The notes beneath the pieces were generated by a model. The model searched no databases. It was not told the origin of the DNA and saw nothing but the letters and a program-made list of their open reading frames with translations. From a virus: a DNA stretch of 44,981 bases. Below, piece by piece: positions 1 to 44,981 of this stretch. Made by a program: the position numbers and the translations under genes. Where the stretch lies: positions 1-44,981 of the IMG/VR virus record IMGVR_UViG_3300043777_000093; one strand, written 5' to 3'. Numbering within the stretch: the stretch's first letter is position 1; each line of letters begins with the position of its first letter.

Positions 1-318
1 ACCTTGCGCCATGCCCACGAGGATGCAACCTTCCGTGTCAGCGGCGGAATTGCCCCAATGGATGAGGATGTTCGAGCGATTACGAATGCACACATGCGGG
101 ATGGAGCCTGCATACTTTAGCACCCACGCATCGGTGCTTCGCTCGAATTTAGGCGACGGCAGCATCTCGACGGGATAGGTGCCGGGCTGAATGGCCGAAC
201 CGGGCAGGCCATCCTTGACAGGGAGTTCCAGCGTGTAGAACTGCTGCTGGCCATCGACAAGCAACTCCCCTTCGGTTGCCGCGCTGTCCAGCTTAGTCCT
301 GATGAGCGTCAGATTCAT
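1..318 (-). CDS. DUF5675 family protein (partial, runs off left edge)
   Basis: The reading frame starts at ATG 318 after a GGAGG site and is open to base 1, giving 106 residues without a stop. It contains the run HWGNSAADTEGCILVG (about residues 88-103), the signature of DUF5675 phage proteins, preceded by a beta-rich segment with a PG.YPVE turn. DUF5675 proteins are common near phage lysis genes; their biochemical role is not established, and a peptidoglycan-related role is only inference. It is the last visible gene of the leftward operon and overlaps the gene at 293-484 by 26 nt. The C-terminus is missing. Confidence 0.85.
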   Translation of the reverse strand, partial: MNLTLIRTKLDSAATEGELLVDGQQQFYTLELPVKDGLPGSAIQPGTYPVEMLPSPKFERSTDAWVLKYAGSIPHVCIRNRSNILIHWGNSAADTEGCILVGMAQG

Positions 319-484
319 ATTCCTCCATCCTGCATCCATAGCCCAGCGTAATCGTAGCCGCAATCGTCTTGCTGTCCAGCGGGATGATGTGCTCTTGGGG
401 ATGCTCTAAATCGAATCTCATGCCGTCGCAGGCCAGCGTAGCCAGTATTTCTCCGTTCGGCCCGACTATCTGGTAGGTGGTCAT
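293..484 (-). CDS. Small hypothetical protein (63 aa)
   Basis: The protein starts MTTYQIVGPNGEILATL and ends DAHQD. ATG 484 is chosen because it overlaps the upstream stop in an ATGA junction; an upstream ATG at 511 would add nine residues. It is acidic, with no transmembrane segment and no recognisable domain. Codon-level composition looks protein-like (PNGEILATL, IIPLDSKTIAATITLGYG). It overlaps the DUF5675 gene by 26 nt, implying coupled translation within the leftward operon. Confidence 0.6.
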   Translation of the reverse strand: MTTYQIVGPNGEILATLACDGMRFDLEHPQEHIIPLDSKTIAATITLGYGCRMEEYESDAHQD

Positions 485-717
485 GGAGTTAGGCCAGAGC
501 GGAACCGCCATTGATGAGTCCCGCTCCGGCGTTTCGCGTCGCTTTCTGGCGCTCTCCTCTCAGGCTGGCTTACTTCAGCGGTATCCAGCCAAGAACTTTG
601 GCGGCGAGAGGAACCGTTCGTGCCATAACCTTTCGTCTCGGTCGGCCCCTCTGTATCGTTAGCGTTGACCAGACGCACCGCCAAACTCGCTACTTCACAA
701 CCCGTCTTGCCGCCCAA
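481..717 (-). CDS. Possible small hypothetical protein (78 aa)
   Basis: This open frame lies between the genes at 690-878 and 293-484. It overlaps the first by 28 nt and meets the second in an ATGA junction, which favours it. The sequence is rich in Arg, Ser and Glu with low complexity and has no domain. There is no good ribosome site before ATG 717. It could be a chance ORF; the junctions are the only positive evidence. Confidence 0.35.
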   Translation of the reverse strand: MGGKTGCEVASLAVRLVNANDTEGPTETKGYGTNGSSRRQSSWLDTAEVSQPERRAPESDAKRRSGTHQWRFRSGLTP

Positions 718-878
718 ATGAACGGCTTTACTGCCACATGCGCGGTCTTCTTGCCAGCCTTGACGCTCGCGTGGGCTGCCGTGACCGTGCCGGAGCCTAT
801 CTTGGTGGCTAGAGTGCGTCCACCCATTGAGAGCGTGGCCCCGAGCGTGACCAAGATAACGATGTCCCTGGTTTTCAT
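690..878 (-). CDS. Small exported or membrane protein (62 aa)
   Basis: The N-terminus MKTRDIVILVTLGATLSMGG is a short basic stretch followed by a hydrophobic helix, so a signal anchor or signal peptide is likely. The rest is basic (KAGKKTAHVAVKPF, AARRVVK). An AAAGGT ribosome site precedes ATG 878, which overlaps the stop of the upstream gene (ATGA). No family recognised. Its position near a lipoprotein and DUF5675 suggests an envelope role, which is inference. Confidence 0.65.
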   Translation of the reverse strand: MKTRDIVILVTLGATLSMGGRTLATKIGSGTVTAAHASVKAGKKTAHVAVKPFIWAARRVVK

Positions 879-1111
879 ACCTTTGAACTGTCAGGGACTT
901 CTGACGGCAATGCCTTCAGTACATCGTCTAGATGAAGGCATTCCTTGAGATTTGGCATAGGGTCGCTCGGCTTTATCGGCGCGAGCTTCCCGTTACAAGT
1001 GTCGTTGCCTGCGATTGCGTCATAGAGAATGCCAATGACCGGTGCACCCCAGCTAGGAATGAGAATAACCTTATCGCCGTTCTTTGCTTCACGCCCATTC
1101 TTGTAATGCAT
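875..1111 (-). CDS. Small hypothetical phage protein (78 aa)
   Basis: Starts MHYKNGREAKNGDKVILIPSW, a beginning typical of small phage accessory proteins with a single beta-barrel-like domain, followed by a Gly/Ile-rich strand and an acidic C-terminal tail. A strong AAAGGAG lies 7 nt before ATG 1111. It is translationally coupled (ATGA) to the next gene. No catalytic motif is visible and the function is unknown. Confidence 0.75.
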   Translation of the reverse strand: MHYKNGREAKNGDKVILIPSWGAPVIGILYDAIAGNDTCNGKLAPIKPSDPMPNLKECLHLDDVLKALPSEVPDSSKV

Positions 1112-1123
1112 TTTCCATCTCCT

Positions 1124-1348
1124 TTACAAATCGTGCTTGTTGCCGCTCAGGATAGCGAACCCGCGAGCGAGCCGCATTCCGTATGGCATGGTACTCAATT
1201 CCGAAACAGAGCGCAGGCTCTTTATTGGCAATGGGCCGCTAAATCCCATGTGAGGATGCGTGCAAACACATTCTGGCATGTCTAAGCATCGTGGGCAGCG
1301 GTATACCTCATCCTCGAAGAATCCATCGGCTTGGTCGTTGACACTCAC
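1124..1348 (-). CDS. Small cysteine-rich protein (74 aa)
   Basis: GTG start at 1348 overlaps the stop of the lipoprotein gene (GTGA). Near the N-terminus YRCPRCLDMPECVCTHPH holds four cysteines and two histidines in a compact knuckle, consistent with a zinc ribbon. The remainder is short and basic. This is one of many small zinc-binding candidates in the leftward operon. No specific family; function unknown. Confidence 0.65.
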   Translation of the reverse strand: MSVNDQADGFFEDEVYRCPRCLDMPECVCTHPHMGFSGPLPIKSLRSVSELSTMPYGMRLARGFAILSGNKHDL

Positions 1349-1887
1349 TTTGGCAGGCTCGCTAGACGGGCCTTGAAGACATCCTCCAAACTCTTTGCTT
1401 TCGGAAGTGATGTGCGCATTCTGACCACGGTAATGGTGCGGCGGGAAGCCGTGACCGCAGGCGGAGACGTTTCAATAATCGGAATCAGCCCGGCAAGGTC
1501 GATAGCGTCGGCCACGATACCGTTGATGAAAGCCAGCGTGTTGGGGTTCTTAACTTGGAGGATGCTGGTCAAGTCATTGGCTTGCGTCTTGAGTTGCGCC
1601 AGCAAGGCGTTGATGTGCGCCAGCTTCGATGGGTCTGCCGTGGTCTGCCAGGCGGTTACGTCGTTGCCGATGTCCGTGAGGATGGTTTGCGCGTCGGTTG
1701 AGAACTTCTGGATGTTGGCGGCATCGGCGGGCGTGAGCGTGCCGTTGTTGGAGTAAGTGTAGAATTGCGTGGCAATCTGCGCGGCCAGCGGCAAAAGAGC
1801 CTCTACCAGCTTGAACCATTGCTGCGCCGTGCAGCCTGCCAGGAACAGTGCAAATACCGCAAAAATGGCCCATGCTTTCCGTTTCAT
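1345..1887 (-). CDS. Predicted phage lipoprotein (180 aa)
   Basis: The N-terminus MKRKAWAIFAVFALFLAGC is a lipoprotein signal peptide with lipobox LAGC; Cys19 would be lipidated. The mature part is helical and alanine/threonine-rich, with an amphipathic region (residues 60-120) that could be coiled coil, and ends in a basic tail. AGGAGG precedes ATG 1887. Phage lipoproteins often act in superinfection exclusion or as outer spanins; at 180 aa it is longer than usual o-spanins, so the role stays open. Confidence 0.8.
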   Translation of the reverse strand: MKRKAWAIFAVFALFLAGCTAQQWFKLVEALLPLAAQIATQFYTYSNNGTLTPADAANIQKFSTDAQTILTDIGNDVTAWQTTADPSKLAHINALLAQLKTQANDLTSILQVKNPNTLAFINGIVADAIDLAGLIPIIETSPPAVTASRRTITVVRMRTSLPKAKSLEDVFKARLASLPK

Positions 1888-1912
1888 TCGTTCCTCCTGT
1901 GTGAGTTTTACT

Positions 1913-2101
1913 CTACTGCATCGCTTGTGTCACTACTTCATTTTCAACTACCACCAGCTTGCCCGCCCAGCCGTTTGGCGCTTCCTCGTTTGCGAACTTC
2001 TCGGCTTGCTCGCGTGTCGGCCAGACATGTTGCGGGAATGGGGACACTTCCGAATCCGTCAGGATCACTACTCGGTACTGTTTTTTCTGGTTGTTCATCA
2101 T
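1913..2101 (-). CDS. Small hypothetical protein (62 aa)
   Basis: Begins with a double ATG (MMNNQKKQYRVVILTD) and has the pattern strand, W.TREQAEKFANEEAP helix, strand (GKLVVVENEVV), an alpha/beta mini-domain seen in many small phage proteins. GGAGGG precedes the start. No motif points to a function. It sits between the lipoprotein gene and a string of zinc-ribbon-like genes. Confidence 0.7.
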   Translation of the reverse strand: MMNNQKKQYRVVILTDSEVSPFPQHVWPTREQAEKFANEEAPNGWAGKLVVVENEVVTQAMQ

Positions 2102-2111
2102 CCCTCCTCGC

Positions 2112-2366
2112 TCACTCGTTACCTGCTAGGCCGCTCGCGCTGGCCTGAATCAACTGCGCTTTCAAATCAGAATCTTTTTGCGTTCTCGCAAGCTCGTCAG
2201 CCAGGAACTTACAAGGATTCGGTTGGTGCAAGGCGTCAGCACTTTCGCTGATGCCAAGCGCGTGATTCTGCTTCCTGAGCGCGTACTGAATGCGCGTCAG
2301 TTGCTTCTCTCCTGATCCACGATTCAACCTCCATCCACATCGACAGCTATAACCAAACTTAGCCAT
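2112..2366 (-). CDS. Small hypothetical protein with CRC motif (84 aa)
   Basis: The start is ATG 2366, because AGGAG stands 7 nt before it; a longer in-frame version from 2444 lacks support and would overlap the upstream gene. The protein opens MAKFGYSCRCGWRLNRG, a Cys-X-Cys hairpin, then a helical half with a further cysteine. Possibly metal-binding. Function unknown. Confidence 0.65.
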   Translation of the reverse strand: MAKFGYSCRCGWRLNRGSGEKQLTRIQYALRKQNHALGISESADALHQPNPCKFLADELARTQKDSDLKAQLIQASASGLAGNE

Positions 2367-2389
2367 TTTCGCTCCTCTCTGGCCCGCGC

Positions 2390-2602
2390 TCAGGACTGCT
2401 TGGGCGGGCGCTGGTGTTTCCACCAGTGCGGGACGTCTCCCCACCAGCGTTCTTCTGTACGCTCACCGTCAATATAGCCAATCGAGTAGTGTTTTCCGCA
2501 ACGGCACGTAAGACCGCCGAGGTCGTCGTTGTAGTTCGCCCACTTCTGCGTCAAAGCGTGCCTTGTAAGCCATCGGCATAACCATTCAGGCCAGTCGCTC
2601 AT
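2390..2602 (-). CDS. Small Trp/Cys-rich protein (70 aa)
   Basis: Starts MSDWPEWLCRWLTRHAL and contains LTCRCGKHYSIGY, a C-X-C-X2-H element, then a tryptophan-rich end (RWWGDVPHWWKH). AGGAGG lies upstream and ATG 2602 overlaps the preceding stop (ATGA). Phage proteins of this size with CRC..H hairpins are common but uncharacterised. A zinc knuckle is likely. Confidence 0.65.
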   Translation of the reverse strand: MSDWPEWLCRWLTRHALTQKWANYNDDLGGLTCRCGKHYSIGYIDGERTEERWWGDVPHWWKHQRPPKQS

Positions 2603-2775
2603 CCGGCTTTCGCCTCCTTGTCTGGCTGGCGCTCAGGCGGAACATAGCCCTTGCAATTCGGGCAAAGCGTCAGCGCTCCTGCGGGCTTGTCGCTCTGCAA
2701 ATGCCCGATTCCCAAGCGGCAATTCTCCTCCTCTTGTTGCTTGCTCGTCAGCGGATTATCGTCATAACAACTCAC
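2599..2775 (-). CDS. Zinc-ribbon micro-protein (58 aa)
   Basis: Begins at GTG 2775, overlapping the upstream stop (GTGA), and ends in an ATGA junction with the next gene. The C-terminal half carries LCPNCKGYVPPERQPDKEA, a Cys-X2-Cys knuckle; another cysteine lies nearer the N-terminus (EENCRLG). AGGAGG sits just before the GTG inside the upstream gene. Its last codons form one copy of a repeated gene-end element shared with the next two upstream genes. Confidence 0.65.
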   Translation of the reverse strand: MSCYDDNPLTSKQQEEENCRLGIGHLQSDKPAGALTLCPNCKGYVPPERQPDKEAKAG

Positions 2776-2954
2776 TTCCCCGCCTCCTTGTCTGGCTGAC
2801 GGTCTACAGGAAAATCATCTGCGGAACGAATCCACTCCCCTAGTGATACTGAAACATTGCCCATTGCAGGGTTGGCTGGGTCCACGCATGTCTGAACACG
2901 GCAATCGGGAAACATTTTGTCTATCGCTTCGCACATCAGTTGCAGTTTACTCAC
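2772..2954 (-). CDS. Small hypothetical protein (60 aa)
   Basis: GTG start at 2954 overlaps the upstream stop (GTGA) and an AGGAGG lies directly upstream. Two cysteines (MFPDCRVQTCVDPAN) precede a C-terminal tail RQPDKEAGK that is nearly identical to the tails of the two neighbours. No domain recognised. The junctions and ribosome site make it a real gene in a coupled series. Confidence 0.65.
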   Translation of the reverse strand: MSKLQLMCEAIDKMFPDCRVQTCVDPANPAMGNVSVSLGEWIRSADDFPVDRQPDKEAGK

Positions 2955-3724
2955 TTCCCCACCTCCTTGTCTGTAGGCTGGGCTGCGGCGGAGAGGGCGG
3001 CTTGTCTAATTGCCATTCCAAATGCCTTCTGCATTAGTTCAACACGGCGCTCGAACCCATAGCCTTCTTCGTTGGAAAGGTTATCGTCAAGCCAGAGGGC
3101 TATTTCAGCCAAACCGCGCACCCCTCGCTCCGTAGCGGGTGGGGCGGCCAGTACCTCAGTTAAGCCTTTAATACAACGGTCCAAGGCCCAACGAATGGAG
3201 ACGTTTCTCTCTAAGTCTAATTGCCTGCTCCATTCCTTCCGTAACACTTCTATCTGTTCTCGTAGTGGCGTGGACGCTGCGGCGGCTGTCGCGCGTGCGG
3301 GTATCGTTCGAGGATATTTGCAGTTCACGCACAATGCATCGCTGGCATAGTTCATGTTGCAGCACGATGGGCACATCCAACGTTGCGCCGCTGGCTCCCC
3401 GGCACTGGACGCAGCCACGGAACGTTGAAGTATTTTTACGGCCTTGCATTCAAGCGAGCTTAGGACGCTGTGCCAGTTCGGTGCAGACTGATAGGCTTCG
3501 GCAACGTCCTGCTCGGTGAGCAACTCAAACGAAACAGTCGGGGACGCGGCTGGCGCTGCGAGGGCTGCTTGCCAACCTAACCACGCGCATTCAACGGGAT
3601 AATAGAGATATTCATATTTACTATTGTCCTTGTCCAGAGCCAGCCAATTCATCGATTTAGGCTCTTTCTCTTTCCAATGTACAGTCGCCCACTTCTCGAA
3701 TGCCTGTCTCATTTTACTTTCCAC
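2951..3724 (-). CDS. Phage protein with RanBP2-type zinc finger (257 aa)
   Basis: GTG start at 3724 follows GGGAGGG. Residues 1-55 hold a W..W.AA module (AFEKWATVHW ... AWLGWQAALAA) common in phage accessory proteins. Residues about 115-135 give WMCPSCCNMNYASDALCVNC, matching the RanBP2 pattern W-X-C-X2-C-X3-N-X6-C-X2-C. The rest is helical with alanine-rich linkers. Such ribbons bind ssRNA or ubiquitin in eukaryotes; the target here is unknown. The tail QPTDKEVGK is part of the repeated gene-end element. Confidence 0.75.
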   Translation of the reverse strand: MESKMRQAFEKWATVHWKEKEPKSMNWLALDKDNSKYEYLYYPVECAWLGWQAALAAPAASPTVSFELLTEQDVAEAYQSAPNWHSVLSSLECKAVKILQRSVAASSAGEPAAQRWMCPSCCNMNYASDALCVNCKYPRTIPARATAAAASTPLREQIEVLRKEWSRQLDLERNVSIRWALDRCIKGLTEVLAAPPATERGVRGLAEIALWLDDNLSNEEGYGFERRVELMQKAFGMAIRQAALSAAAQPTDKEVGK

Positions 3725-3914
3725 GTTCCCTCCCTTTCCGCTTGGCTGGGCGCAGACGCTCGATAACTTCGGCTGGCATCAAAGACACACAATTACCATC
3801 GGTCAGCATGAAGTATCGCTCCCCGCTTATCCACAGCATCGCATCAATACGACCGTAGTGCGGAACTCTATCGCCTAACCTGGGCCGCTTCCCTTTCCTC
3901 GCCTTGCGCTTCAC
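3714..3914 (-). CDS. Small basic protein (66 aa)
   Basis: GTG 3914 follows AGGAGG and overlaps the upstream stop (GTGA). Both ends are very basic (KRKARKGKRPRLGDR; RPAKRKGRERGK) and flank a beta-rich core (DAMLWISGERYFMLTDGNCVSLM), so nucleic-acid binding is plausible. It overlaps the next gene by 11 nt. No family recognised. Confidence 0.65.
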   Translation of the reverse strand: MKRKARKGKRPRLGDRVPHYGRIDAMLWISGERYFMLTDGNCVSLMPAEVIERLRPAKRKGRERGK

Positions 3915-4018
3915 GGGTGCCTCCTCTTGGGACAGATACCCGCATGTATGAAGCAGCGGGAATAGCTGACATAAGGCTTCTTACAGTGGGGGCACTTGAA
4001 CTTAGGCTTGCGCTTCAC
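3911..4018 (-). CDS. Zinc-finger micro-protein (35 aa)
   Basis: This small gene lies between two GTGA junctions. The protein starts MKRKPKFKCPHCKKPYVSY and continues to a C-X3-H-X4-C cluster (RCFIHAGIC), so C-X2-C plus C/H/C ligands could fold one zinc site. The GTG at 4018 lies inside the end of the upstream gene. The first four codons repeat those of the next gene (GTGAAGCGCAAG). Likely nucleic-acid binding, by composition only. Confidence 0.6.
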   Translation of the reverse strand: MKRKPKFKCPHCKKPYVSYSRCFIHAGICPKRRHP

Positions 4019-4251
4019 GGCTTCGGCTCCTTTTCGCGGGCCAGCGCCGCGGCATTAATAAGCGCGTCCCATTCCTTGATTGAGTTCATATTTCCGCAGC
4101 GGCCAAAGAAGTTTTGGCGCATCCTTTGTCCGGCCCAGACTATCTTGCGCACTTCAATGTCAAGGGCTGCTCGCAAGGTCTCGTTCTTATCTCGTTCGTC
4201 CACTCGCCTCCACATCTCTTCGATAAATCGTTCGGCGGTCGGTGTTCCCAT
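4015..4251 (-). CDS. Small helical protein (78 aa)
   Basis: MGTPTAERFIEEMWRRVDERD starts an all-helical, charged protein; Trp and Arg positions suggest amphipathic helices. AGGAGG precedes ATG 4251. It is coupled to the zinc micro-protein by a GTGA junction. No motif or family is recognised; function unknown. Confidence 0.7.
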   Translation of the reverse strand: MGTPTAERFIEEMWRRVDERDKNETLRAALDIEVRKIVWAGQRMRQNFFGRCGNMNSIKEWDALINAAALAREKEPKP

Positions 4252-4287
4252 CTCTCACTCCTCCTTGCCAAGGGCGCCAGAACGCGG

Positions 4288-4656
4288 CTAGGCGCTCACT
4301 CGATTGCTCCATCTAGTGACCCTGCCATGAGCAGCACAATGACACCTGCGACAGATGAACAGTGTTGACTCTAGCGAATCGTCCCCGCCTTGCGCTCTGG
4401 TTGGGCTATGATGCAACTCGCCCGTTTCTTCCGTGATGTTCCGCCCGCAGCGGTGGCCCTTGAAACCGTTCACTGGCGATTCGCAGAAGCCCTTGCTGCG
4501 CAGAAAGACGCTGTGCCTCAGTGCCGCCATGTCGAGGCCAAACAAGAATTGAAGTATTTCTCCGCTTTTAGACCTTTTTTTATATGAAAGTGGGTCTAAA
4601 AATCCCGCTGCCGCAGTCGCTTCAACATCTATAACCATAGGCTTCCTTCGCTTCAT
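4288..4656 (-). CDS. HNH endonuclease (122 aa)
   Basis: Residues about 58-110 carry the HNH layout: paired cysteines (FCESP, HRCGRN), the catalytic-like LHHSPTRAQGGDDS (residues 81-94) and CRRCHCAAHG (102-111), where Cys/His pairs bind zinc or metal. The family cuts or nicks DNA. In a phage early operon it may act in packaging, recombination or as a free-standing selfish nuclease. The N-terminal 55 residues are of unknown role. AAGGAAA precedes ATG 4656. Confidence 0.8.
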   Translation of the reverse strand: MKRRKPMVIDVEATAAAGFLDPLSYKKRSKSGEILQFLFGLDMAALRHSVFLRSKGFCESPVNGFKGHRCGRNITEETGELHHSPTRAQGGDDSLESTLFICRRCHCAAHGRVTRWSNRVSA

Positions 4657-4696
4657 GCTCGTTTCCTTCTATGGAACTCCGCATCGCAGAGGCGCT

Positions 4697-5065
4697 TCAT
4701 TTTGCCAGCCATTCTTGAAGGAAAGCCTTTGCCTTGCCCCGCTTCACGTCATCCGTGCTGAAACGGAGTACCCGTATCCCCGCCATAGTGCCGTGATTAG
4801 CCTTCTCGTTGTCGCTGCCCCATCCTGCCCCATGCCGCCCCTTGAAGTAGCCGTCCACCTCAATGACGATGCGGTAGTCCGGCAAGAGGAAGTCCCATTT
4901 CCAGCGCCGCCCGTCCGTGACAGGCACCTGCTCGGCAAAGGCAAGCCCAAGCTCACGCAGATGTGTAGCCATGAGCACCTGCCCGACGTTGACCTTCGGC
5001 TTCTTGCATACCCGGCAGGACTTCATCGGCTTGCCTGCTTTTGTGCAATTTAGCGTGCAGTCCAT
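4697..5065 (-). CDS. PD-(D/E)XK nuclease, DUF559/Vsr-like, with N-terminal zinc knuckle (122 aa)
   Basis: A nuclease core is visible: E45 in FAEQVP, D58 in RRWKWDFLLPDY, E69 and D71 in IVIEVDG, then GRHGAGWGSDNEKAN and VLRFSTDDV, the order seen in phage DUF559/Vsr-like endonucleases. The N-terminus has C3, C7, C17 and C20, a possible zinc knuckle, which favours ATG 5065; TTG 5092 and ATG 5026 (GCAGG upstream) are alternatives. It overlaps the end of the small zinc gene at 5050. Likely a structure-specific or nicking nuclease in recombination. Confidence 0.8.
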   Translation of the reverse strand: MDCTLNCTKAGKPMKSCRVCKKPKVNVGQVLMATHLRELGLAFAEQVPVTDGRRWKWDFLLPDYRIVIEVDGYFKGRHGAGWGSDNEKANHGTMAGIRVLRFSTDDVKRGKAKAFLQEWLAK

Positions 5066-5202
5066 AGTTTCAAATCCGCCAACCCACCCCAAGTCACAAA
5101 CCGGAAGTTATCGCCCTTATAGCTAACGGCAGTCTGCTCACGTTGCTTTGCCCGCCAGATGTTGCACTCGCGGCAGGATTGGTTGTGGCGTCCGTTATGC
5201 AT
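5050..5202 (-). CDS. Small Cys-pair protein (50 aa)
   Basis: ATG 5202 follows GAGAGGGGAG. The sequence HNQSCRECNIWRAKQRE is a Cys-X2-Cys knuckle followed by a basic helix, the form seen at the N-terminus of HNH/EndoVII nucleases. The rest is a short Trp-containing tail. It lies between another zinc micro-protein and the PD-(D/E)XK nuclease, overlapping the latter, so the three may work as one split nuclease system (inference). Confidence 0.65.
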   Translation of the reverse strand: MHNGRHNQSCRECNIWRAKQREQTAVSYKGDNFRFVTWGGLADLKLWTAR

Positions 5203-5232
5203 TGGCTCCCCTCTCTTGAATGCTGCCCCCGC

Positions 5233-5391
5233 CTATTGCTTGGCTTCCCGCTTTGCCTTCTGCCATGCCCTTTGCCTTCGCAATGAACAGGCCCGACATT
5301 CTCGCGTGCCATTACTGCGCAGGTACAAGTTACTGCCACGCATCCTGTGGCCCTTAGAACATCTTGGTGATTTCAATGCGCCCATGTCCAT
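5233..5391 (-). CDS. Zinc-ribbon micro-protein, EndoVII-type (52 aa)
   Basis: The run CSKGHRMRGSNLYLRSNG then RECRACSLRRQR matches the C-X2-GH ... N.Y ... C-X2-C zinc module commonly fused in front of HNH recombination endonucleases, including the one at 34,584 in this window. Here it stands alone. ATG 5391 follows AAAAGG. Likely DNA-binding and probably partnered with the nuclease two genes downstream (inference). Confidence 0.7.
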   Translation of the reverse strand: MDMGALKSPRCSKGHRMRGSNLYLRSNGTRECRACSLRRQRAWQKAKREAKQ

Positions 5392-5392
5392 C

Positions 5393-5422
5393 CTTTTACG
5401 CTTTATTCGTATATCTTGTCAA
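5393..5422 (-). promoter_or_regulatory. Weak promoter candidate for the zinc/nuclease genes
   Basis: On the minus strand a perfect TTGACA (5422-5417) is followed after 18 nt by TAAAAG (5398-5393), four of six matches to TATAAT. The start of transcription would fall at or just inside the gene at 5391, and the ribosome site overlaps the -10, so this is doubtful. The 77-nt gap it sits in holds no gene. Confidence 0.3.
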
Positions 5423-5468
5423 TAGGCAATTTTTGTCACCCGCCCAACAAATCCTGCCCCGCCCCCAC

Positions 5469-5678
5469 TCACTTTGGCCCTAAGTGCTGAACTCCGGCCC
5501 GCATCCGTTGCATCTCTGCCCGCCAGTTGTCTTCTGCCTTTTTCTGCGCGGTCTCTATAGCCTTGATTCTCCTGTTTACTGCGCGCCTTTCCTTTTGAAG
5601 CAATCTCAAGACGGCCATGTAAGTTCTTTCCTTCTCAATTGCCCGTTGCTGCTTTCGCGTGACCCACATTCGCTTCAT
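5469..5678 (-). CDS. Small coiled-coil protein (69 aa)
   Basis: Highly charged and helical throughout (MKRMWVTRKQQRAIEKERTY; LLQKERRAVNRRIKAIETAQ), with heptad-like hydrophobic spacing that suggests a coiled coil. AGAGGAG precedes ATG 5678. No family recognised; a DNA- or partner-binding adaptor is possible but unsupported. Confidence 0.65.
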   Translation of the reverse strand: MKRMWVTRKQQRAIEKERTYMAVLRLLQKERRAVNRRIKAIETAQKKAEDNWRAEMQRMRAGVQHLGPK

Positions 5679-5729
5679 CGTCGCCGCTCCTCTCTGCTCC
5701 CCGAGTTAACTACTATGCAACTGATATAG

Positions 5730-6035
5730 CTAGCGCCCCTCCTGCTGGGTTGGCTCATCAAGAATCGATTGGAGTCTTTCGGCCGCTAGTCGGAACCACT
5801 TTCTTAGCTTTTCCTGACTGTCCCGCGACAGGCTGTTCCATTCCTCTTCGGGCAAAAGGCGTCCCTCGAAAAGATAGGCATCGGTCGCAGTAAGGCGGGT
5901 AGCCTCGTTCATTGAGGTTTCCGCATTGACCGCAGTACCACATAGAGCCTCCTGTGCTTTCATCTTCGCCCACCTCTCTCTGTAAAGTTCCTGCATCTCT
6001 GGCCTAGCGTCTGGGTATTTCGGCACTTCGCTCAT
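5730..6035 (-). CDS. Helical hypothetical protein (101 aa)
   Basis: ATG 6035 is chosen because it overlaps the upstream stop (ATGA); a GTG at 6104 would extend it over its neighbour. The N-terminal 30 residues (PDARPEMQELYRERWAKM) and the last 50 (EEEWNSLSRDSQEKLRKWF) look clearly coding and helical. The W..L....Q.K....W pattern resembles the end of the upstream gene product, so the two may be related. The middle shares its DNA with another frame that encodes a zinc ribbon (5758-5943). Confidence 0.65.
   Translation of the reverse strand: MSEVPKYPDARPEMQELYRERWAKMKAQEALCGTAVNAETSMNEATRLTATDAYLFEGRLLPEEEWNSLSRDSQEKLRKWFRLAAERLQSILDEPTQQEGR
5758..5943 (-). CDS. Candidate nested zinc-ribbon gene in another frame (61 aa)
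   Basis: Inside the gene at 5730-6035, an AGGAGG lies 5 nt before ATG 5943. The encoded start MWYCGQCGNLNERGYPPYC continues to DRC, matching the RanBP2-type pattern W-X-C-X2-C-X3-N-X7-C-X2-C found also at 2951-3724. The first 25 codons look coding; the remainder less so. Either two frames are used, or a frameshift (natural or assembly) separates a zinc protein from its C-terminal part. Confidence 0.45.
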   Translation of the reverse strand: MWYCGQCGNLNERGYPPYCDRCLSFRGTPFARRGMEQPVAGQSGKAKKVVPTSGRKTPIDS

Positions 6036-6211
6036 CGGTCTGCTGGCCCCTGATTCCAGATAGCGGAAATTTTTTGCTGAGTACTCGGCAATAGCCTGTC
6101 CCACTTATATGCCGCTTCTAATGACGCCAAGCGGTGGGACGCCCATATTTGTTTCAGGAGTTCCTCTCTCTGCTTGAAGTCCAATGCCATCCATCGCTGT
6201 TTATTCGTCAT
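6032..6211 (-). CDS. Small helical protein (59 aa)
   Basis: MTNKQRWMALDFKQREELLK begins a helical protein ending WDRLLPSTQQKISAIWNQ. ATG 6211 follows GGGAGC; longer in-frame starts would run through the acidic zinc gene in another frame. Its end resembles the end of the product of 5730-6035. Function unknown. Confidence 0.65.
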   Translation of the reverse strand: MTNKQRWMALDFKQREELLKQIWASHRLASLEAAYKWDRLLPSTQQKISAIWNQGPADR

Positions 6212-6371
6212 CGTCTTCGCTCCCATCATCAATCGGGTAATGCACCTGGCAGTTCTCCTCGCCGTCGATGTCGCAAGTGCAGTTCTCGAAGTCTTCGTCA
6301 TCCTCTGCCTTGCAATGTGGGCATGGCTCGTCGTCAGGGAACGTCTTTTCGTGAATCGCGCACCAAGCCAT
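6201..6371 (-). CDS. Acidic zinc-ribbon micro-protein (56 aa)
   Basis: Starts MAWCAIHEKTFPDDEPCPHC and is strongly acidic, with cysteines at PCPHC, NCTC and ENC and two histidines: enough ligands for one or two zinc sites. GAGGAG lies upstream and the start meets the preceding stop in a TAATG junction. The acidic surface could mimic nucleic acid or bind a basic partner (inference). No family known to me. Confidence 0.65.
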   Translation of the reverse strand: MAWCAIHEKTFPDDEPCPHCKAEDDEDFENCTCDIDGEENCQVHYPIDDGSEDDDE

Positions 6372-6907
6372 TACGCCACGTTCTCCTCGTAAACCTTCTG
6401 GCCGCTCGACGGAGAGATGAGGTACTTGCCTTGCTCGTCTTCCTGCCAGCGCCTTTCCTGCCAGTCCACGACTCTCTGTTTGATGGCTTTTATCTTTTCT
6501 TTGTACTCAGGAGAATCAATGGTTGCTTGTTCTAAAGATTCTTGTTCTAGATTCTTATTCGTGTAAACACGGGTTGACTCTTTCTGAGCCGTTTCTTTAC
6601 CCTTATCCCCATTTTCCTTACCCTTGTTTACCCTTGCCATGAAGACCGACAGAAAATACCTGTTCGTATCTCTTGCTCCATGACCACCGCGCTCAACGGT
6701 AATCTCTTTGAGTTCAACGAGAGTTTCGATGGATTGCAGCACTTTTGGACGCGAGAGTTTAGAGTACCGCTCGATAGCCTCTAACCCCGGCCAAGCATAG
6801 CCATCCTCATTGCAATGTGCGGCGATTGCGATGAAGACAAGTCTCGCGCTCCGTTCAGAAGCAGACTCGGTTAAAACCCAACGTACAGCATCAACTGAAA
6901 TAAACAT
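6371..6907 (-). CDS. Helix-turn-helix replication-type protein (178 aa)
   Basis: Residues 5-80 give a winged-helix pattern common in phage replication-initiation (O-like) and replisome-organiser proteins: VRWVLTES ... RLVFIAIAAHCNEDGYAWPG, a recognition helix in LSRPKVLQSIETL and a wing (EITVERGG). The C-terminal half is a charged linker and a helical tail. ATG 6907 is preferred; TTG 6919 sits too close to GAGGGG. It probably binds the phage origin and recruits host helicase, by analogy. A leader hairpin and a promoter lie upstream. Confidence 0.7.
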   Translation of the reverse strand: MFISVDAVRWVLTESASERSARLVFIAIAAHCNEDGYAWPGLEAIERYSKLSRPKVLQSIETLVELKEITVERGGHGARDTNRYFLSVFMARVNKGKENGDKGKETAQKESTRVYTNKNLEQESLEQATIDSPEYKEKIKAIKQRVVDWQERRWQEDEQGKYLISPSSGQKVYEENVA

Positions 6908-6945
6908 TTGTTTAGTCAATTCCCCTCAGGCGTGAACATAAAGCC

Positions 6946-7006
6946 CGCTGAATGGTGCGCCCATGTCTGTCCTAGAGGGTCAGGTGGGAAGGCGCACCGC
7001 TCAGCG
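6946..7006 (-). promoter_or_regulatory. Long hairpin in the leader of the HTH gene
   Basis: Two arms (6946-6961 and 6991-7006) pair 14 of 16 positions: 6 bp, a 2-nt internal loop, then 8 G/C-rich bp (GGTGCGCC against GGCGCACC). The 29-nt loop has no second strong stem. It lies in the 141-nt gap between the predicted promoter at 7026-7052 and the HTH gene, so it would be in the transcript leader. It could be a regulatory RNA structure, a processing site or a replication-protein binding site. Confidence 0.55.
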
Positions 7007-7025
7007 AAACTTTTCCCACTTTGAC

Positions 7026-7052
7026 GCTATAAAACATCGGAACTCCTGTCAA
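7026..7052 (-). promoter_or_regulatory. Promoter candidate for the HTH gene
   Basis: On the minus strand TTGACA (7052-7047) is followed after 15 nt by TATAGC (7031-7026), or TAGCGT at 17 nt. The -35 overlaps the stop of the upstream gene. Transcription would start near 7018, leaving a leader of about 110 nt with the hairpin at 6946-7006. Confidence 0.45.
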
Positions 7053-7450
7053 GCCCTATTTGCGCAAGACTGACACCAAAATTTAGTTGGTTTCCCGCCT
7101 CGCCACCAAAATCTCATCGCTATCTTTAGGCTTGTCTCTGCTCCGCAATCCCCCTGACAACAAACCCTTGAGTCTCTTGTGATGGATGGACCCGGTGCGA
7201 CCGCCGATTCTTTTATGGACGCGGAATCCATCATTGCCGCGAAGTCGGAGTTTTTCACGGCGACGGCACTTGCGCGTGTGTCTTTTTCTTGCTTTTGACA
7301 TGGGTCAAACTCATTCGCCAAAGCTGTCAGCATCCTGGCCCTATGCGAGTGTCCTCCAGATTTGTATTGAGCAGCGACTCGCCGCAACTTATCGCCAACC
7401 TTACTCCGCAAAATATATTTCGTCATCGTGTTAGCCATCAGCCTTTGCAT
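7049..7450 (-). CDS. Hypothetical protein with C-terminal zinc ribbon (133 aa)
   Basis: Starts MQRLMANTMTKYILRSKVG; ATGs at 7438 and 7426 are alternatives and none has a strong ribosome site. The N-terminal half is basic and helical. The last 40 residues hold CCQGDCG and, after a basic beta hairpin, FWCQSC: a four-cysteine zinc ribbon. Likely binds nucleic acid. No family recognised. Confidence 0.65.
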   Translation of the reverse strand: MQRLMANTMTKYILRSKVGDKLRRVAAQYKSGGHSHRARMLTALANEFDPCQKQEKDTRASAVAVKNSDFAAMMDSASIKESAVAPGPSITRDSRVCCQGDCGAETSLKIAMRFWWRGGKPTKFWCQSCANRA

Positions 7451-7468
7451 CGTCTCGGCAAAATCGGC

Positions 7469-8035
7469 TCACCGCTTCTTTTTCGCCCGGCGAGGGGGCT
7501 TGGACCTGAAACCCTTCTTGGGGGCAGCAAGCATAGCTAACGCCAGTTTCCGATTAAACTCTTTAGTTTGTTCGGCATAGGATTTTTCGATATCGCAAAT
7601 TAGCACGGTGACGTCGCCCAGGGCTTTCAGCAAGTCAGCAAAGCCCAGCGCCACGCCATCTGACACGCCTTTCAATGCGGCATTCAGTTTGGTATCGATG
7701 TCCTGATAGCGGCCAGTAACGTGCTCGTCTAGCGTGTTGCGCATCTCATCAATTCTTTCTTGCTCGCCGTTGAATCGCTTGTGGATGTCAGCGGCCAAGT
7801 CGTCCAACCGCGCCAAGAGCCTGCCTTGCGACTCCGTAATGCCAGCAATCTGTTTCTGTAAGTCCAGCAGTTCCAATCCGTTACCGTAGCTATTGCTTGT
7901 GGCAACGTCTATTTTCTGCTCCAGCCGGGCCAAGCGGTCAAAGCTGGTTAGCTCGGGCGCTCGCTGGCCTAAATCTATCCCGTGCAGCATCGGCGAAGGC
8001 TGGCCAGTCTTGTTTGGTCCCTGTCCATAGTCCAT
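7469..8035 (-). CDS. Coiled-coil protein (188 aa)
   Basis: ATG 8035 follows AAGGAGAGG; upstream in-frame codons overlap a membrane-protein gene. Residues 25-110 show long heptad patterns (FDRLARLEQKIDV; ESQGRLLARLDDLAADIHKR), so a coiled coil is likely. The C-terminus is basic (SKPPRRAKKKR), which suggests DNA binding or membrane-surface contact. It lies next to a 41-residue membrane protein. Function unknown. Confidence 0.7.
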   Translation of the reverse strand: MDYGQGPNKTGQPSPMLHGIDLGQRAPELTSFDRLARLEQKIDVATSNSYGNGLELLDLQKQIAGITESQGRLLARLDDLAADIHKRFNGEQERIDEMRNTLDEHVTGRYQDIDTKLNAALKGVSDGVALGFADLLKALGDVTVLICDIEKSYAEQTKEFNRKLALAMLAAPKKGFRSKPPRRAKKKR

Positions 8036-8046
8036 TTTGCCTCTCC

Positions 8047-8172
8047 TTAGCGGTCCAGCAGCCACATCAGTATCTGCGGCAGCCAGAGCATAAACATCAC
8101 CAGCCCAAAGCCCAATGCCGACCATGCGAGAAACTTCAAGCCGCCTAGCGCAATTCGTTGATTGTAGGTCAC
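8047..8172 (-). CDS. Single-span membrane micro-protein (41 aa)
   Basis: GTG 8172 follows GGAGG and overlaps the upstream stop (GTGA). After a short polar start (TYNQRIALGGLKF) comes one hydrophobic helix (SALGFGLVMFMLWLPQILMW). Phage operons often carry such small inner-membrane proteins, including holins and host-takeover factors; here it neighbours recombination genes, so a lysis role is not favoured. Confidence 0.65.
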   Translation of the reverse strand: MTYNQRIALGGLKFLAWSALGFGLVMFMLWLPQILMWLLDR

Positions 8173-8468
8173 TTGTCCTCCGCCAATCTCCGAATTGAAT
8201 CGTCCGGCAACTGCGCCAGCAGGCGAATCATAATGGCGTGCGCGATAGCCACGTGGTTCCCGCAAGCCTCGATATACCTGCTCCGTTGAGCGTGGAAGTC
8301 AGAATAAGTTTGTTCATCGCAATCGAACTGCACGCGCGTCCGCTTCTCCTTATTGGCCTTTCTGCGCTGGGCTTCCAGCCGAGGCAAAACAAGCTTACAG
8401 GCTTCCTCACCCCGGCCTTTCTCAATTAGGAACTTGGCGTGTTCGAGCGCGTCTCGAACGTTAGGCAA
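8169..8468 (-). CDS. Hypothetical protein (99 aa)
   Basis: The likely start is TTG 8468, with AGGAGG six nucleotides upstream; TTG 8474 abuts the ribosome site. The helical N-terminus (RDALEHAKFLIEKGRGEEAC) is followed by a basic middle and a helical C-terminus (HVAIAHAIMIRLLAQLPDD). The strand-helix-helix order from residue 47 faintly recalls a ribbon-helix-helix fold, but this is not firm. It overlaps the end of the ERF gene by 8 nt. Confidence 0.65.
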   Translation of the reverse strand: MPNVRDALEHAKFLIEKGRGEEACKLVLPRLEAQRRKANKEKRTRVQFDCDEQTYSDFHAQRSRYIEACGNHVAIAHAIMIRLLAQLPDDSIRRLAEDK

Positions 8469-9243
8469 TTTCAACCTCCTGCCGCTCGCACAGCGTTTTG
8501 AAGTCGTTCAGATAGTTCGGAGCGAATTGGTAATAGTACCCGCCTGTCTTGCCGGGCTTGCGCTTGGCATCCACGTCGGTCAGGAACTGCGCTAGAGCAT
8601 TGTCAGCCAGAAACCCATTCACAGCCACGTCGCTATTGGGCAGAATCTTAATCCAGACAATGCGCCTGGTATCGGTTTGCTGTGATTCCGGGGCTTCCTC
8701 GGAGGCTTTCTGCTTGAGCTTGGCGATTTTCTCTTTGGCTACGTCTTGCGCGGCCTCAGAGCTTCCACGGCCCGAAGCGGCATTGCCATCGTCATCCTGG
8801 CTGGCACAGCCCGTAATAGCGGCATAGGAGTAGCGGCGTCCATAGGTAATGGAACTCCCGCAGGACTGCGCAGTGAAGCCATCCCGCCCAAGAGCAGGCA
8901 AAGTCAGGCGCCCGCGCATCCACTCTCCTGAGCCGTGACAGAGCAGGCTCTCAATCGTCATGGTCTTGGCGTCGGGCGACACATCGGGCCACTGCATGAC
9001 CACCAGTTCATTCTTGGCAAGGGATTCCTGCGTGGCGTCGATATACTCGGCTAAGTCGGCATATTTACTGGCCTTGCCGCCGCGCATAAAGGCAGCATTA
9101 TCAACCTGTTTGAGCACAGGCTTGAAGGTCAACTGTGCTTTCGCCAATGCCTTGACAAGCTCACCAATCGTCGGGCTGTGAGTCACTTCAAAGACTTGCT
9201 CGAATCGCATTTCGGGCGGTGCTTTTACTTCATTGTCCGGCAT
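8461..9243 (-). CDS. erf: ERF family single-strand annealing protein (260 aa)
   Basis: ERF proteins anneal complementary single strands and drive phage recombination and genome circularisation. The family pattern is clear: helical N-terminus with LVKALAKAQ (29-37), KYADLAEYID (60-69), a beta core with ESLLCHGSGEWM (98-109), GSSITYGRRYSY (129-140), the conserved glycine/arginine segment, and the acidic DDDGNA (150-155). A charged linker and a second small domain (190-260) follow, as in other ERF proteins. AGAGGAAAA precedes ATG 9243. Neighbouring nucleases fit a recombination module. Confidence 0.88.
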   Translation of the reverse strand: MPDNEVKAPPEMRFEQVFEVTHSPTIGELVKALAKAQLTFKPVLKQVDNAAFMRGGKASKYADLAEYIDATQESLAKNELVVMQWPDVSPDAKTMTIESLLCHGSGEWMRGRLTLPALGRDGFTAQSCGSSITYGRRYSYAAITGCASQDDDGNAASGRGSSEAAQDVAKEKIAKLKQKASEEAPESQQTDTRRIVWIKILPNSDVAVNGFLADNALAQFLTDVDAKRKPGKTGGYYYQFAPNYLNDFKTLCERQEVEIA

Positions 9244-9391
9244 TTTTCCTCTTTTCCTCGGCTGCCAGCAGCAACAACCGTTCGGTAATCAAGTCCCACT
9301 CGCGGTCAGTCAATCGCTCAGGCCGGAACACCCGCAAGCATACTTCAGTCAGGATGTCGGCAAAGGCTTCGCCTAGCTCACTCGGCTTCAT
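9230..9391 (-). CDS. Small helical protein (53 aa)
   Basis: Double ATG at 9394/9391 follows GGGAGG; ATG 9391 has the better spacing. MKPSELGEAFADILTEVCLR and FRPERLTDREWDLITERLL form amphipathic helices. It overlaps the upstream gene by 14 nt and the ERF gene by 14 nt, so it is translationally coupled and may be an accessory to annealing, by position only. Confidence 0.65.
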   Translation of the reverse strand: MKPSELGEAFADILTEVCLRVFRPERLTDREWDLITERLLLLAAEEKRKNAGQ

Positions 9392-9680
9392 CATCGCCTC
9401 CCACGGCTTGCGCCTCGCGGTCGCACTCAAACTGCTTGTTGGCCGGGGAGATGCCAGACTGAAACTCCGCAAAGGCATGGGCTTCGATGCGGTTCTGGGC
9501 ATTGACCAGCCAACGCTCGAACTTCTGGCCTAGTTCCTCCTGATAGCGCCGTTCGTACCTCTGGCCATGCTCCAGCCCAAACAGCCTTTCCCATTCCCGC
9601 GCCGGGATGGCTGGATTTAGCTGGCGATTCGCGCGATAGCTCAGATAGCTCAGTTCTTCGATGGCGTCGAGAGCGGTCAT
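9378..9680 (-). CDS. Hypothetical protein (100 aa)
   Basis: ATG 9680 overlaps the upstream stop (ATGA). The protein is helical and charged (ALDAIEELSYLSYRANRQLN; ERLFGLEHGQRYERRYQEEL), ending with an acidic tail. A longer frame that extends upstream would read the 9-nt repeat as Cys-Gly-rich nonsense and is rejected. No family recognised. Confidence 0.7.
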   Translation of the reverse strand: MTALDAIEELSYLSYRANRQLNPAIPAREWERLFGLEHGQRYERRYQEELGQKFERWLVNAQNRIEAHAFAEFQSGISPANKQFECDREAQAVGGDDEAE

Positions 9681-10540
9681 GGCCTCACCACATAGCCGAG
9701 AGTATCTTTTTCGGTCGGCAAAGCTATTTTCAGCCCGTTGGCGTAAGCATCGCGCAATCCAAGCGCGAGCAAATCGGCAGAGTCTTTCGTCCAGCCTTTC
9801 TTTGCAGCAAAGAATACAATTAACGCAGCCCGCGCATCCCACGCAGCCCGCGCATCCCACGCATCCCACGCAGCCCGCGCATCCCACGCAGCCCACGCAG
9901 CCCGCGCATCCCACGCAGCCCGCGCATCCCACGCATCCCACGCATCCCACGCAGCCCGCGCATCCCGCGCAGCCCGCGCATCCCACGCAGCCCGCGCATC
10001 CCGCGCATCCCACGCATCCCGCGCATCCCGCGCAGCCCGCGCATCCCGCGCAGTTTTATATTGTTTGACTGTCCATTTAAGGCCACGATGCGCAAGAGCT
10101 TTTTCCAATGCTTCCACGACGGCTACTTCGTTATTTTCAGGTCTGCCAAGCGCGTACTTCCAAGCGATTTGCTCGCCAGCCATTTCCTTTTCAACGCCAG
10201 TGAATACTTTCGAGAAAGACTCAATGCTTTGCGCTATTTCAACCTCAGTGGCAAAGCGCACAATCTTTCCGCCAGAAGACCGCCACTTGTTGCCGCGCTG
10301 AATCAAATCCTCACTCGGCTCAATAATGGTGACGCAAGACGGCCTGCCATTCGGCCACATCCCGGCAATCTCAAATCCTTTTGCCAAGTCATCCGTGAAG
10401 TTCCAGCCATAAGAGCATTCGGTTTCGCTCAAATCGAGCTTGACTTTCGGCAACTCAAACGGCAGAGAGCCATCAAATACCGGATTTCCACCTTGCAACG
10501 GCGAGCAAAAATCGTGCGTAAACAGTTTCCAGTACGTCAT
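9677..10540 (-). CDS. DUF7666-like phage protein with DARAAW repeats (287 aa)
   Basis: The N-terminal 150 residues ([18 protein letters not shown] ... [12 protein letters not shown]) form a mixed beta/alpha domain resembling phage proteins grouped as DUF7666 (assignment from memory, moderate). Residues 163-239 are tripeptide repeats built from RAA, RDA, WDA and WAA. A helical end ([17 protein letters not shown]) follows. A-W-D repeats after such domains occur in other phages, but the repeat number here is large. ATG 10540 overlaps the upstream stop (ATGA). Function unknown. Confidence 0.75.
9824..10053. repeat. Tandem 9-nt coding repeat, 25 units plus a partial one
   Basis: Twenty-five head-to-tail 9-mers occupy 9824-10048, with a 5-nt partial copy after. 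Plus-strand units are CGCAGCCCG, CGCATCCCA, CGCATCCCG and CGCAGCCCA. All variation falls at two positions, so the encoded unit is always (R/W)-(A/D)-A. Because the unit is a multiple of three, copy-number change alters protein length without shifting frame. Confidence 0.95.
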
Positions 10541-10677
10541 GGCTTCACCCCCAATTCCTGCCACGCCTGGCGGCAGACGCGATAGCGGAGCATGTGGGCT
10601 GCAAAGGCAATCAGCTTCGCGTTTCCGCTGGCCAGTGCGCCGAGCAAGACCTGCATGGAGCTTGGTTCGTTTTTCAT
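10537..10677 (-). CDS. Small helical protein (46 aa)
   Basis: [19 protein letters not shown] starts a helical protein with two amphipathic helices ([20 protein letters not shown]). GAGG lies 7 nt before ATG 10677 and the stop overlaps the next start (ATGA). No motif; function unknown. Confidence 0.6.
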
Positions 10678-10697
10678 GGTGCGCCTCGTTTCGTTTT

Positions 10698-10862
10698 CTA
10701 GGCTGACTTGCGAACCTGTTCGAGGATCCTGCGGGCATACTCACGCTCGACAGCTTGTGTGCCCGTATAGTCCAAATCGTCGTAGCTGACGCCGAACAGC
10801 AAACGGGCCAGCTTCTCTAATTCCCGTTCCCGCCGGCGCTTGGCTTTCAGTTCGTTCGTCAT
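10698..10862 (-). CDS. First gene of the leftward operon: small helical protein (54 aa)
   Basis: MTNELKAKRRRERELEKLAR is a basic helix, followed by LFGVSYDDLDYTG and a second helix. GGAGG lies 6 nt before ATG 10862. It is the first gene after the leftward promoter at 10,884-10,912 and so should be the earliest product. No family recognised; possibly a small host-takeover or DNA-binding factor. Confidence 0.7.
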   Translation of the reverse strand: MTNELKAKRRRERELEKLARLLFGVSYDDLDYTGTQAVEREYARRILEQVRKSA

Positions 10863-10875
10863 GGCTTGTCCTCCA

Positions 10876-10912
10876 GTGAGCAAATATTCTCACAAGACAG
10901 GAATCATGTCAA
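10876..10912 (-). promoter_or_regulatory. Leftward early promoter with overlapping operator
   Basis: On the minus strand TTGACA (10912-10907), a 17-nt spacer and GAATAT (10889-10884) form a promoter with a perfect -35 and a weak -10. A dyad GTGAG-8 nt-CTCAC (10876-10893) covers the -10 and start site, the expected place for a repressor. The transcript would carry the GGAGG site of the gene at 10,862. Confidence 0.6.
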
Positions 10913-10913
10913 C

Positions 10914-10949
10914 ACAATTGTTGGTACCAGAGCAAGATTGAGAGTACCA
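10914..10949. promoter_or_regulatory. Two further dyads in the divergent control region
   Basis: ACAATTGT (10914-10921) is a perfect 8-bp palindrome just upstream of the leftward -35. TGGTAC (10922-10927) and GTACCA (10944-10949) are perfect inverted arms 16 nt apart. Both sit between the two divergent promoters and could be operators for the Cro-like protein encoded at 11,001. Confidence 0.45.
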
Positions 10950-10965
10950 TTACGTCACATTTCTG

Positions 10966-10994
10966 TTGCAATCGCTAAACAAGTCTGTTAGTAA
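10966..10994 (+). promoter_or_regulatory. Rightward promoter candidate, leaderless start
   Basis: TTGCAA (10966-10971), 17 nt, TAGTAA (10989-10994). The -10 ends 6 nt before ATG 11,001 and no ribosome site precedes that ATG, so transcription would begin at the start codon. Both hexamers are imperfect; the spacing agrees with three other leaderless candidates in the window. Confidence 0.35.
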
Positions 10995-11000
10995 GATAGC

Positions 11001-11195
11001 ATGGGAAGCGAGCTATTGCGCAAAGAGATTCAGAAGCGAGGCGGAGTGAGTGCGGTCGCTGCGGCGTTGCAGGTGAGCACCGCAGCTGTGTATTACTGGC
11101 TGGCAGGCAAGCGCGAACCACCTGCTAACCTGTTGGATTACTTGGGCTTAGAGCGTAGAGTACGGCTGGTGCGGCGGCAAGCGGAGACGAAATGA
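11001..11195 (+). CDS. Cro/YdaS-type repressor (64 aa)
   Basis: Residues 4-50 fit the Cro/YdaS helix-turn-helix: LRKEIQKRGGVSAVAAALQV, then STAAVYYWLAGKREPPA, where the second stretch is the recognition helix and the WL.GKR.PP motif is typical. It faces away from the leftward operon across a dyad-rich region, the classic place for a Cro-like switch. No CI partner is visible. No ribosome site; likely leaderless. The stop overlaps the next start (ATGA). Confidence 0.85.
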   Translation: MGSELLRKEIQKRGGVSAVAAALQVSTAAVYYWLAGKREPPANLLDYLGLERRVRLVRRQAETK

Positions 11196-11452
11196 GCACT
11201 CCCAGAAGCATCAGGACGTTAGTCACTGAGTGGCGGAGCAAGGCAGAGGACGTGGATGCGACTTACCTTGAGCGGCAGGGAATAGCCTATGCAGCCGAGC
11301 TAGAGCAACTTTGCGACGAATGGGAAGCGCAGATCCTGGCAGGCATCGAGCAGCGCAAGATCCAGCAAAGCCCCGGCCCACTCTACAGTTTAGGCACAAA
11401 CCAAGCAGCAAACGACATTCTGGAGCACATCTTCGGCGCAAAAACTCCTTGA
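11192..11452 (+). CDS. Hypothetical protein (86 aa)
   Basis: MSTPRSIRTLVTEWRSKAED opens a helical, acidic protein with LEQLCDEWEAQILAGIEQRK. The start overlaps the stop of the repressor gene (ATGA). No domain recognised. Cotranscription with the repressor suggests an early regulatory or host-interaction role, by position only. Confidence 0.7.
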   Translation: MSTPRSIRTLVTEWRSKAEDVDATYLERQGIAYAAELEQLCDEWEAQILAGIEQRKIQQSPGPLYSLGTNQAANDILEHIFGAKTP

Positions 11453-11478
11453 CAGCCCCCGCCCAGCAAGCCTAAGCT
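11449..11478 (+). promoter_or_regulatory. Promoter candidate, leaderless start
   Basis: A perfect TTGACA (11449-11454) overlaps the end of the previous gene. After 18 nt comes TAAGCT (11473-11478), a weak -10, ending 7 nt before GTG 11,486, which has no ribosome site. Confidence 0.35.
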
Positions 11479-11485
11479 AATCCCC

Positions 11486-11680
11486 GTGAGCGAGCCAATC
11501 AAGATTCATCCCTTCGATGCCTACCGGCTACTCAGCGAGCGCATGACACACATTGATATGGTCAAGTATTGTGCTGAACAGCCGCAACTGCCAAAGAATC
11601 AACTGATTATCGACGGCCAGCTCTACGAACAAAGCACTGATGTCCCCGCCAGCGAAGCCGCGCTAAAGCTAATCTCATGA
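11486..11680 (+). CDS. Small hypothetical protein (64 aa)
   Basis: GTG start; the protein MSEPIKIHPFDAYRLLSERM continues with a helical segment and ends SEAALKLIS. Its stop overlaps the next ATG (ATGA). No ribosome site; a TTGACA stands 37 nt upstream of the GTG. No domain recognised. Confidence 0.6.
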   Translation: MSEPIKIHPFDAYRLLSERMTHIDMVKYCAEQPQLPKNQLIIDGQLYEQSTDVPASEAALKLIS

Positions 11681-12162
11681 GCACCGCAGCAAATACCCTC
11701 CCAAGCGATTCTCAGCCAGTTCCAGCCAAGAAACGCCGCAAGTCAATCAAACCCCCGAATGTCCAAGCAGCTATTCTCGCTAAGTATTCTATGGGCGAAA
11801 GTAAGACTAAGATTGCAAAGGATTTGCAAATTTCTCGCACAACCGTCTGGGAATTGCTCAAAGCGGACGAGACAGAACGTATCGTTTTGGAGGGCCGCTC
11901 TCGCGCAATCGGCTACATCCACAAATCGCTCGACGTAATCGAGAATCGACTTAACAAAAATGATGGAAGCGTGGCAATCAGCTTGTTGCGCGGAACGCAA
12001 GTGCTTAATAATCAGCCAGTTACAGTGAATCAGAACAATTACCAAGCGAACACGTGGATTACGATGAAGGCGCAGTTGGCCGGCGAGCGCGAACTTGAGC
12101 CAATTGTTGTCAATGCATCTACCGAGCCAGGCGATAATCCCACGCAAAAGTCAGAACTGTAA
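11677..12162 (+). CDS. Helix-turn-helix protein, possible small terminase (161 aa)
   Basis: A basic N-terminus (KKRRKSIKPP) precedes an HTH at residues 28-65: VQAAILAKYSMGESKTKIAK then DLQISRTTVWELLKADE. A helical middle (YIHKSLDVIENRLNKND) may oligomerise. Small terminase subunits have this order, and no other TerS candidate exists before TerL at 22,375, but the 10-kb separation is unusual, so a transcription regulator is equally possible. Confidence 0.6.
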   Translation: MSTAANTLPSDSQPVPAKKRRKSIKPPNVQAAILAKYSMGESKTKIAKDLQISRTTVWELLKADETERIVLEGRSRAIGYIHKSLDVIENRLNKNDGSVAISLLRGTQVLNNQPVTVNQNNYQANTWITMKAQLAGERELEPIVVNASTEPGDNPTQKSEL

Positions 12163-12406
12163 GCAAATAAACAACTTAGCTGTGTCTGTAACTTCCGCTA
12201 AGATGTATTATGTTACGTGACATACATTGTGACACACCCCACCAGGCTTAGGCTTATACGCGCTTGGCTTGCTAAATTGCGCATAATCAGCTAGTTGTGA
12301 GCATTTCTACGCGATGGGACCCAGAAGCTGACGGCGGCGGAGCCACCCCGGCCACCCTCGTGTGCATAGGCTCAGCCCCAAATTTCACTGGAACCCCAAA
12401 AAAGAC
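12163..12406. other. Intergenic region without a gene
   Basis: This 244-nt stretch has stops in all frames at short intervals and no coding signal. It contains an imperfect dyad ATGTTACGTGACAT (12208-12221), preceded by TATTAT, which could be a promoter -10 or an operator. The region is less GC-rich at its left side and could hold an origin or regulatory sites; nothing more specific is visible. Confidence 0.4.
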
Positions 12407-12436
12407 TTGACACATATATACGACATGTGCCATAAA
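12407..12436 (+). promoter_or_regulatory. Promoter for the ribbon-helix-helix gene and glycan cassette
   Basis: TTGACA (12407-12412), 18 nt, CATAAA (12431-12436). The -10 ends 5 nt before GTG 12,442, which lacks a ribosome site: a leaderless start. Two direct copies of ACATGTG (12423-12429 and 12437-12443) flank the -10, each containing the palindrome ACATGT, a plausible operator for the encoded RHH protein. Confidence 0.6.
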
Positions 12437-12441
12437 CATGT

Positions 12442-12795
12442 GTGCGACGAATCTTCGAGCAACGGGCGCGGCTAGTGGTTTACGTGGAATCAGGGGATGC
12501 GGACAAGATGGAGCGGAAAGCGCGGTCGAACGGGCTGACGCTCGTGGAATGGATGCGGGAGACGCTGCTTGCAGAACTTGGTCCAAGTGAAGAACTGCCA
12601 CGGAATGAGCCAGTACGAGTGGCGGGAGGGCGGGTTGATGTATCTGAGCGACCTGCCGACGTATGTGATAAACCTGCGGTTAGACGAGCCGGCGATGTCG
12701 CTAAGCCCAGAACTTGTCCGCATGGTTTTGCAGTTGGTTGGAGATGTACCCTCTGCGGAGGGAAAGTAACAAAGGAGAAGCTATGTTCGGACTAA
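12442..12795 (+). CDS. Ribbon-helix-helix regulator with C-terminal zinc ribbon (117 aa)
   Basis: Residues 9-47 (ARLVVYVESGDADKMERKAR, then GLTLVEWMRETLL) fit a CopG/Arc ribbon-helix-helix: a beta strand that enters the DNA groove and two helices. The C-terminus has TCPHGFAVGWRCTLCGG (91-107), a Cys/His zinc ribbon. The combination suggests an autoregulated repressor. It starts at GTG 12,442 directly after a strong promoter and heads the glycan cassette. Overlaps the next gene by 13 nt. Confidence 0.75.
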   Translation: MRRIFEQRARLVVYVESGDADKMERKARSNGLTLVEWMRETLLAELGPSEELPRNEPVRVAGGRVDVSERPADVCDKPAVRRAGDVAKPRTCPHGFAVGWRCTLCGGKVTKEKLCSD

Positions 12796-12893
12796 TGTTG
12801 ATGCTGGTGTTGCTGCATGTGCCGTCAAGGATTCACGTCCAGCCGCCGCTGCCGCCCGTGATTTGCAATACAGCGACGGGATGCCAGCGGTGA
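12783..12893 (+). CDS. Small hydrophobic/secreted peptide (36 aa)
   Basis: ATG 12,783 follows AAAGGAGAAGCT, a strong ribosome site. MFGLMLMLVLLHVPSRIHVQ is a signal-like hydrophobic helix, followed by a proline-rich tail with two cysteines. It overlaps the first glycosyltransferase gene by 13 nt. Perhaps a membrane peptide or mainly a coupling device for translating the next gene, which lacks its own ribosome site. Confidence 0.55.
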   Translation: MFGLMLMLVLLHVPSRIHVQPPLPPVICNTATGCQR

Positions 12894-13426
12894 CGGATGT
12901 CTTTCTGCGGACGACGAGCCGGAACCTTGTTGACCCGCTGAGGCGTGCGTTCTATGACGCGACAATGGCGCGGTGGGCGATGGAGCCGGTGTCTGTCCGG
13001 GTGCTGAAGGACAAGGGCATACGGGAAGGGCGGCTCTTGGCCGAGCAGATGGCTTCGACCGACATCTACATCTACGCGGACGATGACGTTCTCCCGCATG
13101 GGAAGGGCTGGACTGGTTGGGGGTTGAGAGCGATGAAGCAGTGCCCGGGCTTTGCCATCTGTTCGAGCCTCAGCCTGATAGAAGGCGAGAACCGGGCCAC
13201 GGGCGAAGGCATCATCTACGATGTGGGCTGGATAGGCGCTCCGATGTGGATTAGAAGGGGAGTCATCGGCGAAGACCTGCCGGATATGACGCTTGGCTCG
13301 GAATGCGGTGTTATTGATTTTTACGTCAAGGGCAAGGGCTTCCGCTGCGGGCTAATCAACGGTCTGCGGCATCTCAACATGGGCCACGGGTTCTCGACCG
13401 ACCAGAACCAGCAGTGGGGCTTCTGA
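12881..13426 (+). CDS. Predicted GT-A glycosyltransferase (181 aa)
   Basis: A GT-A fold is suggested by STDIYIYADDDVLPHGKGW (59-77): a strand ending in an Asp-rich DXD-type motif (A66-D67-D68-D69), which binds metal and the nucleotide sugar. Downstream are LGSECGVIDFYVKGKG and a C-terminal HLNMGHGFSTDQNQQWGF. At 181 aa it is shorter than typical family 2 enzymes. The start is ATG 12,881; TTG 12,863 is an alternative. Its stop overlaps the next start (TGATG). Sugar donor and acceptor are unknown. Confidence 0.7.
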   Translation: MPAVTDVFLRTTSRNLVDPLRRAFYDATMARWAMEPVSVRVLKDKGIREGRLLAEQMASTDIYIYADDDVLPHGKGWTGWGLRAMKQCPGFAICSSLSLIEGENRATGEGIIYDVGWIGAPMWIRRGVIGEDLPDMTLGSECGVIDFYVKGKGFRCGLINGLRHLNMGHGFSTDQNQQWGF

Positions 13427-14028
13427 TGGGGATGCATATTGCCGTAAAGTCCTGCGAGGCTCATTGGGACCGCGTGTATGCCCAAAGAGGAACATGGGCT
13501 TGGGACTACCATGAACTATATTTCCCCCTCACTGGCAAGATGCTCGGCGTCCCTGACGACTATGGCCACCTACCTCACAAGACGAAAGCCATCTGTAACT
13601 ACTTCTTTGGGGACTACCTATTCCTATGTGATACGGACACCTACGTTCATGCCGAGAGGCTGATTAGCGGCCTTACAGAACCCCATGACTATGTAGGGCA
13701 CGCACTAGAGATTAACGGCATCCCCTACGCCTCTGGCGGGGCAGGGTACTGGCTGTCTCGCAAGGCTATGGACATCATCGCCAGGGAAGCCGTCCCAGAC
13801 CACTTCCCCTACGAGGATTACATGGTAGGCGCTACGCTCTACGAGCACCGCATCCCGCTCCACCACGACCCGCGCTATACCCTCGCGCTCGATAGCTGGC
13901 CCGAACCCGGCAACGACCTCATCACCAAGCACCTCTCGATGAACGGTCCCTACAAAGTCGAAATGATGTATAAGGCCCACAGGAGGGCACATGATTTACG
14001 GTGGAAAGAAAAGAGAGCAATGCGATGA
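13426..14028 (+). CDS. Fringe/GT31-like glycosyltransferase (200 aa)
   Basis: YLFLCDTDTYVHAERL (64-79) contains the DXD motif; YASGGAGYWLSRKAMDII (101-118) and FPYEDYMVGATLY (127-139) match the SGG.GY.LS and ED..VG blocks of Fringe and beta-1,3-galactosyltransferases (GT31). Such enzymes add hexoses or HexNAc to a glycan using UDP-sugars. ATG 13,426 shares a base with the preceding stop; its stop overlaps the next start. Rare in phages; probably acquired. Confidence 0.75.
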   Translation: MGMHIAVKSCEAHWDRVYAQRGTWAWDYHELYFPLTGKMLGVPDDYGHLPHKTKAICNYFFGDYLFLCDTDTYVHAERLISGLTEPHDYVGHALEINGIPYASGGAGYWLSRKAMDIIAREAVPDHFPYEDYMVGATLYEHRIPLHHDPRYTLALDSWPEPGNDLITKHLSMNGPYKVEMMYKAHRRAHDLRWKEKRAMR

Positions 14029-14801
14029 TTGTCAGCTTGGAAGGGGGGTGCGGAAACCAACTTTTTCAGGCTGCTTTTGGCCTGTCCGTCGCCAAAGCCA
14101 GAGGCGAGGAATGCTTCTTTACCCGCCACAAGCTCGAACACGACCCTAACGGCAGAGTCTATGAATTAGGCCACTTTGCCGCTGACATCAAGTTTGTCGA
14201 ACGAGAAGAGGAGCCTATCTGCTGGGACTCCTGGTACCACAACCCCGGCGTCTATGACAAAAAGTGGCAGTCCTTCGCAGGCCACTGGCAAACCGAGAAG
14301 TATTTCGATGCGCCCCTTGTCAGGCAGGCCACTAAGCTCCGCCACCCCGTCTCCATCGTGTCTTCTTTGACCGCCATTGATATCTTCCTTCAGCCTAGCG
14401 CGTTCATCCATGTTCGGCGTACCGATACTCTGAAACCAGAAGAAATCGAGTACCACGGGCGCTGCTCCGATGGCTACTATGCCAGAGCTATAGACCATAT
14501 TCGCGAGAAGGTTCCGGGCGTGCGATTCTTTGTGTTCTCGGATGACCCGTGGTGGTGCCGGGAGCATTTCTCCAAAGACTTTACTTTCGTGGACTATAAC
14601 CTAGCCAGCGCCCACGAAGACCTCTGGCTGATGTCACTTTGCAATCACGCTATCATCGCCAATTCCACCTTTTCATGGATGGGGGCTTGGCTAGGCGACC
14701 AACAAAAGGACCGTATCGTGATAGCTCCTAGCAAGTGGTTTCGCATCGGCCTGAACTATTCCGACGTGGTTCCAGATAGGTGGCTTAAATTTGATAATTA
14801 G
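14025..14801 (+). CDS. GT11 alpha-1,2-fucosyltransferase-like enzyme (258 aa)
   Basis: All main GT11 blocks are present: GGCGNQLFQAAFGLSVA (7-23), FIHVRRTDTL (127-136), the GDP-fucose-binding HXRRXD, FFVFSDDPWWC (168-178), and DLWLMSLCNHAIIANSTFSW (199-218) followed by GAWLG. These enzymes transfer fucose (or a related GDP-sugar) to O-antigen or glycoprotein glycans. The start is ATG 14,025 in an ATGA overlap. With its neighbours it forms a glycan-building cassette. Confidence 0.88.
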   Translation: MIVSLEGGCGNQLFQAAFGLSVAKARGEECFFTRHKLEHDPNGRVYELGHFAADIKFVEREEEPICWDSWYHNPGVYDKKWQSFAGHWQTEKYFDAPLVRQATKLRHPVSIVSSLTAIDIFLQPSAFIHVRRTDTLKPEEIEYHGRCSDGYYARAIDHIREKVPGVRFFVFSDDPWWCREHFSKDFTFVDYNLASAHEDLWLMSLCNHAIIANSTFSWMGAWLGDQQKDRIVIAPSKWFRIGLNYSDVVPDRWLKFDN

Positions 14802-15420
14802 AGATTCAAGCTGGCTGAATCTGCGCCGCAAGGACATTACCAGCCAGAACGGCGAGGATGGCGTCCTCGAAGCTATCTTCGACCGCATCGGCGTAAGAAC
14901 CTGGTGGTGCGTCGAAGTCGGTGCGCACGATGGCATGACCAACAGCAATACCTGGCAGTTCCGCATGAAGCATGGCTGGACCGGAGTCCTCATCGAGCAG
15001 GACAAGAACCTAATTCCCAAGCTCCAAGAGAACTCCGGCGACGATGACATCATCGTGCACGGCACGGTGGACGCAGTAAACTCCCTCGACCGCATCCTGC
15101 TCCAAACGCTGATTCCCAGGAACTTCGATTTGCTCAGCATCGACGTGGACGGCAATGACCAGGAACTCTGGCGCTCGCTCAAGCATTACAAACCCCGCGT
15201 GGTGGTTATCGAAGTGGATTCCAGCCAAGAACCGCACATGGACCACAAATCAGGAATCAAAAGCGCCGTGGCTCTGGCTAAAGCAAGAGGCTATGAACTT
15301 GCACTACACACGGGAAACGCCATCTTTGTCGAACAGCGGTATATTAAAGTTCTGAACATCAACCCTGAGAAATGGAGCGACTTGTTTGATTACAGTTGGG
15401 CGCAAAACCGAATTATGTGA
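14791..15420 (+). CDS. FkbM-type SAM methyltransferase (209 aa)
   Basis: TSQNGEDGVLEAIF (17-30) and WCVEVGAHDGMTNSNT (39-54) form the SAM-binding start typical of FkbM-like enzymes; FDLLSIDVDGNDQELW (112-127) and RVVVIEVDS continue the Rossmann core. FkbM enzymes O-methylate sugars or hydroxyl groups, which fits the glycosyltransferase neighbours. Start TTG 14,791 overlaps the previous gene by 11 nt. Methylation may cap or mask the glycan (inference). Confidence 0.8.
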   Translation: MIIRDSSWLNLRRKDITSQNGEDGVLEAIFDRIGVRTWWCVEVGAHDGMTNSNTWQFRMKHGWTGVLIEQDKNLIPKLQENSGDDDIIVHGTVDAVNSLDRILLQTLIPRNFDLLSIDVDGNDQELWRSLKHYKPRVVVIEVDSSQEPHMDHKSGIKSAVALAKARGYELALHTGNAIFVEQRYIKVLNINPEKWSDLFDYSWAQNRIM

Positions 15421-15988
15421 ACTGGCCGAAAAGCACGGTACGGACAAGTGGTTCTACTACACCGCTTTTTACCACGACTTGCTGAAGGACCGCCGCGAGA
15501 AGGTAAAGCGGGTGCTGGAACTAGGAATCGGCTCTCCGGCCACGATGCTTGATTCCCTTTCCCGTGCTGGCATCGCCGAATACAAGACCGGAGCGAGCCT
15601 ATTTCTTTGGCGGGAATACTTCCCAAACGCTGAAATCATCGGTCTGGACATTGACCGCTCGACATTCGTCCATTCATGTGGGATTCGTTGCTTTTATTGC
15701 GACCAGCGCGACCCTATGAGCTATCCGCTGGCGGTTCTTGGCCAGTCTTTCGACTTCATCGTGGACGATGCCATGCACGAAAAAGAGCCACAACTGACAG
15801 CGGTAAAGACACTTATGCCGAATCTCGCGCCAGACGGGATTTACATTATCGAAGACGTAGGCTATCTCGGCCATGAAGCGCGGCGCGAATTCCTCGAAGA
15901 AATTCCTTATCCTTCGCAACTGGTGGAGTTCCACAATCCCCGGCTAGGTCCGCACATCGCCGCTTGCATCGTGGTCCGCCATGAGTAG
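15386..15988 (+). CDS. TylF/TcmP-like SAM methyltransferase (200 aa)
   Basis: The order CELAEKHGTDK (11-21), RVLELGIGSP (42-51), GASLFLWREYFPNAEIIGLD (69-88) and FDFIVDDAMHEKEPQL (122-137) matches sugar O-methyltransferases of the macrocin/tetracenomycin-rhamnose group. LELGIG binds SAM and the DD..H site suggests metal. TTG 15,386 overlaps the FkbM gene by 35 nt. It probably O-methylates a hexose made or added by the neighbouring enzymes. Confidence 0.8.
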   Translation: MITVGRKTELCELAEKHGTDKWFYYTAFYHDLLKDRREKVKRVLELGIGSPATMLDSLSRAGIAEYKTGASLFLWREYFPNAEIIGLDIDRSTFVHSCGIRCFYCDQRDPMSYPLAVLGQSFDFIVDDAMHEKEPQLTAVKTLMPNLAPDGIYIIEDVGYLGHEARREFLEEIPYPSQLVEFHNPRLGPHIAACIVVRHE

Positions 15989-16664
15989 GGATTTGATAAT
16001 TGGGGCCGCGATGGGCTATACCGATGAACAACTCAAGCCATTCGTCAACTCCCTGAAACGCACAGGCTACGACGGAGACTTGGTGCTCATCCGCCAGAAT
16101 CCCTACGCGGTGCATTCGATTCTCTCCCGCTTCGACCTCATCCCGCGCTATATCACCTATCACCGCTGGGTCATCGCCATCGACACGTCGGACGTGGTTT
16201 TCCAGTCAAACCCAATAGATTGGCTCAATCAAAATGCCGCAGGCCATGAACTTGTGGTGGTCAGCGAAGGCACTACATTCGAGCAAAGCGAAGGCAACAA
16301 ACGAAATATGATGGAAGCGTTCCCTGGATATTGGGAACAGATGAGAACGAGAGAAGTATTCAATGCCGGAGTCATCGCGGGGAAAGCCAGAACTGTAAAA
16401 GACCTCTCGGAGCAAATCTACATGCTCTGCTTGCAGGACCATCGCGTGAACGGCGCTCCCGTCAAGAAACTCGAATGGTTCGAGATGATAAGCGACCAAT
16501 CGGCGCTGAATATCCTGCTCGATACCATCCCTTGCGTGCTCCGCGCCAACGCCGCTTCCGGCTTCGTCCACAACTATTCCCACCCCGGCAACGGGGAGCA
16601 CTGTGCTATCCTCCATCAGTATCTCTACACGCGCGGAGACGAAATCCGCGCAAAGTACGCCTGA
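15981..16664 (+). CDS. Glycosyltransferase-like protein (227 aa)
   Basis: RDLIIGAAMGYTDEQLKPFV opens a Rossmann-like half; RWVIAIDTSDVVFQSNPIDW (62-81) has a DXSD motif in the place of the DXD of GT-A enzymes; EVFNAGVIAGKA and SDQSALNILL recall the acceptor/donor segments of family 8-like or uncharacterised transferases. ATG 15,981 overlaps the previous stop by 8 nt. It closes the cassette. Substrate unknown. Confidence 0.65.
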   Translation: MSRDLIIGAAMGYTDEQLKPFVNSLKRTGYDGDLVLIRQNPYAVHSILSRFDLIPRYITYHRWVIAIDTSDVVFQSNPIDWLNQNAAGHELVVVSEGTTFEQSEGNKRNMMEAFPGYWEQMRTREVFNAGVIAGKARTVKDLSEQIYMLCLQDHRVNGAPVKKLEWFEMISDQSALNILLDTIPCVLRANAASGFVHNYSHPGNGEHCAILHQYLYTRGDEIRAKYA

Positions 16665-16675
16665 TTGGAGGCTTT

Positions 16676-16888
16676 ATGGCCCTCATCGCCTGGATTGACT
16701 TCATGAATCAGAAGAACGCGGGAACGTGGAACGCCAAGACCATTGCGATTCCCGTGGCTTCAAACACCGGAATTGCCTGCCCCAACTGCGGCACGGAACT
16801 GCAATCCACTTTCTCTCCGCTCGAAGGGCAAGACCCGCCGCAATATACCTTCACCGGCGATTATGCATTTCACACAGAAAGGCGGTAA
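16676..16888 (+). CDS. Small protein with CPNCG knuckle (70 aa)
   Basis: GGAGG stands 6 nt before ATG 16,676. MALIAWIDFMNQKNAGTWNA is followed by GIACPNCGTELQ, a single Cys-X2-Cys knuckle, and a beta-rich C-terminus. It follows the last glycosyltransferase by 11 nt and is probably in the same transcript. Convergent with the leftward gene at 16,921. Unknown function. Confidence 0.65.
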   Translation: MALIAWIDFMNQKNAGTWNAKTIAIPVASNTGIACPNCGTELQSTFSPLEGQDPPQYTFTGDYAFHTERR

Positions 16889-16920
16889 GATGAAACTCCG
16901 TGACAGGGCAGCAGTAAAAA

Positions 16921-17199
16921 CTAATTGGGTGGTTTGTTTGCCGTCGAGGCCGGGGGAGCTGGAGCGGGTGGCTGTTGGGGCAATATGCCCATGCTTTGGA
17001 GTAGTGCAAACGTATTCTTCGCCGCGCCTCTCCAATGAAAGCGGCAGTTCTCGAAAGCCGTATTTGCCCATTCCGAATCTCCGCCGGAATAGAAAAGGTC
17101 GCAATTCTTCAAGCGGCAACGGATGAACACAACGTCATCTAGAACGAAGCTCTGATCGTTAAGAGTTTTGTCCTCGTATACTTTTATTTCGTTTCTCAT
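16921..17199 (-). CDS. Pentapeptide-repeat-like small protein (92 aa)
   Basis: ATG 17,199 follows GGAG; a GTG at 17,211 is less likely. The N-terminal 55 residues alternate FVLDDVVFIRCRLKNCDLFY and FENCRFHW in a way that suggests a few turns of a pentapeptide-like beta helix. A proline/alanine tail follows (PQQPPAPAPPAST). Related small proteins sit next to accessory genes in many bacteria. It is the last gene of the leftward cargo block. Confidence 0.65.
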   Translation of the reverse strand: MRNEIKVYEDKTLNDQSFVLDDVVFIRCRLKNCDLFYSGGDSEWANTAFENCRFHWRGAAKNTFALLQSMGILPQQPPAPAPPASTANKPPN

Positions 17200-17220
17200 G
17201 CGGATCTCCACATAAGGCGG

Positions 17221-17272
17221 ATTTCCAAATTGGAAATTTTATCAAAATGGGAAAAAGTGTAACGGTGTAACG
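17221..17272. promoter_or_regulatory. Operator-like palindrome and tandem 8-mer upstream of the pentapeptide-like gene
   Basis: ATTTCCAA-A-TTGGAAAT (17221-17237) is a perfect 8-bp dyad around one base. Next to it on the minus strand are GATAAAAT, a likely -10, and at 17257-17272 two tandem copies of GTGTAACG. This 85-nt gap separates the DUF3467 gene from the pentapeptide-like gene and could hold a repressible promoter for the latter. Confidence 0.45.
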
Positions 17273-17284
17273 CTCAAAACGGGC

Positions 17285-17632
17285 TTATTTCTTTATAAGG
17301 GATTGCAGCGCTGCGGTAACTTGTTCCTGGGTCTTTACAGGCCGAAGCTGCCCAAAGACCTCCTCATACTTAGCTACGGATGCGAGAATAGCATCTCCTA
17401 CACTCTTCGCAAACTCAGGGCTCATGACGACGGACAATTTAGGAGATACTAGCGACTCCGATTTGTCCACTGTCCCATGAGCATCAGGATTGATTATGAT
17501 TGTCTTGGGACTCATCTCCGCGAGATAGAGCCTCAGATCACTAAAGGAAACCGTAACATTCGCAATATTACAGTAAATCGTTGGTACGCCTTCTGAACCG
17601 TAAGATACGTTTGGGGATTTTTCGTTTTCCAT
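17285..17632 (-). CDS. DUF3467 family protein (115 aa)
   Basis: The order TIYCNIANVTVSFSDLRLYL (18-37), then KLSVVMSPEFAKSVGDAIL and KYEEVFGQL matches DUF3467: a small beta domain followed by a MSP..AK helix and YE..FG. The family is widespread in bacteria and has no known activity. AGGAG precedes ATG 17,632. It follows the XRE antitoxin gene by 11 nt, so it probably shares the toxin-antitoxin transcript. Confidence 0.75.
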   Translation of the reverse strand: MENEKSPNVSYGSEGVPTIYCNIANVTVSFSDLRLYLAEMSPKTIIINPDAHGTVDKSESLVSPKLSVVMSPEFAKSVGDAILASVAKYEEVFGQLRPVKTQEQVTAALQSLIKK

Positions 17633-17643
17633 TGTTTGTTCTC

Positions 17644-18321
17644 CTATTGCCGTAGAGCGACCTGAGAGGATGCTGTTCCAGAATTGCCCAGGTAGGTCAA
17701 CAGATCGGCAGGCTCAGGAGCAGAGATGTATCCTTGCGTGGATTTTTGGATTATCTGATCGAGCAAACCACGGTGCGTTATGGCACTGACATTGACTGTC
17801 AATAGATTTGCGTCTGCTGGGACCGTGATAGTATGTGCAGGAAATACAGGCAAAGGCGAAAGAACGCCGGATTCTTTTTCTTCATCATAGCTGGGGACTG
17901 CGAGAGATGCGCTGGAAAGCCCGTTGTCTACAAATGGCGTGCCACTAATCCAGTTAATGAGTTGGCTGAACGGGACAAATCTTACGATCAACGCAACATC
18001 GAATGCTGCTGCCAGCCTTTTTAGGGTGGTGATTGTAGCCCTGCCATATTCGGGAGATTCCAAACGGTGGATTGCATTCTGATTCATTCCCACCATCGCA
18101 CCTAGTTCCGTTTGGCTTAGCTCTTTCTGCTCCCTCATCTCTCGAACCTGAAATGCGTATCCCTTGTCCACATGGGAGGATACAAAACGCTCTCGCGCCT
18201 CTTTGCTGCGACTTAGCCGCCTAATCAGGCTCGCTCTCGAATTTAAATTGGTGGGTTGTTGCTTCGCGTCGCCGAAGTTTTCCAAGATTATCCTTTGCGA
18301 TCCCTTTCCCGTGAGTATCAT
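17644..18321 (-). CDS. XRE-family antitoxin/regulator (225 aa)
   Basis: Residues 56-115 are an XRE helix-turn-helix: AFQVREMREQKELSQTELGA, MVGMNQNAIHRLESPEYGRA and TLKRLAAAFDVALIVRFVPF. The preamble RRLSRSKEARERFV is typical of this antitoxin-like group. The C-terminal 100 residues are of unknown role and could bind the toxin or a ligand. AAGGTGAAGA precedes ATG 18,321. The start lies inside the toxin gene, with a 101-nt overlap in another frame. Confidence 0.75.
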   Translation of the reverse strand: MILTGKGSQRIILENFGDAKQQPTNLNSRASLIRRLSRSKEARERFVSSHVDKGYAFQVREMREQKELSQTELGAMVGMNQNAIHRLESPEYGRATITTLKRLAAAFDVALIVRFVPFSQLINWISGTPFVDNGLSSASLAVPSYDEEKESGVLSPLPVFPAHTITVPADANLLTVNVSAITHRGLLDQIIQKSTQGYISAPEPADLLTYLGNSGTASSQVALRQ

Positions 18322-18631
18322 TCTTCACCTTCTTGTCGGTTCCATGCAAAAACGTATATGATTGCTGGGTACCTTCCGGCCAAAAGCACCCGTATATTCG
18401 GTATGTGATACTTTCGGCCTTGAATCGAACCTCCGAAATACCTTCCTCAAGGGGACTGAACCGGGGACGTTTCCATTCAATGATTGAAGCGTGCTGTAAA
18501 TACCCGAGTGTGTCACGAGCCTCATCTTGAGCTATGTCCGGCAGGCCATCAAACCAGTCTTGAACAAGGCGGTTTTTTAGAGCCGTCTCGAAGCCCAGAA
18601 ATGTCCAATTCCAGACTTTGCGCTCTTTCAT
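18221..18631 (-). CDS. RelE/HigB-like toxin (136 aa)
   Basis: The middle (IEWKRPRFSPLEEGISEVRF, then TYRIYGCFWPEGTQQSYTFL, HGTDKKVKN) follows the beta-sheet core of phage-type RelE/HigB toxins (DUF891/Gp49-like), with basic residues that cleave or contact mRNA on the ribosome. ATG 18,631 is preferred over TTG 18,643. TTGACG and TATTTT lie just upstream on the minus strand, leaving almost no leader. Toxin-first order is typical of HigBA. The C-terminal 33 residues overlap the antitoxin gene. Confidence 0.7.
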   Translation of the reverse strand: MKERKVWNWTFLGFETALKNRLVQDWFDGLPDIAQDEARDTLGYLQHASIIEWKRPRFSPLEEGISEVRFKAESITYRIYGCFWPEGTQQSYTFLHGTDKKVKNDTHGKGIAKDNLGKLRRREATTHQFKFESEPD

Positions 18632-18647
18632 AAAATACCACAAAAAA

Positions 18648-18708
18648 GATGTACGTCAATAAAGATGTTGGCCGCAATATGGAGTGTATATCAATTTTGA
18701 TGTACAAT
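18648..18708. promoter_or_regulatory. Toxin-antitoxin operator-like dyad and tRNA promoter
   Basis: GTATATCAA-TT-TTGATGTAC (18686-18705) is a 9-bp dyad with one mismatch, and the half-site GATGTAC recurs at 18648-18654 near the toxin start: a plausible operator for the XRE protein. TACAAT (18703-18708) matches the -10 consensus at five of six positions and ends 8 nt before the tRNA, so the same dyad could control tRNA expression. Confidence 0.45.
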
Positions 18709-18716
18709 GCGATGAT

Positions 18717-18811
18717 GGGGCCGTGGCAGAGCGGTCTAATGCGCCGGATTTATAATCCGGTGAAACGTGTTAGCGCACGTTCCGAAGGTCCGAATCCTTC
18801 CGGCCCCGCCA
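18717..18811 (+). tRNA. Class II tRNA, anticodon UAU, with encoded CCA
   Basis: A full cloverleaf folds: acceptor GGGGCCG/CGGCCCC, 3-bp D stem GCA/TGC, anticodon stem CCGGA/TCCGG around the 7-nt loop TTTATAA, a long variable arm with AACGTG/CACGTT, T arm GAAGG/CCTTC, discriminator G and CCA. The anticodon (18751-18753) is TAT, which reads AUA (Ile). The long arm is normally found only in Leu, Ser and bacterial Tyr tRNAs, and G73 with a long arm is the Ser pattern, so the amino acid it carries is uncertain. Confidence 0.85.
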
Positions 18812-18832
18812 GTATGGTATCATGCACTTGGA

Positions 18833-18961
18833 ATGAAAGTAGAAAAAGAGAAATTCGATTCTCTGTTAGGGAAGCTCCTCAAGGCAAAACCTGAGCCGCG
18901 CAAGAGCATAAAAGTCAGCAAAAAGAAGCCGCCCAAGGTAATAGTACCTTCCTCCGAATAG
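18833..18961 (+). CDS. Small basic protein (42 aa)
   Basis: MKVEKEKFDSLLGKLLKAKP begins a helix, followed by a lysine-rich tail (RKSIKVSKKKPPKVIVPSSE). It lies 21 nt after the tRNA. There is no clear ribosome site. The FD.LLGKLLK pattern resembles small hypothetical proteins of soil bacteria (from memory, unverified). Possibly nucleic-acid or membrane-surface binding. Confidence 0.55.
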   Translation: MKVEKEKFDSLLGKLLKAKPEPRKSIKVSKKKPPKVIVPSSE

Positions 18962-19082
18962 TATAAAAAAAGTATCGTCGCGGTGAACTTCGGCATCTCA
19001 TTCAACGTCTATAAGAGTGTGAGGGAGGATCGTCAAAAGAACTTGACTTTTGCGGCAATGGTGTTCAGACTCTGGCCGCAAA

Positions 19083-19493
19083 ATGAATCCCAGCGCAAGT
19101 CTATTAACCAATCCGTACTTTATAGCGATTATTTCCCCCACGGCGTTACTTTTTTTGGGAACCTTGGGAAAGGGAATAATCAAGGGCTTTAGCTGGGAAA
19201 TATTCTACTTGGGTTTTGATGCCTCGCTCTCTGCGGTGTACGCAGGAATGGTGTACCTTTATGATGTAGCACGAACCCCGGTGCTTAGAAGTGAGAACAA
19301 GTTAGAGCTTGTAGCCGGGTTCCTAATTGGGTCATTTGTACTCTTTTTTGTGGTAGTGATGTGCCATCAGATATGGGAAAAAGACGAAAAAAGGGACAAA
19401 AAACTCGCGCAATTCCTTGTTCTTGGGGTACTTGCGAACTTCATCGGATTTGGCCTCCTTGTGGCATTCGTATTGCTCGTTAAGGGGGTGTAG
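19083..19493 (+). CDS. Multi-span membrane protein (136 aa)
   Basis: Four hydrophobic segments are visible: around NPYFIAIISPTALLFLGTLG, the segment after KGFSWEIFY, ELVAGFLIGSFVLFFVVVM and FLVLGVLANFIGFGLLVAFV, with a charged loop EKDEKRDKK between the last two. ATG 19,083 is chosen over a TTG at 19,050. Codon use is more A/T-rich than in the structural genes, hinting at separate origin. Function unknown; a membrane exclusion factor is possible. Confidence 0.65.
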   Translation: MNPSASLLTNPYFIAIISPTALLFLGTLGKGIIKGFSWEIFYLGFDASLSAVYAGMVYLYDVARTPVLRSENKLELVAGFLIGSFVLFFVVVMCHQIWEKDEKRDKKLAQFLVLGVLANFIGFGLLVAFVLLVKGV

Positions 19494-19506
19494 CAGAGGT
19501 GTACTT

Positions 19507-19770
19507 ATGGCGAAGCGTAAAGTTTTCCCTTGGTTTAGAGTTTTCACATTTCCGACATTGATCGCTGGCGTAGGGCTGACTATTGCAGCAGCGGGGGTGT
19601 CCTCTCCTACGCTTATGTTCACGGCCGCAGCCTTGAGTGCAGCTGGCCTTATCTCCATATTCGTAGGACGATATCTAATGAACGACCCGGACCCGCCTAT
19701 TGTTCATCGGGTAGACGACGTAGTGACGCAAACTCCTAAGCCTGAACATGCTGCCATCGCTCACCGCTGA
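19507..19770 (+). CDS. Two-span membrane protein (87 aa)
   Basis: GAGGTG precedes ATG 19,507. After a basic start (MAKRKVFPWFR) come two hydrophobic helices (FPTLIAGVGLTIAAAGV and FTAAALSAAGLISIFVG) and a polar tail. It follows the larger membrane protein by 13 nt and may act with it. Its stop ends one base before the transposase stop, so the two genes converge. Confidence 0.6.
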   Translation: MAKRKVFPWFRVFTFPTLIAGVGLTIAAAGVSSPTLMFTAAALSAAGLISIFVGRYLMNDPDPPIVHRVDDVVTQTPKPEHAAIAHR

Positions 19771-20691
19771 CTAGTTGGTTGAAGCCGTCAGTCTCTTGTA
19801 GGGCAGGACTTCGCCGCGCGTGAGATTTTTGAGCGTCTCATCAAACATCGCAAGCTGTGCCTTGCGGCGATTAAACCGATAGGAAAACTCATTGCAGTAG
19901 CGGCCCAAGTGCTTTATCGAAACCTTGTGGAACGTGCCGTACACGCCGCGCTTGAGCAAAGAGAACGCGCTTTCAATGTGCTGTGTGTGCGTATCGCCCT
20001 GAGCGTAGGATTCTATGTGGTTAATCGTCTTGTGCTTCCCGCTGAAATTCTTGCTCAGGTATATCGCATATGTTGCAGCCGCGTCCGTGTAGATCGTCTC
20101 AACGTCGGGGCTGATATGCTTCGATAGCTCAGGGCCGATGGATTCCATCTTGGCATCTTTTACAGGGATTAGCCGCAGTTTGCCGCCACGCTCAACCATG
20201 CCCAAAACAACGTCTTTCGTCTCTTTCTGGACATAGGGCTTGCCCTTGCGGGGCTTGCGGCGAGTCATGTAGGTTTCGTCGGCCTCGACCGCACCAGAGA
20301 GCAACGTGCCTTCTTTCATGGCCTCGCGGATTCTGTGGCATAGATGCCAAGCGGTGCGGTAATTCACGCCCAAGTGACGCTCTACTTGCTTCGCGGAGAT
20401 GCCCTTCTTAGCCTCACAGATGAGCGCAATGGCCATAAACCACTTGGTTAGGGGCAGGTGCGTATCGTTGAAGATCGTGCCGCTCGTGGCGCTGAATTGC
20501 TTCCCGCAGGCCAAGCACTGGTAGATGCGCGTCCGTTTGTTCTTGCCAGCCTCGCGCTGAATCTTAGAGATGCGACCTACCTCGCCGCAGTGGACACAGC
20601 CAATCTCGCCGTTGGGCCAGCGCATCTTCTCGATGTAGTCGAGGCAATCATCGTCAGTCTTGAATTTGCGCGTTACATCTATGAGCTTCAT
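19771..20691 (-). mobile_element. IS1595/ISXO2-type transposase gene (306 aa)
   Basis: The N-terminus has a zinc ribbon CVHCGEV ... YQCLACGKQFSATSGTIF (32-74) and an HTH (GISAKQVERHLGVNYRTAWH), then the ISXO2-like DDE core: D138 in VEADETYM, D203 in YTDAAATY, E240 in HIESAFSLLKRGVYGTFH. All catalytic residues are present, so it may be active. I could not find matching inverted repeats or a target duplication around it. It is coupled (ATGA) to a 27-residue upstream membrane peptide. Confidence 0.88.
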
Positions 20692-20771
20692 GGTTTAGGA
20701 TTCCTCTTGCGCCATATCATTACGGTCAGCACGATTACGGCGATGATGGGAAACAAGAACGTCAATTCCAT
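20688..20771 (-). CDS. Membrane leader peptide before the transposase (27 aa)
   Basis: MELTFLFPIIAVIVLTVMIW, then RKRNPKP: one membrane helix with a basic end. Its TGA overlaps the transposase ATG. There is no ribosome site; TTGACA lies exactly 35 nt upstream of the ATG, so it may be leaderless. It could simply couple transposase translation, or be a cargo peptide. Confidence 0.5.
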   Translation of the reverse strand: MELTFLFPIIAVIVLTVMIWRKRNPKP

Positions 20772-20777
20772 GAAGCA

Positions 20778-20806
20778 AGACTACATCAATAACGGTTCTG
20801 TGTCAA
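20778..20806 (-). promoter_or_regulatory. Promoter candidate for the transposase unit
   Basis: On the minus strand TTGACA (20806-20801), 17 nt, TAGTCT (20783-20778), six bases before ATG 20,771. The -35 is perfect, the -10 weak. Confidence 0.45.
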
Positions 20807-20822
20807 GTGCATAATCGCCATC

Positions 20823-20924
20823 GTGGATGAGCCTTATTTCACCACCACGATTGGGAACGCTTTTGTCATCAACAGCTCCAATGCCGTGCAGGTCTCAGGC
20901 GTGGTGTGGTACACCAATGGTTGA
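20823..20924 (+). CDS. Possible small protein or gene remnant (33 aa)
   Basis: GTG 20,823 begins MDEPYFTTTIGNAFVINSSN and ends VVWYTNG, a protein-like beta-rich sequence. The frame is open upstream only to 20,793, right beside the transposase unit. It may be the surviving end of a structural gene cut by insertion, or a real small protein. No ribosome site. Confidence 0.4.
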   Translation: MDEPYFTTTIGNAFVINSSNAVQVSGVVWYTNG

Positions 20925-21093
20925 ACTGAAACATCCCGTCACGCAGCGCGAAGTCCTGAGCTACATTCAGAATGTGGACAATCCCGTGCCGGAATGCCAG
21001 CACGCCAAAAGACCCTGCGTCCTGCTGCATGTCCCCATCAAGCCCTGGATGGTAAAGCTATTCCAGTATTTTGGGCTTGAAATCCTGACGTAA
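20917..21093 (+). CDS. Small hypothetical protein (58 aa)
   Basis: MVELKHPVTQREVLSYIQNV is followed by two cysteines (ECQHAKRPC) and a compact end. A longer in-frame version from 20,827 reads as noise and is not used. It overlaps the previous frame by 8 nt. Function unknown. Confidence 0.55.
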   Translation: MVELKHPVTQREVLSYIQNVDNPVPECQHAKRPCVLLHVPIKPWMVKLFQYFGLEILT

Positions 21094-21123
21094 CAGGTAT
21101 TTAATCCGAGCGAGGAGCGTTCC

Positions 21124-21408
21124 ATGAAATCTGCCCGCAATCTCATTCCCAAGAAACTAGGCCACGCAACCAGCTTCCACGACGGCTCGCGCGAGCACCA
21201 CTCCGCTTTCAAGCATCCCGGCGTCTCGGAGCACAAAGGCGGTCCCGAATGGGCGCACGGCAAAGGCGACGACATGCACATGAGCGATAACGGCATGTCC
21301 TTCGGCACATCGAATCCCGATGAAGCCACGCACATGACCGGCATCCACGGACACAGCCAGCGCAATCCACGCCACGAGCACATCCACAGAATGCTGGTGC
21401 GCAAATGA
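21124..21408 (+). CDS. Histidine-rich hypothetical protein (94 aa)
   Basis: AGGAG precedes ATG 21,124. The protein is basic with many histidines and glycines (FHDGSREHHSAFKHPG; HMTGIHGHSQRNPRHEHIHR), no hydrophobic core and no known domain; it may be disordered or metal-binding. The stop overlaps the next start (ATGA). It opens the late structural transcript. Confidence 0.65.
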   Translation: MKSARNLIPKKLGHATSFHDGSREHHSAFKHPGVSEHKGGPEWAHGKGDDMHMSDNGMSFGTSNPDEATHMTGIHGHSQRNPRHEHIHRMLVRK

Positions 21409-21566
21409 ACTTCGGCAATAAAATAGCCATGCCAAAGCTGCCCTCGATGGGCAAAGCTCCTGTCAGCATGAAGAACCAGCCGCGCATGAGAACGCTGAAA
21501 CGGATGCTTACAAAACCGGCTGGCAGCGTTGGCAAAGCCCCGATGGGCATGTTTGGAGCCGGATAA
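21405..21566 (+). CDS. Small Met/Pro-rich basic protein (53 aa)
   Basis: MNFGNKIAMPKLPSMGKAPV continues with repeated MGKAP/GKAPMG elements, rich in Met, Lys and Pro. It has no fold prediction. It lies between two structural-type genes with an ATGA junction before it and its TAA directly before the next ATG. Probably a minor virion or assembly peptide. Confidence 0.6.
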   Translation: MNFGNKIAMPKLPSMGKAPVSMKNQPRMRTLKRMLTKPAGSVGKAPMGMFGAG

Positions 21567-22073
21567 ATGGCGGTAATGCCATCAGAAATTTGTCTGCTCA
21601 ACCAGACAACGGCGATTACCGCGAACGGCAACAGCCCCGTCTTCAACCTTCCCGCAACATACAATGGAGCTATTCTTTACCTGACGGCTGGCATTCCCAC
21701 CGGCACTTCTCCCACGCTCGATGTTTATATCCAGCAAGGGTTCACAGCTTTGCTGGCGGGGGACCAATCCACCTTGCCGGTAATAAACACAGCCATTCCA
21801 ACAATTTGGGACGATTATGCCCATTTCGCGCAACTGGCGTTCAATGCCGCCGCGCAATCCCAGGTTATGCGCATCAAAGTCGGCACAGGAACGAGCGCAG
21901 CAAACGGCCCCATGGCAAGCGTCACGGCAGCGCAGTCAGGCTCTCTAGCGGCTTCCACCGTTCAGGAAGGGCCGTTAGGAATGTTCTGGCGAGTGTTCTG
22001 GAAGGTTGGCGGGACAAGCCCTTCCTGGCCGAGCCTGACGATTATCGCGCAGATGGTTAACCCGCAGGGCTAG
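21567..22073 (+). CDS. Virion-associated beta-sandwich protein (168 aa)
   Basis: The blocks TAGIPTGTSPTLDVYIQ and WKVGGTSPSWPSLTIIAQM recur in the product of 28,984-29,454 (GTSPTLDV and GGTSPNYTLGIYMFAQ), so these two are paralogues. The composition (Thr, Ser, Ala, Gly) fits a capsid decoration or head-fibre protein. ATG follows the previous stop directly. It ends at TAG 22,071, after which the frame stays open for 23 more codons. Confidence 0.7.
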   Translation: MAVMPSEICLLNQTTAITANGNSPVFNLPATYNGAILYLTAGIPTGTSPTLDVYIQQGFTALLAGDQSTLPVINTAIPTIWDDYAHFAQLAFNAAAQSQVMRIKVGTGTSAANGPMASVTAAQSGSLAASTVQEGPLGMFWRVFWKVGGTSPSWPSLTIIAQMVNPQG

Positions 22074-22145
22074 AGTGTTACGCCGGAAGAACTGACTGAG
22101 CGGGCGCAGGCAGCGGACGCGGCAAACATGCCGCCAGTGTGGTAG
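22074..22145 (+). other. Open extension behind the amber stop of the previous gene
   Basis: In frame after TAG 22,071-22,073 come 23 codons reading SVTPEELTERAQAADAANMP and PVW before a second TAG. The sequence looks coding but has no start codon of its own except an internal ATG. Read-through, a recent stop mutation or chance are all possible. 22,146-22,214 holds no gene that I can see. Confidence 0.35.
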
Positions 22146-22214
22146 CTAGACACTGCTTACCTAAGCCGGAAGGCCCAGAAGCGCACGGCGGAACATACGC
22201 CCGCAAAGGATTCT

Positions 22215-22373
22215 ATGCCGGGGATGGCCAATACGATGCACGAGTGGAAGACCGGTAAGCTGCATTCCGGCTCGAAGAAAGGCCCTATCGTCACTTCGCA
22301 GAAACAAGCCATTGCTATCGGACTCAGCGAAAACCGCAAAGCCAACGCGAAACGCGCACTGAAGAAAGGCTGA
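22215..22373 (+). CDS. DUF6496 family protein (52 aa)
   Basis: MHEWKTGKLHSGSKKGPIVT continuing SQKQAIAIGLSENRKA is the DUF6496 signature (F/WK.G.L.SGSK.GP.VT...QAIAI.LSE.RK). Members are tiny, common in phages and bacteria, and of unknown role. AAAGGA precedes ATG 22,215. It sits immediately before TerL. Confidence 0.75.
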   Translation: MPGMANTMHEWKTGKLHSGSKKGPIVTSQKQAIAIGLSENRKANAKRALKKG

Positions 22374-22374
22374 T

Positions 22375-24057
22375 TTGCCCCTCCATGCCATTCCAGCCGT
22401 AGACCAGTGGCTCACCGACCGCCAGAGAGCCAGAACCGACCTCCTCTACCTCTGTAACGAAGTCCTGCAATACAAAGACATTGCCGCCGACCCGCACATG
22501 GACATGATTGACAATGTGCAGAAATTCCAAGGCGGCAAGGACTTTTGCGATGTAAAAACAGGCGTATGGCTAGGCTACAAACCAGCCATTGATATGTGGA
22601 AGATGCCGGGGCCGCGCCGGAGAATGTTCTGGTTCCACAGAGGCTCGCTGAAGACCACCACTATCACGGTGGCGCATTCGATTCAATGGCTCATCAACTA
22701 CTACGACATCCGAATCCTGATAAGCACGGCAGTCAGCGACCAGGCCCAGAAGATGCTGTCTGAAATCTCCGGCCAGTTGAAATACAACGAATGGTTCCGC
22801 ACGCTCTTTCCAGAAGTCTGTCCTTCGGCCAATCATGCCGCCGAATTTGGTAACCAGGAAGAGTTCACCATTCCTTGCCGGGAAAAGAAGTGGCTGAAAG
22901 AGCCTACCGTTTCTGTAACTTCCGTTGGCAAAGTCATTGCCGGATATCACTACGAAGTTATCAAGCACTCGGACATCGTGGACAAGGAAAACATCAAGAC
23001 GGATGGCGGACGCAGGGCGGTAGCGGAGCATTTCAAGTATATGTCGCCGCTGATTGAGCGGAATCCCGTTCCGCCCCATTACGGCTGGCAGGACGTGGAA
23101 GGGACACCTTACGATTTTCTCGATGCCTACAATACCGAAATTGTGGAAAAGGAAGGGAAGCTGCCGCAACAGAAACGCACTTGGCAAATCACCATCAAAG
23201 GATGCTACCGCGATGCCGAACAGAAAATACCATTCTGGAAAAAGCGATGGCCCGTCGAAGCCCTCGAAGACGAACGGCACAACCTCGGTGACGTTCTCTT
23301 CGCAGCACAAATGCTTTGCAACCCCATCCCTGATAGCGGGGGTTTGGCCGCAAGCAAGGACATCGTATTCTTCCCCCGTAAGGCTCTTTCGGGAATCCCG
23401 CTGCGCTATCACTGCACCGTGGACCTGCATGGAATGGAGGATAACGCAGGGAACGACTCGACTGTTCTTAATGTAAGCGGCTTCGACAACGACGGCAGGA
23501 TGTACCTTATCGACCTGAAAGTAGGGCATTTCGACCCATTCGAGACCATCGAGCACATCTTTCAGATTCACAAACGCTACAAGGACATCGACTTCAAGAT
23601 TGAAAAGGACGCCCATGCCAGAGTGCTTTTGCCGTTTTTGAAGCGCGAGCGCACCAAGCGGAATCTCTTTCCCCGCATCATTCCGATTCAGCGCGATACC
23701 CGCACAAGCAAAAAGCAGCGAATCCGCGGCCTGCAATCTTGGTTCAAGTCGGGGAACATCCGTATCCTGGAGGATTTAGAGCCAGCGGCGCGATTGGAAC
23801 TTATCCAGCAGATAACGCGCTTCACGCTGACAAGCCACTACCATGACGACATTCTCGACACGATGGCCGACCAGTGCCAGAACGGGGACGGCGGAGTAAG
23901 TTATGATTTGACGCCGCGCACCAAGCCAGAGTATGTTCCGTTCGAGACGGGCGTGGATATGTTCCTCGGCTTCGATGAATTCGATAAGCAAGCGAAATGG
24001 CTGATGGACCAGCCGGCGAAATGGGATGCGAGCCACCATAAAGGGACGGGCTTGTGA
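22375..24057 (+). CDS. terL: Terminase large subunit (560 aa)
   Basis: The ATPase/nuclease motor that packages DNA. The P-loop is the variant HRGSLKTTT (88-96); the Walker B region is YEVIKHSDIVDKEN (193-206). The RNase H-like nuclease has D350 (CTVDLHG), a second acidic group at E409 and HYHDDILDTMADQ (488-500), the D..D pair typical of TerL. Length is normal. TTG 22,375 is the start, after AAAGG. It is directly followed by the portal gene (GTGA overlap), the usual order. Confidence 0.9.
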   Translation: MPLHAIPAVDQWLTDRQRARTDLLYLCNEVLQYKDIAADPHMDMIDNVQKFQGGKDFCDVKTGVWLGYKPAIDMWKMPGPRRRMFWFHRGSLKTTTITVAHSIQWLINYYDIRILISTAVSDQAQKMLSEISGQLKYNEWFRTLFPEVCPSANHAAEFGNQEEFTIPCREKKWLKEPTVSVTSVGKVIAGYHYEVIKHSDIVDKENIKTDGGRRAVAEHFKYMSPLIERNPVPPHYGWQDVEGTPYDFLDAYNTEIVEKEGKLPQQKRTWQITIKGCYRDAEQKIPFWKKRWPVEALEDERHNLGDVLFAAQMLCNPIPDSGGLAASKDIVFFPRKALSGIPLRYHCTVDLHGMEDNAGNDSTVLNVSGFDNDGRMYLIDLKVGHFDPFETIEHIFQIHKRYKDIDFKIEKDAHARVLLPFLKRERTKRNLFPRIIPIQRDTRTSKKQRIRGLQSWFKSGNIRILEDLEPAARLELIQQITRFTLTSHYHDDILDTMADQCQNGDGGVSYDLTPRTKPEYVPFETGVDMFLGFDEFDKQAKWLMDQPAKWDASHHKGTGL

Positions 24058-26081
24058 GCGAAGACAAAGTTCCGGCCATCACGCAAGAGGAAAAAGATAA
24101 GGTCTACACCCCTGACCAACGATGGTCCGACGATTACGCCTCGAAGATTGCGCTGGCCGACTTTCAGAAGATGGAGAACTACCGGAGCCAGAACCATGAC
24201 TGGAGGTTCAGAAATGCAGACGAGTTATATTCCGCCTGGGTTGGTACTAAGTACTGGGAAGGGACTAGGGTTCCACGTTCGTCTCTTGGTATTTACGTTT
24301 GCTTCGAACAAATCGAATCCTTGCTCCCTAACATTGTCAAAGCCATTTTCGCAAGTTATCCCCCGTTCGATACCTCGCCGGAACCGAATACAAGCCTCGC
24401 CGAAAGCCAGCAAGTAGAAAATCTCCTGCTTCACCAACTGGAAAGAATCGGCAACGGACTCGGCAACAGCAAGATACGAGTCGGCGTGAAAGAGACTGTC
24501 CGCCGCACGCTCAAGAGCGCCTTTGTTTACGGCAACGGAATCACGGAGTTAGGTTGGGAAAGCTATGAGCGGGAACGGCTGCAATACCTGGTCCAGCGCA
24601 CGCCGGTCATGGGCCGGTTCAGCCACCCGCAATTCGGCCTCATCAAGACTCCGGTAGGCTCGAAGCCTCGCACCACCATCAAGAAAATCACCGAACAAGT
24701 GAACATGCCGTTCGCCAAGAACATCCCAATTCAGGACTTCTACATCGACCAGAACTGCCAGTCTCCGCTTGTGCAGGATGCCCGTTGTGCCGCCGTCAGG
24801 GAACTGGTGCATGTCGATGAGATTCTAAAGTATGAAGGCAACAAAAGCTTCAAGCTCCCGACCCGGCAAGAGCTTTACGAATGGTCGAAAGAGAAGTGGT
24901 CCACGATGGGGGACTACTCGAAGTCGTCCACGGAACTGATGCGGTCGGGAGTCTACTGGCCGACAATGGAGGGCACCGCCGATGCCGCAGGACAGCGAGT
25001 CGAAATCATTCGATACGTCACGCCTTATCGACTGGTATGGCTTTGCGGTAGAAAACGAGCCATTCTTAATATCCCTAACCCGTATGGCTTTATCAACTTC
25101 TTCAACCTCTGCTACGTCGATTACCCAAATCGTTTCTATGGCTTCGGAGTCACCGATGTTGCCGAGGGAGAACATAGACTCATCCAATCGATTATCAATG
25201 CTAGGGTTGATGAGCTTGCTTTGGCCATCCACAAGCCCATCATCAAGCGGAAAGGGGCGACGTTCTCGCAAAGCCAGCTAAGAATCCGGCCCGGAATAAA
25301 CTGGGAGGTGGAAAATCCAAAGGAAGACATTCAGACATTCGAGTATGGAGCTATTAACCAGAACGCTTATGTCGAGGTGGAGGCAGCGGAGCGGCGGCTC
25401 CAGAAGTACACAGGTATTACGGATTTGGCCGTACAGGGTGGGCCGACTCCTGGCGGAAATTCCGCTAACCGAACGGCTACAGGAGTCAACGTGCAAGCCG
25501 GGGCTTCCGGCACGCGAATGGAGTATCTAGTCGGCACGGCGGAATCGACCTATCTCGAACCTCTGATTTACGGCCTCCACGCGCTGAACCAGAAGTTCCT
25601 CGACCCGCAGCAAGTCCTTGAAATCCTTGGGCCTGATGGCAAGCAGTTGCAACTTGACCCCACGATGATTAAGAATGCGGAATGCAGGTTCAAATTCATG
25701 GCCAGCGAGCGCATGGGTTCCAAGAACAACACCCTGCAAGGGTTGCAGTCAGTTGGACAATATCTCTTGAATCCCGGCTACATGGAGGCGCTCGCGCAAA
25801 TCAACAAGGTCAAGCTGAACGTGAAATTCATCGGCGACAAGATAGGCGATGCAATGGGCTGGCGCGACAGCGATATGTTCATCCCGCTAACGCAGGCTGA
25901 AATACAAGCGCAGAACCAGCCAAGCCCGGCAGACCAATTGAAACTCCAGATGCAGCGCGAGCGCATGGCCTCGATTCACGATGACCATCAGGAAGGCAAA
26001 TCCGCCGACATGCTGAAGGAATTGCTGCTACATAGCGCCGAACATGCCAGCGAAGAGGAAGAGGAGGCACCCGTGCAATGA
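24054..26081 (+). CDS. Portal protein (675 aa)
   Basis: Large, follows TerL with a 4-nt overlap, and has the mixed helical/beta layout of podovirus-type portals: an N-terminal region (NYRSQNHDWRFRNADELYSA), the wing (DFYIDQNCQSPLVQDARCA), a long helical stem around IQSIINARVDELALAIHKPI, and a glutamine/glutamate-rich C-terminus (QLKLQMQRERMASIHDDHQE; EEEEEAPVQ). The portal forms the dodecameric DNA channel. GTG start. The stop overlaps the next ATG. Confidence 0.82.
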   Translation: MSEDKVPAITQEEKDKVYTPDQRWSDDYASKIALADFQKMENYRSQNHDWRFRNADELYSAWVGTKYWEGTRVPRSSLGIYVCFEQIESLLPNIVKAIFASYPPFDTSPEPNTSLAESQQVENLLLHQLERIGNGLGNSKIRVGVKETVRRTLKSAFVYGNGITELGWESYERERLQYLVQRTPVMGRFSHPQFGLIKTPVGSKPRTTIKKITEQVNMPFAKNIPIQDFYIDQNCQSPLVQDARCAAVRELVHVDEILKYEGNKSFKLPTRQELYEWSKEKWSTMGDYSKSSTELMRSGVYWPTMEGTADAAGQRVEIIRYVTPYRLVWLCGRKRAILNIPNPYGFINFFNLCYVDYPNRFYGFGVTDVAEGEHRLIQSIINARVDELALAIHKPIIKRKGATFSQSQLRIRPGINWEVENPKEDIQTFEYGAINQNAYVEVEAAERRLQKYTGITDLAVQGGPTPGGNSANRTATGVNVQAGASGTRMEYLVGTAESTYLEPLIYGLHALNQKFLDPQQVLEILGPDGKQLQLDPTMIKNAECRFKFMASERMGSKNNTLQGLQSVGQYLLNPGYMEALAQINKVKLNVKFIGDKIGDAMGWRDSDMFIPLTQAEIQAQNQPSPADQLKLQMQRERMASIHDDHQEGKSADMLKELLLHSAEHASEEEEEAPVQ

Positions 26082-26236
26082 GTCACAACGCACAAGACCC
26101 AAGCCGCTGCAAGTTAGGGTGTAAAATTTGTGAGCAGGAAGGCCGAGCAGGGAAGTCAAAAAGCCATCTGGTAAATATCTATTGGCAACAGAGGAAGGCG
26201 CATGAGACCAGAGCCGCTCACAATCAGCCCGGATGA
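26078..26236 (+). CDS. Small Cys-rich protein (52 aa)
   Basis: MSHNAQDPSRCKLGCKICEQ has three cysteines in C-X3-C-X2-C, followed by basic and aromatic residues and histidines. GAGGAGG lies upstream and the ATG overlaps the portal stop. It overlaps the next gene by 35 nt in another frame. Possibly zinc-binding; role unknown. Confidence 0.6.
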   Translation: MSHNAQDPSRCKLGCKICEQEGRAGKSKSHLVNIYWQQRKAHETRAAHNQPG

Positions 26237-26522
26237 ACAGGAGCTTCTAAAGCTGGCGGAGGAATCCAGCGCCTTTACGCAGCAACCCATGTGGCGGAAG
26301 CTCGAAATCTTCCTTGACGCCAACGTGCAGGAAGCCTTGGATGACATGCGCGGGAACCTCTCGACCGATGATAGGGTATGCCTGCACAAAGCGCGCATCT
26401 GGCAGGAGCGCGAGAAACTAAGAGATTCCCTGATAGCCTTCATCAAGGGGCCAATCAGAGATGCAAAGGAACTGCTTGAGCAAATCGAGCAGGCCAAGAA
26501 AGACGGCTACATAAACGCTTAG
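26202..26522 (+). CDS. Helical hypothetical protein (106 aa)
   Basis: GAGGAAGG precedes ATG 26,202. MRPEPLTISPDEQELLKLAE leads into long amphipathic helices (FLDANVQEALDDMRGNLSTD; AKELLEQIEQAKKDGYINA). Between portal and scaffold such small helical proteins are common and may help head assembly. No family recognised. Confidence 0.7.
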   Translation: MRPEPLTISPDEQELLKLAEESSAFTQQPMWRKLEIFLDANVQEALDDMRGNLSTDDRVCLHKARIWQEREKLRDSLIAFIKGPIRDAKELLEQIEQAKKDGYINA

Positions 26523-26536
26523 GAGGCGTCCAATCT

Positions 26537-27259
26537 ATGCCCGACCCAAGCACCTCAGAAATTAAGGAAGTGATTCAGCAAGTCAATGCACCGAAAGACT
26601 TCCCTGGCGAGTTCAAGCTAGGGGATGGCACAGTCGTCAAAGCCGCCAATTGGGAAGAGGCTTTCAACAAAGTGGCGGAAATGAAATCCAATACCGCCGC
26701 TGCTCTGCGCGACCGGGAAGCTCAGATTGAAACCTTGCGAGCTGCAAGCACTCAACAGACCACACAGCAAACAACGCAACAGGTAACCACGGGTTTCGAC
26801 CAGAAGACCTATTGGGAATTGATGAATTCGGATGTCATTGCCGCGCAGAACTATCTGGATTCCTACCGCCTCGGCGTGGACAATCCGGCCAATGTGCCCT
26901 TGCTTTTCAACGAAATGCGCAACGTTTCGACCTTCAGCGCGGATAACTTCGAGATTCAGAGCTTCATGCAAAAGAACCCTGACTTCCCCGGAACGGACGA
27001 AGCCGCAGACTATCTCATCAACCGCCTGGCAGCCAGAAACGCTCCTTTGACCGCCGATGGGCTGGAATATGAATACCTGAAAGGCGTGCGTGATGGCGTC
27101 ATTGAGCCTTTGGGCGAGGAAGTGAGCCGCCCATTCGCTCCGCCGAACCTGCAAAGCGCCAGTCTGGGCCGGGAAGAAATCAGCGTTTTGGAGCAAATCA
27201 GGAACACACCCGACGATAAACTGGACGAAGCCTATCGAAAATTGGGACTTTTGAAATAG
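26537..27259 (+). CDS. Likely scaffolding protein (240 aa)
   Basis: It lies directly before the major capsid gene, the usual scaffold position. The protein is acidic and mostly helical, with a Thr/Gln linker (STQQTTQQTTQQVTT, residues 70-84) and a charged C-terminus (SVLEQIRNTPDDKLDEAYRK), all typical of scaffolds. AGGAGG stands 12 nt before ATG. There is no sequence-level motif, so the call rests on position and composition. Confidence 0.65.
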   Translation: MPDPSTSEIKEVIQQVNAPKDFPGEFKLGDGTVVKAANWEEAFNKVAEMKSNTAAALRDREAQIETLRAASTQQTTQQTTQQVTTGFDQKTYWELMNSDVIAAQNYLDSYRLGVDNPANVPLLFNEMRNVSTFSADNFEIQSFMQKNPDFPGTDEAADYLINRLAARNAPLTADGLEYEYLKGVRDGVIEPLGEEVSRPFAPPNLQSASLGREEISVLEQIRNTPDDKLDEAYRKLGLLK

Positions 27260-27287
27260 GGCTTGACAACGGGTGTAGACTGTTTTC

Positions 27288-27392
27288 GTGGATGAAGTGC
27301 TGTATCCGCAGCGCCTAATCCATAGTACCCGCAACCGAGAGCATCCCTCTCCTAAGCGGATGGCAGAGAACCACGCCATCAGCGCGGTTTGA
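27288..27392 (+). CDS. Possible micro-ORF in the capsid leader (34 aa)
   Basis: GTG 27,288 begins MDEVLYPQRLIHSTRNREHP and ends AENHAISAV. The composition looks protein-like but there is no ribosome site. TTGACA at 27,263 has no matching -10. It ends inside the hairpin before the capsid gene. It may be a leader peptide or chance. Confidence 0.35.
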   Translation: MDEVLYPQRLIHSTRNREHPSPKRMAENHAISAV

Positions 27393-27412
27393 GCGAAGTC
27401 TAAAACTCAAAC
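27387..27412 (+). promoter_or_regulatory. Hairpin just before the capsid ribosome site
   Basis: GTTTGAG (27387-27393) and CTCAAAC (27406-27412) are perfect 7-bp arms around a 12-nt loop. The GGAGAGG site of the capsid gene begins one base later. There is no T-run, so a terminator is unlikely; it may protect the 5' end of capsid mRNA or mark a processing site. Confidence 0.5.
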
Positions 27413-27427
27413 AGGAGAGGTGTAATC

Positions 27428-28420
27428 TTGGCCTACGCGCCAGCAGTCTCAACAACCACCTCACCGCTTCTACCGCATCTAAACGTAACGTACTACTCTC
27501 GAAAGGCTCTCAGCCAAGTAAAGAAACAGTTCCGTTTTGCGGCAGTCTCCGAACCGGATGAAATCCCGCGCCGTTCAGGCAAGAATGTCCAATGGTACCG
27601 TTACCTGACGCTTGGCGCGAACATCACTCCGGCCCCGGAAGGAACGGTGGGTGCCGCAGTCCCGCAGCAGACCGCAACCGTCACCGCGACGGTCTCGGAG
27701 TATGCGGATTTCAGTTCCATTTCGACTCTTGCCGACGAAGTAGCCATCGACCCCATCACCACCAACCATGCCACAAACCTCGGCTATCGCGGCGGGTTGA
27801 CGGTCGATACCATCGTCCGCACGGAGTTTGACAGTAACCTTGCCAGCGTTTCGGTAGCCACAGCAGGAGCTTATGCCACGGTCTTTGACCTTAAGAAGTG
27901 CGTGGCTTTCCTGCGCGGCAATGATGTGCTTCCCAAAGAAGACAACGAGTTCCACGGCATCATCCATCCCTACGCGGTCTTCGATATTCAGGCGGACAAT
28001 ACGGCTGGCGGCTTCGTTGACGTAATGAAGTGGGCCAAGCCAAGTGTCTTCCTCGAAGGCCAAGCAGCGGCGGATGGGTCGATGGGAGAAGTTGGCGGCG
28101 TGCGGATGTGGACCACGACCAACGTGGGGACTTCCGGCACGGCTCCAAACGTTCTCTACAACATTTACGTGGTAGGCGCGGGAGCGGTAGGGCGCGTTGC
28201 CCTGCAAGGTTCCGGGCCAAACTATGTGGTTGACCCTGCGGTAGTCGGCTCACCTGGCGAGGAGTTCAACGTCAAGGTGGTGCGCGGCGGACCTAACCCG
28301 GCAGACCCCGAAGGGATGATTGGCTCGTTTGTGAGTTACCGCTTCGTGTTCGTCGCCAAAACGCTGGATTCCACCACGTTCCGCTATCGGATACTTCAGG
28401 CCGATGCGAGCTTGGTATAA
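27428..28420 (+). CDS. Major capsid protein, N4-gp56 family (330 aa)
   Basis: The N-terminus with LPHLNVTYYSRKALSQVKKQ (16-35), then IPRRSGKNVQWYRYLTLG, a PAPEG loop, ADFSSISTLADEVAIDPITT and GGLTVDTIVRTEFDSNL match the HK97-fold N4-gp56 group of capsid proteins. The length is within range for short members. TTG start with GGAGAGG 7-10 nt upstream. The capsid is the most expressed virion protein, in line with the dedicated leader hairpin. Confidence 0.85.
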   Translation: MAYAPAVSTTTSPLLPHLNVTYYSRKALSQVKKQFRFAAVSEPDEIPRRSGKNVQWYRYLTLGANITPAPEGTVGAAVPQQTATVTATVSEYADFSSISTLADEVAIDPITTNHATNLGYRGGLTVDTIVRTEFDSNLASVSVATAGAYATVFDLKKCVAFLRGNDVLPKEDNEFHGIIHPYAVFDIQADNTAGGFVDVMKWAKPSVFLEGQAAADGSMGEVGGVRMWTTTNVGTSGTAPNVLYNIYVVGAGAVGRVALQGSGPNYVVDPAVVGSPGEEFNVKVVRGGPNPADPEGMIGSFVSYRFVFVAKTLDSTTFRYRILQADASLV

Positions 28421-28434
28421 GGAGGACATGACCA

Positions 28435-28974
28435 ATGCCATCCTTTCTAGCTAGCGCACGAAGCAACAAACTCCCAAGCACCGGGACCGGCAACGTCACT
28501 TCCGAGACGCAGATTCTCGGCTCTGACGGCAAGGTACTGGTAGTCCCCATCGAAGGCTCGCTGGTGCTTCAGACTCCGGGCAATGCGCGGCGCTTCCGTT
28601 ATTCCATCGCCGGGTACATGACCTCTGGAACCAGTTCGACCGTGACGCTCAAGATGTATCTTGGAACGAGCACCACGATTGCCAACAACGGCACGGCTCT
28701 TTTCAGCATCACGACCGCATCGCTTGGCAGCACCAACCAGAACTTCTTTTTAGACCTGGTGCTGATGTACGACTCGGTAAGCCAAAGCATCGCTGGCTAC
28801 TATGTCGGCCAAGCCTGCAACACGCTGATTGACTTGACGGCCATCACGCAGACCTCCCTGACCACATTCTCGGATGTCGCAGAGAACCAGGGCTTCACCT
28901 TGACGGCCATCTTCAACTCAACCAACGCCAGTAACAACCTGATTGTTACCACGGCAGAAATCATACCGGAGTAA
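28435..28974 (+). CDS. Virion protein, beta-rich (179 aa)
   Basis: AAGGAGG precedes ATG 28,435. Ser/Thr-rich beta segments (RRFRYSIAGYMTSGTSSTVT; LKMYLGTST; FFLDLVLMYDSVSQSIAGYY) alternate as in capsid decoration or trimeric fibre proteins. It resembles the product of 37,969-38,514 in the order RRF ... YLGT ... LDL.M..DS. Its position just after the capsid gene favours a head-decoration role. Confidence 0.65.
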   Translation: MPSFLASARSNKLPSTGTGNVTSETQILGSDGKVLVVPIEGSLVLQTPGNARRFRYSIAGYMTSGTSSTVTLKMYLGTSTTIANNGTALFSITTASLGSTNQNFFLDLVLMYDSVSQSIAGYYVGQACNTLIDLTAITQTSLTTFSDVAENQGFTLTAIFNSTNASNNLIVTTAEIIPE

Positions 28975-28983
28975 GGAGACGAC

Positions 28984-29454
28984 ATGGCTGAAGTCTTTAT
29001 TGGTCCGCAATCACAAGCTCTCGTTGCTGCCGGGACCGTCGTTTCTGGCGCTCCTGGCAGTACCACCTCCGCCGTCCTTACCTTGCCCTTGGCCGATAGC
29101 TATGCGTTTGTTTTGAACGTCACGGCTATTACCGGAACCTCTCCGACGCTCGACGTGGCGCTGCAAGTCACGCCGGACGGCGGGACGACTTGGTTTGACT
29201 GGTTGCGCTGGGCGGAAGTCACTGGCAATACCGCAGTGACGCGCCGCATGATTGTGCAGCCGATTCAAGGACGCGGCGAGGCGGCTACCGAAGCGGCCAT
29301 CACTGCCGGAACAACCAACAGCGTATTGATTCAGAACGTGCCGATGCCGGGCGCTCTGAGCCAGATTCGCTTCCGCTATACCATCGGCGGAACGTCGCCA
29401 AACTACACTTTGGGCATCTATATGTTCGCCCAAGTGAAGCAGAGCGCCATCTAA
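28984..29454 (+). CDS. Virion protein, beta-rich (156 aa)
   Basis: AAGGAG precedes ATG 28,984. It contains ITGTSPTLDVALQVTPDGGT and FRYTIGGTSPNYTLGIYMFA, the same blocks as in the product of 21,567-22,073. Such F.YTI.GTSP domains occur in phage minor head or decoration proteins. It directly follows another beta-rich gene and so belongs to the head module. Confidence 0.7.
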   Translation: MAEVFIGPQSQALVAAGTVVSGAPGSTTSAVLTLPLADSYAFVLNVTAITGTSPTLDVALQVTPDGGTTWFDWLRWAEVTGNTAVTRRMIVQPIQGRGEAATEAAITAGTTNSVLIQNVPMPGALSQIRFRYTIGGTSPNYTLGIYMFAQVKQSAI

Positions 29455-29456
29455 CG

Positions 29457-30047
29457 ATGGGACTGGTCATTGATTCTGCGGGCATCCAGAAGCGCAAGAA
29501 GCGCGAAGTCTGGGACCGCACCAAGCAACTGGCGGATGCTGCCGTCAAGCGGGATTGGGAGTCGAACTACGTCACCCACGCGCCTGACGGCAACCGTCCG
29601 ACCACGACACTCGAAGCGCAATTGGGCAGGCCGCTCAACAGGGTGCAGTTCGAGCAGAGATTGAAACTCTGCAACGCGAACCTATTCACCGAGACTTCGA
29701 CAGCCTTTCCTGACAAGGCAGGAGTCTATGCCGTGGTGGACCTGCCGGATGAATTGGGAGTGCTGAAGAAACAGAAACGCTTTCTGACAGGGATTATGAG
29801 CGGGTTCATGCCGGAGTTCAGCGTGCGCCATGTGGAATATGAGGATGTGCCGAATCCAGCGAATCCCGGCGAGATGACCAAGCGGGAGAAGTTTACAGGA
29901 GAGACAAGGGGATGGAGAACGGCTCTGGCAACCCTAATCCGCTCCGGCTTTTTGGACAGCGGAAGCGTGACGAGACACTTCGAAACAAATCGCGGGCAGG
30001 AGTCGAGGAACTGGCAGGCACTAACCAGCCCAACAATCAGGCTGTAG
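29457..30047 (+). CDS. Hypothetical structural-region protein (196 aa)
   Basis: MGLVIDSAGIQKRKKREVWD opens a basic helix; the middle holds FEQRLKLCNANLFTETSTAF and a beta part (GVYAVVDLPDELGVLKKQKR); the end GETRGWRTALATLIRSGFLD resembles C-termini of small phage proteins found between head and tail genes. No function known. No ribosome site before ATG 29,457, which follows the previous stop by 2 nt. Confidence 0.65.
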   Translation: MGLVIDSAGIQKRKKREVWDRTKQLADAAVKRDWESNYVTHAPDGNRPTTTLEAQLGRPLNRVQFEQRLKLCNANLFTETSTAFPDKAGVYAVVDLPDELGVLKKQKRFLTGIMSGFMPEFSVRHVEYEDVPNPANPGEMTKREKFTGETRGWRTALATLIRSGFLDSGSVTRHFETNRGQESRNWQALTSPTIRL

Positions 30048-30058
30048 AGGAGAAACCA

Positions 30059-30508
30059 ATGGCTGAAGTTACAACCGGAATCACGATGGAACAGTTGCAG
30101 CAGCTTCTAGCGGCCCAGGCGGAGATGACCAAGAGCATTGTGGCGGAAGCAGTGAAAGCCGCGAAAGAGCCAACTGAGGATGAAAAAGAGAAGCGCACGG
30201 AACTCCAGCGCCGGGCAGCCATCAGCCGCAAGCAGGCTCGTGACCAATTCCAAGCCGAGCAGAACGCCAAAGCCCAGCGCCATGCGAATTGCTCGCACAA
30301 GAAGGAAAACGGCAAGTTTGCCACTTCCGGCCAAGTCATTGGCGGACGCTATGCCATTCTGGTTTGCCAGCACTGCCAGGATTGTTGGTACAAGGAATTC
30401 GACCGCGAGGTTACGGCGCAGCTTCTTTCCGGGGATTTGACGCTATTCCAGGCCGACCCGCAAGGCTGGTCGAAGGAGATGCCCTGGCCGCAGCCGCAGG
30501 TAGCGTAA
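30059..30508 (+). CDS. Coiled-coil protein with C-terminal zinc ribbon (149 aa)
   Basis: GAGGAG precedes ATG 30,059. Residues 5-75 are helical and glutamine/alanine-rich (MEQLQQLLAAQAEMTKSIVA; RAAISRKQARDQFQAEQNA). Then HANCSHKKENGKF and LVCQHCQDCWYKEF give a Cys/His zinc ribbon. The frame is also open upstream to ATG 29,912 with an AGGAG, over the end of the previous gene. Possibly a head-assembly or DNA-contact protein. Confidence 0.65.
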   Translation: MAEVTTGITMEQLQQLLAAQAEMTKSIVAEAVKAAKEPTEDEKEKRTELQRRAAISRKQARDQFQAEQNAKAQRHANCSHKKENGKFATSGQVIGGRYAILVCQHCQDCWYKEFDREVTAQLLSGDLTLFQADPQGWSKEMPWPQPQVA

Positions 30509-30517
30509 GGATGAAGG

Positions 30518-31264
30518 ATGCCGCCACTAGGACCGCAAGGGACCTACGCATTCACCGATGTAATGACGGCGGTGCAGGAGCTTGTCCATCAGATTCCTGT
30601 CACCACGCTGCAAATCTACGCAGTCGATAAAGTCAATTCGATAATCCATCTTTTCTGGCCGTGGCGCTGGACCATGAACGTCGTGGCTCCCATCACGGCG
30701 ACGAACGGCACGCAGGACTATGCCGTGGTGCCTTCGGACTTCCACAGGCTCACCGCAGGCAGAATCATCCGCACCGACGTAACGCCCAATCAAATCCAGC
30801 CCATCAAGGTCATGGGACATATCGAAGGCGAAGTGCAGCGGCAAGGCAGCATCAATACCGTGCAGGGCGTGAGTTACGAGCCGACTGTCAACAGTTTCCG
30901 GCTGGACATCCCGCTACAAGTCACAGGCTCGACGGTCTACACCATCAACCTTGACTACCAGCAGAAACCGACGAAAGTAACGTCTTTGGCGACAACGCTT
31001 TGGCCCCCGGATATGTATTTCAATGTGACCGTGGACGGCGTTTTGTGGGCTTTTTATAGACTAGCCGATGACCCACGAGCGGGAGCCGTGACTATCAACC
31101 GAGCGGGAGATAAGCAATATTCAGGGCAACTCAGCGTTTTCATGGATAGCCTTGAATCCATGAAGCGCAACGAGGACAGCGGGCAGGCGCTCGACACTCG
31201 TTATCCCGAGGAACCGCTAGGCTGGGTAAGAACCGGGAATCCTGGCATCTTCCCAACGATTTGA
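30518..31264 (+). CDS. Neck/head-tail adaptor protein (248 aa)
   Basis: Position after the head genes and before the large tail protein, its length, and the pattern of N-terminal helices (FTDVMTAVQELVHQIP) followed by a beta region (TNGTQDYAVVPSDFHRLTAG; YTINLDYQQKP) and a helical end (GQLSVFMDSLESMKRNED) match adaptor proteins of N4/P22-like phages that seat the tail on the portal. No active-site motif. Assignment rests on context and overall pattern. Confidence 0.6.
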   Translation: MPPLGPQGTYAFTDVMTAVQELVHQIPVTTLQIYAVDKVNSIIHLFWPWRWTMNVVAPITATNGTQDYAVVPSDFHRLTAGRIIRTDVTPNQIQPIKVMGHIEGEVQRQGSINTVQGVSYEPTVNSFRLDIPLQVTGSTVYTINLDYQQKPTKVTSLATTLWPPDMYFNVTVDGVLWAFYRLADDPRAGAVTINRAGDKQYSGQLSVFMDSLESMKRNEDSGQALDTRYPEEPLGWVRTGNPGIFPTI

Positions 31265-31265
31265 T

Positions 31266-33611
31266 ATGCCAAACGAAGCCGACCTGCTCCTAGAGCGCCA
31301 CCTAAGAAACACAGCCTTCCCATTCGTCACTTCTCCCGCTCCGACAGATACAACACCTAAGTATGTCGCGGGAAGCAACTTAATGACATCTTTCAAGAAT
31401 TACACCGAGCGCCGTCCAGGCTTCGATGTGGGGCTTGAGCCAACGCCAACGACCTTCACCGACCCGATTGTGCGGACATTCACTTGGCGGCGCTGGGGCG
31501 GAACGTTCTACATCATGCTTTGCACCACGGCTTTAGGCTCGGTAGCGAAGGTCTGGAAGCTGGCGCTTGGCACGGATACTTCGTTCGTCCTGATTTGGAC
31601 TTCACTCTCGGCGGAGCCTTTTGATTTCGTGGTATCGAACAACTTCTGCTTCTTCGGCAATGGCAAGGACATGAAGAAGTTCGACGGCACGACCGTCACG
31701 AAATGGGGTATTTTCGCTCCGAACGTCGTTGCCACTGCCGCAACGCCTCCCGGCACGGCGGCGGATTCAGGGGCAAGCTGGGCGAATCCCAACAACATCA
31801 AATTGAATGACGGAGTTTTTGCCACCGCTACGGTTGGCAGCACTCCATCCAGTTTACTCGAAGGAACAAACTTCGGCTTCAGCATCCCCGCCACCGCCAC
31901 GATTATTGGAATCCAGGTGGACATCAAGGGATTCGAGACGCACAGCGGACTCATCAGCGTCAACCCGGATTGTTCCATCCAGCTTTTCAAGGCTGGCGTC
32001 TTGGTGGGAAACGTCGAGTTTTTTACCGCGCCTACAGCAAATGCCTTTTTCGGATTTGGAAGCTCCAGCGATTTGTGGGGTTCCACTTGGACGCCCGCCG
32101 ACATCAACAACGCAAATTTCGGGGCGGCTTTTCAGGCGCGTGGTTTAGCCGCTCACAACTACAGTTGGTCCATCGACTACATGCAAATCACGATTTTCTA
32201 TAGCGACACAGGCACAGGCGCACCCACAACGACCGTCAGCGGAACAGGCATCACGGCGGCTACGGGCTGGCAGTATGTCTACTGCTACATGAACTCGATA
32301 ACGGGGCATGTTAGTTCGCCAAGTCCGCCAAGCGTCTCTACTGGACCAGTTGCCAACAAGACCGTTAACGTCACGGTCATCGCTTCAACCGACCCGCAAG
32401 TGGATAAGATTCGGATATTCAGGACGACGGATGGCGGCGGAGGCGTGTTCTTCGAGATAGCCGGAGGGCCGTTCGCCAACGCTTCCACCAGCTATCCCGA
32501 CACAACCACAGACGCCAACCTCTCCGTCATCACGGCTCCAACCTTCGGCTTCAATGACCCGCCGCCAAACATGAAAGGCATGGTCTGGTTCGCCAACCGG
32601 ATTTGGGGCTTCAACAACGCTTCGCTTTACTTCACCGATTGGGAAGAGATGAACATTGGCGTTCCCGAAGAGGGCAGTGTCTCCGGTTCGGCTGGAAACT
32701 TCTTCAATTTCTCGAATGAAATAACGGGGCTATCCGTAGCGCAGGATGGCGTCATTGTTTTCTGCGCGGGGCACATCTACAAGATAGACGGAGATTCGCT
32801 CGATACGTTTCGCAGGACGGTCGTTGCCGATGGCCTCGGATGCCGCCAGCGGGCCACGATTACACGGCTGGGGGGATTGACGGCTTTTCTTGCCAATACC
32901 AATTCCATCTGGACGACGGACAGCACATCACTGACGGAAATTAGCCAGATGATTCAGCCGACACTCGACAACATCGACCACACACAGGCGAGCATGGCTT
33001 TCCATATTCAAGGACAATACCGCTGGCTCTTGCTTGCCGACCAAGGGCATTCGCAGACACTCACTTTCGACGTGAACAGCCAGCAATGGATGCCGCCGTG
33101 GACGATTGTAGGGCAAGGGCTGTCGAGCGGAGAGACTTCGGTTGGCACTTGGACACTCCTCATCGGCCAGCAAACCAGCAACAAAATGCTCCAGATGATT
33201 CCCGGCCAGTACACCGATAACGGAAGCACTTACTCTGGCAGCGGAACCATGAACCTGATTCCGCTTGTGAATGAGCACCTATCGAGCGGCAGCCCCATTA
33301 TCGACCTGTTCTATCCGCAAGCTCCGGGGCATGTTAGCTACCTTGAATACGTCGGGATGGACACGGCGGCGGTGCTGCCTACCAGCGTGAAGTTTCTGGC
33401 TGATGACGACCCGGCAACGGGAAGCTACACGGACATCACGGCCAACGTTAAGGATGCGCCCTTAAAAGCGCAGGGAACAAATGTGGTGGACAAGTGGTAC
33501 TATGCGCGTAAGCCCACCATGAAACGGGTGAGTATACAGATGAATTGGGCGGCGGCGGCAACGAATTTCAAATTGTTTACGCTCTCGCTGGCCTATCGGG
33601 TGTATCGCTGA
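31266..33611 (+). CDS. Beta-propeller tail/stabilisation protein (781 aa)
   Basis: Repeated W/F-rich beta blades (FTWRRWGGTFYIMLCT; FVVSNNFCFFGNGKDMKKFD; GMVWFANRIWGFNNASLYFT; GVIVFCAGHIYKID; IQGQYRWLLLADQGHSQTL) resemble the propeller of P22 gp10-type tail proteins that close the portal channel. An inserted beta-sandwich (about residues 160-315) has WANPNNIKLNDGVFATATVG and FGFSIPATATIIGIQVDIKG, a module also found in surface and fibre proteins. The stop overlaps the next start (TGATG). Confidence 0.75.
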   Translation: MPNEADLLLERHLRNTAFPFVTSPAPTDTTPKYVAGSNLMTSFKNYTERRPGFDVGLEPTPTTFTDPIVRTFTWRRWGGTFYIMLCTTALGSVAKVWKLALGTDTSFVLIWTSLSAEPFDFVVSNNFCFFGNGKDMKKFDGTTVTKWGIFAPNVVATAATPPGTAADSGASWANPNNIKLNDGVFATATVGSTPSSLLEGTNFGFSIPATATIIGIQVDIKGFETHSGLISVNPDCSIQLFKAGVLVGNVEFFTAPTANAFFGFGSSSDLWGSTWTPADINNANFGAAFQARGLAAHNYSWSIDYMQITIFYSDTGTGAPTTTVSGTGITAATGWQYVYCYMNSITGHVSSPSPPSVSTGPVANKTVNVTVIASTDPQVDKIRIFRTTDGGGGVFFEIAGGPFANASTSYPDTTTDANLSVITAPTFGFNDPPPNMKGMVWFANRIWGFNNASLYFTDWEEMNIGVPEEGSVSGSAGNFFNFSNEITGLSVAQDGVIVFCAGHIYKIDGDSLDTFRRTVVADGLGCRQRATITRLGGLTAFLANTNSIWTTDSTSLTEISQMIQPTLDNIDHTQASMAFHIQGQYRWLLLADQGHSQTLTFDVNSQQWMPPWTIVGQGLSSGETSVGTWTLLIGQQTSNKMLQMIPGQYTDNGSTYSGSGTMNLIPLVNEHLSSGSPIIDLFYPQAPGHVSYLEYVGMDTAAVLPTSVKFLADDDPATGSYTDITANVKDAPLKAQGTNVVDKWYYARKPTMKRVSIQMNWAAAATNFKLFTLSLAYRVYR

Positions 33612-34192
33612 TGGCTGACTTCAAGCAAACTCCGGTGCAGATTGTAATTCAGCAGCCGCTAGTGGCGAAGCAGCCCTTCCAGCAGCAGGCATTCGGCCCG
33701 TGGACAACAGGAGACCCAAAGATTCAGCGCACTATCGTCAGAACCAATGCGACCGGAGGAGTGACACAAAAGAAATTCGCAGCCACCGCTCCCGCCCCGC
33801 CCACCATTACCGAGACACGCACGGCCCTTGCCGGAGGAGCAGGCTTCGAGTTCGCCATCAATGCCGTCACGGGCAAGACGATTGCGGGCTATAACGTCTA
33901 TAGCTCGACTATCAACAATGCCGCAGTAGCGAAGCTGATACGGTTCGTCAGCCAGCCGCCCATCACTGTCCCTCTGCAATCCATCAAGGTACAGGACATC
34001 ACTTCGGCCAGTCCATTCTATTGGGTATCGACAGTCAATGGAGTTGGGCAGGAAAGCGCCAGAGTTCCGATTGCGGGGAATCCCGCGCCTATTCCGCCGC
34101 CTACGGCTCCAAATCCATCAGGAGGTTCGAGTGGCAGTGGTTCCGGTGGCGGAGCGGTTGGCGGGGGCGGAAGAATCAGGACACCGAAATGA
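33611..34192 (+). CDS. Tail protein with FN3-like domain (193 aa)
   Basis: The N-terminus MADFKQTPVQIVIQQPLVAK is Gln-rich. Residues 70-155 (GKTIAGYNVYSSTINNAAVA; FYWVSTVNGVGQESARV) show the strand order and tyrosine/tryptophan spacing of a fibronectin type III-like domain. A Pro then Ser/Gly-rich tail ends RIRTPK. Overlaps neighbours by TGATG and ATGA. Probably a tail-tip or host-contact accessory. Confidence 0.65.
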   Translation: MADFKQTPVQIVIQQPLVAKQPFQQQAFGPWTTGDPKIQRTIVRTNATGGVTQKKFAATAPAPPTITETRTALAGGAGFEFAINAVTGKTIAGYNVYSSTINNAAVAKLIRFVSQPPITVPLQSIKVQDITSASPFYWVSTVNGVGQESARVPIAGNPAPIPPPTAPNPSGGSSGSGSGGGAVGGGGRIRTPK

Positions 34193-34587
34193 TGGAAGCG
34201 CGGCTGGCAAAACCAGAAGAGGCGAAGATAGCCGTCGAGTGGCTGCGTTCGACGCCGGAGAATATGTTCGACCCGCAAGTATTGGGCTATCCGGGGACGA
34301 TGACTTTCTGCGTGGCGAATGGAGAGCCTCTGCTTTTTATGCCTGTGCAAGCCTGTCTTTTCTTGGATGCGCTCGGCAAGAAACCAGACATCCGTAAACG
34401 AGATATGGCCTTTGCGCTCGTCAAGATGATTGAAGCGGTGAAGAACTTTGCGATTGGAACGCAGGTCAAAGAGGTTTTCTTCTTTTGCAAAGAAAAAACT
34501 GTTATGGCACAAGCCGTAAATTTTGGATTTGAAATTATTTGCGAAGACCCCGTAAGGGGGGTGACTCTTTTCAGGATGAAGCCATGA
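34189..34587 (+). CDS. GNAT-fold-like protein (132 aa)
   Basis: MMEARLAKPEEAKIAVEWLR and the order strand (TMTFCVANGEPLLFMPVQ), helix (AFALVKMIEAVKNFAIG), strand (VKEVFFFCKEK), helix (VMAQAVNFGFEIICED) is that of the GNAT fold, and short proteins of this type sit among N4-like tail genes. The acetyl-CoA loop is not clear, so enzymatic activity is doubtful. Start ATG 34,189 (34,192 possible). Confidence 0.55.
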   Translation: MMEARLAKPEEAKIAVEWLRSTPENMFDPQVLGYPGTMTFCVANGEPLLFMPVQACLFLDALGKKPDIRKRDMAFALVKMIEAVKNFAIGTQVKEVFFFCKEKTVMAQAVNFGFEIICEDPVRGVTLFRMKP

Positions 34588-35084
34588 AGAAAGAACTAAT
34601 TCAATGTCTTCGTGGGCACGCCTACACGCCAGAAAATACCTACACTGACCCAGGCGGAGGGAAGAGATGCAAGGAATGCAGAAACACCGTACATTACCAA
34701 AAGTTAAAAGCTAGCGGCATTCGCGTGGCGAGTAGTAGAAGATTCTATGAAAGGCATAGAGATAAAATTCTAAAAAAGGGAAATAGGGATTATGCTCTGA
34801 ACAGAGAGGCGGGAATCGTGCGCTCCAGAAGGTCTTTTCTAAAGAGAGCCTATGGTATCACATTAGAAGAGTACCAAGCAATGTTGGTAGCTCAAGACAA
34901 TAAATGCGCACTGTGCGGCGATGAGTTTGACGGAGATAGCCTAAAGGCTTGCCTGGACCACTGCCACACAACTGGTAAAAATAGAGGATTGCTCTGTTCT
35001 AGATGTAATTGGGGGATTGGTCTTTTCAAGGATTCTACTGAACGATTGCGAAAAGCTATCTCCTACTTGGAGAAACACTCATGA
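34584..35084 (+). CDS. HNH endonuclease, EndoVII family (166 aa)
   Basis: The N-terminal zinc module CLRGHAYTPENTY ... RCKEC (8-32) is followed by a basic helix, then YGITLEEYQAMLVAQDNKCA, LCGDEF, LDHCHTTGKNRGLLCSRCNW and GIGLFKD, the hallmark of recombination endonuclease VII-type HNH enzymes. It lies among internal virion genes and has more A-rich codons than they do, which fits a free-standing homing-type nuclease inserted here. Coupled to neighbours by ATGA at both ends. Confidence 0.88.
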   Translation: MKKELIQCLRGHAYTPENTYTDPGGGKRCKECRNTVHYQKLKASGIRVASSRRFYERHRDKILKKGNRDYALNREAGIVRSRRSFLKRAYGITLEEYQAMLVAQDNKCALCGDEFDGDSLKACLDHCHTTGKNRGLLCSRCNWGIGLFKDSTERLRKAISYLEKHS

Positions 35085-35680
35085 GAGACGGATTCCTCGG
35101 CTGCACGGTCCACGTCCACCACAAGGGCGAGGCTGCCCAGCAGCAGAAAATCAACAATCAGATTGCGCAACAGCAGTTCGCCCAGCAGCAGCAATTCCTC
35201 CAGCAATACAACAACTACGTTCAGCAACTCATTCAAGGTGGCGGCTACCTTCCGGGAGTCAAAGGGGCGCTGACTTCACAAGCAATACAAAGCGTGCCCG
35301 CTAATTACAACCAGATAGCGCAGCAGTTGCAGACCAATGCGGCTTCGCGGGGAATCTCAGGCGGAGGTAGTCAGCCGGGAAGCGGTTTGGCAACTTCTGG
35401 ATTAGGACAACTCTACTCCGCAGAGGAACAGCAAAAGTCCAATCTACTCAACCAGATTACCGCTGGCGGGCAAAACAACATCAATGCGGCGGAGGGCGGA
35501 GTCCTGAACGCCGGGCTAGGCACAGGGAACACGGGCGCGAATGTAATCGGCAGCGCAACCAGCGCAGCGAATCAGGCCAATCAGCAATCCGGTTTGCTTG
35601 GGACCATCATTGGCGGCGGGCTTGGCGTTCTTGGTTCGGCTCTAGGTAAAGGCGGGGCATTGGCTGGAGGTGGCGGATGA
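35081..35680 (+). CDS. Internal virion (ejection) protein candidate (199 aa)
   Basis: Glutamine/alanine-rich helix (AQQQKINNQIAQQQFAQQQQ) followed by a Gly/Ala-rich, hydrophobic C-terminus (LLGTIIGGGLGVLGSALGKG). Podovirus ejection proteins that enter the host envelope have this makeup. The next two genes share the style, as in the three-protein ejection sets of T7- and P22-like phages. No sequence motif. Confidence 0.6.
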   Translation: MRDGFLGCTVHVHHKGEAAQQQKINNQIAQQQFAQQQQFLQQYNNYVQQLIQGGGYLPGVKGALTSQAIQSVPANYNQIAQQLQTNAASRGISGGGSQPGSGLATSGLGQLYSAEEQQKSNLLNQITAGGQNNINAAEGGVLNAGLGTGNTGANVIGSATSAANQANQQSGLLGTIIGGGLGVLGSALGKGGALAGGGG

Positions 35681-36909
35681 GCACGACCCCATTACCGCTC
35701 CCAACTGACCAGCAACAGCAGCAAACAGTCCCGCTTGTTCCGCCGCCGCAAGCACCGCCTAGTGCGATTCAAGGAAGCATCAATGCCGGACAGACCACTC
35801 CTCCAGAGACTCCGCAGCTTCCGCCTCGCCCTGTAGGGACAAGCGGCGCGGGCCAGCCTGTCAGCAAACAGGAATTCTTCCGCGACATGCTTGGGAAGTT
35901 CTTCTATGCCGTGGGGACTGGACTGGCCAATCGAGGAAGCGGGCCGGATGCCGACGCTCGCGGTGCTGGGGCTGCTCTCACGGCTTTGCCCAACCGCGAC
36001 ATCATGCAGCAACAGCTTGAGATTTCACGCCAGAATGCGCAAGGCATGGCGGCTTACCATCAAGCCCAAGCCACTGCCCTACAGAACCGCTATAAACCAG
36101 CCACATTTATTGACGACCAGGGAAACCCCCAACAGTTGAGCGCCGATGAATTCGCCAAATTGATGGCTGCTAGAACAGCGAATCAGGGCAAAGTGGACGT
36201 TCAGAATCTCAAGAACACTGGGAATGTGGCGACACAGGAAACCAAGAACGAAGGCGCGGCCAATGTTGCGAAGATAAATACAGGTTCCAAAGAAAAAATT
36301 GCCGCAGCCAACCTCTCCGAGAAGGTCGCTGAGTTCCAGAAGACGGACGACTACAAACGCTGGAAGACACAACAAGACAATGAAACCAAGAAGCAAGTAG
36401 CCGACTTGATGCAAAGCAAGGCTCCGGCTGCCCTGCTCCAAACAGCGGTCTTCGCCAAAGGCGGGCTTGACAGGCTTGACGATGCCGACGCAGCCATGAA
36501 GCGGCTGGAAGCCAAAGGTGTTTTTGCCTCGAATGTGGCGCAGAACAAAGTCGAAGACTGGATATTCGGCAAGGGTTTGGTGGACCCATCGCTAGACGCC
36601 GAAACCCGGCAAGACATCGGCAAGATGCGAGCGGCTCTCGGCTATACATCAAGCGCAGCCATGCGAGCGCATACCGGGAGAACCTCGCAGGAGATTTACG
36701 AAGACTTCAAGAAACGGCTAGGCGCTGGACAGGATTGGAGCGCCTTGCGCGGGGCAATGGATGAAACGCGCAGCATGTTAGGCGACTATGCGACTTCCGC
36801 ATCGAATGCCAACATCAAGGCGATTCGCGGTGGGACGAACGTGAAGGCGCCAGCAGCCGGGGAATACGACTTTGTGAACGGCCAGCTTGTGCCGAGAAAG
36901 CCAAAATAA
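35677..36909 (+). CDS. Internal virion protein candidate (410 aa)
   Basis: A Pro/Gln-rich N-terminus (PLPTDQQQQQTVPLVPPPQA) leads to long helical stretches rich in Gln, Ala and Lys (ISRQNAQGMAAYHQAQATAL; AANLSEKVAEFQKTDDYKRW), then a mixed end with AGEYDFVNGQLVPRKPK. Its size and helical repeats fit a second ejection protein. Overlaps the preceding stop (ATGA). Confidence 0.6.
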   Translation: MSTTPLPLPTDQQQQQTVPLVPPPQAPPSAIQGSINAGQTTPPETPQLPPRPVGTSGAGQPVSKQEFFRDMLGKFFYAVGTGLANRGSGPDADARGAGAALTALPNRDIMQQQLEISRQNAQGMAAYHQAQATALQNRYKPATFIDDQGNPQQLSADEFAKLMAARTANQGKVDVQNLKNTGNVATQETKNEGAANVAKINTGSKEKIAAANLSEKVAEFQKTDDYKRWKTQQDNETKKQVADLMQSKAPAALLQTAVFAKGGLDRLDDADAAMKRLEAKGVFASNVAQNKVEDWIFGKGLVDPSLDAETRQDIGKMRAALGYTSSAAMRAHTGRTSQEIYEDFKKRLGAGQDWSALRGAMDETRSMLGDYATSASNANIKAIRGGTNVKAPAAGEYDFVNGQLVPRKPK

Positions 36910-37919
36910 TGCCTGATACTCAAGACATCACGGTAAACACGCCAGAGGGAGACAAACTGCATTTCCCGCTCGGCACGGACCAGCAAACCATCGTTTCGGC
37001 TATGGGCAAGCTCAAGATGCAGAAAGCCAGCGCGTCTCCGCAACAAACCCCATCGGTCACTCAGCCTCCGCCCATGCAAGGGCCATCCGGTCCCACATCC
37101 ATTGGTCCTCAGCCGTCCACATTGAGCCGCACGTTAGCAGCATCCGGGGTGACAAACCTGAACGCCTCCGACTTGCTCAATCCCGTCAGCATGATGTCGA
37201 AAATCCATCCGATAGACGCCATCAACGCCGCGACAAAGCCGCTCGAATCCATTGGTGCCAAAGTCCCAGGAACAGGAACGACCGTGGGGCAGGCAGTTTC
37301 CAACGCCAAAGACTTCACGAACATTGCTGGAAACACGGCAGCCGCACTGGCGACTCCTGAAACATTGGGGCCGCTGGCGAGTCAGATTCCTTTCCTGAAA
37401 TGGCTCACGGCCAGCAAGACGGCGGGGGCGCGAGCTCTACAGGAAGCGTCCATGAAGGCAGGCAACGCCCCTATCGAACTGAGCGCAAAGACCAATGAGA
37501 TTGTGGATAAAATCGTGCAGCAAGGGAAACTTGGCGGAACCATCCCGAAGGTAGTGACGGACTTATTGGACAGGGTTGGACCGTCCACGCGCATAGCCGC
37601 TGAAGCGAAACCAGGCCCACTCACTTATGACGAAGCCCGCATTCTGCAATCGAATACCAGTTCCCTGTCGGCGGCGGAACAGATGAGTTTGAAAGGGCAG
37701 CTTAAATCGCTCATCCCGCAACTAGCCAGGTCGCTTGCCGAAGACGTGCAGGCGGGAGCAACTCAGGCAGGCATTGGGCAAGAGCACGCTTTTGGGATGC
37801 AGCAATATGCGCAAGCGTCGGCAAGGAATAGAGCCTTATTGAAGGCTGGCAAGGCAGTGGCGGGTGCTGCTGGCGCGGGCGCGGCATACGAACTCACAAA
37901 AAAGGTGGTTGGCAAATGA
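36909..37919 (+). CDS. Internal virion or tail protein candidate (336 aa)
   Basis: The N-terminus DITVNTPEGDKLHFPLGTDQ is a small beta motif; most of the rest is Ala/Ser/Thr-rich helix (AISLOT-like runs absent; e.g. KDFTNIAGNTAAALATPETL), ending with a hydrophobic glycine-rich segment (GAGAAYELTKKVVGK). Third member of the putative ejection set by position. ATG overlaps the previous TAA. Confidence 0.6.
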   Translation: MPDTQDITVNTPEGDKLHFPLGTDQQTIVSAMGKLKMQKASASPQQTPSVTQPPPMQGPSGPTSIGPQPSTLSRTLAASGVTNLNASDLLNPVSMMSKIHPIDAINAATKPLESIGAKVPGTGTTVGQAVSNAKDFTNIAGNTAAALATPETLGPLASQIPFLKWLTASKTAGARALQEASMKAGNAPIELSAKTNEIVDKIVQQGKLGGTIPKVVTDLLDRVGPSTRIAAEAKPGPLTYDEARILQSNTSSLSAAEQMSLKGQLKSLIPQLARSLAEDVQAGATQAGIGQEHAFGMQQYAQASARNRALLKAGKAVAGAAGAGAAYELTKKVVGK

Positions 37920-37972
37920 GCGGAACAGTTCTAAACCGTTTTCACCGTAAGTATTGGAAAGAGGTGCAATGA
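37916..37972 (+). CDS. Possible micro-ORF (18 aa)
   Basis: ATG 37,916 overlaps the previous stop (ATGA) and the frame MSGTVLNRFHRKYWKEVQ ends in an ATGATG junction with the next gene. It may only serve to carry ribosomes to the next start, whose own AGAGGTG lies within it. Confidence 0.3.
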   Translation: MSGTVLNRFHRKYWKEVQ

Positions 37973-38514
37973 TGTCGGGCGTCGGCACAGTCTTCAGGGC
38001 ACCACTAATCCCCAGCTTGAATCTCGGCAACGCCTCGACCGAGACCACTTTCCTGAACTCGCGCGGGACTGCGGCTGTCTTGCCGCTCCAAACCGATAAT
38101 CAGTTCACGAATAGGCGCTTTGTTCTGAATGCCGCTGGCCGGGTAGCGACCACCACGAATCTCACTTTCCAAATCAACATTTACCTCGGCACTACAGGCA
38201 CTACGGCGGATACCCTGATTTTCACAACCAATGGCCTGACCGTGAACGCCAAGAAGTCCAACTGGCACCTCGACCTGAATATGTTCTGGGACAGCGATGC
38301 GCAAATCATCAACGGCTCTGGCTTCGGGCAAATTGACAACCAGCAAATTGGTGCAGGGGGGTTGACGAATGTATTGAAACTCGACCCCAACTTGCATGGC
38401 AGTTCCAACAGTTTTCAAGGAGTCTTCTACAAGTTTAGCGTTACGGGCCTGTTCAGCGGCTCCTCGACAGGCAACGGCGCCTTTCTGGACATTCTGGAGG
38501 TCACTCTAAATTGA
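37969..38514 (+). CDS. Beta-rich virion protein (181 aa)
   Basis: AGAGGTG precedes ATG 37,969. Segments such as NRRFVLNAAGRVATTTNLTF, INIYLGTTGTTAD and WHLDLNMFWDSDAQIINGSG parallel the product of 28,435-28,974, so the two are likely paralogues placed at the head and at the fibre region. A fibre-base or decoration protein is likely. Confidence 0.65.
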   Translation: MMSGVGTVFRAPLIPSLNLGNASTETTFLNSRGTAAVLPLQTDNQFTNRRFVLNAAGRVATTTNLTFQINIYLGTTGTTADTLIFTTNGLTVNAKKSNWHLDLNMFWDSDAQIINGSGFGQIDNQQIGAGGLTNVLKLDPNLHGSSNSFQGVFYKFSVTGLFSGSSTGNGAFLDILEVTLN

Positions 38515-40358
38515 AGAAACTACTGACATTATTCGCTTTCCTATTATGCTTTGCCAGCAATGCAAAAGGGCAGACCAATATTCAGAGCGGCCCAACGAAT
38601 CCCACGTTTTGCACGCCCGGAGCATTTTTCTACAATACGGCGACCGCTACTTATCAGCAATGTGGACCAGCAAATTCATGGGGTACAGGAACGGTCGCCG
38701 TAACGCAGGCGAATTCCGGGCTTGCCGGACTTCAATCTATCTATCCCAATGCACCACCTTACAATATCTCATATGACGGGCTGGCTTGTTGGGGAACGAA
38801 CGGCGTTACGTTTGGCAATGCCAGTCAGACAATTACGGCGGCAGGGACTTGTGCGTTCTCACCGTCCATGAATGGGAAAAAAGCATTTGCTAATTCCGGT
38901 TTCCCGCCCGCCAACTCCACGTCTGGCACGAATCTGTTTCCTATCGGTACTTTCACCTACGTCAACGCTACAACGGGCACGATGTCTTCAACCTCTGCTG
39001 GAGCTTGCGCCGGGGGCTGTAACTTCGTTGTTTTTACCGATGACCGTTCGAAATGGTGCTGCGGAGCGGGCACCGTGGATAATGCGATTCAGACGGCGAA
39101 GGGTTGTGTTGCTGTTTTCTCGCCCGCTGGAATGTCTCCTTTGCCTTTCGGTTTCGGCCTTGTTTCATCGCCAATTTGCGGCCAAGTTTCTGGACAAAAT
39201 CAATTAACCGAAATAGACAATGGGAATGCGTTCATCGGATTAGGTTCAGGGTCAACTTTATTCGTCTTGCCGCCCGATACTGATTTTACGAAATGCACGG
39301 GGGCAGGCAGTGCTACCGGGGTGTCCAATGGTTGCCTGTTCACTGGATTTTCCTCTTTGATGCGTTTCGGGGTTACAGGTGCAGGCTTTGGCGTCACCGG
39401 AACACACGCCGTCGCTATAGTCGCGCCTTCCGCTCAGGCTAATTTCATCGAACAACTCGCGTTGACCGCTTTCGCTTCTGGGCCATCAGAAACTACGACT
39501 GGCATTGAGATTCCATTCTCCAATGAAAATACCGCCATCTATGCCGATGGGTTCGGAGCATTTTCTTGCGTACTCAGCGGCGTAAATGTCATTCTGACCG
39601 ATAGTTTTTGCGGGGACAGTGGCAGGCAATCTCTAATTATTGCAGGATCGGGCACTGTTGCCAGGATTGCAAATACCTACATTGGCGGGTCGGTTGGAAC
39701 CATCGGCCTGGATGTCGGTTTCGCTGCCGGAGTTCCGGAAATTTTGTATTGCTCACAGTGTCAGTCTTATGGTGGCCTCGGCTCAGGTGGAGCGCATATT
39801 TTTGTTGCCAGTGGGTCATCTTTGTATCTCGACCAATGGTATAACGCGAGCGGCTCCGCCTACGGCGTCGTGCAAACAGCTACTTCGAAAGTCTACGTTC
39901 ACAATTCAAACGCAAATGGTTCTACGCATTGCTTCGGGACACAAGGCGTCACCCTTACCACTGGAGCATTTTTCAATCAGGGCGGGAACACCTGCTCCGG
40001 CGCTGTCATTGAGACAACGTTGCAGCCGACGATTACAGGCACCGGGTTCGGGACGGGAACCATCGCGTTAACCGGAGCGTTCATCACGAATGAGCAGGTT
40101 AATTTTACCATCACGCCCGCCGGGTCACCCGCCACGACCGGTACTATCGTTGATACGTTCAACATGACGCCCAGTGTGAACGGCAATCCCCCTGCTTGCA
40201 TTTTGCAACTCGGCAACGGCACTGAAAACTGGACCGCGCCGGTAACGATTCTCAACACCGCCAAAAGTACAACGGCGTACACATGGGCATGGACGGCTGG
40301 TGCGGCACCCGGAACTACGGGAACCCTCACAGGAGTAATCACATGCACGCCAAATTGA
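38511..40358 (+). CDS. Secreted fibre/beta-helix-like protein (615 aa)
   Basis: TTG start; MKKLLTLFAFLLCFASNAKG is a clear Sec signal peptide. The mature part is rich in Gly, Thr, Ser, Asn and Cys, with repeated short strands (FGVTGAGFGVTGTHAVAIVA; ADGFGAFSCVLSGVNVILTD; NTYIGGSVGTIGLDVGFAAG) typical of a right-handed beta helix of the spike/pectate-lyase type. The C-terminus (TWAWTAGAAPGTTGTLTG) is a beta domain. Its position is that of a tail spike, but a cleavable signal is unusual for a virion protein. Confidence 0.7.
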   Translation: MKKLLTLFAFLLCFASNAKGQTNIQSGPTNPTFCTPGAFFYNTATATYQQCGPANSWGTGTVAVTQANSGLAGLQSIYPNAPPYNISYDGLACWGTNGVTFGNASQTITAAGTCAFSPSMNGKKAFANSGFPPANSTSGTNLFPIGTFTYVNATTGTMSSTSAGACAGGCNFVVFTDDRSKWCCGAGTVDNAIQTAKGCVAVFSPAGMSPLPFGFGLVSSPICGQVSGQNQLTEIDNGNAFIGLGSGSTLFVLPPDTDFTKCTGAGSATGVSNGCLFTGFSSLMRFGVTGAGFGVTGTHAVAIVAPSAQANFIEQLALTAFASGPSETTTGIEIPFSNENTAIYADGFGAFSCVLSGVNVILTDSFCGDSGRQSLIIAGSGTVARIANTYIGGSVGTIGLDVGFAAGVPEILYCSQCQSYGGLGSGGAHIFVASGSSLYLDQWYNASGSAYGVVQTATSKVYVHNSNANGSTHCFGTQGVTLTTGAFFNQGGNTCSGAVIETTLQPTITGTGFGTGTIALTGAFITNEQVNFTITPAGSPATTGTIVDTFNMTPSVNGNPPACILQLGNGTENWTAPVTILNTAKSTTAYTWAWTAGAAPGTTGTLTGVITCTPN

Positions 40359-40762
40359 TGAAACGCATCGGTATCCCTTTCCTACTCAGCGCACCACTCT
40401 TGGCGCAAATTCCAAAAGGCATACAAACGCCACCCGGGTCCCAACGCCCTGGAAGTGGGCAACTCTACGTAAACACCAGCGGGCGGCAATATATCCCCAA
40501 GAACGGCAAACTAGTGGTTCCTTTATTCGATATGCACCATCCGTCCGGATATGTGAGCCAACTTACGTGTTTTGCCAAAGAATTAAGTAAGGAACAACAC
40601 CAATTTTCTATCCGAATAGTCTTGCAAGAAATTACGGTTGAAGGCCCCCCCTCTATTTTGGTTGAGTGGCATTGCTCTGGTCTTATGAATAAAACGGATT
40701 ATGAAAAGTGCATGGAGAAGGCTGTCACTGCGACACAAATGCAGAGTTGCGGAGCGCCGTAA
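40358..40762 (+). CDS. Secreted hypothetical protein (134 aa)
   Basis: ATG 40,358 overlaps the stop of the fibre gene (TGATG). MKRIGIPFLLSAPLLAQIPK is a signal peptide with likely cleavage after LLA. The mature part has RPGSGQLYVNTSGRQYIPKN, four or more cysteines and a beta-rich middle (FSIRIVLQEITVEGPPSILV). No family recognised. It may be processed or retained in the periplasm. Confidence 0.65.
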   Translation: MKRIGIPFLLSAPLLAQIPKGIQTPPGSQRPGSGQLYVNTSGRQYIPKNGKLVVPLFDMHHPSGYVSQLTCFAKELSKEQHQFSIRIVLQEITVEGPPSILVEWHCSGLMNKTDYEKCMEKAVTATQMQSCGAP

Positions 40763-41145
40763 TGAGACTCCTAGCCGCTCTCGCGCTTCTCTTCGCCGCT
40801 CCGCTTGCGGTGCAAGCCCGTCCGTGGAAGAGGATTGCGCTTCATGCCGCTGTAGGAGCCTCAGCTTATGTGCATTGGGAAGGCGGGCACATCTGCCGCC
40901 GCAACAATGGCGTCGAGCCGTGCACGGCGCACTACGGCGAGTTTCGCGGCACAGAAATAGCGCAGAGCATCTTCACGGGCAGCATGATTGCTTTGAGCGA
41001 GAAGGGGCACCGCAGCGGATTCAGGGATTGGTTTGTGCCGGAAGCAGGGGTGGCGACATTTAACGTTTGGTGGGGCATTCACGAAGCGAGGATTCATGTT
41101 GCGAAGACTGACACTACTTCTTTTGTTGTGCGCGTTCGGCGCTAA
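40762..41145 (+). CDS. Secreted hypothetical protein (127 aa)
   Basis: ATG 40,762 overlaps the previous stop (TAATG). MRLLAALALLFAAPLAVQAR is a signal peptide with cleavage after VQA. Mature features include AYVHWEGGHICRRNNGVEPC and WFVPEAGVATFNVWWGIHEA, aromatic and His-rich. No family recognised. Overlaps the next gene by 50 nt. Confidence 0.65.
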   Translation: MRLLAALALLFAAPLAVQARPWKRIALHAAVGASAYVHWEGGHICRRNNGVEPCTAHYGEFRGTEIAQSIFTGSMIALSEKGHRSGFRDWFVPEAGVATFNVWWGIHEARIHVAKTDTTSFVVRVRR

Positions 41146-41977
41146 AGCACAGACCGTGACCAATGGCAGCTTCGAGTCTCCAGCGCCAGTCTCGAACTAC
41201 AATTATAGCTGCCCAACTGGCTGGACCTGTGCAGGCCAGTATTGGGGCATCGAGACGCCCACGGTAGCGCAGCTTCCGGTTGTCCCTGACGGCAAGTCTG
41301 TTCTCTGGGCGCAAGGCGCGACAATCACGCAAGACCTCGGCCCATCCGACCCGACGCAGACCTACACGCTGACGTACTATGTCGGCTCGCAGACAGGCTT
41401 TCCCATCCCAAAGACTTGGGGCGCGTCCCTCAGCATCCCTTGCACGCAGACAGGGGCTATTCCGCTGGTAGCCGCCGCGCTGACGCAGCAAACCATGACC
41501 TGCACGGGAGCGGGAGAGCTTATCCTGACGCTCGTGGCTGGACCGACGCAAGTGATGTTCGACAACGTGGTTTTGACTGCCACGCCTATCACTCCGCCGA
41601 AATTCGACACGTTGACCTTTGGCGTGCAGCTTGTGAACTGCACGAAATGCGACGGCTCGGACGCCACTCCGCTCGTTTCCGGCAGCATCTTTGCCGGAGC
41701 TACGCTCAAGCTGACGCAGGACAGCCAGAACGTCTGCAATGCCACGTTCAACTCCTCCGCTCAAGCCACTTGCACCGGGCCAGTGAATGTCACGCCAGCA
41801 ATGGTCAATCTTGTGCCTGTCGTGCTCAACCCCGCAGGCAACCAGCTAAACACCGGGCAGACCATCAGCCTTCCATCGCTTTTGGCTGGCGGGGCTGTGA
41901 CGGGCAACATAAAACTTATTTTAGGGTTTGACAGCGTGACCATGCTGCCGCGTTCGTTTCAGATTTTTACCCAATGA
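41096..41977 (+). CDS. Secreted jelly-roll protein, DUF642-like (293 aa)
   Basis: MLRRLTLLLLLCAFGAKAQT is a signal peptide. It is followed directly by VTNGSFESPAPVSNYNYSCP, the NGSFE start of carbohydrate-binding jelly-roll domains such as DUF642, with ITQDLGPSDPTQTYTLTYYV and VMFDNVVLTATP completing the fold (residues 20-165). The C-terminal 120 residues are an Ig-like beta domain. Glycan binding is likely, and fits a role in host-surface recognition. GAGG precedes ATG 41,096. Confidence 0.75.
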   Translation: MLRRLTLLLLLCAFGAKAQTVTNGSFESPAPVSNYNYSCPTGWTCAGQYWGIETPTVAQLPVVPDGKSVLWAQGATITQDLGPSDPTQTYTLTYYVGSQTGFPIPKTWGASLSIPCTQTGAIPLVAAALTQQTMTCTGAGELILTLVAGPTQVMFDNVVLTATPITPPKFDTLTFGVQLVNCTKCDGSDATPLVSGSIFAGATLKLTQDSQNVCNATFNSSAQATCTGPVNVTPAMVNLVPVVLNPAGNQLNTGQTISLPSLLAGGAVTGNIKLILGFDSVTMLPRSFQIFTQ

Positions 41978-42186
41978 GCCGCTGCATCGCCTACCGGGAG
42001 GAGCAAGTGAATGGCTCGATGGTTTATGTGCCGTGCGGGAGACGGTTCAGTGCGTACCGGAAAAAGAATAAATCGCGTTTCTGCCGCCAGCACGAGCAGG
42101 CGTATCGTGAGATAATTTTAGGCATCTTGCAACAGGAGGCCCGGCGTGACCAGCCTGGGAACCATCACCGTGCACCAGCTTTTTGA
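41974..42186 (+). CDS. Small Cys/His protein (70 aa)
   Basis: ATG overlaps the previous stop (ATGA). MSRCIAYREEQVNGSMVYVP, then CGRRFSAYRKKNKSRFCRQH, has C4, C22, C38 and H41 in zinc-like spacing with a very basic middle. It overlaps the next gene by 41 nt. Possibly a nucleic-acid-binding micro-protein. Confidence 0.55.
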   Translation: MSRCIAYREEQVNGSMVYVPCGRRFSAYRKKNKSRFCRQHEQAYREIILGILQQEARRDQPGNHHRAPAF

Positions 42187-42433
42187 CTGGTTCAGCGGCA
42201 TCGTGCTGGTTTCTTCGCTGCTTGGAACGTTCCTTCCGCCGTGGGAATGGTTTGCGCCGTGGCCGCGCTTCCAGGCCGTCTACAAAATCCTCGTAATGAC
42301 CATAACGAAATGGGGAGCTATCAACCTGAAAAGCGTGGTATATCCGTCCATGACGGTTCCGGCGCAAGCGCAGGCCAAGATGGATGCCAATGTCTCGCCG
42401 GGAGTGCCCGTGGAGGAGGTTCCCAAGCCTTGA
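42146..42433 (+). CDS. Membrane protein, holin-like candidate (95 aa)
   Basis: AGGAGG stands 8 nt before GTG 42,146. LFDWFSGIVLVSSLLGTFLP is one membrane segment, and a second weak one surrounds FQAVYKILVMTITKW. The C-terminus is polar and proline-rich. It begins a set of overlapping small membrane genes where lysis proteins are expected; a holin role is inferred from size and place only. Confidence 0.55.
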   Translation: MTSLGTITVHQLFDWFSGIVLVSSLLGTFLPPWEWFAPWPRFQAVYKILVMTITKWGAINLKSVVYPSMTVPAQAQAKMDANVSPGVPVEEVPKP

Positions 42434-42663
42434 GCGACCAAGTACAAATCGCGCTGATAACTGGCTTGACGGTGGGCCTGCCTTCCATTGTAAGCAGCTT
42501 TATTTGGGGCTGGACGAATCGCAAAAAGATTAACACCATCGAGCAGAACACCAACAACAAGCTCGACCAGATACTCCTTGAAAGGAACTTGGCCACAACG
42601 CGAGCGGATTCCGCCGAAGGGCAAATTGCTGGCGTTAAGGCAGAGCAGGAACGAACTAAGTGA
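42430..42663 (+). CDS. Membrane-anchored coiled coil, i-spanin-like (77 aa)
   Basis: TTG 42,430 overlaps the previous stop. One membrane helix (VQIALITGLTVGLPSIVSSF) is followed by a coiled coil (RKKINTIEQNTNNKLDQILL; LATTRADSAEGQIAGVKAEQ), the layout of inner-membrane spanins and of some XhlA-like lysis helpers. Coupled to the next gene by a GTGA junction. Confidence 0.6.
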   Translation: MSDQVQIALITGLTVGLPSIVSSFIWGWTNRKKINTIEQNTNNKLDQILLERNLATTRADSAEGQIAGVKAEQERTK

Positions 42664-42884
42664 ACTGGCCAGCCATCGAGCTGATGGTTGGGAGCATCAT
42701 CATCGGCGCGTGCGTCAACTGGATTGTGATGGTCGCGTTTTTTCGCTGGAAGAAGCGCGAGGAGGTTCCCGATGAGCTTCAAAAGGAAGTGGAATCTTTG
42801 CGGAAGCACGTAACGCTCTTGCGCGTCGATATGGCAAGAATCAAAGGGCAGTTAAACTTCAAAACGTGGAAGCAAGGGAGCTAA
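42660..42884 (+). CDS. Membrane-anchored coiled coil (74 aa)
   Basis: GTG 42,660 overlaps the previous stop. One membrane helix (LMVGSIIIGACVNWIVMVAF) is followed by a charged helix (KKREEVPDELQKEVESLRKH) that continues as coiled coil. Same layout as its neighbour, so the two may pair. A lysis or envelope role is likely but unproved. Confidence 0.6.
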   Translation: MNWPAIELMVGSIIIGACVNWIVMVAFFRWKKREEVPDELQKEVESLRKHVTLLRVDMARIKGQLNFKTWKQGS

Positions 42885-42885
42885 T

Positions 42886-43104
42886 ATGAGCACGTCAGGA
42901 AAACCGGGACTTACGTTCAAGGTGACAGTCACGAGCAACAATGGAAGCTCTTGCGCCATGTCGGGCGACGGCATTAGCCTTGGCCTCGGCGGGGACAAGA
43001 AAGTAGTCGAATACTTCAAGATGGGGAAGAAACTTGTCGTCAGTTTTACTGATGCTCCTGAGCATGGCCCTGATGGTGGCGATAAGGCTGCGACCGCCAG
43101 TTAG
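42886..43104 (+). CDS. Small hypothetical protein (72 aa)
   Basis: AAGGGAG precedes ATG 42,886. A beta-rich start (GLTFKVTVTSNNGSSCAMSG) is followed by a polar tail. It overlaps the next gene by up to 71 nt. No family recognised. Confidence 0.6.
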   Translation: MSTSGKPGLTFKVTVTSNNGSSCAMSGDGISLGLGGDKKVVEYFKMGKKLVVSFTDAPEHGPDGGDKAATAS

Positions 43105-43603
43105 CATCGAGCGGTATCTTTGGAGCGTGCTGCTACAAGTACCGGGACTCTATGTGGCGCATCTCTGGTGGGGCGAAGAGTCTTGGCGGTACGCTGCCTG
43201 CTATTTGCTGTTCACGGGTATAATTTTGTGGTGCATCGCTCGCGTCACTTGGAACTGCTTGCGGGACAGGCGCTACCGTTTACGGCCTATCGCCGCTGCG
43301 TTCTTTCTGGCCGCTGCAATGGCAAAACTGACCCGGATGGACATGCACAGCCAATGGGCATGGATTTCACTTGCTGAGGGCTTCCTATTGCTCTGGGCAG
43401 GCATTCTGACGGCGTTTGCAGGAGCCTATAGACCGCGCCGGGACTTGTATGTGCCTTTGGGAATGTTTTGGGTTCTGCAAGGGGGCTTGGCGCTTGGATG
43501 GGCGATTCATGGACAGCTTTGGGAGCGATGGAACTGGACATTACCTCCGGCGCTGGGCTGTGCGGCTTTCAGCGTCCTGGCTTGGCGGCTGCGTTATGCT
43601 TAA
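43034..43603 (+). CDS. Polytopic membrane protein (189 aa)
   Basis: Five to six hydrophobic segments (SSVLLMLLSMALMVAIRL; YAACYLLFTGIILWCIARVT; IAAAFFLAAAMAKLT; WISLAEGFLLLWAGILTAFA; LGMFWVLQGGLALGWAIHG; PALGCAAFSVLAWRL) with basic loops. TTG 43,034 follows GGGGAAG; ATG 43,052 is an alternative. The N-terminal segment overlaps the previous gene. Function unknown; too large for a holin. Confidence 0.65.
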   Translation: MSSVLLMLLSMALMVAIRLRPPVSIERYLWSVLLQVPGLYVAHLWWGEESWRYAACYLLFTGIILWCIARVTWNCLRDRRYRLRPIAAAFFLAAAMAKLTRMDMHSQWAWISLAEGFLLLWAGILTAFAGAYRPRRDLYVPLGMFWVLQGGLALGWAIHGQLWERWNWTLPPALGCAAFSVLAWRLRYA

Positions 43604-43760
43604 ATGCGGCGGCTGCGGCAAGGACATCCCCGAACGGGAAGCGGAGTACTACGAACTGACCGGGAAGGAACCTATCTTGAAGCCTTGCAAGGAATGCTTG
43701 GAGAAAGCCAAAAAGCAAATGGACGCCTATCCGAAAGCGTCGCAGTACCGAAAGAAATGA
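43596..43760 (+). CDS. Zinc-ribbon micro-protein (54 aa)
   Basis: ATG 43,596 overlaps the stop of the membrane gene. MLKCGGCGKDIPEREAEYYE and KPCKECLEKAKKQMDAYP give two Cys-X2-Cys pairs, a complete zinc ribbon followed by a basic helix. It ends in an ATGATG junction with the next micro-gene. Confidence 0.7.
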   Translation: MLKCGGCGKDIPEREAEYYELTGKEPILKPCKECLEKAKKQMDAYPKASQYRKK

Positions 43761-43864
43761 TGGCCTGGATTGAATTTCTCGTTTACCCTGTGGGCGCGAT
43801 GCTGCTCGGCTGGATATTTCTGTGGGTAGGCACCAAGATTGTGAAGCACGCTTGGCGAGGCTGA
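43757..43864 (+). CDS. Single-span membrane micro-protein (35 aa)
   Basis: MMAWIEFLVYPVGAMLLGWI continues FLWVGTKIVKHAWRG: one membrane helix with a short basic end. The ATG overlaps the previous stop; no separate ribosome site. It lies just before the holin candidate and may act with it. Confidence 0.6.
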   Translation: MMAWIEFLVYPVGAMLLGWIFLWVGTKIVKHAWRG

Positions 43865-43910
43865 CCATTTTTGCACAGACAAGTTCCCAGCCCGGAGAGA
43901 GAATGAAACT

Positions 43911-44075
43911 ATGATTATCTATCTTAGTTTGCTGGTCGCATTGGTCGGTGTGCTCATGTATGCCCTCAGCGCCAATCCCAAACTTCAAGAAATTGGTCGC
44001 ATCAGCTATTTCGCTGGACTCCTGTGTTTTTTGCTTGAAGTCGCTGGCGGACATGCGCTATCAATCATTCGATGA
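43911..44075 (+). CDS. Small holin candidate (54 aa)
   Basis: GGAGAG precedes ATG 43,911. MIIYLSLLVALVGVLMYALS is the first membrane helix; NPKLQEIGRISYFAGLLCFL starts the second, and the sequence ends SIIR. The pattern LVGVLMYALS..PKL.EIGRI.Y..GLL closely recalls a widespread family of 50-60-residue phage holin-like proteins. The stop overlaps the next start (ATGA). Confidence 0.7.
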   Translation: MIIYLSLLVALVGVLMYALSANPKLQEIGRISYFAGLLCFLLEVAGGHALSIIR

Positions 44076-44521
44076 GCGAGGGCCATGAAGAACGGTTGAT
44101 TCGCCTAGTGGAGCGTATTGCCTGTTCCGTCGAGCGCATTGAGAAGATTTTTGAAACAGAAACTCAGGAACCAGCAACAAGCGGTACCATCTTCCAAATC
44201 GAAGGAGAATCAATTATGGCAGCGATTACAGGCACGAAAGTAGGCGGGTCGAGCGTCTTCCTTGTCACCTGGAACGGCGGAATGACTCCCGGCGCACCCG
44301 TGGTCTGGACCTCTTCGGACCCCGGCATCACGTTCGCTCCGGTGCCGACTGACCCAACCGGCAACAGCGTCACAGCTACGGACGTGGTAGCCGACACGCT
44401 CACGAGCTATACCTTGACCGTGACGGGAACAGCCTCGGATGGCACGAAGGTCACAGCTACGGCGACAGTGCCTTTGCTGACGGCGCCGGCTACAGGCGGG
44501 ACGATTTCGCAGTTGAGTTAA
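44072..44521 (+). CDS. Ig-like domain protein with an internal start (149 aa)
   Basis: The N-terminal 48 residues form a charged helix (SEGHEERLIRLVERIACSVE). Residues 49-149 are an Ig-like BIG-type beta domain (VFLVTWNGGMTPGAPVVWTS; TSYTLTVTGTASDGTKVTAT). A strong AGGAG stands 9 nt before the in-frame ATG 44,216, right where the Ig domain begins, so a long form (coupled by ATGA) and a short form may both be made. Possibly a virion decoration protein. Confidence 0.65.
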   Translation: MSEGHEERLIRLVERIACSVERIEKIFETETQEPATSGTIFQIEGESIMAAITGTKVGGSSVFLVTWNGGMTPGAPVVWTSSDPGITFAPVPTDPTGNSVTATDVVADTLTSYTLTVTGTASDGTKVTATATVPLLTAPATGGTISQLS

Positions 44522-44645
44522 TCTGGATTCGCAGCGTCGGCTACGTTCTCGAAGTTGGGTAGTGGGCTACTTTGACGTATAGGGGTGTGTCTGATAGGGC
44601 AAGTTTGGCAAACAAAAAGCTGTTGGAGGCACTGGCTAGGCTATA
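44522..44645. other. Non-coding gap between convergent genes
   Basis: I see no coding frame with a ribosome site and no T-run terminator here. A TTGACG at 44,571 has no convincing -10. The gap marks the end of the late transcript. Confidence 0.4.
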
Positions 44646-44765
44646 TCACTTGATCTTGACGAAGAAGTGAAAAACCTTGCCATTTTTCGGGTAGATGATT
44701 TTGCCATTCTTCAAACGGACAGATTTGCAAAACACTTCCCGATAACCGGCAGGTACAGTCTTCAT
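44646..44765 (-). CDS. Small basic protein (39 aa)
   Basis: GGGAGG precedes ATG 44,765. MKTVPAGYREVFCKSVRLKN continues GKIIYPKNGKVFHFFVKIK, a compact beta-rich basic protein with the repeated NGK.I.P/NGKVF pattern. Similar tiny proteins are known from bacteria and phages (from memory); no function known. It is divergent from the gene at the right edge. Confidence 0.65.
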   Translation of the reverse strand: MKTVPAGYREVFCKSVRLKNGKIIYPKNGKVFHFFVKIK

Positions 44766-44814
44766 ATGGCCTCCCTTCTTGGGCATCAACCTATGCGCGG
44801 TCTGCCCATCGGAA

Positions 44815-44844
44815 GGGAGGTCCGAAGACTTCCCCTCAGAGGGG
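44815..44844. promoter_or_regulatory. Two mutually exclusive hairpins in a divergent gap
   Basis: GGGAGGTC-CGAA-GACTTCCC (44815-44834) forms an 8-bp stem with one G-T pair and a tetraloop. CCCCT-CAG-AGGGG (44832-44844) shares three bases with it, so only one can form at a time. They lie in the 141-nt gap between divergent genes, in the probable leader of the leftward gene. Confidence 0.4.
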
Positions 44845-44906
44845 CAGCCGGATGAGATGAGCTAAGAAGAGAAGCCAGAACATGTATAGATAAAAGGGGG
44901 AGGGTT

Positions 44907-44981
44907 ATGCCAGCGAAAATTAGTGCTGTGAAACTCGTAAAGAAAAACAAAAAAGTGAACATCTCAAAATTGAACTCTGGG
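44907..44981 (+). CDS. Partial gene at the right edge
   Basis: GGGGGAGGG stands 2-3 nt before a TT and ATG 44,907, giving MPAKISAVKLVKKNKKVNIS, which continues to the window end with no stop. The N-terminus is very basic. TGTATAGAT (44,883-44,891) may be an extended -10. Too short to identify. Confidence 0.5.
   Translation, partial: MPAKISAVKLVKKNKKVNISKLNSG

Follow-up and report, generated by a model that had tools for sequence, protein, structure and literature searches.

A six-gene block ahead of the packaging genes

The window, i.e., the whole stretch of DNA analysed, is the entire viral record IMGVR_UViG_3300043777_000093 (44,981 bases) and derives from a podovirus-like, small uncultured phage of about 45 kb; a terminal repeat was looked for in the 44,981-base record and none was found. 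The genes upstream of about 10.9 kb point leftwards and the main genes run rightwards from 11.25 kb, with a six-gene block (g1 to g6) placed early on the strand of the packaging and head genes. The rightward order is a helix-turn-helix protein, the six-gene block, 'dec', the large terminase (TerL), an SU10-type portal, a scaffold-position gene, the major capsid protein, two small proteins and an internal virion protein. The features considered here are the following:

11,677, + strand: helix-turn-helix protein
12881..13426, + strand: g1, small (181 aa) glycosyltransferase of predicted GT-A fold, DDD motif (AlphaFold pLDDT 92)
13414..14028, + strand: g2, GT31-like glycosyltransferase, DTDTY motif (PDB profile)
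14001..14801, + strand: g3, GT11 (fucosyltransferase-type) enzyme (Pfam PF01531 4.8e-22, PHROG 2644 3.9e-36)
14791..15420, + strand: g4, FkbM-type methyltransferase, TTG start (Pfam PF05050 1.3e-7)
15386..15988, + strand: g5, MycE/TylE-like sugar O-methyltransferase (PDB profile 3ssm 2e-22, 8ia9 1.6e-20)
15981..16664, + strand: g6, glycosyltransferase of predicted GT-A fold, invariant DxxD (AlphaFold pLDDT 90, natural alignment)
21567..22073, + strand: 'dec', Ser/Thr-rich small protein, candidate acceptor (family and synteny)
22375..24057, + strand: large terminase (PHROG 38 1.3e-55)
24054..26081, + strand: SU10-type portal (Pfam PF23899 1.1e-28)
26537..27259, + strand: scaffold-position gene, named by position only, no family match
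27428..28420, + strand: major capsid protein (PHROG 1357 1.6e-26)
28435..28974, + strand: 'h435', Ser/Thr-rich (27%) small protein, alternative candidate acceptor
28984..29454, + strand: second 'dec' family member, in the head cluster

The interval 12,881-16,664 is tiled by six + strand ORFs, with overlaps of 4-35 bases between neighbours. ORFs of >=180 aa on the + strand numbered six in the real sequence versus a mean of 0.13 in base shuffles (maximum 2; 200 shuffles). In the nearest relative, L004, whose TerL is about 91-92% identical, all six genes are collinear with 54-72% protein identity (71% for g4), and the dN/dS values of the six genes, window versus L004, are 0.09-0.23. This collinearity and these ratios indicate that the six are real, constrained genes. 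The same six-gene order, sought in related phages, is hence complete in L004 and present for 5/6 genes in the next nearest, L005 (TerL 66%; same contig as L002), where the FkbM gene is absent. L024 carries g1-g3, and L006, a piece of a 155 kb virus, has g2 (fused to a GT6 domain), g3, g5 and g6 inside a larger glycan cluster; a search of phage records at the DNA level found nothing close to the block. When aligned globally, the six proteins of the window and L004 are 57-72% identical, as against 99.7% for the capsid protein, 91% for TerL, 77% for the scaffold-position gene and 74% for dec. The cassette thus diverges far faster than the capsid protein or TerL, yet is still constrained, and dec and the scaffold-position gene diverge nearly as fast as the cassette.

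The block belongs to the phage, as the original prediction supposed: it lies on the packaging-gene strand and is conserved in related viral records. An IS1595-type element, around which a target-site duplication was sought and not found, is inserted downstream of the block, and because it lies between them the distance from block to dec is 4.9 kb in the window. The ribbon-helix-helix regulator at 12,442 that was said to head the unit was not borne out, since its only match, to NikA, was sub-threshold (E 0.056) and the signal for a sigma-70 promoter heading the block was not above chance. No integrase was matched in the family scans of the window proteins, and no relative was found when GTDB genomes were scanned with TerL for hosts or prophages; the nearest cultured phage found, Tunturi_3, has an Acidobacteriota host.

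Enzyme classes of the six products

The cassette comprises four glycosyltransferases and two methyltransferases. All six products were placed by family or predicted fold, so that both the enzyme content announced by the original prediction and its proposal that the set builds and methyl-caps an oligosaccharide are supported for six of six genes. The product of g1, expected to be a DXD glycosyltransferase, gave no Pfam or PHROG match on its own. Its AlphaFold model (natural alignment) matches GT-A enzymes in the PDB by fold, its Asp pair is conserved across relatives, and its profile weakly matches the GT2 structure 6yv7 (E 0.0065). The fold matches include polypeptide GalNAc-transferases at 10-14% identity, a likeness that, at the level of a predicted model, is generic GT-A similarity and does not fix the substrate. 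The sixth gene, announced simply as a further transferase, gave fold matches to GT6 enzymes (1e-8) and to the PBCV-1 capsid glycosyltransferase domain 2p73 (1.5e-7). Neither g1 nor g6 matched a curated family (Pfam, PHROG, NCBIfam), and both are GT-A glycosyltransferases as judged from predicted fold and conserved acidic residues.

The GT31-like assignment of g2 held at the level of PDB profiles, with matches to B3GLCT (8.5e-12) and C1GALT1 (4e-7). The Pfam Galactosyl_T match (4e-4) is below cut-off, and because the curated cut-offs are not reached (PF01762, 20.7 bits versus 23; PF02434, 11.2 versus 21), g2 is named GT31-like only. As predicted, g3 and g4 are GT11 and FkbM enzymes, both above the Pfam cut-offs (PF01531, 79 bits versus 23.9; PF05050, 32.4 bits versus 22.7, with NCBIfam fkbM_fam below its own cut-off). 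The start of g3 is likely the ATG at 14025, which gives a 4-base overlap with g2, and a fucosyl-type activity is predicted for it from GT11 family membership; its closest phage GT11 relatives are in cyanophages, at about 32% identity, where they are annotated merely as glycosyltransferases. The enzyme at 15,386 had been called TylF/TcmP-like, of which the sugar O-methyltransferase part stands and the TylF/TcmP part does not: the solved structures matched by g5 are all MycE- or TylE-type sugar O-methyltransferases, and it also has a PHROG methyltransferase match (8.9e-14). No membrane segments were found in the six proteins (maximum 19-residue hydropathy 1.39), and no NDP-sugar synthesis gene was recognised within the window's cassette.

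Position and company of g1 in related viral records

The distribution of g1 was surveyed in viral contigs, some of which may be partial records, through 80 loci obtained by a TerL profile scan, and a first-pass g1 profile found relatives in about 20 of these 80. Under strict criteria g1 was present in 13 of 37 whole records, always beside head or packaging genes and at no other site. Two main sites were observed. One, which the window shares, is upstream of dec and TerL; the other is the gap between the capsid gene and the scaffold-position gene, which in 67 loci sits between the portal and capsid genes. The second site was occupied in eight loci (L014, L015, L016, L028, L030, L036, L038 and L043), among which L030/L036 and L014/L015 are near duplicates; the gap measures 1.3-3.3 kb with an insert and mostly <0.2 kb without. 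In addition, g1 lies within the head cluster in L062, and in L042 and L044 it overlaps dec. Position accounts for the main split of the g1 tree (96/96 support); two copies from the upstream site fall in the gap clade. A tblastn search with the L038 g1 found no cultured phage with a g1 relative. Degenerate g1-like genes, which lack the Asp/DXD motif, were reached by iteration only and occupy further scaffold-capsid gaps, often with a histidine phosphatase, were not counted as g1.

In this clade g1 is the hub gene of the glycan modules. Its companions in the scaffold-capsid gap are GT2 enzymes, O-methyltransferases and one NDP-sugar epimerase, and the upstream cassettes hold epimerases, GT2 enzymes, a UDP-sugar dehydrogenase, methyltransferases and a radical SAM-SPASM protein. 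Clear adjoining GT2 or Methyltransf_24 matches were found in 9/13 g1-positive versus 0/9 g1-negative records (Fisher 0.0017), and in 10/13 versus 1/9 when weak matches were included (0.0075); the g1-positive records are kin, so these counts are not independent and the P values overstate independence.

Gene order suggests candidate acceptors. The dec protein, which adjoins the cassette in relatives and has a paralogue encoded at 28,984 in the head cluster, is favoured by adjacency, and the occupied scaffold-capsid gap of relatives favours the major capsid protein. The h435 protein, encoded directly 3' of the capsid gene, is an alternative candidate. No solved relative of dec was found. A Ser/Thr-rich capsid tail peculiar to g1-positive phages was looked for and not seen.

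Target of the cassette and comparison with known systems

The original prediction did not choose among host surface, virion and DNA as the target. Comparison of gene order tips the balance towards the virion, since across the related records strict g1 occurs only beside head or packaging genes, and we lean towards reading the block as a virion-glycosylation module on account of this setting, the soluble enzymes, the lack of a flippase in the cassette, the lack of an integrase match and the precedents given below. The enzyme classes, their conservation and the head/packaging-gene association across the clade are observed; from them we infer acceptor, step order, sugars and benefit as follows. 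In the infected cell g1 would initiate a glycan on one of the phage's head proteins, with neighbouring dec and the major capsid protein as the likeliest candidates, and g2 (GT31-like), g3 (GT11) and g6 (GT-A) would lengthen the chain from nucleotide sugars, which would come from the host because the cassette has no recognised gene for their synthesis. Methylation of outer-sugar hydroxyls by g4 and g5 would then cap the chain, so that particles bearing a short methylated oligosaccharide would be produced, whose coat could change adhesion, shield the particle or alter its surface type.

Several observations temper this preference. The window's block lies 4.9 kb from dec and outside the scaffold-capsid gap, g1-positive phages are not set apart by a Ser/Thr-rich capsid tail, the capsid protein hardly changes from the window to L004 whereas the cassette does, and accessory genes often insert at head genes, so that adjacency alone does not prove a substrate. 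Carried to its end, the last point makes the glycan genes passengers at insertion hot spots formed by head-gene boundaries, with no common virion-related target. The IS1595-type insertion, a transposase-like gene in the L040 gap, a weak LAGLIDADG gene in the L030 gap and the gaps that hold a degenerate g1-like gene with a histidine phosphatase agree with such cargo, which we regard as quite improbable given that glycan enzymes are repeatedly found with g1 at both sites and that the window's six genes are under purifying selection. Modification of the host surface, in which methyl-capped side chains on O-antigen, capsule or another surface glycan would mask the receptor and prevent superinfection or progeny loss to debris, is a possible though doubtful alternative. 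Polysaccharide loci commonly contain GT11, FkbM and MycE-like enzymes; a GH16 glycan hydrolase adjoins the cassette in L005, and the cyanophage relatives of g3 fit here too. The multi-glycosyltransferase regions of pelagimyophages are likewise interpreted in this way (PMC7029224). This alternative leaves the repeated scaffold-capsid position unexplained, no integrase was matched in the family scans, and the cassette has no flippase or membrane protein, unlike gtr serotype-conversion operons.

The idea that the glycosyltransferases decorate a modified base against restriction is very improbable. DNA glycosylation does not typically involve GT31, GT11 or sugar O-methyltransferases, and a base-making enzyme of the pyrimidine hydroxymethylase type was not recognised among the window proteins scanned, many of which have no family; DNA-glycosylating phage glycosyltransferases are nevertheless well known (cited in PMC12619734). 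Returning to virion glycosylation, a broader form of it would have small podovirus-like phages carry fast-diverging, interchangeable glycan modules in the head cluster, each giving a capsid or head-decoration protein a different methyl-capped glycan, here a mucin-core-like fucosylated Ser/Thr chain. The mucin-like element is drawn from the fold matches of g1 to polypeptide GalNAc-transferases, the nearness of g2 to core-1-type GT31 and the GT11 class of g3, and we hold this broader form to be unlikely as a whole.

Phage particles are usually regarded as unglycosylated, and to our knowledge their glycosylation has been demonstrated in few cases, mostly mycobacteriophages. The statement that one or two such genes are the limit for most phages is too strong in view of large marine myophages, which carry many glycosyltransferases: pelagimyophages and cyanophages have several glycosyltransferases each, as the window does, but they are large and T4-like and their genes lie largely in a host-recognition region interpreted as modifying host O-chains (PMC7029224). 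The window's block stands out by six such genes in a ~45 kb phage and by their position. The gtr-type O-antigen conversion operons rely on the membrane flippase GtrA and a multi-span GtrC-type transferase, and neither family was matched in the cassette. Tunturiibacter phage Tunturi_3 (PP885686), a podovirus (PMC11924767), shares the TerL-portal-scaffold-capsid order and a capsid protein with 30% identity along its whole length, and differs in its size (97.6 kb) and in having an annotated acetyltransferase, not glycosyltransferases, just before the capsid gene.

Virion glycosylation itself is already known in mycobacteriophages and in chloroviruses, where the capsid glycans are methyl-capped. 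For mycobacteriophages (Che8, Rita; Freeman et al. 2023, as cited in PMC11256854 and PMC12619734), glycans have been reported on capsid and tail tube proteins; as in the window, the glycosyltransferases are phage-encoded and glycans are proposed on head proteins, there shown by others and here deduced from genes. The glycosyltransferases of the relative Maravista lie near the genome 3' end and not in the head cluster, and the window represents another lineage and enzyme set (GT31, GT11, two methyltransferases). Chlorovirus PBCV-1, like the window, encodes several soluble glycosyltransferases (galactosyl-, fucosyl-type). Its Vp54 is glycosylated by A064R, A111/114R and A061L (PMC5408694, PMC7826918, PMC9614988), and the capsid glycan's terminal rhamnose is methylated by A064R domain 3 and subsequently by A061L (PMC9614988), two methyltransferases that parallel g4 and g5, while the predicted g6 fold resembles A064R domain 1. 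PBCV-1 differs in being a giant eukaryotic virus with an N-linked glycan and multi-domain proteins, and the likeness of g6 is one at the level of predicted fold. If the virion reading is true, capsid glycosylation would be more widespread in environmental phages, as the clade occurs in many environmental viral records, and the cassette would offer compact, soluble, methyl-capping glycosylation pathways amenable to laboratory testing. What is added here to the known systems is the genomic context, in which the clade keeps g1 and glycan genes next to packaging or head genes.

Capsid protein, mobile element and downstream region of the window

The window was compared with its nearest relative, L004. 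The major capsid proteins were 99.7% identical despite a 52% difference at synonymous sites, and identity was 91% for the large terminase (TerL) and 74% for dec, the Ser/Thr-rich small protein encoded upstream of TerL, so that the capsid protein appears to be under very strong constraint between the two phages. L004 lacks the IS1595-type mobile element of the window, which is bounded by 24-nt terminal inverted repeats (22/24 matching) and also carries a DUF3467 gene as cargo; a target-site duplication was looked for around this element, and none was found. In the downstream structural region recognisable families were few.

16856-20819, IS1595-type mobile element
17,644-18,643, HTH/Gp49 toxin-antitoxin-like pair (cargo)
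18,717, tRNA-Ile(tat) (cargo)
19,771-20,691, minus strand, transposase of the element
27428-28420, major capsid protein
36909-43104, downstream structural region
37,969, second copy of the family of h435, the Ser/Thr-rich small protein encoded directly after the capsid gene
41,096-41,977, HpiC1-like domain match (1.4e-7)

Occupants of the dec and capsid sites in relatives

Directly upstream of dec, three related loci carry, in overlapping order, genes for a radical SAM-SPASM protein (identified as such in L019, the L044 protein being alike), a methyltransferase and a g1-type (GT-A fold) protein. Judged from its genes, this is probably another type of modification module occupying the same site.

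L019:1530-3641, L044:7246-9471 and L042:2-1672, radical SAM-SPASM/methyltransferase/g1-type module
L091:5821-6246, acetyltransferase (record annotation)

In the gap between the scaffold-position gene and the capsid gene, a degenerate g1-like gene without the DXD motif was observed in L017, L018, L021, L022, L027, L050, L070 and others, often accompanied by a histidine phosphatase and a third, unassigned gene. The acetyltransferase gene of Tunturiibacter phage Tunturi_3 (L091), the nearest cultured relative, lies immediately upstream of the capsid gene, the place occupied by the g1 modules of the clade.

Glycan clusters of two relatives

In L005, a gene for a protein with a glycoside hydrolase domain is placed between the cassette and dec. 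In L006, a locus of a 155 kb virus, GT31-type and GT6 (ABO-type) domains are joined in one 604-aa protein.

L005:3462-5174, 571-aa protein with GH16 glycoside hydrolase domain
L006:7406-9217 and L006:9190-10981, GT31-type/GT6 fusion protein, then GT11 and g6 (GT-A fold) relatives

As predicted from their sequences, the neighbouring enzyme classes in L006 would be those of a blood-group-like glycan.
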